Both the position numbers and the translations under genes were made by a program. A DNA stretch of 64,000 nucleotides from an uncultured Dehalococcoidia bacterium (GTDB lineage Bacteria; Chloroflexota; Dehalococcoidia; Lucifugimonadales; CATQGZ01): NCBI GenBank assembly GCA_958295685.1, contig OY282365.1:952975-1016974 (forward strand), in the 5' to 3' direction. Shown piece by piece: positions 1-64,000 of this stretch; position 1 is the first letter of the stretch, and each line of letters starts with the position of its first letter. The notes under the pieces are model-generated. The model was not told where the DNA came from, did not search any database, and worked only from the letters and a program-made list of their open reading frames with translations.

Positions 1-459
1 AGGCGTGAGGCATTCAGCGCAGACAAGCTGCGGGCAGGAATGGAGGCAGCCTGCGCCAAGCGGCCGATACCGATCGGGGCCATCGACAAGATGGCGGAGG
101 ACATAGAGGCACACGTATCGGAGAGCGGCCGCGCCGAGGCCCCGGCACGCCTCATCGGGGAGATGGCCATGGAGAAGCTGAAGAAGCTGGACAGGGTGGC
201 CTATATCCGGTTCGCAAGCGTGTACCGCGACTTCAGGGACCTGGAGAGCTTCAGGGAGGAGATCGACTCACTGCTGGAGCCATCGATCGAGGCTGTGCCC
301 AGCAACCAGCTTTCGTTACTAGAAGGAGAAGCCCCACCCACAACCCCGCGGCGGCGCGGGCGGGGACGGCCCAGGAAGACGCGCAGGACCCTGCCTGAAC
401 GACAGGGCAGCCCGCCCCAACCTTTATCAGGAGACCCAGTAGATGCTGACCGAGAATAG
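1..459 (+). CDS. nrdR: Transcriptional repressor NrdR, 3' part only
   Basis: Partial gene; the reading frame is open from the first base, so the N-terminal zinc ribbon lies outside the window. The visible 152 codons carry the ATP-cone domain of NrdR, ending with the family signature around YIRFASVYRDFRDLESF. NrdR senses ATP/dATP and represses ribonucleotide reductase genes, which fits its position directly upstream of nrdJ. The stop overlaps the nrdJ start by 17 bp, so the two are co-transcribed and probably translationally coupled. After the ATP cone there is an unusual basic tail of roughly 50 residues with an AT-hook-like core (RRRGRGRPRKTRR, nt 349-387), not usual for NrdR. Confidence 0.93.
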   Translation, partial: RREAFSADKLRAGMEAACAKRPIPIGAIDKMAEDIEAHVSESGRAEAPARLIGEMAMEKLKKLDRVAYIRFASVYRDFRDLESFREEIDSLLEPSIEAVPSNQLSLLEGEAPPTTPRRRGRGRPRKTRRTLPERQGSPPQPLSGDPVDADRE

Positions 460-2881
460 TCCAGGCCGCACAGAGACCATCGACAGCCGGCAGTTCGTGC
501 TGAACGACGTTGAGGACGCCCTCGAATCGGCGGGCCTTCCCGCAGAGGTCAAGAACGCGGTGAGGGAGTCGCTCGAAGGAAGCCACGCGCAGCCCCTCGA
601 GCTGTCGGACAACGCCAGGGTCATCCTGGAGAAGCGCTACCTGAGGAAAGACGACGAGGGCAACTTCATCGAGACCCCTGACGGGCTGTTCCACAGAGTC
701 TCATCCGCCGTGGCGGCCGCCGAGGAGGAGGACTGCCGGGAAGAGTGGCGCGCTCGCTTCTACCATCTGATCTCGTCGCTCAAGTTCCTCCCAAATTCGC
801 CCACGCTCGTCAACGCAGGGACCGGGCGGGGCTGTCTGTCCGCATGTTTCGTCGTCTCACCGGAGGACGAAATGGAGTCGATCATGAAGGTCGCCCACGA
901 CGCCGCCATGATCGAGAAGTGGGGCGGCGGCATCGGCTTCGGCTTCTCGAAGCTGAGACCGAGGAGAGACCTTATCTCAACGACGCACGGACAGGCATGC
1001 GGCCCCATCGCCGTCATGAAGCTCTACTCCGCCGTGGGCGCGACGCTCACTCAGGGCGCCTTCAGGCTGGGAGCCCACATGGGACAGCTCAGAGACAGTC
1101 ACCCGGACATCCGTGAGTTCATACACTGCAAGGACGGAGACGACGCCCTGAAGAACTTCAACATCTCCGTCCAGATCACCGACTCGTTCATGAAGGCCGT
1201 CGAGGAAGACGCCGAATGGGAGCTGATCAGCCCGCGCGACAGCGGGGACGGACCGGTCAACCTTGTCGTGGACACGGTGTCCGCGCGAGAGGTCTGGAAC
1301 GAGATAGCCGAGTCGGCCTGGAAGACGGGAGACCCCGGCGTGGTGTTCATCGACCGCGTATGGGAGACGGCGCCAAATCCCCAACTGGGGCGGATCGAGA
1401 CATCCAACCCGTGCGGCGAGGAGTTCCTGGAGGACTACGGCAACTGCTGCCTCGGCTCCATCGACCTGTACAAGCACGTGGGATCCGCAGGCTTCGACTG
1501 GGACGAGCTGGAGCGCACCGTCCGGACGGCGGTCCGGTTCTTGGACGATGTGATAGAGGTCAACACGTTCCCGCTCGACAAGCTGCGCGAGGTTAACCTC
1601 GCCACCAGGCGGATCGGGCTCGGCGTAATGGGATGGGCCGACGCCCTGGTGAAGCTGGCCGTCCCATACGACAGCGAAGAGGCCCTGGAGCTAGCCGACA
1701 GGGTGGCGGGGTTCATCAAGAACACCGCATGGGACGAGTCCGCGCGGCTCGCCCGCGAGCGGGGCCCCTTCCCGGAGTACGACAGGTCGGCGCTCAGAGA
1801 GCGGGGGCTCCCACCGGTCAGGAACTCGAGCGTGGTCACGATCGCCCCAACGGGGACGATCAGCAGACTCGCGGGCTGCTCCAGCGGTATCGAGCCTCAC
1901 TTCGCGGTCGCCTGGTGGTCGAACGTCCTGTGGGAAGACCACGAGGGAACCAGCTCGCGGCTGCTGGACGCCCCCGCCTCCGTCTGGGAGGCTCTGAGAG
2001 ACACACTGAGGGACGACGACAGGGAGAGAGAGGTGCTCTCGCAACTCGCAGACAACAGCGAGGACGCGGACCGCATACTCCATGAAAACGGCCTCGACGC
2101 GGCCGGATTCCGCACCTCGATGTCCATCAGCCCCGAGGCCCACGTCAGAATGCAGGCGGTATGGCAGAAGCACGTGACCAACTCGGTCTCCAAGACCATC
2201 AACCTCCCCAACAGCGCCACCGTGGAGGACGTCGCCGACGCCTACCGTCTGGCCTGGGAGACCGGATGCAAGGCGGTAACCGTCTACCGCGACGGCTCCA
2301 AATCGATGCAGGTGCTGGAGACCGGCGCCGGCGAGAAGGAGCGTGTCGAAGACGACCTCCTGGTGCCGCGGCAGCGCCCAGCGTCGGTCAGTGGTATCAC
2401 CGACCGCGTCAGGACAGGCCACGGGAATATGTTCGTGACCGTCAATTTCGACGACGAGGGACTCCCGTTTGAAGTATTCACGACTCACGGTAAGGCGGGC
2501 GGCTGCGACGCCGCGCACTTGGACGGCATATCGCGCCTGATCTCGATGGCCCTCCGCTCAGGCATAGACCCGAACCAGGTTGTGGAACACCTCCAGGGGA
2601 TCACGTGCTGCCCGGTATGGGACGGCGGCACGCTCGTTCGATCCGCAGAGGACGCAGTGGCGCTCGTGCTCAAGCATCACCTGACGGGAGAGGAGACCGG
2701 CTCACAGACCGCCCAGAAGTCGCCGGCGGCAGGACGCACGGCGCAGCTCGACATGTTTCCCAGAAGAGATAACGACCGCGAGCGAACCGGCGGGGCCAGG
2801 TGCGTGAAGTGCTCGGGCTCCCTCGTACACCAGGAGGGGTGCGTCACCTGCCTCGACTGCGGCTACACGAAATGCGAATAG
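443..2881 (+). CDS. nrdJ: Adenosylcobalamin-dependent (class II) ribonucleotide reductase
   Basis: Makes deoxyribonucleotides using a B12 radical and no oxygen-dependent small subunit. An 812-residue protein with the class II order: NSPTLVNAG (about 118-126), the cysteine pair in GCLSACFV (C131, C135), the active-site NPCGEE motif near 322, GNCCLGS just after it, the APTGTIS barrel motif, and INLPNSATVEDV. A C-terminal TSCPD-type domain (GGCDAAHLDG, GITCCPVW) is followed by a four-cysteine tail (CVKC, CLDC, ending KCE) of the kind that relays reducing equivalents. The start is set by AGGAG at 429-433, 9 nt before ATG 443. It lies in an operon with nrdR. Confidence 0.96.
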   Translation: MLTENSPGRTETIDSRQFVLNDVEDALESAGLPAEVKNAVRESLEGSHAQPLELSDNARVILEKRYLRKDDEGNFIETPDGLFHRVSSAVAAAEEEDCREEWRARFYHLISSLKFLPNSPTLVNAGTGRGCLSACFVVSPEDEMESIMKVAHDAAMIEKWGGGIGFGFSKLRPRRDLISTTHGQACGPIAVMKLYSAVGATLTQGAFRLGAHMGQLRDSHPDIREFIHCKDGDDALKNFNISVQITDSFMKAVEEDAEWELISPRDSGDGPVNLVVDTVSAREVWNEIAESAWKTGDPGVVFIDRVWETAPNPQLGRIETSNPCGEEFLEDYGNCCLGSIDLYKHVGSAGFDWDELERTVRTAVRFLDDVIEVNTFPLDKLREVNLATRRIGLGVMGWADALVKLAVPYDSEEALELADRVAGFIKNTAWDESARLARERGPFPEYDRSALRERGLPPVRNSSVVTIAPTGTISRLAGCSSGIEPHFAVAWWSNVLWEDHEGTSSRLLDAPASVWEALRDTLRDDDREREVLSQLADNSEDADRILHENGLDAAGFRTSMSISPEAHVRMQAVWQKHVTNSVSKTINLPNSATVEDVADAYRLAWETGCKAVTVYRDGSKSMQVLETGAGEKERVEDDLLVPRQRPASVSGITDRVRTGHGNMFVTVNFDDEGLPFEVFTTHGKAGGCDAAHLDGISRLISMALRSGIDPNQVVEHLQGITCCPVWDGGTLVRSAEDAVALVLKHHLTGEETGSQTAQKSPAAGRTAQLDMFPRRDNDRERTGGARCVKCSGSLVHQEGCVTCLDCGYTKCE

Positions 2882-2892
2882 GACGACACGGC

Positions 2893-3714
2893 ATGGTCAG
2901 ACTCGGGGTCTCCACGATACCGACGGCGCGCTCCACCGACATAGCCGTCCTTGCTCGGCGGGCGGAAGAGCTTGGGTTCGACTCGATCTGGGTGCCCGAA
3001 CAGCACACCCTGCCGGTCCGGGTGGAAAACCCCGTCCCGAGACTCTGGGGCGACATCGTCGACCCGCTCGTGGCGCTCGCCAGAGCCTCGGCCGCAACCA
3101 CCAAGCTGAAGCTCGGCACGGCCGTCGTCGTCGTGCCTGCCCGAAACCCCATAACGCTCGCAAAGGAGACGGCAACCCTGGACATGTATTCGGGCGGCCG
3201 CCTCCTGTTCGGCATCGGCGTCGGCGGACTCCGCGAGGAGGGAGAGCTGCTCGGCGTCGACTTCGATCACCGCTGGACTCAGGGCAGGGAGGCGGTGGAG
3301 GCGATGAAGAAGCTGTGGACCGAAGAGGAGAGCGAGCACCACGGGAAATACTACGACTTCCCCTCTGTCTACTGTTTTCCGAAGCCCGCATCCAAGCCCC
3401 ACCCGCCCATAATACTGGGCAGCAGGGCACCCAACGCCTTCAAGAGAATAGCCGCTTGGGGCGACGGCTGGCTGCCGCTCGACATAACCCCGAAAGACGT
3501 CGCAGCCGGGCGCGCCGAGCTCGACAGGCTCGCCGAGATGAATGGCCGCGACCCGGCCTCCATCGAGATATCGGTCATGGGCGTGCCTCCGAACCCTGAA
3601 TCGATCCACCGCTATGAAGAGGCGGGGGCGGACCGCATCGTCCTCGGAATCGAGGGCGAGGAGGACGGCCGGGACCTAGAGGCGATGGAGATGATCGCCT
3701 CGAACGTGACGTAG
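2893..3714 (+). CDS. LLM-class F420-dependent oxidoreductase
   Basis: A 273-residue TIM-barrel protein of the bacterial luciferase-like superfamily. It opens with RLGVSTIPTARS and carries the family blocks AEELGFDSIWVPEQH, LKLGTAVVVVPARNP, LDMYSGGRLLFGIGVGG and PPIILGSRAPNA. Members use reduced F420 or FMN; the substrate cannot be read from sequence. I place the start at ATG 2893, where the family homology begins (12 nt after the nrdJ stop); a longer frame upstream lies inside nrdJ. It is probably co-transcribed with nrdJ and the downstream racemase. Expansion of this family is typical of SAR202 Chloroflexota. Confidence 0.88.
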   Translation: MVRLGVSTIPTARSTDIAVLARRAEELGFDSIWVPEQHTLPVRVENPVPRLWGDIVDPLVALARASAATTKLKLGTAVVVVPARNPITLAKETATLDMYSGGRLLFGIGVGGLREEGELLGVDFDHRWTQGREAVEAMKKLWTEEESEHHGKYYDFPSVYCFPKPASKPHPPIILGSRAPNAFKRIAAWGDGWLPLDITPKDVAAGRAELDRLAEMNGRDPASIEISVMGVPPNPESIHRYEEAGADRIVLGIEGEEDGRDLEAMEMIASNVT

Positions 3715-3730
3715 GCCCCGGGAGGCCATC

Positions 3731-4837
3731 ATGCGAATCGACAGGCTGGACGTCCACCGCGTCTCCATGCCCCTGCTCTACCCGTGGCGCACCGCCTACG
3801 GCGAGGACCACCACATCGAATCCGTGCTCGTGAGGGCCGTCAGCGGCGAGCGCCACGCATGGGCCGAGAGCTCCCCACTCCGCGCACCCACCTACCTCAC
3901 CGAGAGCGCCCTCTCGGTCTTCCACCACGTCACAGAGTTCTTCGGCCCGCACGTGATCGGGCGGGACTACGAGACGGCCGCCGACCTCAACGCAAGACTC
4001 GACGTATTCAAGGGCAACAGCTTCGCCAAGGCCGCCATCGAGATCGCGTGGTGGACGCTGCAGAGCAAGATCACGGGCGCTCCCCTGCACCGGATGCTCG
4101 GAGGTCAGACGCGAGAGGTCCCAGCGGGCGCCGACTTCGGCATCCAGGACTCCATCGACATGCTACTTGGAAACATCCAGGGAGCGGTCGACGCTGGCTT
4201 CCCGCGCATAAAGCTCAAGGTGGCGAGGGGCTGGGACCTCGATATGCTTCGAGCCGTAACGACCGCCTTCCCCGACACGACCTTCCACGTGGACTGCAAC
4301 AGCGGCTACTCTCTCGACGACCTGCCCTTCTTCAAGGCCATAGACGGCATGGGACTCGCATTCTTGGAGCAGCCTCTCCACTACGCCGATGTCCTCGACC
4401 ATGCCGAGCTCGCGCGGCAGATCGAGACCCCGGTCTGCCTGGACGAGAGCATCGTCAGCGTGAAGACGGCCGAGCAGGCCATCCGCGTCGGGGCCTGCCG
4501 CTACATAAACATAAAGCCCGCCAGAGTCGGCGGGCTGGCCAACTCGGTCGCCATCCACGACATCGCCCGCGACGCCGGCATACCGGTCTGGATCGGCGGA
4601 ATGCTGGAGAGTGCCGTCGGCTCATCCGTCTGCGTCGAGCTCGCCACCCTGCCGAACTTCACCTACCCGGGCGACCTCTTCCCGACGTCGAGGTTCTACG
4701 AGCGCGACCTAGCCGACACACGCATGGAACTCACGCCCCGCAACACCTTTCAGCCCTTCACCGGCCCCCTGCCCGAGCCAGACCCGGAGATGCTCGCCAG
4801 AGAAACCCTGGAGTCACGGTCGGTAGTTAGCACCTAG
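3731..4837 (+). CDS. Enolase-superfamily N-succinylamino acid racemase / OSBS-like
   Basis: A 368-residue member of the muconate-lactonizing-enzyme subgroup. The barrel residues are all visible: the KxK pair in RIKLKVARG, Asp in HVDCNSGYS, Glu in FLEQPL, Asp/Glu in CLDESI and the second Lys in NIKPARVGG, followed by GGMLESAVG. The sequence resembles the OSBS/NSAR branch (o-succinylbenzoate synthase or N-succinylamino acid racemase). No other menaquinone gene is nearby, while a D-aminoacylase and a dipeptidase face it convergently, so racemization of N-acyl amino acids is the likelier role (inference). GGGAGG six nt before ATG 3731 supports the start. Confidence 0.85.
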   Translation: MRIDRLDVHRVSMPLLYPWRTAYGEDHHIESVLVRAVSGERHAWAESSPLRAPTYLTESALSVFHHVTEFFGPHVIGRDYETAADLNARLDVFKGNSFAKAAIEIAWWTLQSKITGAPLHRMLGGQTREVPAGADFGIQDSIDMLLGNIQGAVDAGFPRIKLKVARGWDLDMLRAVTTAFPDTTFHVDCNSGYSLDDLPFFKAIDGMGLAFLEQPLHYADVLDHAELARQIETPVCLDESIVSVKTAEQAIRVGACRYINIKPARVGGLANSVAIHDIARDAGIPVWIGGMLESAVGSSVCVELATLPNFTYPGDLFPTSRFYERDLADTRMELTPRNTFQPFTGPLPEPDPEMLARETLESRSVVST

Positions 4838-4846
4838 GGTACAGGC

Positions 4847-6454
4847 CTAACACTGGCCCCGTCGCAGAACCCTCCCAGGCCGCGCCGACGTGTGCTTCCC
4901 TTCGTCCACGACCGGCACGCCGTTCACTAAGACGTAGGGGATGCCGTCGGGGTACTGGTGAGGGTCCTCCCACGTCGAGTTGTCGATCACCGTATCGGGA
5001 TCGAAGACCACCAGGTCCGCCGTCAGACCCTCCTTCACCAGGCCACGGTCCCTCATGCCCATCCTCTCCGACGGAAAGCCCGACATCTTGTAGACCGCGT
5101 CCTCCAGCGTCAGAACCGCAGGCTCCTCACGGACGTACCGCCCCAGTATGCGCGGATAGGTTCCGTAGAACCGCGGATGCGGCAGAGCCTCCGAGTACGG
5201 CCCGTTCGGCGACACCGCCCGCCCGTCCGAGCCGATCATCGCAAGCTCGTGACCCAGGAAGTAGCGCACGTCGCCCTCCACACGGTTGTGAACGCGCGTC
5301 GGCACCGACCCGCTCTCCTCCTCCAGCACCTGCAGGACGGCCTCGGCCGGCTCGACCCCGCGCTCCGCCGCTATCTGCTCCACGTTCATGCCGATCAGAT
5401 GCCTGTTCCCCTCCGTGTGGGCGTAGGCCACGTACCAGGCATCCCAGAGCGGCACCAAGCCTCCGAGGCCGGCGGCGACTTCCGCCCGTATGCGCGGCCT
5501 CACCGTCGGGTCGCCCAGCCGGGCCATGAAGTCCGCTATCGTCCCCTCCTGTACCCAGAGCGGCACCAGCTGGTTGAATCCGGCTCCCGCCGCCGTGTAC
5601 GGGTACATGTCGTACGTGATGTCCAGTCCTCCTTCCCGCGCCTTCACGAGAAGGTCGACCATCGCCGGCCCCTCGCCGAACACGCGGCGGTCGATTATCG
5701 CCATGTGCGAGAACTGCACGGGTATGTCGGCGCGCTGGCCGATCTCTATCGCCTCCTCGATGGACGACAGGTGCTTGCCGTTCCCCACGCGCGCGTGGGT
5801 GACGTAGAAGGCCCCATCGTATCCCCTGACCGCCTCGCAGAGCGCGACCACGTCGTCAGTCGTGGCATACCCGGAGGGCGCGACCGACAATCCCGTGGAC
5901 AGCGAGAAGGCTCCCATCTCCATCGCCTCCGCCGCCAGCCGCCGCATCTCGCGCATCTCGTCCACCGTGGCTGGACGGTCCTCGATCGCACCGGTGGCAA
6001 CCTGCAGAGCCGCCTGGCCGAGCTGCGGCGCCGCGTTGATGCTTATCCCGTTCGCCTCCAGAGCCACGGCCCAATCGTCCAGCGTCCCCCACTCCCAATC
6101 GACCTGCGTGATCAGCGTCTTGCCCAGGTTGTCCTGGAGGGCCTTCGGGCCGCCCTTCCCGGACGGGAACGGCGAGTAGCTGCAGTTCCCCGTCACCTCG
6201 GTCGTCACTCCCTGGTGAGCCTTGCTCTCCCCGCCGGGATCGTCGAACAGCGTGACGTCGGAGTGCGAGTGCATGTCTATGAACCCAGGACACACCACGT
6301 GGCCGGACGCGTCGATGACACGCGCCGCCTCCGCGCCGCCCAGAGAGCCGACAGCCTCAATCCGCCCGTCGGAGACTCCCACGTCTCCCGAATAGCGGGG
6401 CTCGCCGCTCCCGTCCACGATCGTGCCGTTCAGTATCAGGGTATCGAACGCCAT
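4847..6454 (-). CDS. N-acyl-D-amino-acid deacylase (D-aminoacylase), amidohydrolase
   Basis: A 535-residue amidohydrolase of the D-aminoacylase family that would release free D-amino acids (or related N-acyl substrates). Visible features are the metal-binding HxH in GFIDMHSHSD (about residue 60), EVTGNCSYS, VTHARVGNG, QFSHMAI and the late metal-site Asp in MIGSDGRAVS. N- and C-terminal beta-sandwich segments flank the barrel, as usual. AGGAGGG lies 6 nt before ATG 6454. It is the second gene of an operon with the M19 dipeptidase (22-bp gap) and converges on the racemase gene, ending 10 bp from it. Confidence 0.9.
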   Translation of the reverse strand: MAFDTLILNGTIVDGSGEPRYSGDVGVSDGRIEAVGSLGGAEAARVIDASGHVVCPGFIDMHSHSDVTLFDDPGGESKAHQGVTTEVTGNCSYSPFPSGKGGPKALQDNLGKTLITQVDWEWGTLDDWAVALEANGISINAAPQLGQAALQVATGAIEDRPATVDEMREMRRLAAEAMEMGAFSLSTGLSVAPSGYATTDDVVALCEAVRGYDGAFYVTHARVGNGKHLSSIEEAIEIGQRADIPVQFSHMAIIDRRVFGEGPAMVDLLVKAREGGLDITYDMYPYTAAGAGFNQLVPLWVQEGTIADFMARLGDPTVRPRIRAEVAAGLGGLVPLWDAWYVAYAHTEGNRHLIGMNVEQIAAERGVEPAEAVLQVLEEESGSVPTRVHNRVEGDVRYFLGHELAMIGSDGRAVSPNGPYSEALPHPRFYGTYPRILGRYVREEPAVLTLEDAVYKMSGFPSERMGMRDRGLVKEGLTADLVVFDPDTVIDNSTWEDPHQYPDGIPYVLVNGVPVVDEGKHTSARPGRVLRRGQC

Positions 6455-6475
6455 CGGTGCCCTCCTGAGAAGCCG

Positions 6476-7579
6476 TTACTCACTCGGCAGGTTCGCCTCG
6501 AAGAAGCGCTGCCAGTTCCTCCACATCACGTTCTCAATGTCATCCTGCTTGTAGCCCCGGCGGTCCATGAGGTCGGCGATCTTGAGGTAGTCGTGGATCG
6601 TGTCAACCTCCTTGGGAGCGCCGATGGCGCCGCTCTGGCCGTCGGTGTCGCCGCCGATGGCCGAGTGCAGCGTATTGCCGGCCAGCTGGGCGACGTGGTC
6701 GATGTTGTCGACGATTCGCTCCAGCGAAACCTCGTCCTTGGAAAACGGGCGCCTCTCGGGGATGTTGGCCCAGTCCACCCCCTTGGTCCAGAGCATGTAG
6801 GTGTCCATCGAGTGGCCGATCACGGCTCCTCTCTCGATGATCCTCTTGATCTGATGATCTGGGAACTGCCGCTCGCCCGGCGTCACGGACCGGCAGTTCT
6901 GGTGACTCGCCAGCACCGGCCCTTCGAAGATGTCCAGCTCCTGTCGAACCGACTCATCCGATGTGTGCGAGACGTCCAGGATCATGCCGAGCTTGTCCAT
7001 CTCCCGCAGCAGCGCGGGGCCGGGAGGCATCAGGCCGCCATCGGTGCCCGTGCCCGTCCCGTGCGAGTAGCGGCTCACCCCATAGTGCGACAGGCTGATC
7101 ACCCTGAGCCCCGCCTCGTACCACTCGTGCACCTGCTCGGGCCAGACGATTGGGTCCGCGCCCTCCATGCCCAGCACCATCCCAACGGGCAGCCCGTCGT
7201 AGCCGTCCGCGCTCTCCCACTCCGACATGTGGGCGCTGAACTCGCCCGCCGTCTTCAGCAGACGGGACTCGCCCATCGCCTCCAGTATCTGGTAATAGCC
7301 CAGCTGCTCCTTGCCCGCCGCGTAGGCGTGGTGGTCAGTTCTCACCTCGCCGTGGTCGTGGCCGTCGCGCAGGATGCAGCGGTTGATCTTGACCAGCGCC
7401 ACTGCCATCCCCGACCGACGCATCTCAGGGATCGAGGCCATCGTGCCGCTACGGGTCGAGTCGTCAGGCCCGCCTGGCATTACGGACTGGGAGCGGGTCT
7501 CGTCTATGGGCAGCGTCAGGTCGCGCTCTACGACCACACCGCCGAAGGCCATCGGATAGTCGCCATCGATCATCAGCAT
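6476..7579 (-). CDS. M19 membrane-dipeptidase family protein with altered metal site
   Basis: A renal-dipeptidase-like barrel. Conserved family points are Glu in GMEGADPI, His in LDVSHTSDES, His in ASHQNCRSV and Asp in IGGDTDG. The first metal motif, normally DGHND, reads DGDYP here, so two ligands of one zinc are missing. I chose ATG 7579 (367 aa) because CGGAGG lies 6 nt upstream and the family homology starts at MLMIDG; a 13-codon longer start at 7618 is possible but would put a perfect palindrome inside the gene. It heads the operon with the D-aminoacylase. No signal peptide is seen, so it is probably cytoplasmic. Confidence 0.85.
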   Translation of the reverse strand: MLMIDGDYPMAFGGVVVERDLTLPIDETRSQSVMPGGPDDSTRSGTMASIPEMRRSGMAVALVKINRCILRDGHDHGEVRTDHHAYAAGKEQLGYYQILEAMGESRLLKTAGEFSAHMSEWESADGYDGLPVGMVLGMEGADPIVWPEQVHEWYEAGLRVISLSHYGVSRYSHGTGTGTDGGLMPPGPALLREMDKLGMILDVSHTSDESVRQELDIFEGPVLASHQNCRSVTPGERQFPDHQIKRIIERGAVIGHSMDTYMLWTKGVDWANIPERRPFSKDEVSLERIVDNIDHVAQLAGNTLHSAIGGDTDGQSGAIGAPKEVDTIHDYLKIADLMDRRGYKQDDIENVMWRNWQRFFEANLPSE

Positions 7580-7596
7580 GTGAAGCCTCCGTTTGA

Positions 7597-7641
7597 CCGA
7601 GATATGTATCTCGGCCATGTTCCCACATCCTGACAGGATGT
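7597..7641. promoter_or_regulatory. Two perfect palindromes upstream of dipeptidase operon
   Basis: ACATCCTG-A-CAGGATGT (7625-7641) and CCGAGATA-TG-TATCTCGG (7597-7614) are perfect inverted repeats 10 bp apart. A TTGACA -35-like hexamer on the minus strand (7644-7639) overlaps the first. They look like operators for one or two dimeric regulators controlling the dipeptidase/D-aminoacylase operon. The -10 box is not clear. From here to the beta-propeller gene (7642-7788) I see nothing else. Confidence 0.6.
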
Positions 7642-7788
7642 CAAGCGGTGGGGAGGCAAATCCCTCACCCGGTGTCGCCCAAGGGGCCGCATGGCGTCAG
7701 CCGGGGCAATCGCGTTCGAGAGCATCGGCCCGGTGGATCTGTCCCAAACTGTGATCGCCCTGTGACGTCAGCTTTCGGACGGCCTCGC

Positions 7789-9168
7789 TCATCTGGGGGA
7801 CCAGATTCCAAGGAGGCCCTCGGCGATTGCGGACACTGCGGGGTCCGGATCGGCATCCACCACGTAGACGTATGGCCGCGCGGCGTCCTGGGCCGCGCCG
7901 TATGAGACCATCGCGGCCTGGTCATCGAGGACGCCTGCGAATACGAGCGCGCGTCCGTCCGGCGACCACAGGGAGTGGGAATATGCGTACTGGTCGAAGA
8001 ACTGGAACATGGTCAGTTGGTCTATGGTGGGCACGAAGTCGACGAGGGGCCAGCGTCTGCCGTCGGAGACGTCCAGCATCATCCATCTGAGGACTCCTGG
8101 GGTGTCGGCAAGCGAGACGTATGCGATTCTGGAGGCATCCGGCGCCCAGAAGCAGGCGAGCACCGCGTCGGGGACTTCCAGCGGCTCGCCGCCGGAGGCG
8201 GGCCTGTGTACGGTGAGGCTGGAGTGTACGCCGACGGCCAGGCCGAGGTAGAGGTATGTGACCCTGGGGCCCGCGACGGCGAGGCTTCTGCCGTTCGGAG
8301 ACCACAGGAACGCGGCGGCTCCACTGACGTCGGCCAGCGGCTCCGTCTCGCCGATACCGGCGTTCATGGACACCTCGGCGTCGAGCAGTTCGAATCCTCC
8401 TCCCTGGCTCTGTGCGAGAATCGTCGCCGTGTCCGTGCCCGGCCGCCAGGCGGGCACCCTGTAGCCTCCGGACGCTAGTCCGAGGGAGCGTGTTTCGATT
8501 TCGTCTTCGGCGACGTCCACCAAGAAGTGCGCGTCGGCGCGGTGGACCAGCAGGCGTCGGGAGTCGTGGGACCAGGACATCCAGAGAGGGCCATCGTCCA
8601 GCAACGCTGCTGGGGCGGAGGCGTCGGCAAGGTCGTCCACGAAGAGATTGAGGCTGTCGCCCTCGGATGCGATGAAGGCGAGCCTGCTTCCGTCGTGGGA
8701 CCAGAGGGGATAGTAGAAGACGCCCACGGCCATGGGCTGCACCCTGCCCGAGTGGAGGACAGAGGCGTTTCCGGTCGCGAGGTCGATCAGTTCCAGCGAG
8801 ACTTCGGGCTGGTCCGAGCGGGGCTCCACTTTGGTGAGCAGCAGGCTGCCCGCATCGGGCGACCAGGTGGGCCACGCGAACAGCCCGTCGTCGGTCTCGG
8901 AGACGAGAGCGATCGGCCGGGACTCGAAGCCGCCGGGGTCGACGGTCAGGGCGCGCCTGTCCTCGTCCACTAGGGCGATCAGGTTGACGTCGAGTATGGG
9001 AGGCAGGGCCCCGTCCGGCGATGCGGGCCTGTCCAGGGCCGTCAGGGCCGCTATGGCGAACAGCAGCGCGGCGGTTATGGCGGCGCCCGCGTAGAGCCTC
9101 ACGTTGGGTTTCCCAGATTCCCCCGAGTCTACAGGGTGGGGTTGTGGAGAGGACAATTGAGGCTGCAA
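7789..9168 (-). CDS. Membrane-anchored TolB-like beta-propeller protein
   Basis: A 459-residue protein with a short cytoplasmic N-terminus, one membrane segment (about residues 27-46, LYAGAAITAALLFAIAALTA) and an external propeller. At least seven PD40/WD40-like blade motifs are visible, of the form WSPDAGSLLL, WSHDGSRLAF, WSHDSRRLLV, WSPNGRSLAV, WAPDASRIAY and WSPDGRALVF. The function is unknown; such propellers bind proteins or ligands outside the cell. It starts 11 bp after nadC on the same strand and is probably the last gene of that operon, with no obvious functional link to NAD synthesis. Confidence 0.8.
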   Translation of the reverse strand: MQPQLSSPQPHPVDSGESGKPNVRLYAGAAITAALLFAIAALTALDRPASPDGALPPILDVNLIALVDEDRRALTVDPGGFESRPIALVSETDDGLFAWPTWSPDAGSLLLTKVEPRSDQPEVSLELIDLATGNASVLHSGRVQPMAVGVFYYPLWSHDGSRLAFIASEGDSLNLFVDDLADASAPAALLDDGPLWMSWSHDSRRLLVHRADAHFLVDVAEDEIETRSLGLASGGYRVPAWRPGTDTATILAQSQGGGFELLDAEVSMNAGIGETEPLADVSGAAAFLWSPNGRSLAVAGPRVTYLYLGLAVGVHSSLTVHRPASGGEPLEVPDAVLACFWAPDASRIAYVSLADTPGVLRWMMLDVSDGRRWPLVDFVPTIDQLTMFQFFDQYAYSHSLWSPDGRALVFAGVLDDQAAMVSYGAAQDAARPYVYVVDADPDPAVSAIAEGLLGIWSPR

Positions 9169-9179
9169 GGGATGGCTGC

Positions 9180-10055
9180 CTATGAGTCGATCAGGTCGAG
9201 GCTGAAGTCCAGGGCTCCGGATGAGTGGGTGAGCGCGCCGACGGATATGAGGTCGACGCCGGCGGCCGCCACTTCCCGAACGTTCTCCAGAGATATGCGG
9301 CCGGACGCCTCCGTCAGCGCTCTGCCGGCCGCAAGCCTGACGGAGGCGGCTATGTCGGCGGCGGTCATGTTGTCGAGCAGCAGTATGTCAGCGCCGGCGG
9401 AGACGGCTTCCTCGACCTGGGCCGGCTCCTCTATCTCCACCTCGATCTTCAGAGTGTGCGGGGCGTTGGCGCGGGCCTTTCGGATGATCTGGGCGAGGCT
9501 CATCCCCTGCGCGCGGAGCGCGGCTGCGTGGTTGTCCTTGATGAGCACGCCGTCGTCGAGGCCGCGCCTGTGGTTGACGCCTCCGCCCGCGGCCACGGCC
9601 CGCTTCTCCAGGCTTCGCAGGCCGGGCGTAGTCTTGCGCGTGTCCAGGATGCGGGCGCGGTATCCCGCGACTTCGCGGACGTACCTGGAGGTCTCGGTGG
9701 CTATGCCGCTCAGCCTTCTGACGAAGTTCAGGGCCGTCCTCTCCGCCGTGAGCAGCGCCGCGACTGGGCCGCAGACGGAGCCGACGACCATGCCGGGGTC
9801 GAGGCTGGCGCCCTCTTCGGCCCTGGCTTCGGTCTCGACCTCCGGGTCTACGCGGCGGAACACGGCCAGCGCGGTTTCCAGTCCGGAGAGGACTCCATGC
9901 TCCTCGGCAACGAGGAGCGCCTGCCCGGTCAGTCCGGGAGGGATGAGCGCCTCGGTCGTGACGTCGCCGCCCCGGACGTCCTCGGCGAGGGCGCGGTCTA
10001 TGATGGCTTCGGTGTCGGGGGTGATCGGCCGCAAGGCCGCCTCGGCCCTACCCAC
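9180..10055 (-). CDS. nadC: Nicotinate-nucleotide pyrophosphorylase (carboxylating)
   Basis: Converts quinolinate plus PRPP to nicotinate mononucleotide, the third step of de novo NAD synthesis. A 291-residue protein of usual length with LAEDVRGGDVTTEAL (about 23-37), RRLSGIATETSR, the substrate-binding DTRKTTPGLR (R140, K141), GGGVNHRRGLDDG and LIKDNH. The start is GTG 10055 with GGAGG four nt upstream. Both the ribosome-binding site and the start codon lie in a hairpin arm (10052-10088). nadA is upstream on the same strand; nadB is not in the window. Confidence 0.95.
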   Translation of the reverse strand: MGRAEAALRPITPDTEAIIDRALAEDVRGGDVTTEALIPPGLTGQALLVAEEHGVLSGLETALAVFRRVDPEVETEARAEEGASLDPGMVVGSVCGPVAALLTAERTALNFVRRLSGIATETSRYVREVAGYRARILDTRKTTPGLRSLEKRAVAAGGGVNHRRGLDDGVLIKDNHAAALRAQGMSLAQIIRKARANAPHTLKIEVEIEEPAQVEEAVSAGADILLLDNMTAADIAASVRLAAGRALTEASGRISLENVREVAAAGVDLISVGALTHSSGALDFSLDLIDS

Positions 10056-10088
10056 CGCCTCCGGCCCATGCCGGCGGCCGGAGGGTGG
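10052..10088 (-). promoter_or_regulatory. Hairpin occluding the nadC ribosome-binding site and start
   Basis: In the transcript, CCACCCTCCGGCC (10088-10076) pairs with GGCCGGAGG-CG-GTGG (10066-10052) around a 9-nt loop: nine continuous pairs, a 2-nt bulge, then four more. The 3' arm contains both the GGAGG site and the GTG start of nadC. It sits at the end of a 143-nt nadA-nadC gap, too long for simple coupling, so translational control of nadC is plausible. Pairing was read by eye; no folding energy was computed. Confidence 0.5.
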
Positions 10089-10198
10089 ATTCCCGTCCCG
10101 TGTCGTGTACGGTGCAGGCTTTTCGGGGTAATGACGGAGAGGCTTTCACGCCGACGATGGGGCTGGGGCTGTGAAATTCCATGGCAAGAGCCGCGCGG

Positions 10199-11404
10199 CT
10201 AGACGACCGAGAGCATTCGGTCGAGGGCGACTCTGGCATACCCGGCGATCTCCGGGTCCACCGAGATCTCGTTCACGACCACGCCCTCGTTGAGGCCGTC
10301 CAGCACCCACAGCAGATAGGCAGGGTGGATCCGGTACATGGTGGCGCAGGGGCAGACGACGGAATCGAGGCAGAAGACCGTCTTGTCGGGATTCTCCGCG
10401 GCGATCCGGTTGACCAAGCTGATCTCGGTGCCGACGGCCCAGACCGTCCCCGCGGGAGCGTCTTCGATCGACTTCTTGATGAACTCTGTGGAGCCGTCGG
10501 AGTCCGCCTCCCGGACGACCTCCATGACGCACTCAGGGTGGACCACGACGTGAACGTCGGGGTACCTCCGGCGGGCCTCCTCGATCTGCGCCACGGTGAA
10601 TCTGGTGTGTACGGAGCAGTGGCCCTGCCAGAGGATCACCTTGGCCCTACGCAGGTCTTCTTCAGTGTGGCCGCCCATCGGCTTGAACGGGTTCCAGACG
10701 ATCATCTCGTCCAGGCCGATTCCCATCTTGAGGCCTGTGTTCCTGCCGAGGTGCTGGTCCGGCAGGAACAGGATCTTCCCACCCTTGTCCAGCGCCCACC
10801 GGTAAGTGGCGGAGGCGTTCGAGGACGTGCAGACGATCCCGCCGTTCCGGCCGCACATCGCCTTGATGTCCGCGGTTGAGTTCATGTACGTGATGGGGGT
10901 TACGGCGCCCTCGCCCAGAGCGTCGGTGAGGTCGTCCCAGCAGTCGAGGACGTCATCGGCGTGGGCCATGTCGGCCATTGAGCATCCGGCCATCAGGTTG
11001 GGCAGGATGACCCTCCGTTCGGGCCCGCCCAGGATGCTGGCCGTCTCGGCCATGAAGTGGACGCCGCAGAAGATGACGTATTCCGCGTCCTCCTGCCGCG
11101 CCGCGAACTGCGACAGCTTGAAGGAGTCTCCGCGGAAGTCGGCGAAGCGGATAACCTCGTCCCTCTGGTAGTGGTGGCCCAGTATCACGAGTCGGCGGTC
11201 GAGGGCGGCCCTAGCCTCCTGTATGCGCCTGCCCAGCTCCTCCGGCTCGATTCGCATGTATCCGGTCGGCAGCTTCTGCCAGCGGACGCCGACCTCAAAC
11301 TCCTCCAGGAGAGTCCTGGACTTAAGCTCTTCGTCGGTCTGGCAGAACGCCGACTGCTCGACTTCGGTGATCGGTATGGTCGGCTCTCTGAGTCTGACTA
11401 CCAT
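10199..11404 (-). CDS. nadA: Quinolinate synthase
   Basis: Condenses iminoaspartate with dihydroxyacetone phosphate to quinolinate using a [4Fe-4S] cluster. The 401-residue protein has the NadA blocks LGHHYQRDEV (about 75-84), RGDSFKLSQFAA, FCGVHFMAET (first cluster cysteine near 113), the mid-protein AMCGRNGG/VCTSSNA block, PDQHLGRNTG, VVHPECVMEV, GTEISLVNR and the C-terminal VVCPCATMYRIHP with the last cluster cysteine. AGGGGG lies just before ATG 11404. It lies 16 bp after miaB and upstream of nadC, giving a miaB-nadA-nadC order. Confidence 0.95.
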   Translation of the reverse strand: MVVRLREPTIPITEVEQSAFCQTDEELKSRTLLEEFEVGVRWQKLPTGYMRIEPEELGRRIQEARAALDRRLVILGHHYQRDEVIRFADFRGDSFKLSQFAARQEDAEYVIFCGVHFMAETASILGGPERRVILPNLMAGCSMADMAHADDVLDCWDDLTDALGEGAVTPITYMNSTADIKAMCGRNGGIVCTSSNASATYRWALDKGGKILFLPDQHLGRNTGLKMGIGLDEMIVWNPFKPMGGHTEEDLRRAKVILWQGHCSVHTRFTVAQIEEARRRYPDVHVVVHPECVMEVVREADSDGSTEFIKKSIEDAPAGTVWAVGTEISLVNRIAAENPDKTVFCLDSVVCPCATMYRIHPAYLLWVLDGLNEGVVVNEISVDPEIAGYARVALDRMLSVV

Positions 11405-11420
11405 ATCCCCCTAATCCCAA

Positions 11421-12695
11421 TCATGCCACGACCGCGCCCTTCAGCGACCACGGCCCTGTCCTCTCCACGCGGACGTCCACCACGTCACCCTTTCTGTCGC
11501 GCTCGTCTTCGAAGAACACCAGCTTGTCGTTTCTGTTGCGCCCGTACCACCTGCCGCGCTTTCGGCCCTCGGTCAGCACCCGCACCGTCTCCCCGTGCAA
11601 TCGGGAGTTGATCTCGGTCAGGATGTCTTCCTGGAGGGTCTCCACGGCCTTCAGGCGGCGGGTCTTCTCCTCGGCAGGCACGTCGTCCTCCATCGTCCTG
11701 GCCGCGATGGTCCCCGCCCGTGTGGAGTAGGCTGCGGCGTGGAGCTTGTCGAACCTGACGTCTCGTATCATGTCCAGCGTCTGCTCGAACTGCTCGCCGG
11801 TCTCGCCGCAGAAGCCGACGATCACGTCTGCGCTCAGGGAGACGTTGGGAACGCGGGCGCGGATGCGGTCGACCAGCCTGCGGTAGTCGCCGCCGGCGTA
11901 GCCCCGTCTCATGCGGGCGAGTACGTCGTCGCCGCCGGCCTGGAAGGGCAGGTTGAAGTGCTCGCACACCTTGTCGAGCTCGGCCACCCTGTCGATTATG
12001 CGGTCCGTCATGTCGTTGGGGTGCGAGGTGAGAAAGCGGACGCGCTCCAGCCCGTCTATGTCGTTGACCTGGGCCAGCAGGTCTCCGAGGTCAGGGTTGT
12101 CGGGGAGGTCGTGCCCGTACGAGTCTACGTTCTGTCCGAGCAGCGTGACCTCTTTGACGCCGCGCTCGGCGAGTAGCCGCGACTCGCGCACGACCTCCTG
12201 GACGGGGCGGCTCACGTCCCGACCGCGCCGGTACGGGATGATGCAGAATGAGCACATCTTGTCGCAGCCGTGGCTGATCGGTATGAAGGCGGTGACGTCC
12301 GGCTTCGCGGTCAGCGGCCCGACGCAGCCCTCGGCGTCTATGCCCAACCGGTCCCCGATGAGCGACAGCAGAGGCTCGAACTGCTGCGGCCGCATGAACA
12401 CGTCCGCGTAGGGGAAGCGCTCCTCCAGCGGCGAGGTCTTCGGCCCCACCATGCAGCCCATCAGGGCGACGACCTTCTCCGGGTGCCGCTCCTTGAGCGG
12501 CTTGAGGCCGGTGAGCATCCCGACCGTCCTGTCCTCGGCGCTCTGGCGCACGACGCAGCTGTTCAGCACGATCACGTCCGCAGCCGCGGGCGAGGGAACG
12601 GGCGACAGCCCCATCTGACCCATCGCGCTCTCGAGGCGCTCGGAGTCCGCCTTGTTCATCTGGCATCCGATGGTCCAGATATGGTAGCTGTGCAT
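11421..12695 (-). CDS. miaB: tRNA-2-methylthio-N6-dimethylallyladenosine synthase MiaB
   Basis: Radical-SAM methylthiotransferase modifying A37 of tRNAs that read UNN codons. It has the three auxiliary-cluster cysteines in the N-terminal domain (TIGCQMNKADSERL, NSCVVR, MGCMVG), the radical-SAM CxxxCxxC in GCDKMCSFCIIPYRRG, and the late block LPFQAGGDDVLARMRRGY. A short TRAM-like C-terminus (KRGRWYGRNRNDKLVFF) follows. At 424 residues it is near normal length. The closely related MtaB/RimO families are less likely because of the N-terminal motifs. Confidence 0.92.
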   Translation of the reverse strand: MHSYHIWTIGCQMNKADSERLESAMGQMGLSPVPSPAAADVIVLNSCVVRQSAEDRTVGMLTGLKPLKERHPEKVVALMGCMVGPKTSPLEERFPYADVFMRPQQFEPLLSLIGDRLGIDAEGCVGPLTAKPDVTAFIPISHGCDKMCSFCIIPYRRGRDVSRPVQEVVRESRLLAERGVKEVTLLGQNVDSYGHDLPDNPDLGDLLAQVNDIDGLERVRFLTSHPNDMTDRIIDRVAELDKVCEHFNLPFQAGGDDVLARMRRGYAGGDYRRLVDRIRARVPNVSLSADVIVGFCGETGEQFEQTLDMIRDVRFDKLHAAAYSTRAGTIAARTMEDDVPAEEKTRRLKAVETLQEDILTEINSRLHGETVRVLTEGRKRGRWYGRNRNDKLVFFEDERDRKGDVVDVRVERTGPWSLKGAVVA

Positions 12696-12713
12696 CTCTA
12701 CTCGCGTGTCCGA

Positions 12714-12805
12714 TGGCGGAGGGAATGGGATTCGAACCCATGACCCCGGTCACCCGGGGTAACCGCTTAGCAGGCGGCCGCACTAGACCTCTATGCGATC
12801 CCTCC
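12714..12805 (-). tRNA. tRNA-Ser (anticodon GCU)
   Basis: A complete class II cloverleaf on the minus strand: acceptor GGAGGGA/TCCCTCC, discriminator G and an encoded CCA (12716-12714). The anticodon loop is CTGCTAA, with anticodon GCT at 12771-12769. The long variable arm has a CCCCGG/CCGGGG stem, and the T arm is GGG-TTCGAAT-CCC. It lies between miaB and the accessory operon. Confidence 0.96.
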
Positions 12806-12821
12806 GAACGTTGTGCTTCGT

Positions 12822-12851
12822 AATATAGCAGGGGATGCGGACGCTCATCAA
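12822..12851 (-). promoter_or_regulatory. Promoter of tRNA-Ser
   Basis: TTGATG (12851-12846), an 18-nt spacer and TATATT (12827-12822) lie 16 nt before the tRNA 5' end, a standard sigma-70-type arrangement. Confidence 0.7.
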
Positions 12852-12864
12852 GGGTTTGGATTGT

Positions 12865-12881
12865 GAAATCCGACACTTTCG
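12865..12881 (+). repeat. Isolated copy of the leader-element terminal motif
   Basis: GAAATCCGACACTTTCG matches the terminal motif of the leader element at 36994-37011 almost exactly, but no tandem 11-bp units or CAGCTACGA core are nearby. Here the motif forms the loop of a small AAATCC/GGATTT hairpin. From 12882 to 13032 nothing else is recognisable. Confidence 0.4.
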
Positions 12882-13032
12882 GGATTTGTGTTCAGCATTT
12901 CGTCGTCAAACGGCCATTGGGTGACTCTTTCATGCTATGCGGATTTGGCATGGAACGCCAATCACCGACCTTATCGTCAAGAGGTTCACAGAATGCGTAA
13001 GCGGCGGTCGGGAGGGACTACGAGGGAGTACC

Positions 13033-14115
13033 CTAGGAGCCGTGGGCTGGCGCGTCGGTGTCATGTGGAGGCCCAAGGACAGCAGTTCGGTCCTTGTCAA
13101 TGGCTGAGACCGGTCCACCGTAGGAGGCGGGGACAGCAGCACTGCCAGAGGGTGAGTTCATTCTTTCCGCTAACGCTGCGGCTCTTTCTTGAATCCTCCG
13201 ACCTGCGTCCTTCAATCGGAAAGCATATTGCGGATTGTCTCCAACTGCGTGGACTAACCCGTCAATGACCACAGTTTCCCACGCTCTCTCCCAAACCACA
13301 CATGCTTCAAGGAACTTTTCGACTCGCTCATGAGTTGTGGGAGATTCTCCTTTCTTGTAGGGGCTACCAGTAGCTTGTCGCCATCCTCCGACTCGGGCGT
13401 GCTCAAAGGCTTGTGCAGGGCTCGCCTCAGGATGCTCTATAAGGTAAGGCACCATCTGGGTGGAGAGGAACCTGCCGCTGATCTTGTTTACCACAACATA
13501 CTCTGCTAGCTGAGCTTGCCGCTCATTGGCAAGACGGCCTACAGAATGAGCTATTGTGAAGTTCATGAGTCCATCTTCAAACATGGCACGGACCCGTGGC
13601 TGCAACCGTAGTACCCTTATCAATTGGGGCCATTCCGGTCCACCACCGAGTTTATCTCTGACAGAATCCCATTCGTCGGGATTTTCAAGAATACCCAAAT
13701 CAGACAATGACTTCTTCAACGCCGTTAGCTTGGTCTCGGGGCTGAGTGACCGCGTCTGCAATACCCTGCTGACTTTTTTGAACGTGAGGTCTCTGGAAGA
13801 TGGCCTAGGGACAACCTTGGCCCGTAGGCTCGGCAATTTCATCAACTGTGCGGCGCGCCATCTGCGCTCACCGTCATGCAGATCAAAGAAACCAGTCCAT
13901 GCGGAGCCGTCAATCAGGATTGGAAACACTGTGATCTCGTCCAGTTGTCCCACTAGTGCGATATTCTTTCCTAGGTCGATGAGATCTGCCGCATCGAATT
14001 CCTGCCTGAGATTCTCAGGGTCTGGCCTTATGAGTTCACAAGGAACTTCGACTATCGCGCCATACCATTCCTCTACAGGACTCAGCACTAGGGTTTCCAA
14101 CTCGTTGGTACTCAT
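13033..14115 (-). CDS. ParB/Spo0J-like N-terminal domain protein
   Basis: A 360-residue protein. Residues about 20-110 resemble the ParB N-terminal (sulfiredoxin-like) domain: promoter-proximal VPCELIRPDPENLRQ, a LGKNIALVGQLDEI block and the signature HDGERRWRAAQL, where GERR is the CTP/nuclease-site motif. A helical middle (NFTIAHSVGRLANERQAQLAEY) resembles the ParB HTH region. No parA is adjacent, so it is not an ordinary chromosome-partition gene; plasmid, phage or defence-island ParB-like proteins are more likely relatives. Base composition is lower in GC than the flanks, suggesting transfer. Last gene of the accessory operon. Confidence 0.7.
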   Translation of the reverse strand: MSTNELETLVLSPVEEWYGAIVEVPCELIRPDPENLRQEFDAADLIDLGKNIALVGQLDEITVFPILIDGSAWTGFFDLHDGERRWRAAQLMKLPSLRAKVVPRPSSRDLTFKKVSRVLQTRSLSPETKLTALKKSLSDLGILENPDEWDSVRDKLGGGPEWPQLIRVLRLQPRVRAMFEDGLMNFTIAHSVGRLANERQAQLAEYVVVNKISGRFLSTQMVPYLIEHPEASPAQAFEHARVGGWRQATGSPYKKGESPTTHERVEKFLEACVVWERAWETVVIDGLVHAVGDNPQYAFRLKDAGRRIQERAAALAERMNSPSGSAAVPASYGGPVSAIDKDRTAVLGPPHDTDAPAHGS

Positions 14116-14136
14116 AATTCTCCCTGCATCATCCGC

Positions 14137-14886
14137 TTACAAGTTAGCTAGCCTTTGTTGCGCCTGTTGTATAGCCGCTTGAGGCGCGTTACTGGGTACG
14201 CCGGTCTGCAACATCACCCAGCTGGTCAGTTGTTGACCCAATGATACTTGTGCCTGTATTAATCTTCTATTGAGATCTTGAATCCGTTGAGCGTCCCTCT
14301 GGAAACTGAATCGCATTGGCTGATTCGGGAGATCAGGGATGACGTTTTGAATATCTGCGTATGGGAGACCGTAGAATCCCGACAGGATTTCGCCAAGGCT
14401 CCCATCTTCAATCATTCTTGACTGAATCTCTTGGAGAGCAGCCCAGTCTTGGCGTTGTATTGCCTGCCGTTGTTCTTGGATATTATCGGCAGTTCGGACA
14501 CTTCTAGTCGTTGCCTCACGAGTGCTGAGGTCTCGACTCCTAAATCTTCGCATTGATGCCAAATCCCCAGCAAGTAAAGGAACCGTTTGGGGTTGATCTG
14601 ACTGGGGGTTTTTCCAGACATACCAAGTAGCTTTGTAAATGAAACGATCTCCGAATGGCATAGCATTAAACGTGAAGTAGCCCGGAATCCTCCGGCGAAA
14701 GGCGTCCCTGCCAACCCTTTGGGCATTCCTGAATCGGCCTTCATAGACCCCGGGATGATGCCCCCCGTTTGGAGAATAGCCTAGGGCTACCTGGAGTATT
14801 TCATCTAATGTTGCACCGAACCTACGATGAGTCAGGTAGAGACCAATGCTAAGGTTATCACGCTGTGTTTCGATACTGGGTGTCAA
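14137..14886 (-). CDS. Hypothetical protein, glutamine-rich
   Basis: A 249-residue protein I do not recognise. The N-terminal half has an aromatic/basic stretch (YFTFNAMPFGDRFIYKATWYVW) that could be a small beta domain. The C-terminal half is Gln/Arg-rich and helical (RDAQRIQDLNRRLIQAQVS, AAIQQAQQRLANL), so coiled-coil association is possible. It is AT-richer than the neighbours and sits 21 bp upstream of the ParB-like gene on the same strand, so the two probably act together. Confidence 0.55.
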   Translation of the reverse strand: MTPSIETQRDNLSIGLYLTHRRFGATLDEILQVALGYSPNGGHHPGVYEGRFRNAQRVGRDAFRRRIPGYFTFNAMPFGDRFIYKATWYVWKNPQSDQPQTVPLLAGDLASMRRFRSRDLSTREATTRSVRTADNIQEQRQAIQRQDWAALQEIQSRMIEDGSLGEILSGFYGLPYADIQNVIPDLPNQPMRFSFQRDAQRIQDLNRRLIQAQVSLGQQLTSWVMLQTGVPSNAPQAAIQQAQQRLANL

Positions 14887-14953
14887 GGTAATCCCTCCAA
14901 TCCTTTCTCTTCTCTATCCCGTAAAATCCGATCCCGACTTCCAAGCAGGCCGT

Positions 14954-17194
14954 CTACCCCCGATACCGACTGATGCCTCGGTCGGAGACGGCCTTGAGTA
15001 TCGGCGACTGCTGCCCGGACCAGTGGATGCCGAGGTAGTGCTTGGCCCTAGTGGTCGCCAGATACAGCAGCTTCTTGTTGAAGAGCGTGTCGGTGAACGA
15101 CTCGTTGACGCCCATCACGATGACACCGTCGTACTCCAGCCCCTTGACGTCCGAGATGCGGGCGAGGACGGTCCGCGAGTCGCTGTGCCTCATCTGGTCG
15201 ACGAGGTCTATATCGCCGATGCCCCGCTCGCCGCAGAACTTCCGGAACCTGTTCAGGTTGGCCCGGTCCCTCACCAGAATGGCGACGACGGCGTCCTCCA
15301 ACCCCTCCAGAGACCGGACACGCTCGATGTCCTCGATGACGCCCTCGGACATCTCGGTGATGTTCCTGTACCGGCTGTACTCGACTCGGTGACCCTCACG
15401 GTCGAACGGAATCGGCGCCGGGATGTTCTTGTCGAACGTCCTGAGGATTCGGTTGTTGAACTCGGTTATCTGCCTGGTCGACCTGTATGACCTGCGAGCG
15501 CGTTGGACCTCGATTTCCGAGCGCCCGAAGACGCGCTCCAGGTCTCTCCATCCCCTGACACCTCGGTAAGGGGTGAGCCTCTGGGCCGTGTCGCCCAGCA
15601 CCGTAAACCAGTTGTTGGTGGAGCTGGCCGCAATCAGCTTGAACTCGATCGGCGAGATGTCCTGAGCCTCGTCGACCACGACGTGCCGGTATCTCCTCGC
15701 TATCGTGTCGTTCAAGAGGTGATCGAGATAGGCCAGCGCCCCCAGATCGGCGTCGTCGAATCCGCGCCTAGCGGCCGATTTCGCGAGCTCGGCCGGCACG
15801 TCCGTTCCGGCCAGGCGAGCCATCCTCTCCGAGTTCGACAGCAGGGCGGCGTACTCATCCTTGAAGTCCAGGTGTTTCCATGCCCTGCTGCACCAGCTCG
15901 CCACGGCAGCCCGTGTTTCGGTTCGTCTTCTCTCCCTCTCCCGGCGGTCTGCCTGAAGCCGGCCCGGGGCTGTCGACTGGACCGAGCGGGCGACCCTGTC
16001 TATGAAGTTCTCTCTCAGACGATTCAGCCGCTGTCCTCGCGCCGACGATCTAAGAAGGGCGTTCACCGTCGACCTGATCAGGTCCTTGGACACCCTCACG
16101 GAGTCGACCCCCGGAATCTCCAGAGGGAGTCGGAGGCATCTCTTTCTGATAGCGACAGCCGTCTCGGCCACGTGCCTTCCGATGGCGTCCGCCATGGCGA
16201 GCGACCCCTTGAACGTCTCGGCTCCCTCGTCGTAGAGGGTCATCTCACCTTCGGCCAGCAGGTTTTTCCAGATTTTCGGACGGACGGTTGTCCTCTTGGA
16301 CAGACACCCGATCAGCCAGTCGCTGAACCTTACTTGGTCGACGTGCTCCTGCACCCCCAGAGTCGGCAGGATATCAGCCGCGTACTCGATGAACGCCTGA
16401 GACGGCCCAACGAAGAGCGTCGTGCTCGGCGTGGGCCGCTCGCTTTCGGAAATCTCGTTGAACGGAGACAGCAGATAGGCGATCCTGTGCAGCCCGATCT
16501 CGCTCTTGCCGCTCCCCGCCGCGCCCTGGACTATCAGCGCCTTGTCGCTGACGTTGGCGATGTTCTCATACTGGTCGGGCTCTATCGTCTCGACGATTAC
16601 CTGGAGGTGTCCGTCGTCGCGGCCGACGCCGCTGACGGCCTCTTTCAGAACGTCCTGCCCGGCCGTGGAGGGCGCCGGAAGCTGGCGCCGGAATGTGTCG
16701 TTCAGGCTCTCCAGCTTACTATCGCGAATCCTGATGTATCGCTTGAGGTCGACCCTGGTCGGGATGTAACCCCTGGGGGCCGTGTACCCGTCCTCGTAGC
16801 TCTGCGTGTACCAGAGCTTTCCAACTGGGCTTGTCCAACTGAAGACGTCTTTGCCGGGGATGTGGACGATCCCCAGATATATGGTCTGCAGTGGCGACCG
16901 AGCGCCGTTTGGCTCGTCGTCCGGCGGTTCCGCGTCGGCATCGGCTCGGTCCTTGCGGAAGTAGTCGAGGCGTCCGAAGTACGGCTGGTCGAGGGCCGAG
17001 TAGAGCGAATCGGCATTCGCTTGCAGAACCTCCTGAATCTTGTTCGCCGCCTCCTGGTGCGCCGCCTTCGCCGGCATCTGGCCCTCCAGGCTGAGACGCT
17101 TCTCCTCGATGTGCCGGATCACGTCCGCCAACTTCTCGGATTCCTCTCGATAGGCCAGTTTAAGGTATCGTCTGTCGTCTTCTGGCTGAAGCAT
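14954..17194 (-). CDS. HelD-like superfamily 1 (UvrD/Rep) helicase
   Basis: A 746-residue SF1 ATPase. Features in order are a long helical N-terminal arm, a motif preceding the P-loop (DQYENIANV), Walker A GAAGSGKS near residue 230, Walker B VVVDEAQDISP, motif III LGDTAQRLTPYRG, VKGLEYDGVIV and the late YLATTRAKHYLGIHW. Spacing and the N-terminal coiled arm fit the HelD group, which strips RNA polymerase from DNA, better than repair UvrD. Here it lies in an AT-rich accessory operon with a HARE winged-helix protein and a ParB-like protein rather than in a housekeeping context. The start has no better alternative nearby. Confidence 0.85.
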   Translation of the reverse strand: MLQPEDDRRYLKLAYREESEKLADVIRHIEEKRLSLEGQMPAKAAHQEAANKIQEVLQANADSLYSALDQPYFGRLDYFRKDRADADAEPPDDEPNGARSPLQTIYLGIVHIPGKDVFSWTSPVGKLWYTQSYEDGYTAPRGYIPTRVDLKRYIRIRDSKLESLNDTFRRQLPAPSTAGQDVLKEAVSGVGRDDGHLQVIVETIEPDQYENIANVSDKALIVQGAAGSGKSEIGLHRIAYLLSPFNEISESERPTPSTTLFVGPSQAFIEYAADILPTLGVQEHVDQVRFSDWLIGCLSKRTTVRPKIWKNLLAEGEMTLYDEGAETFKGSLAMADAIGRHVAETAVAIRKRCLRLPLEIPGVDSVRVSKDLIRSTVNALLRSSARGQRLNRLRENFIDRVARSVQSTAPGRLQADRRERERRRTETRAAVASWCSRAWKHLDFKDEYAALLSNSERMARLAGTDVPAELAKSAARRGFDDADLGALAYLDHLLNDTIARRYRHVVVDEAQDISPIEFKLIAASSTNNWFTVLGDTAQRLTPYRGVRGWRDLERVFGRSEIEVQRARRSYRSTRQITEFNNRILRTFDKNIPAPIPFDREGHRVEYSRYRNITEMSEGVIEDIERVRSLEGLEDAVVAILVRDRANLNRFRKFCGERGIGDIDLVDQMRHSDSRTVLARISDVKGLEYDGVIVMGVNESFTDTLFNKKLLYLATTRAKHYLGIHWSGQQSPILKAVSDRGISRYRG

Positions 17195-17203
17195 GACCTC
17201 TCC

Positions 17204-17479
17204 CTACTTCCGGTAGATGATTCCGGCTTCCCAGGCCTTGAACCACATGATGCACACCAGCATCGTCTCGCGAGACGCCCTGCGTTTATCGCGATGGCCG
17301 ATGTGCCAGACCAGATGTCGGCGGCACCAATATTCGCCCATATCTTCACAGATGAATCGTCGCTTGTGTTCGAGCGCGGCCCTCGCCGCGTCCGCTTGAA
17401 GTAAATATCTCTCCTTCTCTGAGCAGTCACTCTTCCTGGGCGTAAGTCCTATGTATCGATACATGTCGTCTGATCTCAT
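17204..17479 (-). CDS. Small Cys/His-rich hypothetical protein
   Basis: A 91-residue basic protein. CEDMGEYWCRRHLVWHIGHRD contains two cysteines and three histidines and could bind a metal. The start is ATG 17479 because AGGAGG lies 4 nt upstream; a longer frame would overlap the preceding gene. It sits 10 bp upstream of the helicase gene on the same strand. Function unknown. Confidence 0.6.
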   Translation of the reverse strand: MRSDDMYRYIGLTPRKSDCSEKERYLLQADAARAALEHKRRFICEDMGEYWCRRHLVWHIGHRDKRRASRETMLVCIMWFKAWEAGIIYRK

Positions 17480-17502
17480 GCTTCCTCCTGATGTCTGTCT
17501 TT

Positions 17503-17979
17503 TCACCATGGCACACTGTCCTCCTCGTCCGAGTCGTGCTGATCGTCAGCGTCGCGGTCGTCAGGCTGCCCTGTGTCAGCCCGCTCTGCCAGGTCCCACA
17601 TCCCCCCACCGACGTTCGTGAAGCGCGGATCAATACTCAGGTGTGCGCCCACGTTGTTGACAGGGTCCAACCCTCCGATGTGAACACCCCTCTCCACAAG
17701 CCGATCATAGACATCACGTCTGTGGAGCGGGCCTTGGGCAGCCAGTATGTCCGCCATCACATCGCGCATATGTCTGTCAGTCGATCTCTTGGTACGCTCC
17801 CTGGGTGGCTCTGTTATCCGTTCCAAGTTCTCGAAATACCGCAGGCTCATGACGAGGGCACTATGCTGTTCATCGATCCGGAGTTTCTCTGCCTCCAGCC
17901 GCCCGATCGCCGCCTGCAGGTCACTGATTGTTCCCGAGGAGGTTTCCTCGGGAGGGCTACCTGTAGTTTCCCTGGTCAT
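17503..17979 (-). CDS. HARE-HTH-like winged-helix protein with coiled coil
   Basis: A 158-residue protein. Residues about 18-50 form a probable coiled coil (LQAAIGRLEAEKLRIDEQ). Residues about 70-135 match the HARE-HTH pattern: MRDVMADILAAQGPLHRRDV, DRLVERG, NNVGAHLSIDPRF and GGGMWDLAE. HARE-HTH domains occur in RNA polymerase delta, restriction-linked and chromatin proteins and are thought to bind DNA. The C-terminus is acidic. GGAG lies 6 nt before ATG 17979. In an operon with a HelD-like RNA-polymerase-type helicase, a transcription-linked role is suggested (inference). Confidence 0.7.
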   Translation of the reverse strand: MTRETTGSPPEETSSGTISDLQAAIGRLEAEKLRIDEQHSALVMSLRYFENLERITEPPRERTKRSTDRHMRDVMADILAAQGPLHRRDVYDRLVERGVHIGGLDPVNNVGAHLSIDPRFTNVGGGMWDLAERADTGQPDDRDADDQHDSDEEDSVPW

Positions 17980-18084
17980 ATCTTCTCCTTTTCCATATTA
18001 TTCCATATGGATGGCTATAGCGGTAGTTTTAAAAACAGTGATGCGTATGGTCACTCACTTGTCGCTGACGCAGGACGTCTTTCA

Positions 18085-18183
18085 TTATGCGTCGGCTCTC
18101 GCTAGGCGTGCTTCCACGAGGAAATCTATAGCCTGGCTAGCTGCTTCACTGCGGATGCGTTGTTCCCATTGCCTGAAGTACAT
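18085..18183 (-). CDS. Small ORF, 32 residues
   Basis: ATG 18183 with AGGA six nt upstream encodes a 32-residue amphipathic helical peptide beginning MYFRQWEQRIRSEAASQAI. Its TAA overlaps the ATG of an 18-codon frame (18086-18030), and the HARE-HTH gene follows. It is the first possible gene after the 18234-18262 promoter, so it may be a real small protein or a leader peptide. Confidence 0.45.
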   Translation of the reverse strand: MYFRQWEQRIRSEAASQAIDFLVEARLARADA

Positions 18184-18233
18184 CTGTTTTCCTTTTCTTT
18201 CCTCCTTGTCGGCCGCCGACAGAGAATACTAAA

Positions 18234-18262
18234 ATCGTAACCACATCTCCTAATCAAGTCAA
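18234..18262 (-). promoter_or_regulatory. Promoter of the accessory operon
   Basis: TTGACT (18262-18257), exactly 17 nt, then TACGAT (18239-18234) on the minus strand. It would drive the small ORF, HARE-HTH, Cys/His protein, helicase, unknown protein and ParB-like genes, which follow without another obvious promoter. Confidence 0.6.
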
Positions 18263-18330
18263 GCATTTCAAAGAGCAATTTACGGCAATTTTGACGGGCT
18301 GCTCCCGATGAGCCCCACCCTACCCCACCC

Positions 18331-18762
18331 CTAACTCCCCGCCAGGTGGTGCTCCCTCTCGCTGCCTACCCAGATTTCGCCGTCCTGGAAGAATTCCTTT
18401 TTCCAGATGGGGACGACCTGCTTGATGCGGTCCACTGCGTACTGGCAGGCGGCGAAGGCGTCGGCCCTGTGGGGCGAGGCGACGGCCACGACGAGGCTCA
18501 CGTCCGCTATCTCCAGCCGTCCGAGCCGATGGGCTATGGCGACGTCCTCGACGCCCCAGCGCTTGCGCATCTCGTCGGCGACCTCGGCCAGCTTGCGGTC
18601 GGCCATCGGGCGGTAGGCCTCGTACTCGAGGTGGAGGACACTGCGCCCGTCCGTCGAGTCGCGCGTGGTTCCCAGGAAGGTGACGACCGCGCCGTTGGAG
18701 TTGCGCCTCACCCGCGCCGTCAGCGCCTCCGGGTCGAGCGGCCCGTCCGAAATCTCTATCAC
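18331..18762 (-). CDS. moaE: Molybdopterin synthase catalytic subunit MoaE
   Basis: Catalyses sulfur insertion into precursor Z during molybdenum cofactor synthesis, with sulfur from MoaD. The 143-residue protein shows GAVVTFLGTTRD (about 24-35), LEYEAYRPMA, AIAHRLGRLEI, VAVASPHRADAF and the catalytic lysine region RIKQVVPIWKKEFF. The GTG start (18762) overlaps the moaD TGA by 4 nt, so the two subunits are translationally coupled. No other moa genes are present in the window. Confidence 0.95.
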   Translation of the reverse strand: MIEISDGPLDPEALTARVRRNSNGAVVTFLGTTRDSTDGRSVLHLEYEAYRPMADRKLAEVADEMRKRWGVEDVAIAHRLGRLEIADVSLVVAVASPHRADAFAACQYAVDRIKQVVPIWKKEFFQDGEIWVGSEREHHLAGS

Positions 18763-19028
18763 CGGCTGCCTCCGCTCACGGGTGGGATGAGCGCGACCTC
18801 GTCTCCGTCCTGGAGCGGATGGTCGTGCTCCTGGTACTCCTGATTGACCGCGACGACCAGGCGCGTCGGGTCGTTCGTTATCGCCGGGTGGGCCTGCAGC
18901 AGTTTGGCGGCCGCGTCGGCTATCGTCGAGCCGTCCGGCAGGTCCAGGTCGAGCCTCGCCGTGCCCGCCCTCTCACGGTAGCTCGCGAACAGCCTGACTT
19001 CGACCTTCAGTTGAGAGACTCCCGCCAT
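18759..19028 (-). CDS. moaD: MoaD/ThiS-family sulfur carrier protein
   Basis: An 89-residue ubiquitin-fold sulfur carrier, partner of MoaE. It has the family blocks VRLFASYRERAG, VAVNQEYQ and DGDEVALIPPVSGG. The carrier function needs a C-terminal Gly-Gly, but here two residues (Ser-Arg) follow the GG before the stop, so either trimming is required or the end is unusual. Coupled to moaE by stop/start overlap. Confidence 0.9.
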   Translation of the reverse strand: MAGVSQLKVEVRLFASYRERAGTARLDLDLPDGSTIADAAAKLLQAHPAITNDPTRLVVAVNQEYQEHDHPLQDGDEVALIPPVSGGSR

Positions 19029-19063
19029 AGTCTTCCATCGGATTATAGCATTCGCGCCCGCGG

Positions 19064-20815
19064 CTATCGCCCTATGGCGTAGGTGTCCCTGCGGGGGTCG
19101 GCTCCCGCCTTGAGGGTGCCCGCCTCCCGGTCGACGACTATCGCCGACAGCGCGCCCACCGCGGGCGACCAGTCGTTCAGCGCCTCCACGTCATGGCCTC
19201 TGTCGGACAGCCCTGCGAAGGTGTCGGCGGGCATCCGGCCCTCCACGGTCAGCCTGCCAGGCAGGTAGGTGTGGGGCCAGAAGGAGTTTGGGAAGTTCCA
19301 GGGGATGAATCTGGGCTGCTCGATGGCGAGCTGCGGGTTCATGCCGAACTCGACTACGTTGAGGAATAGCTGCACCATCGCCGAGCACTGGGCGTCGCCG
19401 CCGGGAGTGCCGAACGGCATGAAGAGCCTTCCGTTTCTGAAGGCGATGGACGGGTTGGGCGTGAGACGAGGCCGCTTCCACGGCTGGAGGCTGGACGCGT
19501 GGTCCGGGTCGAGCCAGCTCTGGGTTCCGCGCGACGATATGGGGAAGCCGAGGCCCGGAACGATGGGCGCCCCGTCTATGCCGTCGCTCGGAGTGGCCGA
19601 GAATGCGTTGCCCCACCGGTCGACGACGCAGGTATAGCTGGTGTCCTGCTCCAGGCGGCCGGGCGCGGCGGCGGGCGGCGGCGGGGCCGCGCCCCCCTTC
19701 TCGGGGCTGCCCTGATAGGCCCACGGGTTGCCCGGTTCGGGCATCTCCGTGAAGGCGCGTTCCATGTCTATGGCCCGCCGGCGGTCGCGGGCGTAGCCCT
19801 CCGACAGCAGACCGGCCATGGGCACCTCCACCTGGTCGGGGTCGCCGTAGTAGCGGTGACGGTCGGCGAAGGAGAGGTTCAGCGCCTGGGAGACTAGGTG
19901 CGTGTAGTCGGCGCTGTTGTGCCCCAGCGCGGCCAGGTCATCCTCCGCCAGCGTCTGCAGCGTCTGAGCGACGACCGGCCCCTGACACCATGGCCCGCAG
20001 GTGTAGACCTCGTACTCCTTATATCGGCCCACCTCGGGAGGCTCCAGCTTGACCGAGAACTCCCTCAGGTCATCGAGCGTCAGCAGGCCGCCCTGCTCCC
20101 GACTGAACGCGGCCATCTCCTCGGCGATCTCGCCCTTGTAGAAGAGGTCTCGCGCGGCCCTGATCCCTGCTTCCCTGCCCCTGCCCGCGCCGCCCCTCTC
20201 GGCCTCTATCATGCGCCTGAACGTCCTGGCGAGGTCGCTCTGCACGATGGTCTCCCCCACGTCAGGCCGCCGGCCGGCCGGCATGAAGACCTCGGCCGTG
20301 GACGGCCACGTGCCCAGGCTCCCGAGCGCGGTCTCGTCCGACGTTCCCATGGACCTCTGGACGGTAGCGGACAGAGGGAAGCCCTTCTCCGCGAGCTCGA
20401 GGGCCGGCGTGACCACCCGCTCGAACGTCATGGTCCCGAACCGCTCCAGCGCAGTGAGCCACGCGTCGGGGGCCCCGGGCGTCACGCAGCGCAGGATGCC
20501 GAGCGGTATCTCTCCGCCCGCGCAGCGGTTGAAGTGGTCGATGGAGGCCGCCCTCGGCCAGCGGCCGAGGCCGCTGATGGTGACGACCGAATCGGATGCC
20601 GCGTCGTAGATGATGATGGGCGCCACCCCTCCGAAGGTGGCGGCGTTGGGCAGGGTGACGTTGATGGCGATGCCGGACGCCACGCCAGCGTCCACGGCGT
20701 TCCCGCCCTCCTCCAGAATGCGGTACCCGGCCGCGGATGCCAGATAGTGCCCGGCGGAGACCGCGTGGGTCACGCCCATAACCGACGGTCTGTAGCTGTC
20801 GATGCCTATACTCAT
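19064..20815 (-). CDS. Gamma-glutamyltransferase family protein
   Basis: A 583-residue Ntn-hydrolase precursor that would self-cleave into two subunits and transfer or hydrolyse gamma-glutamyl groups. It shows the early block GYRILEEGGNAVDAGVASGI, TLPNAATFGGVAPIIIYD, and the junction DTSYTCVVDRWGNAFSATPS, where the Thr aligns with the nucleophile but the usual TTH reads TSY. Late motifs include GDAQCSAMVQLFLNVVEFGM. No signal peptide is visible, so it is probably cytoplasmic. GGAG lies shortly before ATG 20815. Confidence 0.88.
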   Translation of the reverse strand: MSIGIDSYRPSVMGVTHAVSAGHYLASAAGYRILEEGGNAVDAGVASGIAINVTLPNAATFGGVAPIIIYDAASDSVVTISGLGRWPRAASIDHFNRCAGGEIPLGILRCVTPGAPDAWLTALERFGTMTFERVVTPALELAEKGFPLSATVQRSMGTSDETALGSLGTWPSTAEVFMPAGRRPDVGETIVQSDLARTFRRMIEAERGGAGRGREAGIRAARDLFYKGEIAEEMAAFSREQGGLLTLDDLREFSVKLEPPEVGRYKEYEVYTCGPWCQGPVVAQTLQTLAEDDLAALGHNSADYTHLVSQALNLSFADRHRYYGDPDQVEVPMAGLLSEGYARDRRRAIDMERAFTEMPEPGNPWAYQGSPEKGGAAPPPPAAAPGRLEQDTSYTCVVDRWGNAFSATPSDGIDGAPIVPGLGFPISSRGTQSWLDPDHASSLQPWKRPRLTPNPSIAFRNGRLFMPFGTPGGDAQCSAMVQLFLNVVEFGMNPQLAIEQPRFIPWNFPNSFWPHTYLPGRLTVEGRMPADTFAGLSDRGHDVEALNDWSPAVGALSAIVVDREAGTLKAGADPRRDTYAIGR

Positions 20816-20902
20816 TGTCTCCGTCCTCTCTCCGTTGCTGTCGTCATCCAGCCGCCGTCTCAGGCGGGGCCCACTCGGAGCCGCACTGAGGGGAGCCGGG
20901 AT

Positions 20903-22306
20903 TCACGGCCCGATACGGTTGAGCGCGTCCAGGGCAGCCGTCGCATAACACTCAGCCAGCGTCGGATAGCTGAATACGGCCTCGACGAAGTAGTCCACCG
21001 TTCCGCCGTGCGCAATCACTGCCTGGCCGATGTGTATCAGCTCCGACGCGCCCTCACCGATGATGTGCACACCCAGCAGCTTCCGCGTCTCGATGTGGAA
21101 GAGCAGCTTCAACATGCCGACGTCGTCACCCTGGATCACACTGCGCACAACCTCGGTATAACGAGCTCTGCCAACCTCATAGGGAACCCCTTCATCCATC
21201 AGCTGGGATTCCGTCTTGCCAACCATCGCCACCTCGGGAATCGTCTTGACCGCATAGGGAAAGAGACCTGGGAAGCTGTTGGTCGGGACGCCGAACGCAT
21301 GGCACGCAGCCAGGCGCCCCTGCATTTGAGAAGTCGACACGAGGTCCGGGAAGCCGATCACGCCACCCACCGCGTAGACGCCCTCCGCCTCGGTTTGGTA
21401 GTTGTCGTCCACGCTCAGGCGCCTTCGGTCGTCGGCCTCAATACCCGCAGCCTCCAGACGGAGCGACTCCGTGCAGCCGGTGCGCCCGACGCAGTACATC
21501 ACCGCGTCGCTCACCACCTGCTTCCCACTCTCCAGCTTGACACGCACCCGATCCCCCAGCCTGTCCCTCAGGTATTCGACGTCGAACACGTTCTCGCTCA
21601 GACGCAGCGTCACACGCTTCTGACGCAGATGATAAGCAAGCGTGTCCGCGATCTCCGTGTCCGCGATCTGCAACAGCCGCGGCCTCCTGTCCACAAGCGT
21701 AACCTGCACGCCCAGCGCCGCGAACGTACCGCAGTACTCCAAACCGATCTGACCGGCGCCGATGATGGTCAGCCTACGGGGCAATTCGGTCATATCCAGA
21801 ACGTCATCGCTCACGAAGATCAGCTTCCCGTCCACGTAGACCACGGGGGGCGTCGTGGAGAACGTCCCCACGGCTATGACCACCTTATCCGCCGTGATCG
21901 TGCGGGGCGGTTTGCCGTCATCGGAGGAGAGTCTTATGGTGTGACGGTCTACGAACGACCCCTCGGCGGTTATCAACTCCACCCTGTTCCTGCCGAATTG
22001 ATCACGGAGTATCTCCACCTGCCGCCGCATCACGTGACGAGTCCTTACCATCAGATCGCTCATCGTGATATTCTGCTTCACAGAGTACATCGGGCCGTAG
22101 ATGCCGCGCTCTCTATAACCCGTCAGGTACAGCACGGCCTCACGCAGGGTCTTGCTCGCGGTTCCGGTGGCAATGCTGACGCCGCCGATGTCCGGACGCC
22201 GCTCGACCACCGCAACACGCCTTCCCAGCTTTGCCGCCTGAACAGCGGCCCTCTGGCCGGCCGGCCCCGACCCGATGACCACCATGTCGTAGTCGTAGCT
22301 AGTCAT
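20903..22306 (-). CDS. sthA: Soluble pyridine nucleotide transhydrogenase
   Basis: A 467-residue flavoprotein of the dihydrolipoamide dehydrogenase fold that equilibrates NADPH and NADH. Visible are the FAD-binding IGSGPAGQRAAVQAAKLG near the N-terminus, TGTASKTLREAVLYLTG, the NAD-binding IGAGQIGLEYCGTFAALG, and a C-terminal dimerization region with HIIGEGASELIHIGQAVI and YFVEAVFSYPTLAECYATAA. The redox-active disulfide is absent (GGVSIATG in place of the CTHxG region), as expected for a transhydrogenase rather than a disulfide reductase; even the single Cys of E. coli SthA is Ser here. Confidence 0.88.
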   Translation of the reverse strand: MTSYDYDMVVIGSGPAGQRAAVQAAKLGRRVAVVERRPDIGGVSIATGTASKTLREAVLYLTGYRERGIYGPMYSVKQNITMSDLMVRTRHVMRRQVEILRDQFGRNRVELITAEGSFVDRHTIRLSSDDGKPPRTITADKVVIAVGTFSTTPPVVYVDGKLIFVSDDVLDMTELPRRLTIIGAGQIGLEYCGTFAALGVQVTLVDRRPRLLQIADTEIADTLAYHLRQKRVTLRLSENVFDVEYLRDRLGDRVRVKLESGKQVVSDAVMYCVGRTGCTESLRLEAAGIEADDRRRLSVDDNYQTEAEGVYAVGGVIGFPDLVSTSQMQGRLAACHAFGVPTNSFPGLFPYAVKTIPEVAMVGKTESQLMDEGVPYEVGRARYTEVVRSVIQGDDVGMLKLLFHIETRKLLGVHIIGEGASELIHIGQAVIAHGGTVDYFVEAVFSYPTLAECYATAALDALNRIGP

Positions 22307-22417
22307 CCCCGATCCTCGAGCGCTTGAGGTTCGCCCATTCTATATGAGACCTCCCCATTTTTCCCAAGCGCTCATCCACCGGCAGTGGCGCCTCTCTGAA
22401 ACGGGACGGCTGCCGCC

Positions 22418-24805
22418 TCAAGCCTGCCGGTCATCGAACAGGAACCCCCTGATGGCCGCGCCGTGCCGCTGGTACAGGAATCCCCCGACAAGCATGATGG
22501 CGCCCAAGCTCAGGAACGCGGCGACTCTGTACCCCTGCTCCAGCGCGAACGAGTCTAACAGGAAGAGTTTCAGAACGGGTATCGCCAGAAGGCCCAGGCC
22601 GGCCAGCCTGACCATTCGCAGCCGACGGACAATGCCCAGCGCGAGGGCGGCGCTCGCGTACACGCCCCACGTGAGGCTCAGGCCCAGACTCTTGGCGTAG
22701 AACGCCGCGTCGCCGGTGACGTTCACCAAGCCGCTGTCCACCACCGCGATCCACTCGGCGCTGAGTATCCACAGGGTCAGGAAGTTGGCCGTGATCAACA
22801 GGCCTGGCACAAGCTCCCGCCTGTCCGGCGGCAGGACTCTCCACCGCCCCGAGGCAGCTTGCAGGGCGACCACGTAGAGGACGGCTATGCCGGAGGCGAA
22901 GGCCATCATCCGGTAGTTGAGCGCGAAACGGAACTCATCCAGGTCGACCAGGGTGTCGAATATGATCAGCCGCAGCGTCATCACCACGAGGACGCCGACG
23001 CCCAGCGCTCCCAGTTCGTGGATGCCGAGCCTGGCGGACAGCCAGACCAGGGCAAGCGACTCGACGGCCCACGCGGCGGCCACCCACGCGCCTTCGATCC
23101 GGGCGATTTCCACGTGAACGGGAACGGCCACGGTCAGGAGCACAACTCCTGCCGACAGAAAGGCGGGGAACAGATCCTTCTCTTTATCCGTAAGCCGGCT
23201 CTCGTTCCGCCGCAGCAGCCAGGCCGCCAGGAAGGTCGCGGCTATGCCGACGGCGTAGGCGGTGAGAAGCTCGTAGCCGCGCACTTCCCCGGCGTCTACC
23301 TCGAGAAAGACCCGTACGACTTCTACGTAGTAGGGAGGATCCGGATAGGACGTCAGCGCGTTGAGAGTATCCGCCAACAGCAGCCAGACGACGAATATGG
23401 CCGACGCGGCCGCGCCGAATAGTCTCAGCAGCGGCATCCTCAGCGCGAAGGACAGCCATACCAGGGCCGCCCCTTCAGCGGCCCACGCCACGCTGACCCA
23501 CGGGCTGCCCAGTTGCACCGGCGCGGCCACGGTCAGGAGCACCAGAGCGATACTCAGGGCCATGTAGCTAAGATACGACTGCTCCTTGCCCCTTCGGGAG
23601 ACGGCGTAGGCGAGTCCCATATAGAACAGCGCCAGCAGCAGGGTGAAGCCTCCCATCCACTCCCTGAGCTCACTCCACATGAGGCCGTAGCTTATGCCGA
23701 AGTAGGCGGCGGCGTTGATTACCATGAGGGCATGATCCAATGGCTGGGGAGCGCGCCTGCGGACGACGTGGAAGAGAGTCGTCGCGCCCACGAATATGAG
23801 GAACACGGCGGTCAGGCTGCCCTGGGCCGCCGCCAGGGAGACCTGACCGCCGGAGTCCGCGTACCATATGCCAAAGGACGCCAGCGAACCGAGAAGCGCT
23901 AGGAACGTGAACCAGCGCCAGTTGCGGACAGTGGACAGAGCCAGCACGCCCGCGTCCACTATAACCACGTAGACCATAACCTGGAGGCCGCCCTCGGATG
24001 CCGTCGCAGTCACGGCTTCGGTGGCTCCCGCTTCGGTGGCCCCCAGAATGAACGGCGCGGCGAAAGCGCCCAGGATGCCGATGACGGCGAGAGCGGTCGA
24101 GTCGTACCTGAGAGCAAGCGCCGCGGCCGTCACGCTGATCAGGAACAGGGCTCCAACCGCCGGATACAGCCCGATCAGGCCGTAGAACGAGAAGGCCGCG
24201 AATATGGAGACGTAGAGTACTGCAACGCCGCCGCCCGAGAGAGCCTGAGAGTAGGTGGGGTAGCGCATCCGCAGGTATTCGGCGAGACCGAGCAGGCCCA
24301 CGCCTCCCACGACACCCATCACCACGCGCTCCGTCTCGTCGATCCACTGATTGTCGAACGCGAGCTTGAGGAAGAAGGCAACGCCGATGATCACGGCCAG
24401 TATGCCGACGCGGACCAGCCAATTGCCCCCCAGGATGAGCTCCCAGGGAATGGCTTCACGGGGCCGCGCCGGCTGTGAAGTCGGAGGCGTCGCGGGCGTG
24501 ATCGGCTCCGACTTCACGGCCGCGGGCGTCTTCATCTCCGGAGTAGGCGCCGCGTGGACAGGCTCACTCGGAGCGGGCGCCCTTGCGGGTGAGCGGATGC
24601 CGTGCCCAGCCAACGCCGCGCGGACATCCACGAGCGCCGCGTCCAGACGCTCCACCCGCCTGCCGAGGCTCTCTACCTGTGCGCGAAGCTGGGCCGGGGA
24701 CAGGTCTCCGCCTGGGACTGCCGTCTCGGACTTGAGGCGGACGCCGCAGTGAACGCAAAAGAGACTGGACTCGGCGTTTTCCCGGCCGCAGCTAAAGCAG
24801 GGAAT
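22418..24805 (-). CDS. DUF2339 multi-pass membrane protein with N-terminal zinc ribbon
   Basis: A polytopic protein with many predicted membrane helices from about residue 125 onward, opening with PWELILGGNWLVRVGILAV, the signature of DUF2339. In the same frame, upstream of the GTG at 24655, lies a clear zinc ribbon (CFSCGRENAESSLFCVHCG) followed by a coiled segment. I therefore extend the gene to 24805, where an ATT codon follows a perfect AAGGAGG by 6 nt; no ATG, GTG or TTG lies in frame between. This gives 795 residues. If ATT is not used, GTG 24655 would yield a 745-residue form without the ribbon. It lies 12 bp after the CoA-transferase. Function unknown. Confidence 0.75.
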   Translation of the reverse strand: MPCFSCGRENAESSLFCVHCGVRLKSETAVPGGDLSPAQLRAQVESLGRRVERLDAALVDVRAALAGHGIRSPARAPAPSEPVHAAPTPEMKTPAAVKSEPITPATPPTSQPARPREAIPWELILGGNWLVRVGILAVIIGVAFFLKLAFDNQWIDETERVVMGVVGGVGLLGLAEYLRMRYPTYSQALSGGGVAVLYVSIFAAFSFYGLIGLYPAVGALFLISVTAAALALRYDSTALAVIGILGAFAAPFILGATEAGATEAVTATASEGGLQVMVYVVIVDAGVLALSTVRNWRWFTFLALLGSLASFGIWYADSGGQVSLAAAQGSLTAVFLIFVGATTLFHVVRRRAPQPLDHALMVINAAAYFGISYGLMWSELREWMGGFTLLLALFYMGLAYAVSRRGKEQSYLSYMALSIALVLLTVAAPVQLGSPWVSVAWAAEGAALVWLSFALRMPLLRLFGAAASAIFVVWLLLADTLNALTSYPDPPYYVEVVRVFLEVDAGEVRGYELLTAYAVGIAATFLAAWLLRRNESRLTDKEKDLFPAFLSAGVVLLTVAVPVHVEIARIEGAWVAAAWAVESLALVWLSARLGIHELGALGVGVLVVMTLRLIIFDTLVDLDEFRFALNYRMMAFASGIAVLYVVALQAASGRWRVLPPDRRELVPGLLITANFLTLWILSAEWIAVVDSGLVNVTGDAAFYAKSLGLSLTWGVYASAALALGIVRRLRMVRLAGLGLLAIPVLKLFLLDSFALEQGYRVAAFLSLGAIMLVGGFLYQRHGAAIRGFLFDDRQA

Positions 24806-24816
24806 GGTCGGCCTCC

Positions 24817-26046
24817 TTATGACACCAAGGAGCCGTGCTCCTCTTCCGCCGGCGCGCAGCGTATCACCCCGGCCTCCCGCAGGGCCTTGATGCGTTCGTC
24901 GGCGTAGCCCAGCGTGCCGGTCAGTATCTCGCGCGTGTGCTGCCCGACGGTTGGTGTCCGGCCGACCACCATCGGCGTCCGGCTGAACTTGATCATCTTG
25001 CCGGCAACGTGAATGCTGCCCGCCACCGGGTCAGGCACCTCGACCATTATCTCCCGCTCATGCACGTGCGGGTCCTCGGCGGCCTGCTCGGTGGTGTTGA
25101 CCGGCGCGCAGGGGATGCTGAACTCCGAGAGGTGGTTCACCGCCTCTTTCGTGGTCTTGCCGATGAAGAGGTTGGCCAGCGCGCTCTCGATCACGTCGAC
25201 GTGCTCGCCGCGGGCGTCGCGAGTGGCGAAGCGGGGGTCGCCGCGCCACTCGGGCCTGCCGAGCGCCGCGCACACCCTGGGCCACATGGCATCGCTGGCC
25301 GCCGTGACGTAGACCCACCCGTCCGAGGTCGGATAGGCGTTGCCGAGGCCCGATCCGTTCCCCTCGCGCTTCTCGACGGTTCCGTTCCCAAGATAGGCTG
25401 ATATGGGAATCTCGTTGACCGTGAACCCTGTATCGGCGAGCGAGACGTCGATCGACTGGCCCAGGCCCGAGAGCTCACGCTCGCGGAGCGCCGCCAGCGC
25501 CCCTATCGTGGCGTGCAGCGACGTTATGCGGTCGATTAGCGGAAAGTAGGTCTTGATCGGCGGGTCGTCGGGAAAGCCGGTCATCCACATCAGGCCGCCA
25601 ATGGCCTGCCCTATCTGGTCGAATCCAACCCTGTCGCTGTACGGCCCATACTGCCCGTAGGCGGAGACGTTGACCATGACGATGCGCGGGTTGAGCTCCC
25701 GCAGGGCGTCGTAGCCGAAGCCCATCTTCTCTATCGTGCCGGGCCTGAAGTTCTGCAGCAGGATGTCGGAGACCCCTACCAGGTCTCGGAGTATCTCCTT
25801 GCCCTCCTCCGCGCGGAGGTCTATCGACAGGCTCTTCTTCCCGCTGTTGTACTGCACCCAGTAGGCGCTCTGTCCCCTGACCTTTGGGCCTCCGGCACGG
25901 CTCTCGTCCCCCGACAGCCCCTCGATCTTGATCACCTCGGCGCCCATGCGGGCGAACATCAGGGCACACCTGGGCCCGGCCTGGTAGCGGCCCAAGTCCA
26001 GCATTCGAACCCCATCCAGGGGCGTGGACGGAGCGCCGCCGCTCAC
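24817..26046 (-). CDS. Class III (CaiB/BaiF) CoA-transferase
   Basis: A 409-residue family III CoA-transferase moving CoA between carboxylic acids. It opens with DGVRMLDLGRYQAGPRCALMFARMGAEVIKIE and has the family blocks GKKSLSIDLRAEEG, LLQNFRPGTIEKMGFGYD, PRIVMVNVSAYGQ, GFDQIGQAIGG and GQSIDVSLADTG. GTG 26046 overlaps the TGA of the hydratase gene (GTGA), giving translational coupling. The pair suggests activation and hydration of an acyl substrate in a degradation pathway; the substrate is unknown. Confidence 0.92.
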   Translation of the reverse strand: MSGGAPSTPLDGVRMLDLGRYQAGPRCALMFARMGAEVIKIEGLSGDESRAGGPKVRGQSAYWVQYNSGKKSLSIDLRAEEGKEILRDLVGVSDILLQNFRPGTIEKMGFGYDALRELNPRIVMVNVSAYGQYGPYSDRVGFDQIGQAIGGLMWMTGFPDDPPIKTYFPLIDRITSLHATIGALAALRERELSGLGQSIDVSLADTGFTVNEIPISAYLGNGTVEKREGNGSGLGNAYPTSDGWVYVTAASDAMWPRVCAALGRPEWRGDPRFATRDARGEHVDVIESALANLFIGKTTKEAVNHLSEFSIPCAPVNTTEQAAEDPHVHEREIMVEVPDPVAGSIHVAGKMIKFSRTPMVVGRTPTVGQHTREILTGTLGYADERIKALREAGVIRCAPAEEEHGSLVS

Positions 26047-26795
26047 GTCCCCTTCCTTTCGAGGAAGTCCCTGAACCCCTCGAGCACCGGGGTTGGCTTC
26101 AGCCTGCCCGCCTGAGCCTCGGCCTCGCGCTCGTACATCCGCCTCCACGCGACGCCCACGTTGCCAATCATGAGCTCCTTGATGCCCTGCACCATGCGGG
26201 GGTCGTTCCCGGCGATCTGCCTGCCGATCTCCATAGCGGTCTCCATCAGTTCTCCCGACGACACCAGGCGGTCGAGCAGCCCTATTCTGTGCGCCTCCTC
26301 CGCCTCGACGACCCGGGCCGTGAAGAGCAGGTCCTTGGCCGCAGGCCAGCCGACCTGCATGGGCAGGCTCCACGTGGAGTTCACCCTGCCATACGAGGCC
26401 GCGAGGAACCTGAAGCTGCTCCGCTCGCAGCCCACTCTGATGTCGAAGCTGGACGCCATCACCGCCGCCCCGCCGTAGGCGAGGCCGTTGATCGCTCCAA
26501 TGGTCGGTTTGACGCAGGACGCCGTGTGCCAGCTCGGTTCGGACCTGGGGGGCTCAGGGGCTGCGGCTGCCGCCAGCCGCGCCGCCTCCTTGATGTCCGC
26601 GCCCGCGGAGAACGCCCGGTCGCCCATCCCAGTGAATACGATAGCCCTGACCTCGGCGTCGGCCTCCATGTCGGTGAGGGCGGCGTCCAACTCGCGGTGC
26701 ATGGTCCTGTTCATCGCGTTGAGAACCGCCGGCCGGTTCAGGGTTATCGTCCCGACGCCCTGGTCTTTCTCGACGACTATGTTCTCGTAAGTCAA
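26043..26795 (-). CDS. Enoyl-CoA hydratase/isomerase family protein
   Basis: A 250-residue crotonase-fold enzyme. VGTITLNRPAVLNAMN begins the fold, FSAGADIKEAA supplies the first oxyanion-hole backbone, and INGLAYGGAAVMASSFDIRV the second; GRVNSTWSLP and AKDLLFTARVVEAEEAHRIGL follow. The catalytic-glutamate positions of classical hydratases are not conserved (GRVNSTWSLP region), so a different crotonase reaction is possible. TTG 26795 is the likely start (GGAG seven nt upstream). Coupled to the CoA-transferase. Confidence 0.88.
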   Translation of the reverse strand: MTYENIVVEKDQGVGTITLNRPAVLNAMNRTMHRELDAALTDMEADAEVRAIVFTGMGDRAFSAGADIKEAARLAAAAAPEPPRSEPSWHTASCVKPTIGAINGLAYGGAAVMASSFDIRVGCERSSFRFLAASYGRVNSTWSLPMQVGWPAAKDLLFTARVVEAEEAHRIGLLDRLVSSGELMETAMEIGRQIAGNDPRMVQGIKELMIGNVGVAWRRMYEREAEAQAGRLKPTPVLEGFRDFLERKGT

Positions 26796-26815
26796 GCCGC
26801 GCTCCGATGCAGGGG

Positions 26816-27640
26816 CTACCCGGCGGCCTCTCGAGGCCGGATGTCCCGGTTCATGGCCCAGCGGGGGTAGTAGTCGTAAATCTCCGCGCCTGAGTAAGGG
26901 CTGCCGAGCGGCTGCGGGGGCAGCCTGAAGGGGCCTTTCACCGCGCGCACGTCGCTCATGAAGTACCGCAGGCCCGCAGAGCGCAGTGTGCGAGCGGACG
27001 GCACGTTGAACGAGCCGACGGAGGCCATGGCGACCCTGCCGTTGCGCAGTATCCAGTTTGCCGCCGCAACGACCACGGCCCGCCCCAGGCCCCTGCCCTT
27101 CGCGCCGGGCGCCACGTCCATACCGATCTCCCAGACCGGCTCGCCCTTGTCCTCCACCGTCGCCAGCGCAGCTAGGCGGCCGTCCTCGAATACGGCGAAG
27201 CGGCCCACCGAGCCTTCGATGTGAGTGTGCCAGAAGACGCCCCTGTCCGCATCGGCCAAGTCGTCCTCCGACACCTGCACGGGGCGGTCGTCGGTTACCG
27301 GACTCACCGTGCTGTCGTCTCCGAAGAGAAGCCACGTCGGCCCCCAGATGCCGAAGCCGTCGGAAAGCGTCACCCGCGCCAGCTCGTAGCAGCCGAGAGG
27401 AGAGAAGAGAAGATCGGGGGGCAGGCCGGCAACTACCGGCTCGATCCTGTCGACCATATCCGGCCGCGCCACGACCGCCGCGGCCCCGCCCACCATAACG
27501 GCGCGCAGCGGGGCATCTCCGGCCGCGCTCTCATCGGCCGGGAAGACGGGCACGGGGTCCGGCTTCAGGGCGGAGACAGGGACACCGTAGCGCTTCTCGG
27601 TCCAGGACTCGATGGATGCGCGGAGACTGAGGTCGGACAT
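26816..27640 (-). CDS. GNAT-family N-acetyltransferase
   Basis: A 274-residue protein with a degenerate N-terminal half and a C-terminal GNAT domain. The acetyl-CoA motif is VAPGAKGRGLGRAVVVAAANWIL (pyrophosphate loop GRGLGR), followed by NVPSARTLRSAGLR. The substrate is not evident. It is the first gene of a minus-strand cluster with the hydratase and CoA-transferase (20-bp gap). Confidence 0.82.
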   Translation of the reverse strand: MSDLSLRASIESWTEKRYGVPVSALKPDPVPVFPADESAAGDAPLRAVMVGGAAAVVARPDMVDRIEPVVAGLPPDLLFSPLGCYELARVTLSDGFGIWGPTWLLFGDDSTVSPVTDDRPVQVSEDDLADADRGVFWHTHIEGSVGRFAVFEDGRLAALATVEDKGEPVWEIGMDVAPGAKGRGLGRAVVVAAANWILRNGRVAMASVGSFNVPSARTLRSAGLRYFMSDVRAVKGPFRLPPQPLGSPYSGAEIYDYYPRWAMNRDIRPREAAG

Positions 27641-27767
27641 GGCCGCTACATCCTATCACGCATCCGGGCCCGGCGGGGCACAGCCGGCCGGCAGAGCGCC
27701 TGTGATTCTCGACGAGACGAAGCTGTTCAGACTCTGTGAGAACCCGAAAAGGGGGAGTCCAGAGGGG

Positions 27768-27902
27768 TTCTCCCCCTCTGGCAGGGGGCCTGGGTCACTG
27801 ACCACCGGCCACATGTTCTCCCCTCTGGCAGGGGGCCTGGGTCACTGACCACCGGCCACCGGCCACTGACCACTGTTCTCCCCTCTGGCAGGGGGCCTGG
27901 GG
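27768..27902. repeat. Three imperfect tandem repeats in a divergent promoter region
   Basis: TTCTCCCC-CTGGCAGGGGGCCTGG blocks begin at 27768, 27816 and 27876. The first two continue into GTCACTGACCACCGGCCAC. The first is preceded by a CCAGAGGGG/CCCCTCTGG hairpin (27759-27781). They fill the 352-bp gap between the divergent GNAT and nuclease genes. A TATAAT at 27954-27959 could serve the rightward cassette. Confidence 0.6.
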
Positions 27903-27992
27903 GCTTTGCCCTCAGTGGCGTCTGGCGCGCCGCCCGCCCGTGCCAATATAATGGCCCAGTCCGCAGCCCCATTCAGTATAAGGACGTGAAGG

Positions 27993-29345
27993 ATGGAAGG
28001 ACCGTTCGCGGCCCGATTCATACGAAACATCGACGCCAACAGAACCGTCAAGGACGCGCTCACGGCCGCCGTCGGCGCGAGCAGGCCGCGCTTTCGCGTC
28101 TCGGTCACCGACCTGGTGAACCCCGCACAGTCATACTACCGCTGGAAGCGGCCCGACGTGCGCCCCTCCCTGGACAGGCTCCAGGTCATGATGGCGGGCA
28201 CAGGGTTTCACGACATCTTCGGCAAGATCGTCTCGACCGAGGAGTTCGTCGAGCAGACCCTGGAACTCGACGGCATAGTCGGGAAGGTCGACATATACGA
28301 GGACGTGCCGGTCGAGCTCAAGACGACCGGCTCCATTCCCGCCGACATCTACGAGGGTCGAAACTCATACTTCGAACAGCTCGGCATGTACTGCGCGCTG
28401 GCAGGGAACCCGGAAGGCCGGCTCTTCGTGTATCGGCGGGAGACCGAGTGGCGGGCCTCCGAGCTGGTGGTCTACTCTGCCCAGTTCCTCGACGTCGCGG
28501 CGGTGGGCGTCGAGATGCGCCGCAGGCGCGACGTGTTCCAAGACGCGCTGGACCGCGAGGACCCGTCCGCGCTCCCCCGATGCGAGTGGATGGAGCGCGG
28601 CTGCGACTACTCCCACGTCTGCGAATGCGCGAGCGCCCCCAAGGGGCCGCGCCTGGTTCCGAGGGAAGGGGTCGTCATCACACCCAGGGACAACCTCGCG
28701 GCCGAACTGAAGGAGCGGCTGGCAAGCGCGCGCCGCACGGGGTCCGGCCTCCGTCTGAACGACCTGGTGTTCCCCAGGAAGACCATCCTGCGTAGAGAGC
28801 GGACGGACGAGGAAGGGGTGGACGCGCGGGCGCGGATGGCGCAGATGGAGCAGCTGGGCTTTCGACGGGCGCTGGGCAGCGCGATGAGATACGGGTCTCC
28901 GGGCCAGTTCAGGATCATCCCCGTCAGGCTGGGGAGCATCGACGACAGGGTGCAGATGTATCAGGACGTGCCCACCATTCTCAGAGCGCCCAGGGTCAGA
29001 GACATGGTCGACAGGTCGGACCTGACGCGCCTGTTCCCGCACTACTTCGACCGCATCGCGTTCGAGAGCGCGCTGGCCGGCAGCCGGCGGGGCCGCGTGG
29101 TCCTCTACTACGAGGCGATACCGGGCGACAAGTTCATGGTCTACGACGTCATCTTCAACGACGTCGAGGCCATCGCAAGGGAGGCAGCGCGCAGACTCGG
29201 CCTGCTGGAGTCCGGCGCGCCGCACGTCGATCTGCCGCCGTGCCCGGCGTGGATGGCGAAGTACTGCAGCTTCGCTCCAGGCTGCGGATGCGCCGCCCCC
29301 GCGCGGCCGCCGAGCAGGCAGGCCTCATGGAGCCTCTCAGACTAG
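27993..29345 (+). CDS. Duplicated Cas4-like PD-(D/E)XK nuclease with Fe-S cysteines
   Basis: A 450-residue protein made of two related halves. Half one (about 30-225) has the Cas4/RecB-like nuclease pattern: GTGFHDIFG with a catalytic His, IVGKVDIYED (Asp), VELKTT (Glu-x-Lys), a QLGMYCAL helix and a terminal cysteine set (CEWMERGCDYSHVCEC). Half two (about 245-440) repeats the order (LNDLVFPRKT, FRRALGSA, DRVQMYQDVPTILRA) and ends with CPAWMAKYCSFAPGCGC, but the Asp/Glu-x-Lys residues are lost. So it is an active plus an inactive nuclease domain, each with a probable [4Fe-4S] site. No CRISPR array or other cas gene is near. A 3-bp gap links it to the next gene. Confidence 0.78.
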   Translation: MEGPFAARFIRNIDANRTVKDALTAAVGASRPRFRVSVTDLVNPAQSYYRWKRPDVRPSLDRLQVMMAGTGFHDIFGKIVSTEEFVEQTLELDGIVGKVDIYEDVPVELKTTGSIPADIYEGRNSYFEQLGMYCALAGNPEGRLFVYRRETEWRASELVVYSAQFLDVAAVGVEMRRRRDVFQDALDREDPSALPRCEWMERGCDYSHVCECASAPKGPRLVPREGVVITPRDNLAAELKERLASARRTGSGLRLNDLVFPRKTILRRERTDEEGVDARARMAQMEQLGFRRALGSAMRYGSPGQFRIIPVRLGSIDDRVQMYQDVPTILRAPRVRDMVDRSDLTRLFPHYFDRIAFESALAGSRRGRVVLYYEAIPGDKFMVYDVIFNDVEAIAREAARRLGLLESGAPHVDLPPCPAWMAKYCSFAPGCGCAAPARPPSRQASWSLSD

Positions 29346-29348
29346 GAT

Positions 29349-31403
29349 ATGCCAGGCCCTAGCCCCATACGGCAACAGAGCAGGATGGGGTTCGACGACC
29401 CCGACTCGCTGACCCGCGACGCGGGCCTGTCGATCGTCCGCGCCCGCAGCGAGCGAGTGGAATCCTTCGACATGAACCTCTTTGCCGGGTTCGCGTCCAT
29501 GAAAGCGCTGACCTACACGGCCAGCATGGGCATGATCGTCGGCCTGCTGCGTGACTTTGAGTACGACGCCTTCGAGTGTATATTCGGACACCAGGGCATC
29601 CTTCGGCCGGACGTCAGCGACGTTCTCGCCTTTCAGTCAGTGGTGGAAGCGGACCTAAGCAAGGCATTCGTGGCCGTAGAGACGTCCGACGAGCGCCGCC
29701 GAGCCCTGTTCGACAGAGTAGCCGACGACACGGTGCGCTTCTTCGTTGTCAAAGACAAGATCGCCCACGCCAAGATATACCTCCTCAAGCGGGACGATCT
29801 GCGTCGCGTGGTGGTCGGCTCGGCTAACCTGTCCGAAACGGCGTTCTCGGGGCGTCAGGCAGAGACGCTCATCGTGTTCGACAACGACGATACCGCGTGG
29901 AAGCACTACTCGGCGCAGTACGAGGCCGTCCGCAGCGCCGCCACAAGCCGGCTGGAGCCGCGCCGGAAGCCCATCCCCGCCGAGCAGATACCCGTCGAGC
30001 AGATACCGGCGCTCAAGCAGGTGGTTGAAACCGGAGAGGACGTGCGTATCTACGTGCCGCCCGAAGTCGAAGGAGAGGCCGAGGTCTCGCTTCCCAGACT
30101 GCTCGACAGGGTGATTCGGGCGGCGGCTCCGCTGCGGCGCGCCCTGAGCGAAGTCCGTCCCGACAGAAGCGGAAACGTCTCCATCACGCCCAAGGTGGTC
30201 AAAGGGACGATCAATATAGCACGGCTTCGGTCCGGTGAGGACGACAAGCCCGAAGTGTATTTCGCCTATGACGGGCGTCAGTTCGTCCTGTCGGGCGAGG
30301 CCATGAGCCTAGAAGCGGACCCTGAAGATGTCCGCGGAGACGCTGCCCGCTGGATAGAGTTCTTTGGCAACTACGAGAACGGATTCAAGGGCGATGTCGC
30401 GCGGCTTCAGCGGGACTACTTCACATTCATGTGCTGGTTCTACTTCTCCCCCCTACTGTGCGACGTGCGGAACTTCGCGATCCGCTCGAACGCCTTCAGC
30501 TTCGAACAACCCATGTTCGCCGTGCTGTACGGCTCCAGCAACTGCGGCAAGTCGACCCTCATCGAGACCCTCATGACGTCCATGTTCTCGTACCCACGTG
30601 AAGTTGATACAGACAAATTCACACGAACCAACCTGCGGGCCCTTCGGAACAGCTTCAAGCGCCTGCCCGTCTTTTTCGACGACCTCATGAAAGACAGGTT
30701 CAACCGCCACGCCGAGGAGGTAATAAAACAGGATTACATCACCGACGCGGAGTATCCTTGCTTCGCCCTCTCGATGAACGCGGATGCGCGCAGTTTCAAG
30801 GACGAGATCGTCAAGAGGTGCCTGATGATCTACACCAGCACTTCGCTGCCCGGCGACCAGACGGCCGCTAGGAAGAGACTCCAGCGTTCCATAGCCAGCA
30901 TACGGGACGAGATGACGACGGCGCTCTACAGGGAATACCTGAGAAGGTGCGTGGAGAGGATTGGCGTGTTGAGGGAATCCGGGTCACTCGCGGACGCCGA
31001 CGTGCTGGAGCTGTCGTCGACGGTTCTATGCGGCATATTCAGTGAGCACCTGCCTGAGGGAGTGGACGCGCCCCGCTGGTGTGTCCCGATGACGTTGGAG
31101 GAGTACCAGCAACGTGCATGGGACAAGCCCCGACAGGTCCTCGAGAACCTGCTGAGCCGCGACGGGTACACGAAGAAGCGCAAGCCGGACGAGGGCTCCT
31201 GGACAATATCAGGCAAGACAGTACTCGTAGGGACGGCGCAGATGGGCGCGAACCGTATGCGCGGCGATATACCGGACTGGATCCTCGACGACACGGCGTC
31301 GGTCGCCAGCCAGATCGCCCTGAGGCGCAACGAGGTCGAGGAGTTCCTAGGACACAAGCTACGCAGACGCCGCTTCCCGGCCTGGCCCTTCGGCCGCGGC
31401 TGA
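29349..31403 (+). CDS. PLD-family nuclease fused to P-loop NTPase
   Basis: A 684-residue fusion. The N-terminal part (about 30-200) is a phospholipase-D-like domain: AHAKIYLLKRDD gives the HxK motif and VVGSANLSETAFSG the GSxN motif, as in PLD nucleases. The C-terminal part (about 320-600) has a P-loop YGSSNCGKSTLIE, Walker B LPVFFDDL, and a sensor-like FALSMNADARSFKDE...KRC. NCGKST with this spacing recalls superfamily 3 helicases and phage/plasmid replicative NTPases. Encoded 3 bp after the Cas4-like nuclease, it forms a two-gene cassette. The combination suggests nucleic-acid degradation powered by an NTPase; I know no named system with this pair. Confidence 0.75.
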   Translation: MPGPSPIRQQSRMGFDDPDSLTRDAGLSIVRARSERVESFDMNLFAGFASMKALTYTASMGMIVGLLRDFEYDAFECIFGHQGILRPDVSDVLAFQSVVEADLSKAFVAVETSDERRRALFDRVADDTVRFFVVKDKIAHAKIYLLKRDDLRRVVVGSANLSETAFSGRQAETLIVFDNDDTAWKHYSAQYEAVRSAATSRLEPRRKPIPAEQIPVEQIPALKQVVETGEDVRIYVPPEVEGEAEVSLPRLLDRVIRAAAPLRRALSEVRPDRSGNVSITPKVVKGTINIARLRSGEDDKPEVYFAYDGRQFVLSGEAMSLEADPEDVRGDAARWIEFFGNYENGFKGDVARLQRDYFTFMCWFYFSPLLCDVRNFAIRSNAFSFEQPMFAVLYGSSNCGKSTLIETLMTSMFSYPREVDTDKFTRTNLRALRNSFKRLPVFFDDLMKDRFNRHAEEVIKQDYITDAEYPCFALSMNADARSFKDEIVKRCLMIYTSTSLPGDQTAARKRLQRSIASIRDEMTTALYREYLRRCVERIGVLRESGSLADADVLELSSTVLCGIFSEHLPEGVDAPRWCVPMTLEEYQQRAWDKPRQVLENLLSRDGYTKKRKPDEGSWTISGKTVLVGTAQMGANRMRGDIPDWILDDTASVASQIALRRNEVEEFLGHKLRRRRFPAWPFGRG

Positions 31404-31406
31404 GAC

Positions 31407-32504
31407 CTAGACGGCCCACTTTTCCACGGCGTAGGGGTCCAGCTCCAGGCCGAGGCCGGGCCTGTCCGGGTAGGGCGACCACGTCCCGCCCTGCTGCTTC
31501 GGGAAGTCGGTGTACCAGATCGCGTCGGTCTCCAGCGACGTGTTCATATACTCGACCACCTTCAGATTGGGAACGGCGCACGCCAGGTGAAGGTGGACAA
31601 GCTGGACGGCGTGGGGAGCCACGGGCAGGTTGAAGCTCTGGGCCAGGTGAGCCACCTTCATCCACTCGGTCACCCCGCCGACGCGTCCCACGTCCGGCTG
31701 AACGATGTCCGTTCCGCCCCCGGCGATCAGCTCCTTGAATCCGAGCTTCGTATACTCGTGTTCACCCGTGGCCACGGGAACGCTCACGGCCCGCCTGACC
31801 TCGGCCAGCCCGGCGATATCGTCGGCCAGGACGGGCTCCTCGAACCAGCCGACCTGGGAGTGCTCGAACTCGCGGGCCATGTAGACGGCCTGCTTGGCAT
31901 AGTAGCCGTTGTTGGCGTCCACGTAGACCGCCACGTCGTCGCCGACCGCCCTCCGCACCTGCTCGACCCGCCTTATGTCCTCGCGCTCGGACCTGCCGAA
32001 GTCCTTGCCGACCTTCATCTTCACCCGCGGTATGCCGTCTTGGACGTAGCCGGTCATCTCATCCAGCAGTTCGGCCTCGGAGAAGTTGGTCCAGCCGCCG
32101 CTCCCGTACACGGGCACGGAATCGGCATAAGGCCCCAGCAGCCGATAGAGAGGCAGGCCCAACGCCTTCGCCTTCAGGTCCCACAGCCCGACGTCCGCGC
32201 CCGATATGGCGAGGAAGGCCACGCCCTTGCGTCCGTAGCCGCGCACCCGCCAGAACATGTCCTCCCACAGCCTCTCCGTGGCAAACGGGTCTCTGCCGAC
32301 GAGAACGTCTCTGAGGCCATACTCCACCACCTGGCGGACGCCTGGGGAAGACTGGCACACTCCCAGCCCCTCGTATCCCTCGTCCGTGTGCAGGTGTATG
32401 AACAGCTGGCCCCTCCCTGACAGGGGAGCCGGAGTCGTCGAGTCCTGCGTCGGCTGGGCGTCGGGATAGTAGAGCTCCGTGGTGGTGACTTCGGTGATCT
32501 TCAA
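31407..32504 (-). CDS. Mandelate racemase/muconate lactonizing enzyme family protein
   Basis: A 365-residue enolase-superfamily enzyme of the MR subgroup, probably a sugar-acid dehydratase. Motifs are RVKMKVGKD (KxK), VDANNGY, WFEEPV, ATGEHEY, DIVQPDVGRVGG and the catalytic His in PVAPHAVQL. The start is TTG 32504 with no ribosome-binding site; it overlaps the TGA of an upstream 114-codon leader frame (TTGA), so translation is probably coupled to that frame. The stop lies 4 bp from the convergent PLD gene. It sits downstream of leader element C. Confidence 0.88.
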   Translation of the reverse strand: MKITEVTTTELYYPDAQPTQDSTTPAPLSGRGQLFIHLHTDEGYEGLGVCQSSPGVRQVVEYGLRDVLVGRDPFATERLWEDMFWRVRGYGRKGVAFLAISGADVGLWDLKAKALGLPLYRLLGPYADSVPVYGSGGWTNFSEAELLDEMTGYVQDGIPRVKMKVGKDFGRSEREDIRRVEQVRRAVGDDVAVYVDANNGYYAKQAVYMAREFEHSQVGWFEEPVLADDIAGLAEVRRAVSVPVATGEHEYTKLGFKELIAGGGTDIVQPDVGRVGGVTEWMKVAHLAQSFNLPVAPHAVQLVHLHLACAVPNLKVVEYMNTSLETDAIWYTDFPKQQGGTWSPYPDRPGLGLELDPYAVEKWAV

Positions 32505-32845
32505 CGTGGCAGACCGAGGGTGGGATTCGCGCCCGGCGGCGCGTCTGCCAGTATATGCGCGGTCCGGGAGACGGTCAACGGCGGCACGCGCCCAGGCAGC
32601 GCCGGGCCGCCCTCAGAGACCCGGCGCAATCGCATCTGAGCGCCTCGACCCTGGGGTTTTTGCCGAAAACTGTCCCAAACTGTTCCATTTTGTCCCATCT
32701 CGTAGCTGAGGGTTCGATTTCGTGGAACAAATGTGGGGCACTTGTGGAACAGGTCTGGGACAGTTCCGGGGCAGTTCCGGGACAATTGTGGGACAGGTCT
32801 CTTCAGGGCTGCGAGGTCGACTGCTGCTGGGTTGGCTGCTTCCAT
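32501..32845 (-). CDS. Leaderless leader ORF of element C, 114 codons
   Basis: ATG 32845 is 6 nt after the -10 box, so the mRNA should start at or next to the AUG (leaderless). The frame runs through seven 11-bp repeats, which in three registers give an 11-residue peptide periodicity (PVPQLSRNCPG, TVPDLFHKCPT, FVPRN), and ends with a TGA overlapping the enolase-family start. No family is recognised. It may be a true small protein or only a device that carries ribosomes to the next gene. Confidence 0.45.
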   Translation of the reverse strand: MEAANPAAVDLAALKRPVPQLSRNCPGTVPDLFHKCPTFVPRNRTLSYEMGQNGTVWDSFRQKPQGRGAQMRLRRVSEGGPALPGRVPPLTVSRTAHILADAPPGANPTLGLPR

Positions 32846-32880
32846 GTGAGTAATATAGTACAGAGGTTCGCTGATGTCAA
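32650..32880 (-). promoter_or_regulatory. Leader element C: promoter plus 11-bp phased repeats
   Basis: Promoter TTGACA (32880-32875), 17 nt including GAACCTCTGTAC, TATATT (32857-32852), 6 nt, ATG. Then come seven units of exactly 11 bp (32796-32720, form CTGTCCCACAA), the core CAGCTACGA (32708-32700), and three inverted units (32697-32670, TGGGACAA, TGGAACAG, TGGGACAG) about 10 bp apart. The inverted units are exact complements of different forward units. Related to elements A and B by architecture, spacer and core. The rest of the 32505-32988 gap holds the end of the leader ORF and the gdhA promoter region. Confidence 0.65.
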
Positions 32881-32988
32881 GGCCTGCCGCCCAGACTCGT
32901 CAAAGCGCGACGGCCCAGAGCCGCGCTGCCTGGGCAGTCCGTTGTTGTATAATGGCCGTGCGAATACCGGCGGCAGACCCCCTGAAGG

Positions 32989-34248
<1,260 letters not shown>

Positions 34249-34320
34249 CGCCCAAGGCCGGCGCTGGCGTCGAGCGCGCCACACACACGACAGAGGAGAC
34301 TTCGCCCTACGGAGGCGCTC

Positions 34321-35403
34321 ATGAGTAGAGAGACGCGCGGCTGGACGGGAGCGGACCGGGCCAAGCCGGCGGAAGAGGTCGACATCCGGTACGGCCGCGG
34401 GCTGCTGAAGCGGGAGAGCTCGCAGTGGCCGCGCTACGCGGCGGTGACGACCCCCACCGCGTACGCGACCGCCGGGCCCTATCTCGGCAGGCAGCCGGCG
34501 GCCGTGGGATACGTCGACCTGCTCGACTGGGGCCAGTTGAAATCCCTGTCCGAGCGGCTGGACGTGGACGCCGACCTGGTGATCGGGCTGGGAGCGGGCA
34601 GAGCGCTGGACGCGTCCAAGTACGCCGCCCTGGCGCTCGACCTCCCCCTGATTCTCGTCCCGTCCGCCGTCTCGACGGGCGCCATCATCCACGCCATGGT
34701 AGCGAAGTGGGACGGACGCAAGATATTGGGCGGGACGGCGGACTGGCCCTGGGTGGAGTGCGAGCACGCCCTGATCGACTACGACCTCGCCCTGGAGGCG
34801 CCCTACTACCTCAACACCGGCGGGCTGGGCGACTGCCTGTCGGGCTACTCCGGCGTCGCCGAGTGGCGCCGCAACGCGAAGAACGGCCTGGGCCCGCCCG
34901 TCGAGGACGACGTCGTCGGAGAGGTGGTCGCCGGCTTCGACCGTATGGCGCGCGAGTTCCCGAAGACCCTGGACGAGGGCGGACGCCTCACCGCCGAGAG
35001 CATCCACTACATAGCCGTTGCCCTGCAGGAGAGGGACGGCAGGTCCCTGCGCCATCCTGCGGCCCCGGCAGCCGACCACCCATTCCTTCAGGCGATCGAA
35101 CTGGTGAACGACAGGGGCTGGGTGCACGGCGAGCTCGCCGCGCTGGGCGCGGTCATCGTAGCCTGGCAGTGCGGCGAGAGCCCCGAGACCCTCACGTCCT
35201 GGCTGGACCGCTGCCGGGTGCGGCGGACGCCCGCCGCGATGGGGGTGGGACGCCGCGAACTGCTCAGGGGACTCGAATTCTGCCCCGCGTACTTCAGCGA
35301 CCGGGAGTCGGGCCTGAGCCTCGACTCGATAATGGGCCGCGACCCCGTCGCGGGCGCCCGTTTCGACCGCCTCTGGGAGTTCCTGAACTCGGGGCCCGCG
35401 TGA
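34321..35403 (+). CDS. sn-glycerol-1-phosphate dehydrogenase-like (iron ADH superfamily)
   Basis: A 360-residue protein of the dehydroquinate-synthase/G1P-dehydrogenase superfamily. The NAD region is VIGLGAGRALDASKYAAL, followed by PLILVPSAVSTGAI. The metal-site region is LNTGGLGDCLSGY (Asp), with DHPFLQAIELVNDRGWVHGE supplying candidate His ligands. Closest pattern is the bacterial AraM/EgsA group that makes glycerol-1-phosphate; a generic iron-dependent alcohol dehydrogenase is the alternative. It follows gdhA on the same strand after 72 bp. Confidence 0.75.
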   Translation: MSRETRGWTGADRAKPAEEVDIRYGRGLLKRESSQWPRYAAVTTPTAYATAGPYLGRQPAAVGYVDLLDWGQLKSLSERLDVDADLVIGLGAGRALDASKYAALALDLPLILVPSAVSTGAIIHAMVAKWDGRKILGGTADWPWVECEHALIDYDLALEAPYYLNTGGLGDCLSGYSGVAEWRRNAKNGLGPPVEDDVVGEVVAGFDRMAREFPKTLDEGGRLTAESIHYIAVALQERDGRSLRHPAAPAADHPFLQAIELVNDRGWVHGELAALGAVIVAWQCGESPETLTSWLDRCRVRRTPAAMGVGRRELLRGLEFCPAYFSDRESGLSLDSIMGRDPVAGARFDRLWEFLNSGPA

Positions 35404-35470
35404 CCCCGCGGCCCTTCTTCCTCTATCTGCCCTCGACCTCTCCGACGCCCACCCGGACAGGACAGCCCGC

Positions 35471-35554
35471 ATGACGCGGCGATGGGACGCCTGGTTCGAA
35501 GAGGTCGCGGCCGGCTGGTGGGACGCCCAGAAGACAACCCGCTCCAACGGCTAG
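35471..35554 (+). other. Short frame of 27 codons in an otherwise empty gap
   Basis: ATG 35471 encodes a 27-residue Trp-rich peptide starting MTRRWDAWFEEVAAGWWD, with no ribosome-binding site. The gap 35404-35671 otherwise shows only a TATAAT at 35641-35646 serving the next gene. Probably not a real gene; possibly a remnant. Confidence 0.2.
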
Positions 35555-35671
35555 GGCCGCCGCCGCGCTTCGTCAGAACCTCCATCCCCACAATCCGCCT
35601 CGGCGTCCGTGACGAACCCAACCACCTTCGCCGCGGGTGCTATAATCGCCTCAGCCTGTGGGAGAAGCGAG

Positions 35672-36634
35672 ATGGATATGCCCTTGGAAAGCCTGCTCGC
35701 GTTGGTTGAAAGGTTGAGGGAGCGTATCGACGCGCACGGCAGCGACCTGCGCGGGAGCGAGGCGCTGACCCGTTACGCGCTGATCGACCCTATGCTCAGG
35801 GAATTGGGATGGGACACGGCCGACCCGTCGATGGTGACGCCGGAGTACAGGTCCGGGGAAGGGCGCGCGGACTACGCGCTCATGCGCGGCGGCAAACCCG
35901 TGATGATGGTCGAGGCCAAGAGTCTGGACGATACCCTGCAGGGCGCGGTATCGCAGGGAATAACCTACTGCTTGAAGGAGGGAACCAGCCACTTCCTGGT
36001 GACTAACGGGAAGCTGTGGGAACTCTATGAAACCCACAAGCCCGTTCCGGTAGAGGAGAAGCGGGTAGTCTCGTTTGACCTGAAAGGCCAATCCGCGGCT
36101 GAGGTGTGCCTGGCTGCTCTTGCCCTGTGGAGGCAGGGCGTGCAGGCGGGGTACGTAGCCCCAGGGCAGCCGCCTGTGGACGGGCCGTCGGAGGCAGAGA
36201 CCCAGCCCACCCCTATCCCGCCTCAGACAGCTACAGTATCTCAGACCGTCGTAAACGAACCCGAACCTGGGTGGGTGGCTCTTTCTGAGTTTGATCCCTC
36301 GACGGCGCGCCCGGCCATGATGAGGTTCCCCGACGGCGCAGACGCTCCCATAAGTACTTGGTACGAAATTCTTACGCTGAGCGCAAATTGGCTGTGGGAA
36401 AACGGGCACTTGAGCATCGAGCAATGCCCCATCTCCATGGGACCCAATTCGCGGAGATGCCTGGTAAGCGCCACACCAGAGCACCCAAATGGAAAATCCT
36501 TCTACTCACCTGTGAAAATTGGTCCACTTTACGTTGAAACTAACGTGAGCAGTAGGAGTGCCTTAAAGCACGCTAATCTCCTGATAGACCGCCTGCACCT
36601 GGACCCCGCGCAGTTCAAACTTCGTTCCCAATAG
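35672..36634 (+). CDS. Orphan HsdR-N-like (type I restriction) nuclease-domain protein
   Basis: A 320-residue protein. Residues about 5-150 match the N-terminal nuclease domain of type I restriction R subunits: LRGSEALTRYALIDPMLRELGWD, EYRSGEGRADYALM (Asp) and KPVMMVEAKSLDD (Glu-x-Lys), then ITYCLKEGTSHFLVTNGKLWELYE. There is no helicase part and no hsdM/hsdS near. A Pro/Gln linker leads to a C-terminal domain (about 200-320) that I do not recognise and that is AT-richer. ATG 35672 has GGGAGAAG upstream and a TATAAT at 35641; longer starts are less likely. Stand-alone HSDR_N proteins are common and poorly understood. Confidence 0.75.
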   Translation: MDMPLESLLALVERLRERIDAHGSDLRGSEALTRYALIDPMLRELGWDTADPSMVTPEYRSGEGRADYALMRGGKPVMMVEAKSLDDTLQGAVSQGITYCLKEGTSHFLVTNGKLWELYETHKPVPVEEKRVVSFDLKGQSAAEVCLAALALWRQGVQAGYVAPGQPPVDGPSEAETQPTPIPPQTATVSQTVVNEPEPGWVALSEFDPSTARPAMMRFPDGADAPISTWYEILTLSANWLWENGHLSIEQCPISMGPNSRRCLVSATPEHPNGKSFYSPVKIGPLYVETNVSSRSALKHANLLIDRLHLDPAQFKLRSQ

Positions 36635-36712
36635 TTGCCGGGTTGCGCGCGGGATGGGGCCGGGATGCCCTCCGCTGCGCAGGGTCAACCGTGGCCGGCC
36701 CAGACTCCGCCG

Positions 36713-37045
36713 CCAATCCTGACAATCCGCCAATCCTGAGAATCCTGATTCAGACAACCCTTGACGACCCCGAACCGCTGTGCTAGAGTATCCCCATGAC
36801 ACAGCCGCCTCTCTCCACAAACCGCCCGCAAGACTCCTGCATCGCCTGTCGCATAAGTGTCGCATAAGTGTCGCATAGTGTCGCATAAGTGTCGCATAAG
36901 TGTCGCATAAGTGTCACATAACTGTCACATAGTGTCACGTAATTCCGAGCCGTATAAGGCCCTCCCAGCTACGAAATGGCTTGCGGAATGCCCGAAAATC
37001 CGACACTTTCGCAAAAAATTCTCAGAGCCGCCGATCCCGCCAAGG
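36713..37045 (+). promoter_or_regulatory. Leader element A: promoter plus 11-bp phased repeats
   Basis: Begins with three to four CAATCCTG-type repeats (36713-36745). Promoter: TTGACG (36761-36766), 17 nt containing GAACCGCTGTGC, TAGAGT (36784-36789), 6 nt, ATG 36796. Nine tandem units follow (36846-36942; seven of 11 bp, two of 10 bp; form GTGTCGCATAA), then the core CAGCTACGA (36966-36974) and a terminal motif with an inverted unit (ATCCGACAC, 36999-37006). The element is an inverted repeat partner of element B; a 74-bp stretch around the promoter matches at 71 positions. It forms the 5' leader of the threonine aldolase gene. The rest of the 36635-37154 gap shows nothing else. Confidence 0.7.
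36796..36867 (+). CDS. Leaderless small ORF of element A, 23 codons
   Basis: ATG 36796, 6 nt after the -10 box, starts a peptide beginning MTQPPLSTN that ends inside the second 11-bp unit. Element B starts with MTQLPISTN at the equivalent place, so the N-terminus is conserved. A one-base deletion relative to B shifts the frame at codon 10; restoring it would give PARLLHRLS, close to PAGLLKRLS of B. Confidence 0.35.
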   Translation: MTQPPLSTNRPQDSCIACRISVA

Positions 37046-37154
37046 CGCCGGAAGACCCCAGGTCAGCCGGTCAGGGGATGGCTCTGGGGACTCGTCCGTG
37101 GTTAGCGTTTGCCGAGCGATGTTGATAGAATTGGCCGCCTGAAGGAGCAGCCGA

Positions 37155-38195
37155 ATGGACGTCATCAACTTTCACAGCGACACGGCCACCCTGCCCTCCC
37201 CGGAGATGCGCCAGGCCATCTTCGAGGCCGAGATGGGCGACGACGTCATGGGCGACGACCCGACCGCGAACCGCCTGCAGGAGATGGCCGCCGACGTGCT
37301 GGGCAAGGAGGCCGGACTCATCGTCAGCAGCGGCACGATGGGCAACCTCGTCGCCGCCCTCGTCCACTGCGGGCGCGGCGACGAGATGATCATCGGCGAG
37401 CTCTCCCACATGAACAGGGGCGAGGCCGGCGGCGCATCCGTCCTGGGCGGCGCCGCCATCAAGACGCTCATGGAGGACGACCGCGGCCGGCTCGACCCCG
37501 ACGAGGTGAAGGACGCGATAAAGCCCGACAACATACACTACCCCCGCACCGCTATGGTGGCCATAGAGAACACCCACAACGCCACCGGCGGGACTCCCCT
37601 GACCCCGGAGGACACGAAGGCCGTCGCCGACGTGGCACACGAGCACGATCTGAAGCTGCACGTGGACGGCGCGCGGCTCTTCGACGCCGCCGTCGCCCTG
37701 GAGACCCCGGCCGCCGAACTGGTCAGGGACGCCGACAGCGTCAGCTTCTGCCTCTCCAAGGGCCTCGGAGCGCCGATCGGCTCCGTGCTCTGCGGAACCC
37801 ATGAGTTCGTCGACCGGGCCAGGCGCTGGCGCAAGATACTGGGGGGAGGCATGAGGCAGGTCGGCGTCTTCGCCGCCGCAGGCATCTACGCCCTGGAGCA
37901 CAACGTCGACAGGCTGGCGGAAGACCACGCGAACGCCCGCAGACTGGCGAAGGGGCTCGCAGACATACCCGGCATCTCCATCGACCTCGACAGGGTCCGC
38001 ACCAACCTGGTCTTCTTCGAGGTGACCGCCGGCGACCCCGCCGAGCTCGCCCGCAAGCTGGAGGAGAGGGGCGTGAGAGGAGGAAGCCCGGAGCGCCGCT
38101 GGCGCTTCGTCCCACACTACGGCATCACCCCAGACGACGTAGACCGCGCCCTCGACGTCATCGATTCCGTGTTCAGGGAGTACGCCAAATCATGA
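37155..38195 (+). CDS. ltaE: Low-specificity L-threonine aldolase
   Basis: PLP enzyme splitting threonine or allo-threonine into glycine and acetaldehyde. A 346-residue protein with the typical opening NFHSDTATLPSPEMRQAI, GDDVMGDDPTANRL, SGTMGNLVAAL, the PLP aspartate block KLHVDGARLFDAAV and the PLP lysine in SFCLSKGLGAPIGS. AAGGAG eight nt before ATG 37155. The stop overlaps the next start (ATGA). Preceded by the 400-nt leader with element A. Confidence 0.93.
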   Translation: MDVINFHSDTATLPSPEMRQAIFEAEMGDDVMGDDPTANRLQEMAADVLGKEAGLIVSSGTMGNLVAALVHCGRGDEMIIGELSHMNRGEAGGASVLGGAAIKTLMEDDRGRLDPDEVKDAIKPDNIHYPRTAMVAIENTHNATGGTPLTPEDTKAVADVAHEHDLKLHVDGARLFDAAVALETPAAELVRDADSVSFCLSKGLGAPIGSVLCGTHEFVDRARRWRKILGGGMRQVGVFAAAGIYALEHNVDRLAEDHANARRLAKGLADIPGISIDLDRVRTNLVFFEVTAGDPAELARKLEERGVRGGSPERRWRFVPHYGITPDDVDRALDVIDSVFREYAKS

Positions 38196-39247
38196 CCGAC
38201 CAACACCTCTCAGGCAAGGCGCAGACCGTCCTCGGGCCGATAGACCCCGGCCGGCTCGGACGCACACTCACCCACGAGCACCTAATCTTCGACGGCGCCT
38301 GGGTGAGGAAGTGGCTGCCGAACGCCAGCGACCAGGCCTTCTACGAAGCCCCCGTCTCCCAACAGACCCTCGGCAGGATCCGGCACCGCCTCAAGCCAAA
38401 CCGGGACAACGGACGGCTGGATGACGTCCAGACCGCCATAGACGAGGTCGGGCTGTTCAAGCAGTACGGCGGCGGCACCCTCGTCGACGCGACCAGCATC
38501 GGGATAGGCCGCGACCCCGTAGCCCTGTCGAGAATCTCCCACGCCACCGGCGTCAACGTCATCATGGGCAGCTCCTACTACGTGCACACCCACCACTTCC
38601 CGGGGATGGACGACCTCACCGAGGACGACCTCGCCGCCCGGATCGTCGCCGACGTCACCCAGGGGGCGGACGGAACGGACATAAGATCGGGTATCATCGG
38701 CGAGGTCGGCTGCGACTGGCCGCTGACCGACAACGAGCGGAAGGTGCTGCGCGCCTCCGCGAGGGCGCAGCGAATCACCGGCGCCCCGCTGCTCATACAC
38801 CCCGGCCGCAGCGAGACGGCGCCGCTGGAGATAATCGAGTTCCTGGACAGGGCGGGCGCCGACCTCTCGCGCACCATCATGGGCCACCTCGACAGGACGG
38901 TCTTCGAGCGCGCCACGCTCATGAAGATCGCCGAGGCCGGATGCTACATGGAGTGGGACCTGTTCGGATGGGGCGGCTCCTACTACTCCCTCAACCTCGC
39001 CATCGACATGCCCAGCGACGACCAGCGCCTGGAGCGCATCGCGTGGATATCGGGGCAGGGATACGACCGCAAGGTCGTCGTCGCGCACGACATATGCAGC
39101 AAGCACCGCCTCGAAAAATACGGCGGCCACGGCTACTCCTACATCCTCGACCACATAGCGCCCAGGATGCTCCACCGAGGCTTCACCCCCGAATCCGTCC
39201 ACCGCGTCCTCGTCTCCAACCCGGCCGAGGCCCTCACGTTCGCATGA
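38192..39247 (+). CDS. Phosphotriesterase-family metal hydrolase
   Basis: A 351-residue amidohydrolase-fold protein of the PTE/PHP family. Metal ligands are visible in LTHEHLIFDG (HxH), the GEVGCDW block, LLIHPGR, IMGHLDR and the Asp of VVVAHDICSK. Members act as lactonases or esterases; true phosphotriesterase activity is uncommon. The bridging lysine of PTE appears to be replaced by Glu (IGEVG), which occurs in several subfamilies. Translationally coupled to threonine aldolase and to the following mini-protein. Confidence 0.85.
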   Translation: MTDQHLSGKAQTVLGPIDPGRLGRTLTHEHLIFDGAWVRKWLPNASDQAFYEAPVSQQTLGRIRHRLKPNRDNGRLDDVQTAIDEVGLFKQYGGGTLVDATSIGIGRDPVALSRISHATGVNVIMGSSYYVHTHHFPGMDDLTEDDLAARIVADVTQGADGTDIRSGIIGEVGCDWPLTDNERKVLRASARAQRITGAPLLIHPGRSETAPLEIIEFLDRAGADLSRTIMGHLDRTVFERATLMKIAEAGCYMEWDLFGWGGSYYSLNLAIDMPSDDQRLERIAWISGQGYDRKVVVAHDICSKHRLEKYGGHGYSYILDHIAPRMLHRGFTPESVHRVLVSNPAEALTFA

Positions 39248-39327
39248 AGCTCCACCCCCGCGTCGTGGTCTGGGCAATAATCCTGACGGTCTTCGTAATA
39301 GTCGCGGCTCTGTCCCTGAATGACTAA
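39244..39327 (+). CDS. 27-residue single-pass membrane mini-protein
   Basis: ATG 39244 overlaps the phosphotriesterase-family stop (ATGA). The product has a short basic N-terminus (MKLHPR) and one hydrophobic helix (VVVWAIILTVFVIVAALSL). The coupling and clear membrane segment make it a plausible real small protein; function unknown. Confidence 0.5.
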   Translation: MKLHPRVVVWAIILTVFVIVAALSLND

Positions 39328-39361
39328 CGCCTGGATAACTGACCACTCGCCACTGACCACT

Positions 39362-39381
39362 CGCCGCGCCCGGGCGCGGCG
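39362..39381. terminator. GC-rich perfect hairpin after the ltaE operon
   Basis: CGCCGCGCCC-GGGCGCGGCG is a perfect 20-bp palindrome, followed by TTGTCATT. It is preceded by two CTGACCACTCGCC repeats (39339-39364). It lies between the ltaE operon and ilvE and could act as a terminator, though the T-run is weak. Confidence 0.5.
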
Positions 39382-39410
39382 TTGTCATTCCGATAGGGTG
39401 CGATTATAAT
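39382..39410 (+). promoter_or_regulatory. Promoter of ilvE
   Basis: TTGTCA (39382-39387), 17 nt, then a consensus TATAAT (39405-39410), 32 nt before the ilvE ATG. Confidence 0.8.
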
Positions 39411-39442
39411 CTCGCCAGTATCCACCTGAGGAGCCGGAGACG

Positions 39443-40372
39443 ATGCCCGAAGCCCTCGCCTTCTTTCGCGGAAAGATCGTGCCCCTCGAGGATGCGAGGG
39501 TGAGCATCACCACCCACGCCCTCCACTACGGCACGGCCGTCTTCGAGGGCATCCGCGGCAACTGGAACGAGGAGCAGCGGAAGCTGTACGTCTTCCGTAT
39601 GCGCGAGCACTACGAGCGGCTCCTCCAGGGCTGCAAGATGATGCTGATGGACATCCCATACTCGGTGGACGACCTGTGCGGCATCACCATCGAGCTCCTT
39701 CAGAGCTGCGCCTACCGCCAGGACCTCTACATCCGACCGATCGTCTACAAGAGCGAGGAGCTCGTGGCCAACCTGAAGCTCCACGAGCTTGAGAGCGACT
39801 TCTCGCTGGTCACGGTCCCGTTCGGAAACTATATCGAGGCGGACGGAGCCATACGCTGCCGCACCTCCTCCTGGCGGCGGATCGACGACACGGCCATCCC
39901 ACCCAGGGTCAAGATATCGGGCCACTACGTGAACAGCATCCTGGCAAAGACGGAGGCGACCCTCGCCGGCTATGACGAGGCCATCATGCTCAACCAGGAC
40001 GGGAACGTCTCCGAAGGCTCCGGCGAGAACCTCTTCCTGGTCGCGGACGGCGCGATCCACACCCCACTGGTATCCGAGAACAACCTCAAGGGCATCACCA
40101 AGGACTCGGTGACGAAGATCGCCGCTAGGGAGATGGGGCTGGGCATCGTCGAAAGGAGCATCCGGCGCAGCGAGCTCTACCTGGCCGACGAGGTCTTCCT
40201 GACCGGGACGGCGGCTCACATAACACCCGTCGGCGAACTCGACAACCGACCGATAGGGTCGGGAGACCAGGGCCCAGTCACCTCCAGGCTCCGAGACTAC
40301 TACCTGGACATCATCAAGGGCGGCAATCCGGACTACCTCGACTGGTGCGCCGAGGTCCCCATGGAGGCATAG
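39443..40372 (+). CDS. ilvE: Branched-chain amino acid aminotransferase
   Basis: Fold-type IV PLP transaminase for Leu, Ile and Val. A 309-residue protein with ITTHALHYGTAVFEGIRGN (about 22-40), the PLP lysine block RVKISGHYVNSILAKTEA, EAIMLNQDGNVSEGSGENLF, GITKDSV and VFLTGTAAHITPV. GAGGAG and GGAG precede ATG 39443. A strong promoter is present upstream. Confidence 0.95.
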   Translation: MPEALAFFRGKIVPLEDARVSITTHALHYGTAVFEGIRGNWNEEQRKLYVFRMREHYERLLQGCKMMLMDIPYSVDDLCGITIELLQSCAYRQDLYIRPIVYKSEELVANLKLHELESDFSLVTVPFGNYIEADGAIRCRTSSWRRIDDTAIPPRVKISGHYVNSILAKTEATLAGYDEAIMLNQDGNVSEGSGENLFLVADGAIHTPLVSENNLKGITKDSVTKIAAREMGLGIVERSIRRSELYLADEVFLTGTAAHITPVGELDNRPIGSGDQGPVTSRLRDYYLDIIKGGNPDYLDWCAEVPMEA

Positions 40373-40395
40373 CGGGACACCCCACCCGGTCACAG

Positions 40396-40836
40396 ATGTT
40401 CACGTTCGCGGCCGACTACTTCATAATGGTCACGGTTGCCAGCGTGGGGGCGATCCAGTTCGCGGCTGCCCACGCAGGACTTAGAGGACTCCTGTTCGTC
40501 GGGCGCGCGTCCCTCGCCAGGGGGCTGGGCGTCGTCCTGATCATAGTGGGAATATCCCTCTTCTTCGGAACCGCGGAACGCAACCTGAACGACTACGAGG
40601 GCGGCCTGGACGCCAACGCCCAGGCCATCTTCTTCTTCCTGGGAGTGCTGGCCGGATTCGGCGTCACCGCGCTCGTGTCCACCCTGCTGAACCTGCGCAT
40701 GACGGGACGGGACGGAGCTCCGACCGGAGGCTTGGACTCGCTCAGAGACTCGAACTTCGCCGCGGCGCTGGCGCGGAGCCTCGGCTACTGGACAAGGAAT
40801 TGGCGAACGCAGACGAGACGATATTTCTCTGGATAA
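40396..40836 (+). CDS. Small membrane protein, unknown
   Basis: A 146-residue protein with three probable membrane segments (start to about 20, about 42-60 with LGVVLIIVGISLFFG, about 78-100 with AIFFFLGVLAGFGVTALVS) and a hydrophilic tail. ATG 40396 is chosen because an upstream start would overlap ilvE out of frame. Its end overlaps the PAP2 gene start by 37 bp, so the two are probably one unit. Confidence 0.6.
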   Translation: MFTFAADYFIMVTVASVGAIQFAAAHAGLRGLLFVGRASLARGLGVVLIIVGISLFFGTAERNLNDYEGGLDANAQAIFFFLGVLAGFGVTALVSTLLNLRMTGRDGAPTGGLDSLRDSNFAAALARSLGYWTRNWRTQTRRYFSG

Positions 40837-41390
40837 ACGGACTCGTGGGCAGGGCCGCGCCCATAGACGAGACCGTTCGATTCCTGAGCAGCGACTACCT
40901 GGCCCCGGTTAGCCTCGGCCTGGTGCTCGTCGGGATGTGGTTCACCGGTGAAGGGCAGCTGGAAAGGCAGCGCCGCCAGATCGGGCTATACATCGCGCTC
41001 GCCGCCATGGGTCTGTCGAGCCTGACGGTCCTGATCATAAACTCGTTCTACTTCAGGCCCCGCCCATTCGACGGCATCGAGAACCACGAAGTGGCGCTGC
41101 TCTTCTATCGACCGACGGACTCGTCCTTCCCCTCCAACTCTGCGGCGGCGGCGTTCGGCATAGCCGCCGGGGTATGGGGCGTGAACCGCCCTCTGGGTAC
41201 CGCGCTGCTGGTCGTCTCCGGCCTGTTCGCCCTCTCTCGCGTCTACGCGGGCGTCCACTACCCCTCGGACGTCGTCGCAGGCGCGCTGATCGGGTGTGCG
41301 GTCGCCTTCCTCGTGTTCAGGGTCAGGTCACTGCTCGGACCGATCCCGGAGTGGACATTGAAAGCGGCTAGGATCCTCTGTTTAGCCTAG
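40800..41390 (+). CDS. PAP2-superfamily membrane phosphatase, degenerate active site
   Basis: A 196-residue, six-helix-type membrane protein like undecaprenyl-diphosphate phosphatases. Motif 3, SRVYAGVHYPSDVVAG (Ser-Arg, His, Asp), is intact. Motif 1 ends in FRPRPF but lacks the expected lysine, and motif 2 reads FPSNSA in place of PSGH, so the acid-base histidine is Ser. It may be inactive or changed in function. The start is TTG 40800 with AAGGA close by. Confidence 0.75.
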   Translation: MANADETIFLWINGLVGRAAPIDETVRFLSSDYLAPVSLGLVLVGMWFTGEGQLERQRRQIGLYIALAAMGLSSLTVLIINSFYFRPRPFDGIENHEVALLFYRPTDSSFPSNSAAAAFGIAAGVWGVNRPLGTALLVVSGLFALSRVYAGVHYPSDVVAGALIGCAVAFLVFRVRSLLGPIPEWTLKAARILCLA

Positions 41391-41477
41391 AACCTCCACC
41401 GGTTACTTCGTAAACTGGAGTGGTCACGAGTCGCCGCACGGTGGTCCCGGACGCCATGCAGCAGTGGAGGCCACTCG

Positions 41478-42887
41478 ATGGAACACAGACCCGCGCCTGA
41501 TGAGGTCCCGGCCCCCACGACGGGCGAAGCCGTCTACGCCAGCACGCTGACGAAGCCCATAGTCGATCTGCTGGAGAACGGGCTGGACATAGAAGCCCTG
41601 ACACGCTTCATACGGCTGCGCCCGCCGGACCAGGCCGACGTCCTCGACCACCTAACGCCGGAGACCCTCAGACTGCTGCTCGATCTCCTCCCTCACGAGG
41701 CGGTCGGGGCTATAGTCGAAGACCTCGAACCCGAAGCCGCCGTAACGATGTCCCTGGCGATGCCCGCCCACCGCCTGCCGTTCGTCCTCGACGAGACCAG
41801 CCCCGAAGTGGCGGCCGACGTGCTCAGGGCGCTCCCGCGCGAGGTCTCGGCGCAGGCCCTGGGAGGCATGAGCAGGTCCGCAGAGGTGTCTCCACTGCTG
41901 GGCTACGAGGACGATGCCGCGGGGGGCCTGATGACCCCGGACTTCGTCGCGCTCTACGACGACATGTCGATCGAGCAGGCAACCGCGTTCGTCAGGAGGT
42001 GGGCCAGAGACCTCGCCCCGCAGGACATATCCTACCTGTTCGTCGTCGATAGAAGGGGGGCGCTGAGCGGCGGGATGAGCCTCGCCGAGCTGGTGCTGGC
42101 GCAGCCCCATCAGCATGTCTCCCTGCTGATGCAGCGTGACATATTCTCGGTCGGCACCGAGACGGACCAGGAGGAATGCGCCAGGCTCATGGAGCGCTAC
42201 AACCTGCAGAGCATGCCGGTCGTGGACAAGGCGGGGGCGCTCGTGGGCGTGCTGAAGATGGAGGACATGCTCAGCGTGCTTCAGGATGAGGCCACCGAGG
42301 ACATGTACCGCATGATCGGCGTGTACGAAGAGGAGAAGGCTCTGGGCCCGTTCTGGCGCTCCGTGCGTGGCAGACTGCCGTGGCTGATCGTCAATCTGGC
42401 CACGGCGGTGCTCGCCGGACTCGTGGTGATCCTCTTCGAGTCCACGCTCCAGCGCGCGGTGATACTCGCGGCGTTCCTGCCCATCGTCGCCGGGCAGGCC
42501 GGGATCGCCGGAACCCAGACGCTTACGGTGGTCGTCAGGTCGATCGCGCTCGGCGAAGTCACCGGCGCCAACACCTCCCGCCTGATCCTCAAGGAGATCA
42601 GTCTGGGAGTGGTCCACGGGCTGGCGATAGCGGTCCTGGTGGGCGCCGTTGCCCTGGCCTGGACGGGGAGCGGCTACCTCGGACTGGTCGTGGCGGCGGC
42701 CATGCTGCTGAACCTCGTGGTCTCAGGCGTGAGCGGGGTATTGGTCCCCCTGGGATTCAAGGCCTTGAGGGTGGACCCGGCGCTCTCGTCGGCGGTGGCA
42801 GTGACGGCCACGACGGACATAGTGGGCTTCCTGGTCTATCTGGGACTGGCCTGGGCCGCAATAGAGCCGATCTCACGGACCCTGTGA
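41478..42887 (+). CDS. mgtE: Magnesium transporter MgtE
   Basis: A 469-residue Mg2+ channel/transporter. The order is the acidic superhelical N-domain (residues about 30-150, including FVLDETSPEVAADVLRALP), two CBS domains (about 150-275, YEDDAAGGLMTPDFVAL, LMQRDIFSVG, MPVVDKAGALVGVL) and a five-helix membrane domain with PIVAGQAGIAGTQTLTVVVRS, the conserved pore motif. Start ATG 41478. The 87-nt upstream gap is too short for a magnesium riboswitch, and none is seen. Confidence 0.94.
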   Translation: MEHRPAPDEVPAPTTGEAVYASTLTKPIVDLLENGLDIEALTRFIRLRPPDQADVLDHLTPETLRLLLDLLPHEAVGAIVEDLEPEAAVTMSLAMPAHRLPFVLDETSPEVAADVLRALPREVSAQALGGMSRSAEVSPLLGYEDDAAGGLMTPDFVALYDDMSIEQATAFVRRWARDLAPQDISYLFVVDRRGALSGGMSLAELVLAQPHQHVSLLMQRDIFSVGTETDQEECARLMERYNLQSMPVVDKAGALVGVLKMEDMLSVLQDEATEDMYRMIGVYEEEKALGPFWRSVRGRLPWLIVNLATAVLAGLVVILFESTLQRAVILAAFLPIVAGQAGIAGTQTLTVVVRSIALGEVTGANTSRLILKEISLGVVHGLAIAVLVGAVALAWTGSGYLGLVVAAAMLLNLVVSGVSGVLVPLGFKALRVDPALSSAVAVTATTDIVGFLVYLGLAWAAIEPISRTL

Positions 42888-42965
42888 AGACGGGACTCTC
42901 CCAGTCCCGCGCGCCGCTGATTGAGATATAATCGGCTCAACAAAGACTGAGCGATGGAGGAACCG

Positions 42966-43946
42966 ATGACGGCTCGAAACATGGTCGACCGTTTGAAGGC
43001 AGGCGAAGCGCTTTTGATGGACGGCGGCACCGGCTCTGAGCTGCAGCGCAGAGGGGTGGACGTTCTGAAGGGCGCGACATCCATGCTGAAGGCGTGGTCG
43101 GCCACGTCTAACATCGAGAACGCCGACGTGGTGCGTCAGGTACATCAGGATTACCTTCGCGTGGGCGCGGACATAATCATCAGCAACAACTTCTGGACCA
43201 CTCCGTCCGCGATGGAGCGCATCGGGCTGCGTGACCGCTGGAAGGACTATGCGAAGGCCGCTGCCGATAACGCGGTCGAGGCACGGGCCGCAGGGAACCC
43301 CGATGCCTACGTCGCAGGCGGCATCGCCGCCCCGACTCTGCACGTCCGAACCGGCGAGGATGCTCCGGACGTCGAGCTGATGGGGGCCGATGCCTTCCGC
43401 GAGGAGTACACTGAGCACGCGGAGCTGCTCGCGGAGGCGGGCACGGACGTGATCCTCGCGGAGTACGTCGGCTTCATCGCCGACTGCGTTGCCGCGGTAG
43501 ACGCCTGCGCGGAGGCCGGCCTGCCGGTCCTCCTCGGGGTCAGACACCTCCATCCGGACGGCACGATGCAGTTCGGCGAGAGCCTCGAAGACCTGGCCGC
43601 CGCTCTGAGGGGGCGCCCCGTGGACGCGGCGCTGATCATGTGCAGCAACCCGGAGGCGGCGTCGGCCGGGCTCCCGATACTGGCGAACGCTTTCGACGGT
43701 CCGGTGGGCATCTACCCGAACATCGGATACAACCCGACTGGACCGCTGGCGAACAAGCCCAACCTCACCAATCAGCTCCCGAGCGCAGGGCCGGACATTC
43801 TGCAGACGGAGAGCTACCCTCCCTCGCGGCTCGCGGAGCTCGCCGGCGAGTGGAAGGAGATGGGCGCCCAGATCATCGGCGGCTGCTGCGCAGCGGGGCC
43901 CGAGCACATCATGGCCATGCGGCCCGTGGTCAAGGGAGACCGGTAG
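42966..43946 (+). CDS. Homocysteine S-methyltransferase family protein
   Basis: A 326-residue zinc methyltransferase barrel. LMDGGTGSELQRRGV opens the fold; the zinc cysteines are in IMCSNPEA and in GGCCAAGPEHI. It probably transfers a methyl group to homocysteine from a methylated thiol or betaine. GGAGG five nt before ATG 42966 sets the start. A TATAAT lies at 42927-42932, inside a TTGAG/CTCAA inverted repeat. Confidence 0.87.
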   Translation: MTARNMVDRLKAGEALLMDGGTGSELQRRGVDVLKGATSMLKAWSATSNIENADVVRQVHQDYLRVGADIIISNNFWTTPSAMERIGLRDRWKDYAKAAADNAVEARAAGNPDAYVAGGIAAPTLHVRTGEDAPDVELMGADAFREEYTEHAELLAEAGTDVILAEYVGFIADCVAAVDACAEAGLPVLLGVRHLHPDGTMQFGESLEDLAAALRGRPVDAALIMCSNPEAASAGLPILANAFDGPVGIYPNIGYNPTGPLANKPNLTNQLPSAGPDILQTESYPPSRLAELAGEWKEMGAQIIGGCCAAGPEHIMAMRPVVKGDR

Positions 43947-43965
43947 CCCCAAGTCCCCACCTCCG

Positions 43966-44745
43966 TCATTCCCCGCGTTCGCGGGGGTCCGTCCCGCAGT
44001 CGGTGCATTCCACGTCACTGGCTGGCTCATTCCCCGCGTCCGCGGGGTCCATGCCCGGCGGGGCGCGCCTTTGCGCTCCAGGAAGCGGTTCGCTGCGCCG
44101 CTCGGCCGGATCAGGCGGTGGATCTTGGGTAGCCTCGGCCTCCCACCATCGCGCGCCGAGCATCAGCCGCGCGATGCGGCCCGACAACGAGGCGGCGTAG
44201 TTCAGCACGTGGAGCGACAGAATGCCGAGCAGGATGCCGAACGGCGCCACGAGCAGCGACTCGCCCAGGGTATCGACCGTCCAGGGACCGACGGGTATGG
44301 CCGCGGCGAGGTGTACGACCGGAGCCGCTGCTAAGGCAACGCTCGTACCCAGCAGGGCCGCCGTGAGAAGGAGTGAGGCGAGACCCAGCGGGAGCTTTGC
44401 CAGTAGAAAGAACATCCCCGTCCATATCGACGGGTCCGCCGCCCGTCCGACGAGCCTTCTCCACGCGGGCCCCCCGGGGTCGACCGGCAAGAGTGGAGGG
44501 ACCTTCTCGTGGAGGAGTCTGATCGCCAGCTCCCGCTCCAGGCGCATGAGCGCCCAGGCCGCCAGGTGCACCAGCAGCAGGATCGGTATTCCGACGAGGG
44601 TGAGGATCAGGGCAAAGCCGGCCGCCAGCCCGACGGTCAGGAAGAGGAAGTAGGCCAGCCCCAGCGGGAAGGCCAGCAGCAGATAGACGAGGTTCAGATA
44701 GGTCTGAAGCCGGACGAGAACGCGCGGAGCGGCGAGTATCTCCAT
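43966..44745 (-). CDS. Membrane protein resembling the two-component sensor-associated domain
   Basis: A 259-residue protein with two pairs of membrane helices (FPLGLAYFLFLTVGLAAGFALILTLVGIPILLL; LLAKLPLGLASLLLTAALLGTSVALAAAP) separated by a loop, the pattern of the 'Sensor' domain found beside histidine kinases. No kinase is attached or adjacent. The last 20-30 residues are encoded by GC-rich hairpin repeats shared with the intergenic region, so the natural C-terminus may have been altered. The stop lies 20 bp from the convergent methyltransferase gene. Overlaps the pgi stop by one base. Confidence 0.65.
   Translation of the reverse strand: MEILAAPRVLVRLQTYLNLVYLLLAFPLGLAYFLFLTVGLAAGFALILTLVGIPILLLVHLAAWALMRLERELAIRLLHEKVPPLLPVDPGGPAWRRLVGRAADPSIWTGMFFLLAKLPLGLASLLLTAALLGTSVALAAAPVVHLAAAIPVGPWTVDTLGESLLVAPFGILLGILSLHVLNYAASLSGRIARLMLGARWWEAEATQDPPPDPAERRSEPLPGAQRRAPPGMDPADAGNEPASDVECTDCGTDPRERGE
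43973..44049. repeat. Two ATTCCCCGCG hairpin repeats
   Basis: CCCCGCG-TT-CGCGGGG (43973-43988) and CCCCGCG-TC-CGCGGGG (44034-44049), each preceded by CATT, lie between and at the end of convergent genes. They resemble short dispersed palindromic repeats and may terminate both transcripts. Confidence 0.6.
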
Positions 44746-46352
44746 CAGAGAGCGGAGAGCACCCGATCCAGGTCGACTCTGGCCGTGCGGCGGCCCAGGG
44801 ATTTCAGGGAGCGAAGGTCTCCGATCGCCTGCGCTGCCGCAACCGCGCCGAAGGTGAAGGGCCGCCCCGGAATCTCCACGTCCCTCTCGGCCTCCGAGGT
44901 AATCTGAAGGAACAGGCCCGATTCCGGCCCTCCCTTGTGAAGCTGCCCTGTGGAGTGCAGGTATTGAGGGCCGTAGCCGGCCGTGGTCGCTATGTTGCGC
45001 TCCTCCATGGCCCGGCGTCTCAGGGCCGCGAGGGCGCGCTCCGTCTCGCGCGTCCTGGAGACGAAGGCCAGTATCGACAGATAGTCACCCGCCTTCGATT
45101 GGCTGAGGAGGTCTTCGAAAGACCCCTCCGGCTCCATCTCAGGCAGCCTACCGCGCCGGACGAAGTCATTCACAACGGCGGCCGTGTCCTTCTTCGTGCT
45201 CTCTACGTTGGGCTGTGTGAACGGGTGCACACCCAGGAGGGCACAGGCCACGGCTGCCGCGAATTGCCAGCGAAAGATTTCGGCGCCCAGGTCGTGCTTG
45301 TCCCGCAGGGCCAGACGCAGGACGGGGTGCCCGGCCTCCTCCAGATCCCGAAGCGCTCCGTCGAGGCCGTCGTTATCGCCGCCGTCCACCCTGAGGTGGA
45401 CGAACAGCCGGTCACCGCCGTAGCGCTCGGGCGGCAGGATGGGTTCGTCGATTATCGGGATGATCCCCTTCCCGTCCTTGCCCGTACTCTCGGCGATCAG
45501 CTGCTCCACCCAGGGACCGAAGCCGCGCACCGAGGGCGAGGTGACCAGGGTCATCTTGTCGCGGCCCTGTTCAGCCATTGCGGCCATGACCGCCCCGAGG
45601 TAGGCGCCCTGGTTCTCCCGAGCGGGGCCGTCTCTCAGGCAGGCCCGTCTCATGCCTTCCGCCCTGGCAAGCATCTCTCTCAGGTCGACGCCGGTGAACG
45701 CCGCCGGGGCGAGTCCGAAGCAGGTGAGCGCCGAGAAACGGCCTCCGACGTCGTGTGGACTCGTGAAGACACGTCGGAAGTTCTGCTCGCGCGCCAGCTC
45801 GTCCAGAGGCGTGCCCTCGTCCGTGATCGCCGCGAAGCTGGCGCCTGTCGACGGCCCCGGCCCGCGCGCGGCGGCCAGGCCCTCGAAGAAGTCATACAGC
45901 AGGCGGGTCTCGAGCGTCGTGCCCGACTTGGACGCCACGAGGAACAGGGTTCGGCTGGGCTCCACTGCGGCCGCGGCGGAGGAGACGGCCCCTGGGAGGG
46001 TCGAGTCGAGCAGGATCAGTTCGGGGAAGCCGTCTCCGGCTCCGAAGGCGCGCCGGAAGACCTCCGCGCCGAGGCTGCTGCCTCCCATCCCGAGCAGCGC
46101 CACGCGCCGGAACCCTGCGTCCCGCACCTCGGCGGCAAATGCCTCGTAGTCGGAGACTTGCCCGCGCACGCCGCCTGCCGGAGCGAGCCAGCCCAGACGG
46201 TCCGATATGCTCTCCGGGCCGACGGCCCACACTGTGTGGTCTCCGCGCTGGATGCGGCCGATCACGCCGCGGTCATCGAGCGCGGCTAGGGTTGATTCGA
46301 CCGCTCCCATGCCCGAGGACACGGGCGCTATCTCGTCGAACTCGTGTGACAC
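44745..46352 (-). CDS. Glucose-6-phosphate isomerase-like SIS protein
   Basis: A 535-residue protein matching the isomerase half of transaldolase/phosphoglucose-isomerase fusions, here standing alone. It has ALLGMGGSSLGAEVFRRAFG, LFLVASKSGTTLET, a middle block FGPWVEQLIAESTGKDGKG, and the late catalytic segment YLHSTGQLHKGGP. It interconverts glucose-6-P and fructose-6-P. The start is GTG 46352 without a clear ribosome-binding site; a frame starting in the element B array (46540-46328) overlaps it. It lies downstream of leader element B. Confidence 0.85.
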   Translation of the reverse strand: MSHEFDEIAPVSSGMGAVESTLAALDDRGVIGRIQRGDHTVWAVGPESISDRLGWLAPAGGVRGQVSDYEAFAAEVRDAGFRRVALLGMGGSSLGAEVFRRAFGAGDGFPELILLDSTLPGAVSSAAAAVEPSRTLFLVASKSGTTLETRLLYDFFEGLAAARGPGPSTGASFAAITDEGTPLDELAREQNFRRVFTSPHDVGGRFSALTCFGLAPAAFTGVDLREMLARAEGMRRACLRDGPARENQGAYLGAVMAAMAEQGRDKMTLVTSPSVRGFGPWVEQLIAESTGKDGKGIIPIIDEPILPPERYGGDRLFVHLRVDGGDNDGLDGALRDLEEAGHPVLRLALRDKHDLGAEIFRWQFAAAVACALLGVHPFTQPNVESTKKDTAAVVNDFVRRGRLPEMEPEGSFEDLLSQSKAGDYLSILAFVSRTRETERALAALRRRAMEERNIATTAGYGPQYLHSTGQLHKGGPESGLFLQITSEAERDVEIPGRPFTFGAVAAAQAIGDLRSLKSLGRRTARVDLDRVLSAL

Positions 46353-46409
46353 GTCAGCCCCAAATCGCCCGTCCGGTTGACCGGGGCGCCGCTCCGGTCC
46401 CCAGCGCCG

Positions 46410-46740
46410 GCAGCCTCCGGGGATCGGAGGCTCCGGGAATTTTTCGCGTAAGTGTCAGATTTTGCGGGCTTCTCCCGTAGCTGAGTCGTAGCTGAGAGGG
46501 CTGCTTTTTTGTCCGACACTTTCTGACAGTTATCCGACACTAATCTGACAGTTATCCGACACTAATCTGACAGTTATCTGACACTAATCTGACACTTTCT
46601 GACAGTCGCTTCAGGAGTCCTGCGGGCTGGTTTGTGGAGATGGGCAGCTGTGTCATGGGCATACTCTAGCACAGCGGTTCGGTGTCGTCAAGGATTGTCT
46701 GAATCAGGATTCTCAGGATTGGAGGATTGGCAGGATTGGG
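46410..46740 (-). promoter_or_regulatory. Leader element B: promoter plus 11-bp phased repeats
   Basis: Reads leftward. CAATCCTG repeats (46740-46700), TTGACG (46691-46686), 17 nt with GAACCGCTGTGC, TAGAGT (46668-46663), 6 nt, ATG 46656. Nine tandem units (46605-46509, forms CTGTCAGATTA and GTGTCGGATAA), two core copies CAGCTACG (46494-46486, 46483-46475), then an inverted unit AATCTGACAC (46461-46452) that is an exact 10-nt complement of the second unit. A GCCTCCG/CGGAGGC hairpin follows (46427-46409). It forms the leader of the pgi-like gene and is an inverted partner of element A, 10 kb away. Confidence 0.7.
46552..46656 (-). CDS. Leaderless small ORF of element B, 34 codons
   Basis: ATG 46656 six nt after the -10 box starts MTQLPISTN, continues through LLKRLSESV and reads into the tandem units (VSDNCQISVG) before TAA at 46552. 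Its N-terminus matches the element A peptide. The 11-bp units ending in TAA supply stop codons in one register. Confidence 0.4.
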   Translation of the reverse strand: MTQLPISTNQPAGLLKRLSESVRLVSDNCQISVG

Positions 46741-46801
46741 GACCAAATCCCCCCACGACACCGCCTACTAATCTGGGACAGGTTCCATGACCTCGAGCGG
46801 T

Positions 46802-46874
46802 TCAGTCCTGCGGTTTGCGGTAGAGCCTGAGGTAGAAGAACGCGCCGGCGGCTGCGACGGCGATGGCTACGACC
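46802..46874 (-). pseudogene. Second, out-of-frame copy of the giant gene's 3' tail
   Basis: 46807-46868 repeats 46910-46971 with 4 differences in 62 bp; both encode the end of the membrane anchor (FFYLRLYRKPQ and LYLRLYRKPQ). The copy lies after the giant gene's stop and is in another frame, so it is a leftover of a tandem duplication or a replaced end. 46741-46801 holds nothing recognisable. Confidence 0.65.
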
Positions 46875-49800
46875 TCAAGCCTGTCCCGGGTTGGTAGGTG
46901 GGGTAAGGCCCTGCGGTTTGCGGTAGAGCCTGAGGTAGAGTACCGCGCCGGCGGTTGCGACGGCGATGGCTGCGAGCAGGCCGCCGAGGATGAGCCACAG
47001 GGCACCGCCGCCTCCTCCTCTGTCCTCGCCGTCTTCCGTCTGAGCCGTTGGCGCCGCTGTCGGCGCGGGCGTGGGCGTCGCCAACGCAGCAGCAACCGGC
47101 GCGGGTGTCGCTGTCGGCGCGGGTGTGGGTGTCGCGGTCGTCACGGGCGCAGGCGTGGGCGTCCTCACGGGCGCGGGTGTCGCCGTCCTCACGGGCGCGG
47201 GCGTGGCTGTCCTCACGGGCGCGGGCGTCGCGGTCGCCGCGGGCCTGGGCGTCGCGGTCGTCACGGGCCTGGGCGTCGCGGTCGCCGCGGGCCTGGGCGT
47301 CGCGGTCGTCACGGGCCTGGGCGTCGCGGTCGTCACGGGCCTGGGCGTCGCGGTCGTTACGGGCGCGGGTGTTGGGGTCGTCACGGGCGCGGGCGTGGCA
47401 GTCACCGCGGGAGCGGGCGTGGGGGTCGCCGCGGGCCTAGGCGTGGGGGTCGTCACGGGCGCGGCGGGTGTACCGCCTATCGTCAGCACGTACCGGCTGA
47501 AGTTCGTGAGCGCGGCGACGGCCCACACGCGGCCCGAATCGTCCGTCTCGCAGCGGTGCGTGAGAAGCGTCCATCTGCCTCCGTCCGACACGCGGTACAC
47601 CTGCGCGCGGCCGGCTCCGCACGCCGCGCCGTCGTCTTCGGAGAGACGGAGGCGCAGGGTCACGTCGGACGAGTAGTCCGTGGGCTTCAGTACGCCGGTG
47701 TCCGCGTCGAACGTGTCCAGTTCCACGGCCAGCACGACGCGGCCGCTCTCGGCGGGCCCATCAGCCAGCGTCGAGACGTCCAGCCTCGTCAGCCTGATCT
47801 CGACCGCTGCGGACGCGGCGTCCGCGGGCACCGCCAGCTGCGCGGAGCCGTCCGGCGTTTCTATCCGCGCGCTCCGGCCGGGTCCCGCAACGCCCCAGTC
47901 CGCTTCGGCGCCGATCACAGTCAGCCTTACCGTCACCGTCTGAGGCGAGTTCTCGGCGGTGCCCGACACTATCTGCAGCAGACCCGTGTGCGTGCCCACA
48001 CTCAGGCCGGCCACGTTCGCGGACACGGACACCTGGGCACGGTCTCCGGGGCCGTTCGACCTGTCCTCCGAGAGCGTCGAGGTGAGCCAGCGCACGTTCT
48101 CGGACACCTTGAAGACCATGCCCCTGAACTTGGTGTTCCACACGGCAAACGTCTTGGCCGAAGGGTTGCCGCCGCCCTGACGGACGGTGAACGACAGCGC
48201 GGCCGGCTCGAGGGCGATCACGTTCGTCGTGGGAGCGGCAGGAGGGGGAGCAGGGCCGGTAGGGGGGAGGAAGAAGGCGCCACCGCCTCCTCCACCGCCG
48301 CCGCCCTGCGTCGTTGCGCTCGCCTCGTTCGACCACTCGCCGTCGCCTGCGGAGTTGGCGGCGCGGATGCGGTACGTGTAGGCAGTGCCGGCCGTGAGGC
48401 CCGTGTCGGAGTAGCTGGTATCACCCGCGGAGGGTCCGGGTGACACGTCCGCGTAGTTCCCGGAGCCGCTCTTGCGCTGGAGCGTGTAGCTCGTTATCGG
48501 CTGCCCGTTGTCGTCGGGCTTGGTCCAAGACAGATCGATCTCCGTCGAGCCATTGGTTGCGTCCGGGGTTGCGGACAGGTTCGTTACGGCGGCGGGCGGC
48601 GCGGGGTCCCGCGCTATTACGCCGGACTCGTTCGACCACTCGGCGTCGCCGACGGAGTTCGCGGCCCGCAGGCGGTACGTGTACGTCGTGCCGGGCGTCA
48701 GGCCCGTGTCCAGCCAGGACGTTGCGGTCACCTCGATGGTCGTCGTGGTCGCAAGGGCAAAGCTCCCGGGGCCGGCCTTGCGCTCCAGCCGGTAGCTGCT
48801 GATGGCGGCGCCGTGGGCAGCGGGCGTAGTCCACGTCAGGCGGATCGCGGTCGAGCTTGCGACGGATGCGGACAGGTCTGTTATGCGCGCGGGCGCGGCG
48901 TTCTCCGTCGTTGCGTCGTCTTCGTTGGACCAGTCTGCGCTGCCTTCGGAGTTGGCGGCGCGGATGCGGTACGTGTACGTCGTTCCGGGCGTCAGGCCCG
49001 TGTCGGAGTAGCTGGTTGCGCCGGCGGCGATGGACGCCGACACCAGCGTGTAGGGGCCGGAGCCTTCCTTGCGCTCCAGCCGGTAGCCGCTGATGGCGGC
49101 GCCGTGGGCGGCGGGCGCGGTCCAAGACAGGTCGATCTCCGTCGAGCCGTTGGTTGCGTCCGGGGTTGCGTCCAGGTCCGTTACGGCCGCGGGCGCGGCG
49201 TTGTCCGTCGTTGCGGAGGAGCCGGTCGACCACGCGCCGTCGCCTGCGGAGTTGGTGGCGTGGATGCGGTACGTGTATGCAGTGCCGGGCGTGAGGCCGG
49301 TGTCCGAGTAGCTGGTTGCGGCTGCATCGATGGTCGAAGACGCAACGACGTAGCTCCCGGGGCCGGCCTTGCGCTCCAGTCGGTAGCCGCTGATGGCGGC
49401 GCCGTTGTCGGCGGGCGCGGTCCAGGTGAGGTCGATCTCCGTCGAGCCGTTGGTCGCGTCCTTGGCTGCCACGAGGTCCGACACGGGTTCCGGAGCCCCG
49501 GGTGCGGGCGTCGTTTCGGGCTCTTCGTTCGACCACTCGGCGTCGCCTTCGGAGTTGGCGGCCCGCAGGCGGTACGTGTATGTAGCGCTGGGCGTGAGGC
49601 CGGTGTCCGTGTAGGTGGTATCACCCACAGAGGGCGCGGGTGAAACGGGGGCGTAACTCCCGGAGCCAGCCTTGCGCTCCAGCCTGTAGGCGTTGATGGC
49701 GGCTCCGTGGGCGGCGGGCGCGCTCCACGTAAGGCGGATGGCGACCGAGCTTGCGGCGGTTGCGTCCAGGTCCGTTATGGCCGCGGGCGCGGCGGCGTCC

Positions 49801-52800
49801 GTCGTCGCGTCGTCTTCGTTGGACCAGTCCGCGTTGCCCACGGAGTTGGCGGCGCGGATGCGGTACGTGTATGCAGTGCCGGGCGTGAGGCCGGTGTCCG
49901 TGTAGCTGGTTGCGCTGACCGCGATGGTCGTAGTCGCGATGACCTCGTAGCTCAGGGAGCCACTCTTGCGCTGGAGCGTGTAGCCGCTGATGGCGGCTCC
50001 GTTGGCGGCGGGCGCGGTCCACGACAGGTCGATCTCCCTCGCGCCGTTGGTTGCGTCCTTGGTTGCCACGAGGTCCGTTATGCGCGCGGGCGCGGTGGCG
50101 TCCGTCGTTGCGTCTGCCTCGTTGGACCACGCGCCTGCGCCTTGGGTGTTCCAAGCCCGCAGGCGGTAGGTGTACGTGGTTCCGGGCGTGAGGCCGGTGT
50201 CCCTGTAGCTGGTTGCGGCTGGGCCAGGGCTGCCTGACAATTGAGTAAAGCTCCCAGGCCCTGCCTTGCGCTCAATCGTGTAGCTGCTGATGGCGGCGCC
50301 GTTGGCGGCTGGCGTGGTCCAGGACAGGTCGATCTCCGTCGAGCCGTTGGTTGCGTCCTTCGTTGCCGCCAGGTCCGTTATGGCGTCGGGCGGGGCGGCG
50401 TCCGTCGTTGCGTCTGCCTCGTTCGACCAGTCCGCGTTGCCCACGGAGTTCACGGCCCGAATCTGGTACGTGTACGTCGTTGCGGGGGTGAGGCCGGTGT
50501 CGGAGTAGCTGGTATCACCGGCTGCGATGGTCGAAGTGGCGATGTCCGCGTAGTCCCCTGAGCCGGTCTTGCGCCGGAGGGTGTAGCTGCTGATGGCTTC
50601 TCCGTTGGCGGCGGGCGCGGTCCACGACAGGTTGATCTGCGTCGAGCCGTTGGTCGCGTCCTCGGCTGCCGAAAGGCCCGTTATGCGCGCGGGCGCGGTG
50701 GCGTCCGTGGTTGCGGACGGCTCGTTGGACCACTCCGCGCTGCCTACGGAGTTTCTGGCGCGGATGCGGTACGTGTATTGCGTTCCGGGCGTGAGGCCGG
50801 TGTCCGTGTACCTGATTGCGCTGGCCAGTCTCGTCGCTACGCGGGCGTAGTTCCCGGAACCGGCCTTGCGCTCGATGGCGTAGTCGATGATGGGGGCTCC
50901 GTTGGTGTTGGGCGCGCTCCACGACAGGCTGATCCGCGTCGAGTCGAGCTTGGTTGCCGAAAGGTTCGACACGGCGGCGGGCGCGGCGGCGTCCGTCGTT
51001 GCGTCGTCTTCGTTGGACCAGTCCGCGTTGCCCACGGAGTTCACGGCGCGGATGCGGTAGGTGTACGTCGTTGCGGGGGTGAGGCTCGTGTCCGAGTAGC
51101 TGGTTGAGGTTGCCGATATGGCCGTCGATACGTCCGTGTAGATCCCGGAGCCGGTCTTGCGCTGGAGTGTGTAGCGCTGTATCGGCTGCCCGTGGGCGGC
51201 GGGAGCGGTCCACGACAGGTCGATCTCCCTCGCGCCGTCCTTGGTTGCCGAGAGGTCCGACACGGCGGCGGGCGCGGCGTTGTCCGTCGTTGCGGTTGGT
51301 TCGTTGGACCACCCCGCGTCGCCTATGGAGTTCACGGCGCGGATGCGGTAGGTGTACGTCGTTGCGGGGGTGAGGCCGGTGTCGGAGTAGCTGGTTGCGC
51401 CGGCCGCTATGGTCGACGACACCAGCGTGAAGGAGCCGGGATCGGCCTTGCGCTGGAGCGTGTAGCCGGTGATGGCTTCTCCGTTGTCGGAGGGCGCGGT
51501 CCACGTGAGGTCGATCTCCGTCGAGCCGTTGGTTCCGTCCGGGGCTGCGGAGAGGTTCGACACTGCTGCGGGCGCGGCGGTGCCTGTCATTGCGGAGGAT
51601 TCGTTGGACCACGCCGCGTTGCCCACGGAGTTTCTGGCGCTGATGCGGTACGTGTATTGCGTTGCGGGCGTGAGGCCGGTGTCGGTGTAGGTGGTTGAGG
51701 TTGCCGATATGGTCGACGACACCAGCCCGTAGTTCCCTGTGCCGGCCTTGCGCTCCAGGCGGTAGCCGGTGATGGCGGATCCGTTGTTATTGGGCGCGGT
51801 CCAGGACAGGTCGATATCCGTCCCGCCGTTGGTTGCGTCCCAGGTTGCGGAGAGGTCCGACACGGGTTCCGGAGCCCCGGGTGCGGGCGTCGTTTCGGGC
51901 GCTTCGTTGGACCACTCGGCGTCGCCTATGGAGTTCGCGGCCCGCAGGCGGTACGTGTATGCCGTTGCGGGCGTGAGGCCGGTGTCGGAGTAGGTGGTTG
52001 CGCCGGCCGCTATGGTCGACGACACCAGCCCGTAGTTCCCTGTGCCGGCCTTGCGCTCCAGGCGGTAGCCGGTGATGGCTTCTCCGTGGGCGGCGGGCGC
52101 GGTCCACGACAGGTTGACGGCGACCGAGCTTGCGGCGGTTGCGGACAGGTCCGTAATAGCCGCGGGGGCGGCGTTGTCCGTCGTTGCGGAGGGTTGGTTG
52201 GACCAATCCGCGTCGCCGACGGAGTTCTTGGCGCGGATGCGGTAGGTGTATTCCGTTGCGGGCGTGAGGCCCGTGTCCGAGTAGCTGGTTGCGCTGGCCG
52301 CTATGGTCGTGGTCGCTATGTCCTTGTAGTTCCCGGAGCCGCTCTTGCGCTGGAGGGTGTAGCCGGTGATGTCTTCTCCGTGGGCGGCGGGCGCGGTCCA
52401 CGACAGGACGATCTCGGTCGAGCTTGTGGCGGTCGCGGAGAGGTCCGTTACGGTGGCGGGCGGGGCGTTGTCCGTCGTCTCCAGAGCGAAGTTGGACCAC
52501 TCCGCGTCGCCTACGGAGTTCGTGGCGCGGATATTGTACGAGTGTTCATTTCCGGGCGTGAGGCCGGTGTCCAAGTAGCTGGTTAAGGTTCCCGATATGG
52601 GCGGAAGCTCCGTCCACGTCGGTCGATCATCGCTTATGCGCTGGATGGTGTAGCTCGTGATGGCGGCTCCGTTGTTATTGGGCGCGGTCCAGGTAAGGCG
52701 GATCTGCGTCGCGCCGTTGGTTGCGTCCTTGGCTGCCGCGAGGTCCTCCACGGCGTCGGGCGCGGCGTTGTTCGTCTTTGCGGACGGTTGGTTCGACCAG

Positions 52801-55800
52801 GCCGCGTCGCCTACGGAGTTCACGGCGCGGATGCGGTAGGTGTACGTCGTTGCGGGGGTGAGGCCGGTGTCGGTGTAGCTGGTCGCGCCGGCCGCTATGG
52901 TCGTCGATACGTTTGCGTAGCTCCCGGAGCCGCTCTTGCGCTGGAGTGTGTAGCCGGAGATGGCGGTGCTGCTGACGGGCGCGGTCCACGACAGGCTGAT
53001 CTCGGTCGAGGTTGCGGCGGCTGCGGACAGGTCCGTTATGGCGGCGGGCGGCGCGTAGTCCGTCGTTTCGCTGGGTTCGTTCGACCAGTCGCCGTTGCCG
53101 ACGCTGTTCACGGCGCGGATGCGGTACGTGTACTGCCAGCCGTCAGCTAGGCCGGCGTCCGTGTAGGTGGTATCGCCCGCAGAAGGTCCGGGTGAAACGA
53201 CGGCATAGCTTCCCAGGCTTCTCTTGCGCTCCAGGCGGTAGCCTGTGATGGCGGCTCCGTGGGCGGCGGGCGCGGTCCAGGCCAAGTTGATCGTGGACGT
53301 GGGGTTGGTCGCGTCCTTGGCTGCCCTGAGGTCCGACACGGCGGCGGGCGCGGCGTTGTCCGTCGTTGCGGAGGGTTCGTTGGACCAGGCTCCGTTGCCT
53401 TCGGAGTTCACGGCCCGAATCCGGTAGGTGTACATCGTTGCGGGGGTGAGGCCGGTGTCGGTGTAGGTGGTCGCGCCGCCCGCTATGGACGACGACACCA
53501 GCGCGAAGGAGTCGGAGCCGGCCTTGCGCTCCAGCCGGTAGCCGCTGATGGCTTCTCCGTGGGCGTTGGGCGCGGTCCACGACAGGCTGATAGCGGTCGA
53601 GCTTGCGGCGGTTGCGGACAGTCCCGTTACGGCGTCCGGCACGGTGGCGTCCGTCGTTTCGTCGGGTTCGTTCGACCACTCCGCGTTGCCTTCGGAGTTT
53701 CTGGCGCGGATGCGGTACGTGTACGTCGTGCCGGGCGTGAGGCCGGTGTCCGAGTAGGTGGTTGAGGTTGCAGATATGGCCGTCGATACGTCCGTGTAGT
53801 TCCCTGCGCCTGCCTTGCGCTGGAGCGTGTAGCCGGTTATGGCGGCTCCGTGGGCGACTGGCGCGGTCCACGCCAGGTCGATCTCCGTCGCGCCGTTGGT
53901 TGCGTCCTTGGCTGCGGAGAGGTCCGACACGGCGGCGGGCGCGGCGTTGTCCGTCGTTGCGCGCGGTTGGTTCGACCACGGGGCGTCGCCGACGGTGTTG
54001 GCGGCGCGGATGCGGTACGTGTACGTCGTGCCGGGCGTGAGGCCGGTGTCGGAGTAGGTGGTTGCGCCGGCCGCTATGGCCATCGATACGTCGGCGTAGT
54101 TCCCTGTGCCGGCCTTGCGCTGGAGGGTGTAGCTCAATATCGGCTGCCCGCTGTCGGCGGGAGCGGTCCAGGTGAGGTCGATCTCCGTCGCGCCGTTGGT
54201 TGCGTCCTTGGCTGCGGACAGGTCAGTTATGGCCGCGGGCGCGCCGACGGACGTCGTCGTTACGGTGGCTGCGTTCGACCACGCGGCGTCGCCGACGGAG
54301 TTCTTGGCGCGGATGCGGTACGTGTACATCGTTCCGGCCGTGAGGCCCGTGTCGGTGTAGCTGGTTGCGCCGGCCGCTATGGGCGTCGAGGTCGCGATCT
54401 CCTCGTAGCTCCCTCCGCCTGTCTTGCGCTCCAGGCGGTAGCCGGTGAGGGCGGCGCCGTGGGCGTCGGGCGCGCTCCACGTCAGGGCCACGGATCGGTA
54501 CGGGTCAGAGGTCAGGCCCTCAGCCGCCAGGTCCCCCACGACGCCGGGCGCGGCGTTGTTCGTCGTTGCGCTGGAATCGTTCGACCACGCCGCGTCGCCT
54601 ATGGAGTTCGTCGCCCGCAGGCGGTACGTGTATTCGGTGGCGGGCGTGAGGCCGGTGTCCGAGTAGGTGGTATCGCCTGCCGCGATGGTCGTAGTCGCAA
54701 TGTCCTCGTAGCTCCCTCCGCCGCTGCTACGCTGGAGCGTGTAGCCCGTTATCGGCTGCCCGTGGGCGGCGGGCGTGGTCCACGTCAGGTCGATCCCGGT
54801 CGAGCTCGTGGAGGTTGCGTACAGGTCCGTTATGCGCGCGGGCGCGTCGTCGTCCGTCGTTGCGCTCGCCACGTCGGACCACTCCGCGTCGCCGACGGAG
54901 TTCGTGGCGTACACATAGTAGGTGTATTCCGTTGCGGGCGTGAGGCCCGTGTCCGAGTACGAAGTGGTTGTGATGCCGGACGACACCGTGTCAAAGGTTA
55001 TCCCTTGCCTTTGGCGCCGCAGCGTGTAGCCGGTGATGGGGGCGCCGTTGGCGGCGGGCGCGGTCCACGTGAGGTCGATCTCGGTCGCGCCGTTGGTTAC
55101 GTCCTTGGCTGCCACGAGGTCCGTTATGGCGTCCGGCACGGCGGCGGGCGTCGTTTCGGACGGCTCGTTCGACCACTCCGCGCTGCCTCTGGAGTTCCTG
55201 GCCCGCAGGCGGTAGGTGTATTCGGTGGCGGGCGTGAGGCCGGTGTCCGAGTAGGCGGTCACGCTGGCCGCGATGGTCGTGGTCGCGATGTCCTCGTAGT
55301 CCCCGGCCCCTGCCTTGCGCTGGAGGGTGTAGCCGCTGATGGGCTCTCCGTTGGCGTCGGGTGTGCTCCACGACAGGTCGATCCCCCGCGCGCTTGTGGA
55401 GGTTGCGGACAGGTCCGTTATGGCGTCGGGCGCGGCGGTGGCCTCCGTCGTTACGCTCGCCACGTTGGACCCAGTGCTGTCGCCGACGGAGTTGCGAACA
55501 AAGATGTCGAACCTATATCCGGTGCCGGGCTCGATGGTGCCGGTCATGGTGATGGTGGTCTTGCTCCCGTCTACCACCGCAATCCACGGATCCACCAGAT
55601 TCCACACCGGCGGTATCTCTGAGTTTTGCGGGCGCCGCCGAACCGAGTACCGGGAAATGGCGGCTCCATTGTCTGCGGGCGTGGTGAACACAAGGTCCAC
55701 GGAGCGGTGCGGATCGGAGGCCGTGGGGGTTGCCGTGAGGTCCGTTATGGCGTCGGGCGCGAGGGTGTCCGTCGTCGCGCTCGGCTCGTTCGACCAATCC

Positions 55801-58800
55801 GCGTTGCCTACGGAGTTCACGGCCCGCAGACGGTACGTGTACGTCATGCCGGGCGTAACGGTGTCCGAGTAGCTGGTCGAGGTTGCCGTTATCACCGTCG
55901 AGACTTCCGCGAAGCTCCCGGACCCAACCTTGCGCTGCAGCGTGTAGCCGCTGATGGCGGCGCCGTTGGCGGCTGGCGCGCTCCACGTCAGGTCCACCCT
56001 CCTCCCGCCGTCCTTGGTCGCCGTGAGGTCCGTTATGGCGTCCGGCGCGAGGGTGTCCGTCGTTTCGGACGCTTCGTTCGACCACGCGGCGTCGCCTCCG
56101 GAGTTCTTGGCGCGGATGCGGTAGGTGTACGTACCGCCGGGCGTAACGTCGGTGTCCGTGTAGGTGGTTGCGCCGGCCGCGATGGTCGAAGTCGCGATGT
56201 CCGCGTAGTTCCCGGAGCCGCTCTTGCGCTGGAGGGTGTAGCCGGTGATGGCTTTGCCGTTGTCGAAGGGCGTGGTCCACGACAGGTCTATCTCCCTCCC
56301 GCTGTTGGTTGCGTCCTTGATTGCCGAGAGGTTCGACACGGCGGCCGGCGGGGCGTCGCGCGTAGTCGCCGAAACATAGCTGGTCCACTCCCCGTTGCCC
56401 ACGGAGTTGGCGGCGCGGATGCGGAACGAGTGCAGCGTTGCGGGCCTGAGGCCCGTGTACGAGGTGCTGGTTGCGCTTGCCGCTACGGACAGGAACCTCC
56501 ACACCGGTCGATCAGTGCTTATGCTCTGAATGGTGTATCCGGTGATGTCGGCGCCGTTGGCGGCTGGCGCGCTCCACGTAAGGTCGATCTCGGTCGAGCT
56601 TACGGCGGTTGCGACCAGGTCCGACACCGTGTCCGGCGCCGCGGCGGCCGTCGTCGCGCTCGGTGTGTTCGACCACCCCGCGTCGCCGACGGAGTTCGTA
56701 GCGCGGATGCGGTACGTGTAGGCCGTCGCGGGGGTGAGGCCGGTGTCGGAGTAGGTGGTCGCGCCCGCCGCTATGGACGTCGATACGTTTGAGTAGGCGC
56801 CGGAGCCGGCCTTGCGCTGGAGCGTGTAGCCGGTGATGGCTTCTCCGTGGGCTGCCGGCGCGGTCCACGACAGGTTGACCCCCCTCGCGCCGTTCGTGGT
56901 TGCGGACAGGTCCGCCACGGCCGCGGGCGCGGCGGCGTCCGTCGTTGCGCTGTCTTCGTTCGACCACTCCGCGCTGCCTATGGCGTTGGCGCCGCGGATG
57001 CGGTAGGTGTACGTCGTGCCGGGCGTGAGGCCGGTGTCATCGTAGATGGTTGCGCCGGCCCCCGGGGACGCCGCCAGCGTGTAGTCCCCGGAGCCGGCCT
57101 TGCGCTCCAGCCGGTAGCCGCTGAAGTTGCGGCCGTTGGAGAGGGGCGTGTTCCACGCGAGTCGGATCGACCTCGCGCCCTGCTTGGTTGCTCTCAGGTT
57201 CGTTATGGCGTCCGGCACGGCTTGGTCCGTCTCTGCGCTGGGTGTGTTCGACCAGTCCGCGTCGTCTGCGGAGTTCGTGGCGCGGATGCGGTAGGTGTAC
57301 GTCGTCCAGGGCGTGAGGCCGGTGTCGGTGTAGGTGGTTGAGGTTGCCGATATGGACGTCGATACGTTTGAGTAGTTCCCGGAGCCTCTCTTGCGCTGGA
57401 GCGTGTAGCCGGTGATGTCGGCTCCTCCGTCGAAGGCGGGCGCGGTCCACGCCAGGGCCATGGTCGAGGTTGCGGGGGTTGCGGTCAGGTCCGTTACGGC
57501 GTCGGGCGCGGTGGCGTCCGTCGTTGCGGACGCCTCGTTCGACCACGCGGCGTCGCCTTCGGAGTTCTTGGCGCGGATGCGGTACGTGTACGTCGTGCCG
57601 GGCGTGAGGCCGGTGTCGGAGTAGGTGGTTGAGGTTGCAGATATGGCGGTCGATAAGTCCGCGTAGTTCCCGGAGCCGGCCTTGCGCTGGAGGGTGTAGC
57701 CGCTGATGGGCGCTCCGAGGTCGTAGGGCGTGGACCAGGACAGGTCGATCTCAGTCGAGCCGTTGGTTGCGTCCTTGGCTGCGAGCAGGTCCGCCACGGC
57801 GGCGGGCGCGGCGGCGTCCGTCGTCGCCCTGGCGACGTTAGACGACACGCCGTCGCCTACGGCGTTCGTGGCGTGCACCTGGTAGCCGTGCTCCACGCCG
57901 GGAGTGAGGCCCGTGTCCGAGTACGAGGTGTCCGTAACGCCGGACGCTATCGTCGTGAGGTCCGGGATGCTCCGGACGGTGTATCCGGTTATGGGGGCCC
58001 CGTTGTGGGCGGGCGCGGTCCACGTAAGGCGGATCGCGGTCGAGCTTGTGGAGGTTGCGGACAGGTCGGTTATGGCCGACGGAACCGCGCCGGACTGCGT
58101 CGTTGCTGAGGGTGTGTTCGACCACATCGCGTCGCCTTCGGAGTTCGTGGCGCGGATGCGGTAGGTGTACGCCGTGCCGGGCGTGAGGCCGGTGTCGGAG
58201 TAGCTGGTTGAGGTTGCCGATATGGCGGTCGACAAGCCCGCGTAGTTCCCGGAGCCGGCCTTGCGCTGGAGCGTGTAGCCGGTGATGTCGGCTCCGTTGG
58301 CGGCGGGCGTGGTCCACGTCAGGTCGATTTCCGTGGCGCCGTAGGTTGTGCCCACGGCTGCCGCCAGGTCCGTTACGGCCGCGGGCGCGGCGGCGGCCGT
58401 CGTTGCGGTGGACTCGTTCGACCACGCCGCGTCGCCTGCGGAGTTCGTCGCGTGGATGCGGTAGGTGTACTCCGTTGCGGGCGTGAGGCCGGTGTCCGAG
58501 TATGTGGTTGCGCTGCCCGCTATGGACATGGTCGTGGTCGCGTAGTTCCCTGCGCCGCTCTTGCGCTGGAGTGTGTAGGCGGTGATGGCGGCGCCGTTGG
58601 CGGCGGGCGCGGTCCACGTAAGGTCGATCTCGGTCGAGCCGTTGGTTGCGTCCTTGGCCGCGGACAGGTCCGTTACGGCCGACGGAACATGGGCGGTCAG
58701 CGTCGTTGTGGAGGATTCGTTGGACCAGTCGGCATCGCCTATGGAGTTGGCGGCGCGGATTCGGTAGGTGTACTCCGTGCCGTCCGTGAGGCCGGAGTCC

Positions 58801-61787
58801 GTGTAGCTGGTTGCGCTGGCCGCTATGGGCGTCGAGGTCGCGATCTCCTCGTAGTTCCCTCCGCCTGTCTTGCGCTGAAGCGTGTAGCCGGTGATGGCGG
58901 CGCCGTTGGCGGAGGGCGCGCTCCACGTAAGGTCCACGGAGCGGTGCGGCTCAGTGAGGTGGTGCGGGTCCGAGGTAGCGGCGGCTGCGGACAGGTCCGT
59001 CACGGCGGCGGGCACGGCGGCGGGCGTTGCGGACGCTTCGTTCGACCACGCGCCGTCGCCTGCGAAGTTCTTGGCGCGGATGCGGTAGGTGTACTCCGTG
59101 CCGGGCGTGAGGCCGGTGTCGGAGTAGGTGGTTGCGCTGGCCGCGATGGTCGTGGTCGCTATGTCCTTGTAGTTCTCGGAGCCGCTCTTGCGCTGGAGCG
59201 TGTAGCCGGTGATGGGGGAGCCGTTGTCGGCGGGCGCGGTCCAGGACAGACCGATTTCAGTCGCGCCGTCATTGGTTGCGGACAGGTCCGTTACGGCCTC
59301 CGGCACGGCGGAGTCCGTCGTTGCGGACGCTTCGTTCGACCACCCGCCGCCGCCGTAGGAGTTCGCGGCGCGTATGCGGTAGGTGTACGCCGTTGCGTGC
59401 GTGAGGCCGGTGTCCGTGTAGGTGGTCGCGCCCGCCGCTATGGACGTGGTCGTGGTCTCGTAGCTCCCGGAGCCGCTCTTGCGCTGGAGCGTGTAGCTCG
59501 TGGTGGTGCTATTGGGCGCGGTCCACGCCAGGTCTATAGACGTCTGCCCGGAAGCGGTCGCGCTCAGGCCCGTCGGAACTTCGGGACGCCCGGCGCCCAG
59601 CGTCACGGCCTGCTGCCGCGTCGCGTCTCCGACCCCGACCGAGTTCACCGCGCGTATTCGGTAGCGGTAGGTGTTGTAGCCCGCCGCCGTGTCGTCCGTA
59701 AAGGTAGTGGTCGTGGAGGCCGTGGTCGTAAGCAGGTCCCACGGCTGGGGGAAGCCTGTCCTCCGCTCCACGCGGAACCCCGTGATGGGGTTGCCGAAAA
59801 CCCTGTTCGACGCTGTCCAGTTCAGAACCACCGAAGCGTTGCTAATGGTGGGAGCGCTGAGGGTTCCGGCGGCCGGAGCGCCCACGGTGGTCTCAGCGTA
59901 TTCGAGCGGCCCCTCGCGGTGTGTATAACTAAACGCGCGCACCCGGTACAAGTACGTGTGGCCGTGAGCGAGATTAGACCTGAATAAATCCCACGTCTCA
60001 AGATCGAAGGGGGGCAGGATGGCCCCTATCCGGCTCCATCTTCTGCCGCCGTCGGTGGACGAAAAGACGTGATAAAGGTCGTCGTCGCCGGTAGCTCTCA
60101 CCCAACGCAGTCGGGTCCCGGTGGGCCCCGCCGTGGCGCTCCCGCCTAGCTGTTCGCCGCGCAGGTCGAACACCTCGCTCACCGGGTCCGACCGATTTGG
60201 GGCGCGGGTCGATGCGGTGGCTTCGTTGGACCACGCGGCGTTGCCGACGGAGTTGGCGGCGCGGATGCGGTAGGTGTATGAAGTGCTGGGCTCGAGGCCG
60301 GTGTCCGAGTAGGCGGTTGCGCCGGCCGCTATGTTCGTCGATACGTCCGAATAGCGCCCGGAGATGCTCTTGCGCTGGAGGGTGTAGCCGGTGATGGGGG
60401 AGCCGTTGTCGGCGGGCGCGGTCCAAGACAGGTCGATTTCCGTCGAGCCGAAGGTTCCGTCCCTGGTTGCCGAAAGGTCCGTTACGGCCGCTGGCGCCTC
60501 TGGCGCGGCTGCGTCCGTCGTTTCGGAGGGTTCGTTGGACCACTCCGCGTCGCCGACGGAGTTGGAGGCGCGAATCCGGTAGGTGTACGTCGTTCCGGGC
60601 GTGAGGCCGGTGTCCGAGTAGGTGGTATCGCCCGCAGAGGGTCCGGATGAAACGGCGGCGTAGGTGCCGGAGCCTGCCTTGCGCTCCAGCCGGTAGCTGC
60701 TGATGGCTTCTCCGTTGGCGGCGGGGGCGGTCCAGGTGAGGTCGATCTCCCTCGCGCCGTTGGTTGCGTCCTTGGCTGCGGCCAGGTCCGTTACGGCGTC
60801 GGGCACGCCGGCGTCCGTCGTTTCGGTTGGTTCGTTGGACCACGCCGCGCTGCCTGCGGAGTTGGCGGCGCGGATGCGGTAGGTGTACGTCGTTCCGGGC
60901 GTGAGGCCGGTGTCCGAGTAGGTGGTATCACCCACGGAGGGTCCGGGTGACACGTCCGCGTAGTCCCCGGAGCCGGCCTTGCGCTGGAGGGTGTAGCTAC
61001 TTATGTCGGCTCCGTTGGCGGCGGGCGCGGTCCAGGACAGGTCAATCTCCGTCGCGCCGTTGGTTGCGTCCTTGGTTGCCGAAAGGTCCGTTACGGCGTC
61101 GGGCACGGCTGCGGCCGTCGTTGCGGAGGGTTCGTTGGACCACTCCGCGTCGCCTGCGTAGTTGGTGGCGCGAATCCGGTAGGTGTAGGTCGTTACGGGC
61201 GTGAGACCGGTGTCCGAGTAGGCGGTATCACCCGTGGAGGGTCCGGGTGACACGTCCGCGTAGTTCCCGGAGCCGCTCTTGCGCTGGAGCGTGTAGCCTT
61301 CGACGGCGCCGCCGTTGGGGGCGGGCGTGGTCCACGCCAGGGCCATGGTCGAGGTTGCGGGGGTTGCGGTCAGGTCCGTTACGGCGTCGGGCGGGGCGGC
61401 GTCCGTCGTTGCTTCGGGTTCGTTGGACCAATCCGCGTCGCCGACGGAGTTGGAGGCGCGGATCCGGTAGGTGTACGTCGTTACGGGGCTGACGCCGGTG
61501 TCCGAGTAGCTGGTTGAGGTTGCCGATATGGTCGTCGATACGTTCGTGTAGTTCCGGAAGCGGATTTTGCGCTGGAGGGTGTAGCCGGTGATGTCGGCTC
61601 CGTTGTCGGCGGGCGCGGTCCAGGACAGGTCTATCTCCCTCCCGCTGTTGGTTGCGTCCGGGGTTGCGGACAGGTTCGTCACGGCGTCGGGCACGGCGGT
61701 CGTCTGGGCGCGCCCTCCGTCCGTGGACGCGAACGCCCAGACGACCGCCAGCAGGCCCGCGGCGGCTATTCCCCAAGTAAACCGCAT
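46875..61787 (-). CDS. Giant surface protein with about 45 fibronectin III domains
   Basis: One open frame of 4970 residues. Order: signal peptide (1-28); about 45 FN3 units of near 99 residues (about 30-4490), each with an IDLSW strand, ITGYTLQRK, TTYSDTGLTP and YTYRIRA; a poly-Gly linker; a BACON-like domain (about 4510-4620, FTVRQGGGNPSAKTF, VSVSANVAGL); a second beta domain with ZU5-like features (about 4620-4755); a Pro/Thr stalk of TATPRPV/TATPAPV repeats; a membrane helix (ALWLILGGLLAAIAVATAGAV) and a short basic tail. Units 6 and 7 are divergent. It is thus anchored in the membrane and projects far out; adhesion or envelope structure is inferred. GGAGG lies 6 nt before ATG 61787. The repeats make assembly of exact copy number uncertain. 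Confidence 0.92.
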   Translation of the reverse strand: MRFTWGIAAAGLLAVVWAFASTDGGRAQTTAVPDAVTNLSATPDATNSGREIDLSWTAPADNGADITGYTLQRKIRFRNYTNVSTTISATSTSYSDTGVSPVTTYTYRIRASNSVGDADWSNEPEATTDAAPPDAVTDLTATPATSTMALAWTTPAPNGGAVEGYTLQRKSGSGNYADVSPGPSTGDTAYSDTGLTPVTTYTYRIRATNYAGDAEWSNEPSATTAAAVPDAVTDLSATKDATNGATEIDLSWTAPAANGADISSYTLQRKAGSGDYADVSPGPSVGDTTYSDTGLTPGTTYTYRIRAANSAGSAAWSNEPTETTDAGVPDAVTDLAAAKDATNGAREIDLTWTAPAANGEAISSYRLERKAGSGTYAAVSSGPSAGDTTYSDTGLTPGTTYTYRIRASNSVGDAEWSNEPSETTDAAAPEAPAAVTDLSATRDGTFGSTEIDLSWTAPADNGSPITGYTLQRKSISGRYSDVSTNIAAGATAYSDTGLEPSTSYTYRIRAANSVGNAAWSNEATASTRAPNRSDPVSEVFDLRGEQLGGSATAGPTGTRLRWVRATGDDDLYHVFSSTDGGRRWSRIGAILPPFDLETWDLFRSNLAHGHTYLYRVRAFSYTHREGPLEYAETTVGAPAAGTLSAPTISNASVVLNWTASNRVFGNPITGFRVERRTGFPQPWDLLTTTASTTTTFTDDTAAGYNTYRYRIRAVNSVGVGDATRQQAVTLGAGRPEVPTGLSATASGQTSIDLAWTAPNSTTTSYTLQRKSGSGSYETTTTSIAAGATTYTDTGLTHATAYTYRIRAANSYGGGGWSNEASATTDSAVPEAVTDLSATNDGATEIGLSWTAPADNGSPITGYTLQRKSGSENYKDIATTTIAASATTYSDTGLTPGTEYTYRIRAKNFAGDGAWSNEASATPAAVPAAVTDLSAAAATSDPHHLTEPHRSVDLTWSAPSANGAAITGYTLQRKTGGGNYEEIATSTPIAASATSYTDSGLTDGTEYTYRIRAANSIGDADWSNESSTTTLTAHVPSAVTDLSAAKDATNGSTEIDLTWTAPAANGAAITAYTLQRKSGAGNYATTTMSIAGSATTYSDTGLTPATEYTYRIHATNSAGDAAWSNESTATTAAAAPAAVTDLAAAVGTTYGATEIDLTWTTPAANGADITGYTLQRKAGSGNYAGLSTAISATSTSYSDTGLTPGTAYTYRIRATNSEGDAMWSNTPSATTQSGAVPSAITDLSATSTSSTAIRLTWTAPAHNGAPITGYTVRSIPDLTTIASGVTDTSYSDTGLTPGVEHGYQVHATNAVGDGVSSNVARATTDAAAPAAVADLLAAKDATNGSTEIDLSWSTPYDLGAPISGYTLQRKAGSGNYADLSTAISATSTTYSDTGLTPGTTYTYRIRAKNSEGDAAWSNEASATTDATAPDAVTDLTATPATSTMALAWTAPAFDGGADITGYTLQRKRGSGNYSNVSTSISATSTTYTDTGLTPWTTYTYRIRATNSADDADWSNTPSAETDQAVPDAITNLRATKQGARSIRLAWNTPLSNGRNFSGYRLERKAGSGDYTLAASPGAGATIYDDTGLTPGTTYTYRIRGANAIGSAEWSNEDSATTDAAAPAAVADLSATTNGARGVNLSWTAPAAHGEAITGYTLQRKAGSGAYSNVSTSIAAGATTYSDTGLTPATAYTYRIRATNSVGDAGWSNTPSATTAAAAPDTVSDLVATAVSSTEIDLTWSAPAANGADITGYTIQSISTDRPVWRFLSVAASATSTSYTGLRPATLHSFRIRAANSVGNGEWTSYVSATTRDAPPAAVSNLSAIKDATNSGREIDLSWTTPFDNGKAITGYTLQRKSGSGNYADIATSTIAAGATTYTDTDVTPGGTYTYRIRAKNSGGDAAWSNEASETTDTLAPDAITDLTATKDGGRRVDLTWSAPAANGAAISGYTLQRKVGSGSFAEVSTVITATSTSYSDTVTPGMTYTYRLRAVNSVGNADWSNEPSATTDTLAPDAITDLTATPTASDPHRSVDLVFTTPADNGAAISRYSVRRRPQNSEIPPVWNLVDPWIAVVDGSKTTITMTGTIEPGTGYRFDIFVRNSVGDSTGSNVASVTTEATAAPDAITDLSATSTSARGIDLSWSTPDANGEPISGYTLQRKAGAGDYEDIATTTIAASVTAYSDTGLTPATEYTYRLRARNSRGSAEWSNEPSETTPAAVPDAITDLVAAKDVTNGATEIDLTWTAPAANGAPITGYTLRRQRQGITFDTVSSGITTTSYSDTGLTPATEYTYYVYATNSVGDAEWSDVASATTDDDAPARITDLYATSTSSTGIDLTWTTPAAHGQPITGYTLQRSSGGGSYEDIATTTIAAGDTTYSDTGLTPATEYTYRLRATNSIGDAAWSNDSSATTNNAAPGVVGDLAAEGLTSDPYRSVALTWSAPDAHGAALTGYRLERKTGGGSYEEIATSTPIAAGATSYTDTGLTAGTMYTYRIRAKNSVGDAAWSNAATVTTTSVGAPAAITDLSAAKDATNGATEIDLTWTAPADSGQPILSYTLQRKAGTGNYADVSMAIAAGATTYSDTGLTPGTTYTYRIRAANTVGDAPWSNQPRATTDNAAPAAVSDLSAAKDATNGATEIDLAWTAPVAHGAAITGYTLQRKAGAGNYTDVSTAISATSTTYSDTGLTPGTTYTYRIRARNSEGNAEWSNEPDETTDATVPDAVTGLSATAASSTAISLSWTAPNAHGEAISGYRLERKAGSDSFALVSSSIAGGATTYTDTGLTPATMYTYRIRAVNSEGNGAWSNEPSATTDNAAPAAVSDLRAAKDATNPTSTINLAWTAPAAHGAAITGYRLERKRSLGSYAVVSPGPSAGDTTYTDAGLADGWQYTYRIRAVNSVGNGDWSNEPSETTDYAPPAAITDLSAAAATSTEISLSWTAPVSSTAISGYTLQRKSGSGSYANVSTTIAAGATSYTDTGLTPATTYTYRIRAVNSVGDAAWSNQPSAKTNNAAPDAVEDLAAAKDATNGATQIRLTWTAPNNNGAAITSYTIQRISDDRPTWTELPPISGTLTSYLDTGLTPGNEHSYNIRATNSVGDAEWSNFALETTDNAPPATVTDLSATATSSTEIVLSWTAPAAHGEDITGYTLQRKSGSGNYKDIATTTIAASATSYSDTGLTPATEYTYRIRAKNSVGDADWSNQPSATTDNAAPAAITDLSATAASSVAVNLSWTAPAAHGEAITGYRLERKAGTGNYGLVSSTIAAGATTYSDTGLTPATAYTYRLRAANSIGDAEWSNEAPETTPAPGAPEPVSDLSATWDATNGGTDIDLSWTAPNNNGSAITGYRLERKAGTGNYGLVSSTISATSTTYTDTGLTPATQYTYRISARNSVGNAAWSNESSAMTGTAAPAAVSNLSAAPDGTNGSTEIDLTWTAPSDNGEAITGYTLQRKADPGSFTLVSSTIAAGATSYSDTGLTPATTYTYRIRAVNSIGDAGWSNEPTATTDNAAPAAVSDLSATKDGAREIDLSWTAPAAHGQPIQRYTLQRKTGSGIYTDVSTAISATSTSYSDTSLTPATTYTYRIRAVNSVGNADWSNEDDATTDAAAPAAVSNLSATKLDSTRISLSWSAPNTNGAPIIDYAIERKAGSGNYARVATRLASAIRYTDTGLTPGTQYTYRIRARNSVGSAEWSNEPSATTDATAPARITGLSAAEDATNGSTQINLSWTAPAANGEAISSYTLRRKTGSGDYADIATSTIAAGDTSYSDTGLTPATTYTYQIRAVNSVGNADWSNEADATTDAAPPDAITDLAATKDATNGSTEIDLSWTTPAANGAAISSYTIERKAGPGSFTQLSGSPGPAATSYRDTGLTPGTTYTYRLRAWNTQGAGAWSNEADATTDATAPARITDLVATKDATNGAREIDLSWTAPAANGAAISGYTLQRKSGSLSYEVIATTTIAVSATSYTDTGLTPGTAYTYRIRAANSVGNADWSNEDDATTDAAAPAAITDLDATAASSVAIRLTWSAPAAHGAAINAYRLERKAGSGSYAPVSPAPSVGDTTYTDTGLTPSATYTYRLRAANSEGDAEWSNEEPETTPAPGAPEPVSDLVAAKDATNGSTEIDLTWTAPADNGAAISGYRLERKAGPGSYVVASSTIDAAATSYSDTGLTPGTAYTYRIHATNSAGDGAWSTGSSATTDNAAPAAVTDLDATPDATNGSTEIDLSWTAPAAHGAAISGYRLERKEGSGPYTLVSASIAAGATSYSDTGLTPGTTYTYRIRAANSEGSADWSNEDDATTENAAPARITDLSASVASSTAIRLTWTTPAAHGAAISSYRLERKAGPGSFALATTTTIEVTATSWLDTGLTPGTTYTYRLRAANSVGDAEWSNESGVIARDPAPPAAVTNLSATPDATNGSTEIDLSWTKPDDNGQPITSYTLQRKSGSGNYADVSPGPSAGDTSYSDTGLTAGTAYTYRIRAANSAGDGEWSNEASATTQGGGGGGGGGAFFLPPTGPAPPPAAPTTNVIALEPAALSFTVRQGGGNPSAKTFAVWNTKFRGMVFKVSENVRWLTSTLSEDRSNGPGDRAQVSVSANVAGLSVGTHTGLLQIVSGTAENSPQTVTVRLTVIGAEADWGVAGPGRSARIETPDGSAQLAVPADAASAAVEIRLTRLDVSTLADGPAESGRVVLAVELDTFDADTGVLKPTDYSSDVTLRLRLSEDDGAACGAGRAQVYRVSDGGRWTLLTHRCETDDSGRVWAVAALTNFSRYVLTIGGTPAAPVTTPTPRPAATPTPAPAVTATPAPVTTPTPAPVTTATPRPVTTATPRPVTTATPRPAATATPRPVTTATPRPAATATPAPVRTATPAPVRTATPAPVRTPTPAPVTTATPTPAPTATPAPVAAALATPTPAPTAAPTAQTEDGEDRGGGGGALWLILGGLLAAIAVATAGAVLYLRLYRKPQGLTPPTNPGQA

Positions 61788-61867
61788 AGATGCCTCCGCC
61801 CCACCCCCATTTTCAGAACATCCTTACGCACATGACACGTCAACCCTACTCTACTCCCTTTCCTTAC

Positions 61868-61894
61868 CCCGATACAAGCCTGTTCCCGATACAA
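61868..61894. repeat. Direct repeat upstream of the giant gene
   Basis: CCCGATACAA occurs at 61868-61877 and 61885-61894, a 17-bp period, about 80-107 bp before the giant gene start. Read on the minus strand it is TTGTATCGGG twice. It could be a regulator site; a TTGACG at 61852-61847 is a possible -35 box with only a weak -10. Confidence 0.35.
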
Positions 61895-61950
61895 ATCCGC
61901 GTGATCGTGAGAGCCTGCTCCCAGGTTGGCAGCGGTCTCGCAAGCGGTTG

Positions 61951-62808
61951 TCAGGGAACGGGAAGGAAGCACCCAGGCCACCAACCCCACCGTTCATGAG
62001 TCTCATCGTGATCCCTAAACCAGCTTAGTTCTCCGACGGCAGCTTCACGGATGACCCTGACGTCGCCCGGTGGAAGGTTTTGGCCGGGTACGGCAGAGTT
62101 ATCGAGGAAATCAATGAACATCTCCAGCAGACTAATGTCCTTCTGCCTGGGTTTTTGTGTACAGGACGCTTCCGCGATGCTCTCGGCAGCTTTGACCCCA
62201 TAGGCTACATCTAAGAGCAACAGACTGGCCCTCGCCGCCATCGAGTCTAGCCTTTCGCGGCATTCCTCCCTTAGGGAGCCCCAGACTGTGGTATCCATCC
62301 GTACAGTGTTGGACACCGCCACCGAAACTCCTCCAGCCTCTAGGGAGACATACCACGGGTCCCTTACGGAGAGTTCTTTCCCGGGGTCGGGGTCGGCATG
62401 GGACGAAAGTTCGAACCCCGGCCCCGCAGGGACAACTCTGACGAATGTACCGACGAGTAGATCTACATAGCTCGGTCCGGCTCTCCAAGACTCACTGGTA
62501 ACCGAAAACGCGTCTTCTTCCGCGTCTACGACGCGGACCCGGTCTACTTCCGGTCCGAACGAGGAGGGCCCATGGACCCTGACCAACGCCCAGCAGCTTA
62601 GGCCCTCCAGGTCATAGCGGAACTCTAGCCGCTCTACCTGCTGCCAGGCACTGGCAGAAGGCTCTGAGGCCGTCGGAGCCTCTGCCGTCGCTGGAGGCGC
62701 CGGGCGAGGCGTTGGGGACTCCTCTAGTGGAGTCGTGTCCCCGCACCCGGCGACCGCAAACGCGATTAGGCCCAGCAGCGCCAGGCCGATTCTGATTCCT
62801 CTACTCAT
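61951..62808 (-). CDS. Lipoprotein of unknown function
   Basis: A 285-residue secreted protein with a lipobox (LIAFAVAGC, lipidated Cys near residue 22), then a Pro/Thr/Ser-rich linker (PTPRPAPPATAEAPTASEPS) and a folded domain with FRYDLEGLSCWALVRV and SYVDLLVGTFVRV strands and a helical end. No family recognised. AAGGAGGAG seven nt before ATG 62808. The start overlaps the stop of the preceding fragment (ATGA). Confidence 0.7.
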   Translation of the reverse strand: MSRGIRIGLALLGLIAFAVAGCGDTTPLEESPTPRPAPPATAEAPTASEPSASAWQQVERLEFRYDLEGLSCWALVRVHGPSSFGPEVDRVRVVDAEEDAFSVTSESWRAGPSYVDLLVGTFVRVVPAGPGFELSSHADPDPGKELSVRDPWYVSLEAGGVSVAVSNTVRMDTTVWGSLREECRERLDSMAARASLLLLDVAYGVKAAESIAEASCTQKPRQKDISLLEMFIDFLDNSAVPGQNLPPGDVRVIREAAVGELSWFRDHDETHERWGWWPGCFLPVP

Positions 62809-63126
62809 TCTATTTCTCCTCCTTCTTGGTGATTGTCCGTTACTGCGGCAGGCTGAGCGTCTATGGCGTCCAGGTCTGCCTGCAACGTCTGAGTGAACTT
62901 GCCGATCTCGCCCGGCAGGGAGATGCTGTGCCAGCCATCGCTAAGGCCGATGGACGACAGGGCGCCATCCAGGGTGAAGTACAGGCTGGCGAGCCGACGG
63001 CCAAGCGCGGCCGGCTCGAGGGCGATCACGTCCGTCGTGGGAGCGGCGGCAGGGGGAGCAGGGCCGGCAGGGGGGCGAAGAAGAAGCTGCCGCCAGCCGG
63101 AGGGGGTTAGCGAGCAGTGGAGCTTC
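62805..63126 (-). pseudogene. Chimeric fragment carrying a piece of the giant gene
   Basis: An open frame without a clear start after the DUF503 gene. Its first part (63005-63080) is nearly identical to 48197-48275 of the giant gene and encodes PAGPAPPAAAPTTDVIALEPAA. It then switches abruptly to unrelated sequence (LASLYFTLDGALSSIGLSDG, EIGKFTQTLQADLDAID) and ends overlapping the lipoprotein start. It looks like a recombination scar; the helical second part may derive from another gene. Confidence 0.55.
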
Positions 63127-63420
63127 TCAAAACCCCGATAGGACCTCCCTGGCGCTGTCGAGTACCTCGACGTCCTCCCGGCTGGCCTCGACGTACTCGA
63201 GCACCCTGTCCAGCGCCTCATCCGCGTGTCGGACGCTGTTGCTCACACACGCAACCCCGATTTCAGCCGTCTGCCACGACTCGTTGCATCCGACCTCGGC
63301 GACCGTGACGCCGTACCGCTCCCTGACCCGCGACGTCAGTGAGCTGATGGTCCTGCGCTTCCCCTTCAGACTCCGGTTGCCGGGCAGCCGCAGGACGATC
63401 TTCAGCACACCCACGTTCAT
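63127..63420 (-). CDS. DUF503 (YlxP-like) family protein
   Basis: A 97-residue protein matching DUF503: VGVLKIVLRLPGNRSLKGKRR at the start, VRERYGVTVAEVG, AEIGVACVSN and an amphipathic C-terminal helix. Such proteins are usually encoded next to infB/rbfA and linked to ribosome maturation; here no such neighbour is in view. Confidence 0.85.
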   Translation of the reverse strand: MNVGVLKIVLRLPGNRSLKGKRRTISSLTSRVRERYGVTVAEVGCNESWQTAEIGVACVSNSVRHADEALDRVLEYVEASREDVEVLDSAREVLSGF

Positions 63421-63441
63421 CGAGCTCGACTCCCCGCGCCG

Positions 63442-64000
63442 CTATCGCCGGACGGCTCGGCCAACCAGAGACAGGTAGACCCTCTCGGGCAGCAGCCTCG
63501 ACCCCAGCACGCCGAGGCGCGATTCCATACCGACCTGATACCGGAAGCGCGGGCGCCGGGAGCGGATCGCCCTGTGGATCACCTTCGCGACCCTGACGGG
63601 GTCCTTTGCCCGCAGGGAGAACCTGTCGTGCCTGCTCCCGTAGTCCTTCAGGTAGCGACGGTACGGCGCCCCGTCCTCAGACTCGATAGCTGCCGCGGTG
63701 ACCTGGTTATCCCGAAACCCCGTCCGGAAAAGCCCCGGCTCCACGACGATCACTCGAACGCCCAGGGGCCGGAGCTCATGCCTGAGCGACTCGCTCAGGC
63801 CCTCGAGGGCGAACTTGGAGGACACGTAGGCGCCGTTGAAAGGGGTTCCTATGCGTCCGAGGACCGAGCTCACGTTCACGATCGTTCCCCTGCCCTTGCC
63901 GATCATCGCCGGCAGCACCTGGCGTATGAGGCGCGCGGCCGCGAAGAAGTTGGTCTCCATCTGCGCCCGAAGCTCGTCCGACGCGAGCGTCTGGACCGGC
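63442..64000 (-). CDS. Short-chain dehydrogenase/reductase, 3' part
   Basis: Partial; the frame is open to the window edge and continues past ATG 63960 (LASDELRAQMETNFFAAARL), so the NAD-binding N-terminus is outside. Catalytic residues are present: Ser in IVNVSSVLGR, Tyr and Lys in GAYVSSKFAL, then VVEPGLFRTGF. The long C-terminus (RSRRPRFRYQVG) resembles SDRs acting on lipids or sterol-like substrates. Substrate unknown. Confidence 0.88.
   Translation of the reverse strand, partial: PVQTLASDELRAQMETNFFAAARLIRQVLPAMIGKGRGTIVNVSSVLGRIGTPFNGAYVSSKFALEGLSESLRHELRPLGVRVIVVEPGLFRTGFRDNQVTAAAIESEDGAPYRRYLKDYGSRHDRFSLRAKDPVRVAKVIHRAIRSRRPRFRYQVGMESRLGVLGSRLLPERVYLSLVGRAVRR

What the first reader, a model, noticed from the sequence alone, without database searches (positions are those of the whole stretch)
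32650..46740. A three-member family of leaderless-ORF leader elements with helically phased 11-bp repeats
Three intergenic elements (C 32880-32650 minus, A 36713-37045 plus, B 46740-46410 minus) share one layout: TTGAC[AG], a 17-nt spacer with GAACCnCTGTnC, TA[GT]A[GT]T, exactly 6 nt, ATG. Then come 7-9 tandem units of 11 bp (a few of 10), a CAGCTACGA core and inverted unit copies. The shared -10-to-ATG distance implies leaderless transcripts. Each lies 300-400 nt upstream of a co-directional gene with a different function (MR-type enolase-superfamily enzyme, ltaE, pgi-like). A conserved spacer plus one-turn phasing could seat a regulator along one DNA face, or the transcript could be an RNA switch. 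I know of no described element with this set; that is a statement about my knowledge, not a search result.
Basis: partly seen in the sequence, partly recalled or inferred. Interest (0 to 1): 0.87.

Follow-up and report, generated by a model that had tools for sequence, protein, structure and literature searches.

The report
Mobile DNA-damage promoter with phased repeats
The three elements belong to a family of about 190 scattered copies in one Chloroflexota genome; each carries what looks like a DNA-damage-responsive promoter and most carry a ladder of evenly spaced repeats, and by a rough gene call most sit upstream of a gene and point at it.

Summary
The layout matches 3 times in the window (0 expected) and about 190 times in the 2.67-Mb genome (192; 196). 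I read 188 copies, 182 with the core. The conserved spacer is a LexA/SOS-type box: the genome's own lexA and recA promoters carry GAACN4GTCC, a relative's dinB promoter matches the element promoter, and 32 of 47 examined lexA upstream regions carry such a box against 0 of 47 coding controls. The 18 fixed promoter letters are intact in 179 of 188 copies while spacer letters drift. Subfamily C1 is a MITE: 26 of 36 copies keep at least one 25-bp inverted end, 11 both; 11 of 18 paired-end elements show 8-bp target duplications. By crude ORF calls the next gene is co-directional for 159 of 168 core-bearing copies with a call. Diverged homologues occur elsewhere in the order. Best reading: a mobile, LexA-type outward promoter module. 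Induction, leaderless starts and read-through are inferred; the array's role is unresolved; an RNA switch is not supported.

The parts
36761..36798 (+). Element A: -35 TTGAC (36761-36765), LexA-type box GAACCGCTGTGC (36772-36783), -10 TAGAGT (36784-36789), start ATG (36796-36798)
   Evidence: box by comparison with lexA/recA promoters
36847..36936 (+). Element A: tandem 11/10-bp array TGTCGCATAAG, about 8 units
36966..36974 (+). Element A: core CAGCTACGA
37000..37009 (+). Element A: inverted unit copy CCGACACTTT
37155..38195 (+). Downstream co-directional gene, ltaE-like (Beta_elim_lyase). A block ending in TG-N-TAGAAT (about 37109-37131), similar in same-genus G001, lies between element and gene; the consensus scan did not call it a promoter
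46654..46691 (-). Element B: TTGAC (46691-46687), box GAACCGCTGTGC (46680-46669), -10 TAGAGT (46668-46663), ATG (46656-46654)
46512..46604 (-). Element B: tandem array TGTCAGATTAG / TGTCGGATAAC
46476..46496 (-). Element B: core duplicated with an 11-bp period (CTCAGCTACGA CTCAGCTACG)
46449..46459 (-). Element B: inverted unit copy TCTGACACTTA
44745..46352 (-). Downstream co-directional gene, PGI domain (E 4e-8)
32843..32880 (-). Element C (subfamily C1): TTGAC (32880-32876), box GAACCTCTGTAC (32869-32858), -10 TATATT (32857-32852), ATG (32845-32843)
32722..32800 (-). Element C: degenerate tandem array TGTCCCACAAT / TGTTCCAGACC
32700..32708 (-). Element C: core CAGCTACGA
32671..32696 (-). Element C: inverted array of three units GGGACA / GGAACA / GGGACA, 10-bp spacing
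   Evidence: spacing over the family
31407..32504 (-). Downstream co-directional gene, mandelate racemase/enolase superfamily

Best explanation
A dispersed family of small elements that carry a portable LexA-type promoter facing outward into the next gene. When DNA damage inactivates LexA, the promoter should start transcription at or next to the ATG (leaderless) and run through the phased repeat array, the core and on into the co-directional gene; the array probably seats a protein on one DNA face, or tunes pausing or read-through. Copies of subfamily C1 were moved by a transposase acting on 25-bp inverted ends with 8-bp target duplication; how the A and C2 copies spread is not known. Shown: copy number, likeness of the box to recA/lexA/dinB promoters, conservation of promoter and box letters, inverted ends and target duplications in C1, 5' co-directional placement by crude gene calls. 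Inferred: LexA binding, induction, leaderless start, read-through, the function of the array.
For: About 190 copies. Own lexA promoter carries GAACGAATGTCC in both orientations; own recA upstream region has TTGACACGGCGAACTTTTGTCCGTATACT, box in the -35/-10 spacer as in the elements; of 5 non-own hits of the element promoter pattern one begins 120 nt before a DinB ORF; of 47 lexA upstream regions examined (the closest 47 of 80 loci fetched) 32 hold GAACN4GTNC or GNACN4GTTC, coding control 0 of 47. Eighteen fixed letters: 179 copies with 0, 9 with 1, none with 2 mismatches although 2 were allowed; in 68 C copies box halves and -35 are 100% but the 5-nt gap 69%, box N4 73%, -10 inner letters 51%. 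Paired 25-bp TIRs in 18 elements (12 with the promoter module), TSD >=6 of 8 in 11 of 18 (8 of the 12), 6 exact; 1000 shuffles mean 0.8, max 4. Next gene co-directional in 161 of 174 copies with a call, 159 of 168 among core-bearing ones; between tandem genes 53 copies point with the genes and 2 against; divergent 73, convergent 9. Terminator-like sites between element and gene in 2 of 152, antisense control 2. Diverged homologues in G040, G047 and others, with an SOS-like promoter at -180 to -185 from the core in 10 of the 12 G040 copies where the pattern found one (14 read).
Against: No expression data; LexA binding is untested. The second half-site is mostly GTGC/GTAC rather than GTTC, a weaker dyad, and 15 of the 47 lexA regions showed no such box. 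In A copies the box centre is also 98% conserved, so the contrast with drifting letters is weaker there. recA and lexA have box-bearing promoters of their own below the element, so the outward promoter may add little. Co-directional placement can also arise because antisense-pointing copies are purged; gene calls were crude and 19 of 188 places overlap a called ORF. Downstream genes show no common function in a sample of 30. At least 3 copies (class D: L218, L219, L220) join the same array and core to a plain promoter with no LexA box. Only 4 of 110 A-array and 2 of 30 C2 copies show a C1-type inverted end, and most A copies show no other. Six of 12 G040 promoters lack ATG/GTG at the start position, and in G047 placement is co-directional in only 1 of 3. 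The array's role is not explained by the LexA model.
Confidence: 0.6

Rival explanations
1. Selfish element only: promoter, box and array are left over from the 5' end of a LexA-controlled transposon and its subterminal transposase sites; the host gains nothing, and co-directional placement only reflects loss of copies that would fire antisense.
For: C1 has TIRs and 8-bp TSDs; the array and its inverted copy resemble paired subterminal arrays (layout of IS607-family ends, passages of PMC6188088); leaders differ between subfamilies like deleted genes.
Against: Promoter and box letters are nearly invariant while adjacent letters drift, clearest in C, which inert non-autonomous copies do not need; the promoter-core layout recurs in other families of the order. 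No autonomous parent was seen, but an IS66-type transposase search was not run.
Confidence: 0.3
2. RNA leader or attenuator: the transcript folds through pairing of the inverted copy with one of the array units and controls the downstream gene.
For: The inverted copy's variable dinucleotide follows the array's: mode equals inverted in 50 of 97, shuffles 24.6 sd 4; still 0.50 against 0.34 sd 0.03 when shuffled within leader clusters. Element C can form a stem of about 20 bp (z -2.7); A copies fold slightly better sense (-1.2) than antisense (-0.5).
Against: Fold z-scores are modest and not stronger on the sense strand in C; elements A and B z -0.9 and -0.5; no Rfam match for A and C; recA and lexA have promoters of their own below the element; DNA inverted repeats or template-switch correction explain the co-variation equally well.
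Confidence: 0.12
3. Array as binding site of a tandem-repeat-reading regulator (OmpR/PhoB-like 11-bp direct repeats, recalled) that acts on a native promoter of the gene downstream.
For: 10-11 bp phasing of array units; placement upstream of genes that keep their own promoters, such as recA and lexA.
Against: Unit letters vary between copies in one genome (GC, AG, AC, GG, GT), unlike one fixed recognition sequence; the array-to-inverted distance is not in clean helical steps (46-47, 50-51, 56-58, 60-61, 69-71); no regulator was identified.
Confidence: 0.2

Closest known systems
BrickBuilt MITE of Porphyromonas gingivalis (PMC4596501; abstract and passages read)
   Same: Multi-copy intergenic MITE with an internal tandem-repeat array and promoter activity, discussed there as a possible putative mobile promoter
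   Different: 19 copies, 23-nt units, bidirectional promoters, no LexA operator mentioned in what I read; here about 190 copies, 10-11 bp units, one LexA-type promoter pointing at the gene, homologues in other families of the order
IS607-family transposon ends (PMC6188088; passages read)
   Same: Helically phased direct motifs at one end, fewer motifs at the other
   Different: IS607 makes no target duplications and encodes TnpA with an N-terminal DNA-binding domain; here 8-bp duplications in C1, no TnpB match, and the three resolvase-family matches have the catalytic domain first
IS66-type elements (recalled: ends beginning GTAA, 8-bp duplication)
   Same: C1 ends begin GTAAC; 8-bp duplication
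   Different: No transposase of this family was searched for; nine of twelve paired-end copies with the module are 311-327 bp
LexA-controlled promoters (recA, lexA, dinB)
   Same: Box GAACN4GTNC; in recA and dinB it lies between -35 and -10
   Different: Here the promoter is dispersed in about 190 copies and followed by an array and core

Membership tests
MITE (subfamily C1) | Short element with terminal inverted repeats | tested here: met
   25-bp TIR; of 36 C1 copies 11 have both ends, 15 one end, 10 neither at <=5 mismatches; paired-end copies with module 276-370 bp
MITE (subfamily C1) | Target-site duplication | tested here: met
   >=6 of 8 bases in 11 of 18 paired-TIR elements, 6 exact; among the 12 with module 8, 4 exact
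MITE (A and C2 copies) | Terminal inverted repeats | tested here: inconclusive
   Four A copies of 657-686 bp (L071, L090, L132, L140) and L001 (472-bp span) have TIR CCTGTCYCAGATTAGTAGGC; most of the A copies show none; C1-type ends in 4 of 110 A-array and 2 of 30 C2 copies
MITE | Autonomous partner with matching ends | not tested
   Listed TIR places show no pair at full IS length, but the list is truncated; IS66 transposase family not searched
IS607 family | No target duplication; TnpA with N-terminal DNA-binding domain | tested here: not met
   TSDs present in C1; 3 resolvase matches, catalytic domain first, one with a stop inside; no TnpB at E<=0.01
RAYT/REP (Y1 transposase) | Y1_Tnp gene or domain | tested here: not met
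   0 PF01797 in genome at E<=0.1; 4 MPNHVH-type C2 leader peptides tested, no Pfam match; C2 count 30
LexA-regulated promoter | Box as in the lineage's lexA/recA promoters, overlapping the promoter | tested here: met
LexA-regulated promoter | LexA binding and damage induction | not testable with these tools
   needs experiment
Riboswitch / structured leader RNA | Match to a described family or significant fold | tested here: not met
   element C alone reaches z -2.7

The most novel reading that the evidence does not exclude
A mobile element has wired some 160 or more unrelated transcription units, recA and lexA among them, into the DNA-damage response of one bacterium by planting LexA-controlled leaderless promoters upstream of them, with the phased array acting as a tunable, self-matching (array equals inverted copy) rheostat; the module is old enough to recur in other families of the order.
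Probability: 0.3. Interest if true: 0.88.

Novelty: new variant of a known kind. Interest (0 to 1): 0.72.

Why it matters
One genome offers about 190 copies in several 5' versions, with an identifiable operator, internal controls (array-core copies without the LexA box, class D; TIR elements without the module) and a same-genus genome with no match to the promoter, so the question whether transposition can build a stress regulon becomes directly testable by one damage-response RNA-seq experiment.

Tried and rejected
IS607-type ends as identity: rejected, kept only as a works-like comparison. RAYT/REP origin: MPNHVH-like relic in 30 C2 leaders, but no PF01797 in the genome and no Pfam match for four leader peptides; left as a recalled resemblance. 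tRNA-linked integration: ARAGORN on 60 loci found tRNAs in 2; rejected. Coding role of the leader: ATG-to-array distance is not kept modulo 3; rejected. Perfect palindromic SOS box CGAACN4GTTCG: 0 in the genome; the boxes of lexA and recA here are asymmetric. Exact C-core patterns: 0 in genome contigs and viral contigs (records of the own genome may be left out there). A C1 copy against phages, element A against plasmids, an L143 fragment against phages: no match. Core pattern over 393 genomes of the class: only the own genome; I did not see G040, which carries the core, in that list, so the draw is not exhaustive; the order-wide model search scored at most 14 candidates a genome with strict filters. 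My first split of C copies into C1 and C2 (53 and 17) was wrong because its pattern also caught C2 leaders; one search replaces it (36 and 30). One of the 188 places (L100) looks like an ordinary gene promoter without array or core; five more lack the core. Literature; nothing listed there describes this element; apart from two papers read in passages, papers were seen only as listings.
Full report
What is there. The described layout is exact at the three given places and not expected by chance. The whole genome (2.67 Mb, 6 contigs) has 192 places at up to 3 mismatches with 0 for the reversed control, and 196 with a looser letter set at up to 2 mismatches. From stretches around the listed places I extracted 188 distinct copies; 182 also hold a CAGCTACGA-like core. 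By a recount these are 110 with the A-type array (ATGACACAG... and near variants), 36 C1 (ATGGAAGCAGCC...), 30 C2 (leaders with an MPNHVH-like peptide), 6 other C-like and 6 without core; one of the last (L100) looks like an ordinary gene promoter. A further version (D, L218-L220) joins the same array and core to a plain TTGACA/TATAAT promoter with a Shine-Dalgarno-like leader.

Array and core. In A-type copies neighbouring units are 11 bp (548) or 10 bp (261) apart, the other 18 spacings being 18, 21, 22, 32 or 33, with no 9 or 12. In C-type copies 382 are 11 bp, 9 are 12, 8 are 6, 2 are 10 and 12 are other; their inverted units (three in 65 of 70) are 10 bp apart in 125 of 133 spacings and 9 in the rest. 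The core-to-inverted distance in A falls mainly at 26-27 (54 of 97) or 36-40 (40 of 97), but the distance from the last array unit to the inverted copy is spread over 46-47, 50-51, 56-58, 60-61 and 69-71, so only the array itself is cleanly phased. The core is duplicated with an 11-bp period in element B. The variable dinucleotide of the inverted copy matches the array mode in 50 of 97 A copies (shuffle mean 24.6, sd 4; 15 of 112 copies had no scorable inverted copy); the match persists when shuffling only within clusters of similar leaders or tails (0.50 against 0.34 and 0.30). Template-switch correction, DNA or RNA pairing, or co-recognition could each cause this.

The spacer is a LexA-type box. 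The genome's lexA gene (L182) has GAACGAATGTCC in both orientations around its promoter. recA (L063) has TTGACACGGCGAACTTTTGTCCGTATACT upstream. Of 5 hits of the element promoter pattern outside the own genome among 59 relatives, one (L032, same order) begins 120 nt before a DinB ORF (Pfam IMS); the other four did not show such a gene. Of 47 lexA upstream regions examined (the closest of 80 loci fetched), 32 contain GAACN4GTNC or GNACN4GTTC, several with the asymmetric GTGC/GTAC half seen in the elements; coding-region control 0 of 47. The closest lexA relatives are named Chloroflexi, SAR202 cluster and Dehalococcoidia MAGs, which places the window in or near that lineage. A perfectly palindromic CGAACN4GTTCG does not occur in the genome.

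Selection on the promoter. In 188 copies the 18 fixed letters show 0 mismatches in 179, 1 in 9 and never 2, although 2 were allowed, so the conservation is not produced by the search cut-off. In 68 C copies -35 and both box halves are 100% conserved; the gap before the box is 69%, the box centre 73%, the -10 interior 51%, upstream flank 57%. In 104 A copies the gap is 69% and the flank 66%, but the box centre is 98%, so the contrast there is weaker. Start triplets: ATG 165, GTG 18, ACG 5.

Mobility. Of 36 C1 copies 11 keep both 25-bp TIRs, 15 one and 10 neither. Among 18 elements with paired TIRs (12 with the module, 6 without), 11 have duplications matching in at least 6 of 8 bases (8 of the 12), 6 exact; shuffled pairs gave 0.8 on average and at most 4. 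The TIR pattern occurs 123 times in the genome. A few A copies have a different TIR (four of 657-686 bp and L001); for most A and C2 copies no ends were found. In the same-genus genome G001, ltaE and the enolase-superfamily gene have no element upstream, and ltaE shares a block ending in TG-N-TAGAAT, although in the window the consensus scan calls only the element's own promoter in 36700-37200. G001 has 0 promoter matches and 2 weak core-model hits, one convincing by eye.

Placement. With a crude codon-model ORF caller, the next gene is co-directional in 161 of 174 copies with a call (14 had none; 19 of 188 places overlap a called ORF). Between tandem genes 53 point with and 2 against the genes; 73 lie between divergent and 9 between convergent genes. 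Among the 182 core-bearing copies it is 159 of 168; among the six without core 2 of 6. Intrinsic-terminator-like sites between element and gene: 2 of 152, same as the antisense control. Thirty sampled downstream genes are mixed; 28 had a Pfam match, one of them RecA.

Beyond this genome. A sequence-only model of the C core found matches in 5 of 250 order genomes including the own: G040 (14, the most that were scored), G047 (5), G001 (2), G247 (1). For G040 I read 14 loci: the pattern found a TTGA..GNACN4GTGC..TA promoter in 12, 10 of these at -180 to -185 from the core; the downstream gene is co-directional in 9 of 11 with a call, one of the nine 2 kb away; 6 of 12 keep ATG or GTG at the start. 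Of three G047 loci with promoter, 1 is co-directional. The promoter-box-core layout is thus found outside this genome.

What it is not. No Rfam match for the window at gathering scores except a tRNA, nor for elements A and C at E<=1. RNA fold z-scores are -0.9, -0.5, -2.7 for A, B, C, and means over 20 copies each are -1.2 sense and -0.5 antisense (A), -1.8 and -2.1 (C), so no clear RNA-specific signal. No Y1 transposase, no TnpB, no IS607-like TnpA recognised.

Reading. A mobile, outward-facing LexA-type promoter module. The nearest published analogue I found is BrickBuilt (PMC4596501, abstract and passages). What differs is the SOS-type box, the copy number with orientation bias, the phased array with co-varying inverted copy, and homologues in other families. 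Induction and effect on genes remain to be shown.

Noticed in passing
window 46875-61787 (-): A 4970-aa ORF with fibronectin type III repeats (12 stretches in the C-terminal 1600 aa) and a DNA-level tandem repeat of about 300 bp x 45.
   Followed up: partly
L156, L136, L151, L053, L182 (C2 copies): Leader peptides like M..FV.(M/V)P(N/T)HVHGI resemble the HUH motif of Y1/RayT transposases (recalled); four tested gave no Pfam match and the genome has no PF01797 gene.
   Followed up: partly
L218, L219, L220: Array and core behind a plain promoter with a Shine-Dalgarno-like leader and no LexA box: a natural control class.
   Followed up: partly
L057, L018, L139: Elements of 234-237 bp with the same TIR but no promoter module; L057 and L018 have exact 8-bp duplications.
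   Followed up: no
L063 and L182: Both recA and lexA have a family element upstream of their own LexA-box promoter.
   Followed up: partly
L105, L143, L024, L088, L100: The six promoter copies without core are not mainly co-directional (2 of 6), unlike the core-bearing ones; numbers too small to judge.
   Followed up: no
L025, L155 downstream of A copies: Repeated coding fragment ...YELAERRLLTLDDKLTRARPKSL..., resembling a PIN/VapC toxin piece (recalled), travels with some A copies.
   Followed up: no
window 36710-36748, 46705-46739, 27767-27859: Other short repeats: AATCCTGA-like 9-mers left of A copies, and a CTCTGGCAGGGGG-type 47-bp repeat (also seen in fetched flanks).
   Followed up: no
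L166: A C1 element lies within CTGATTCAGACA, the typical left flank of A copies, with the duplication GATTCAGA: nested insertion.
   Followed up: no
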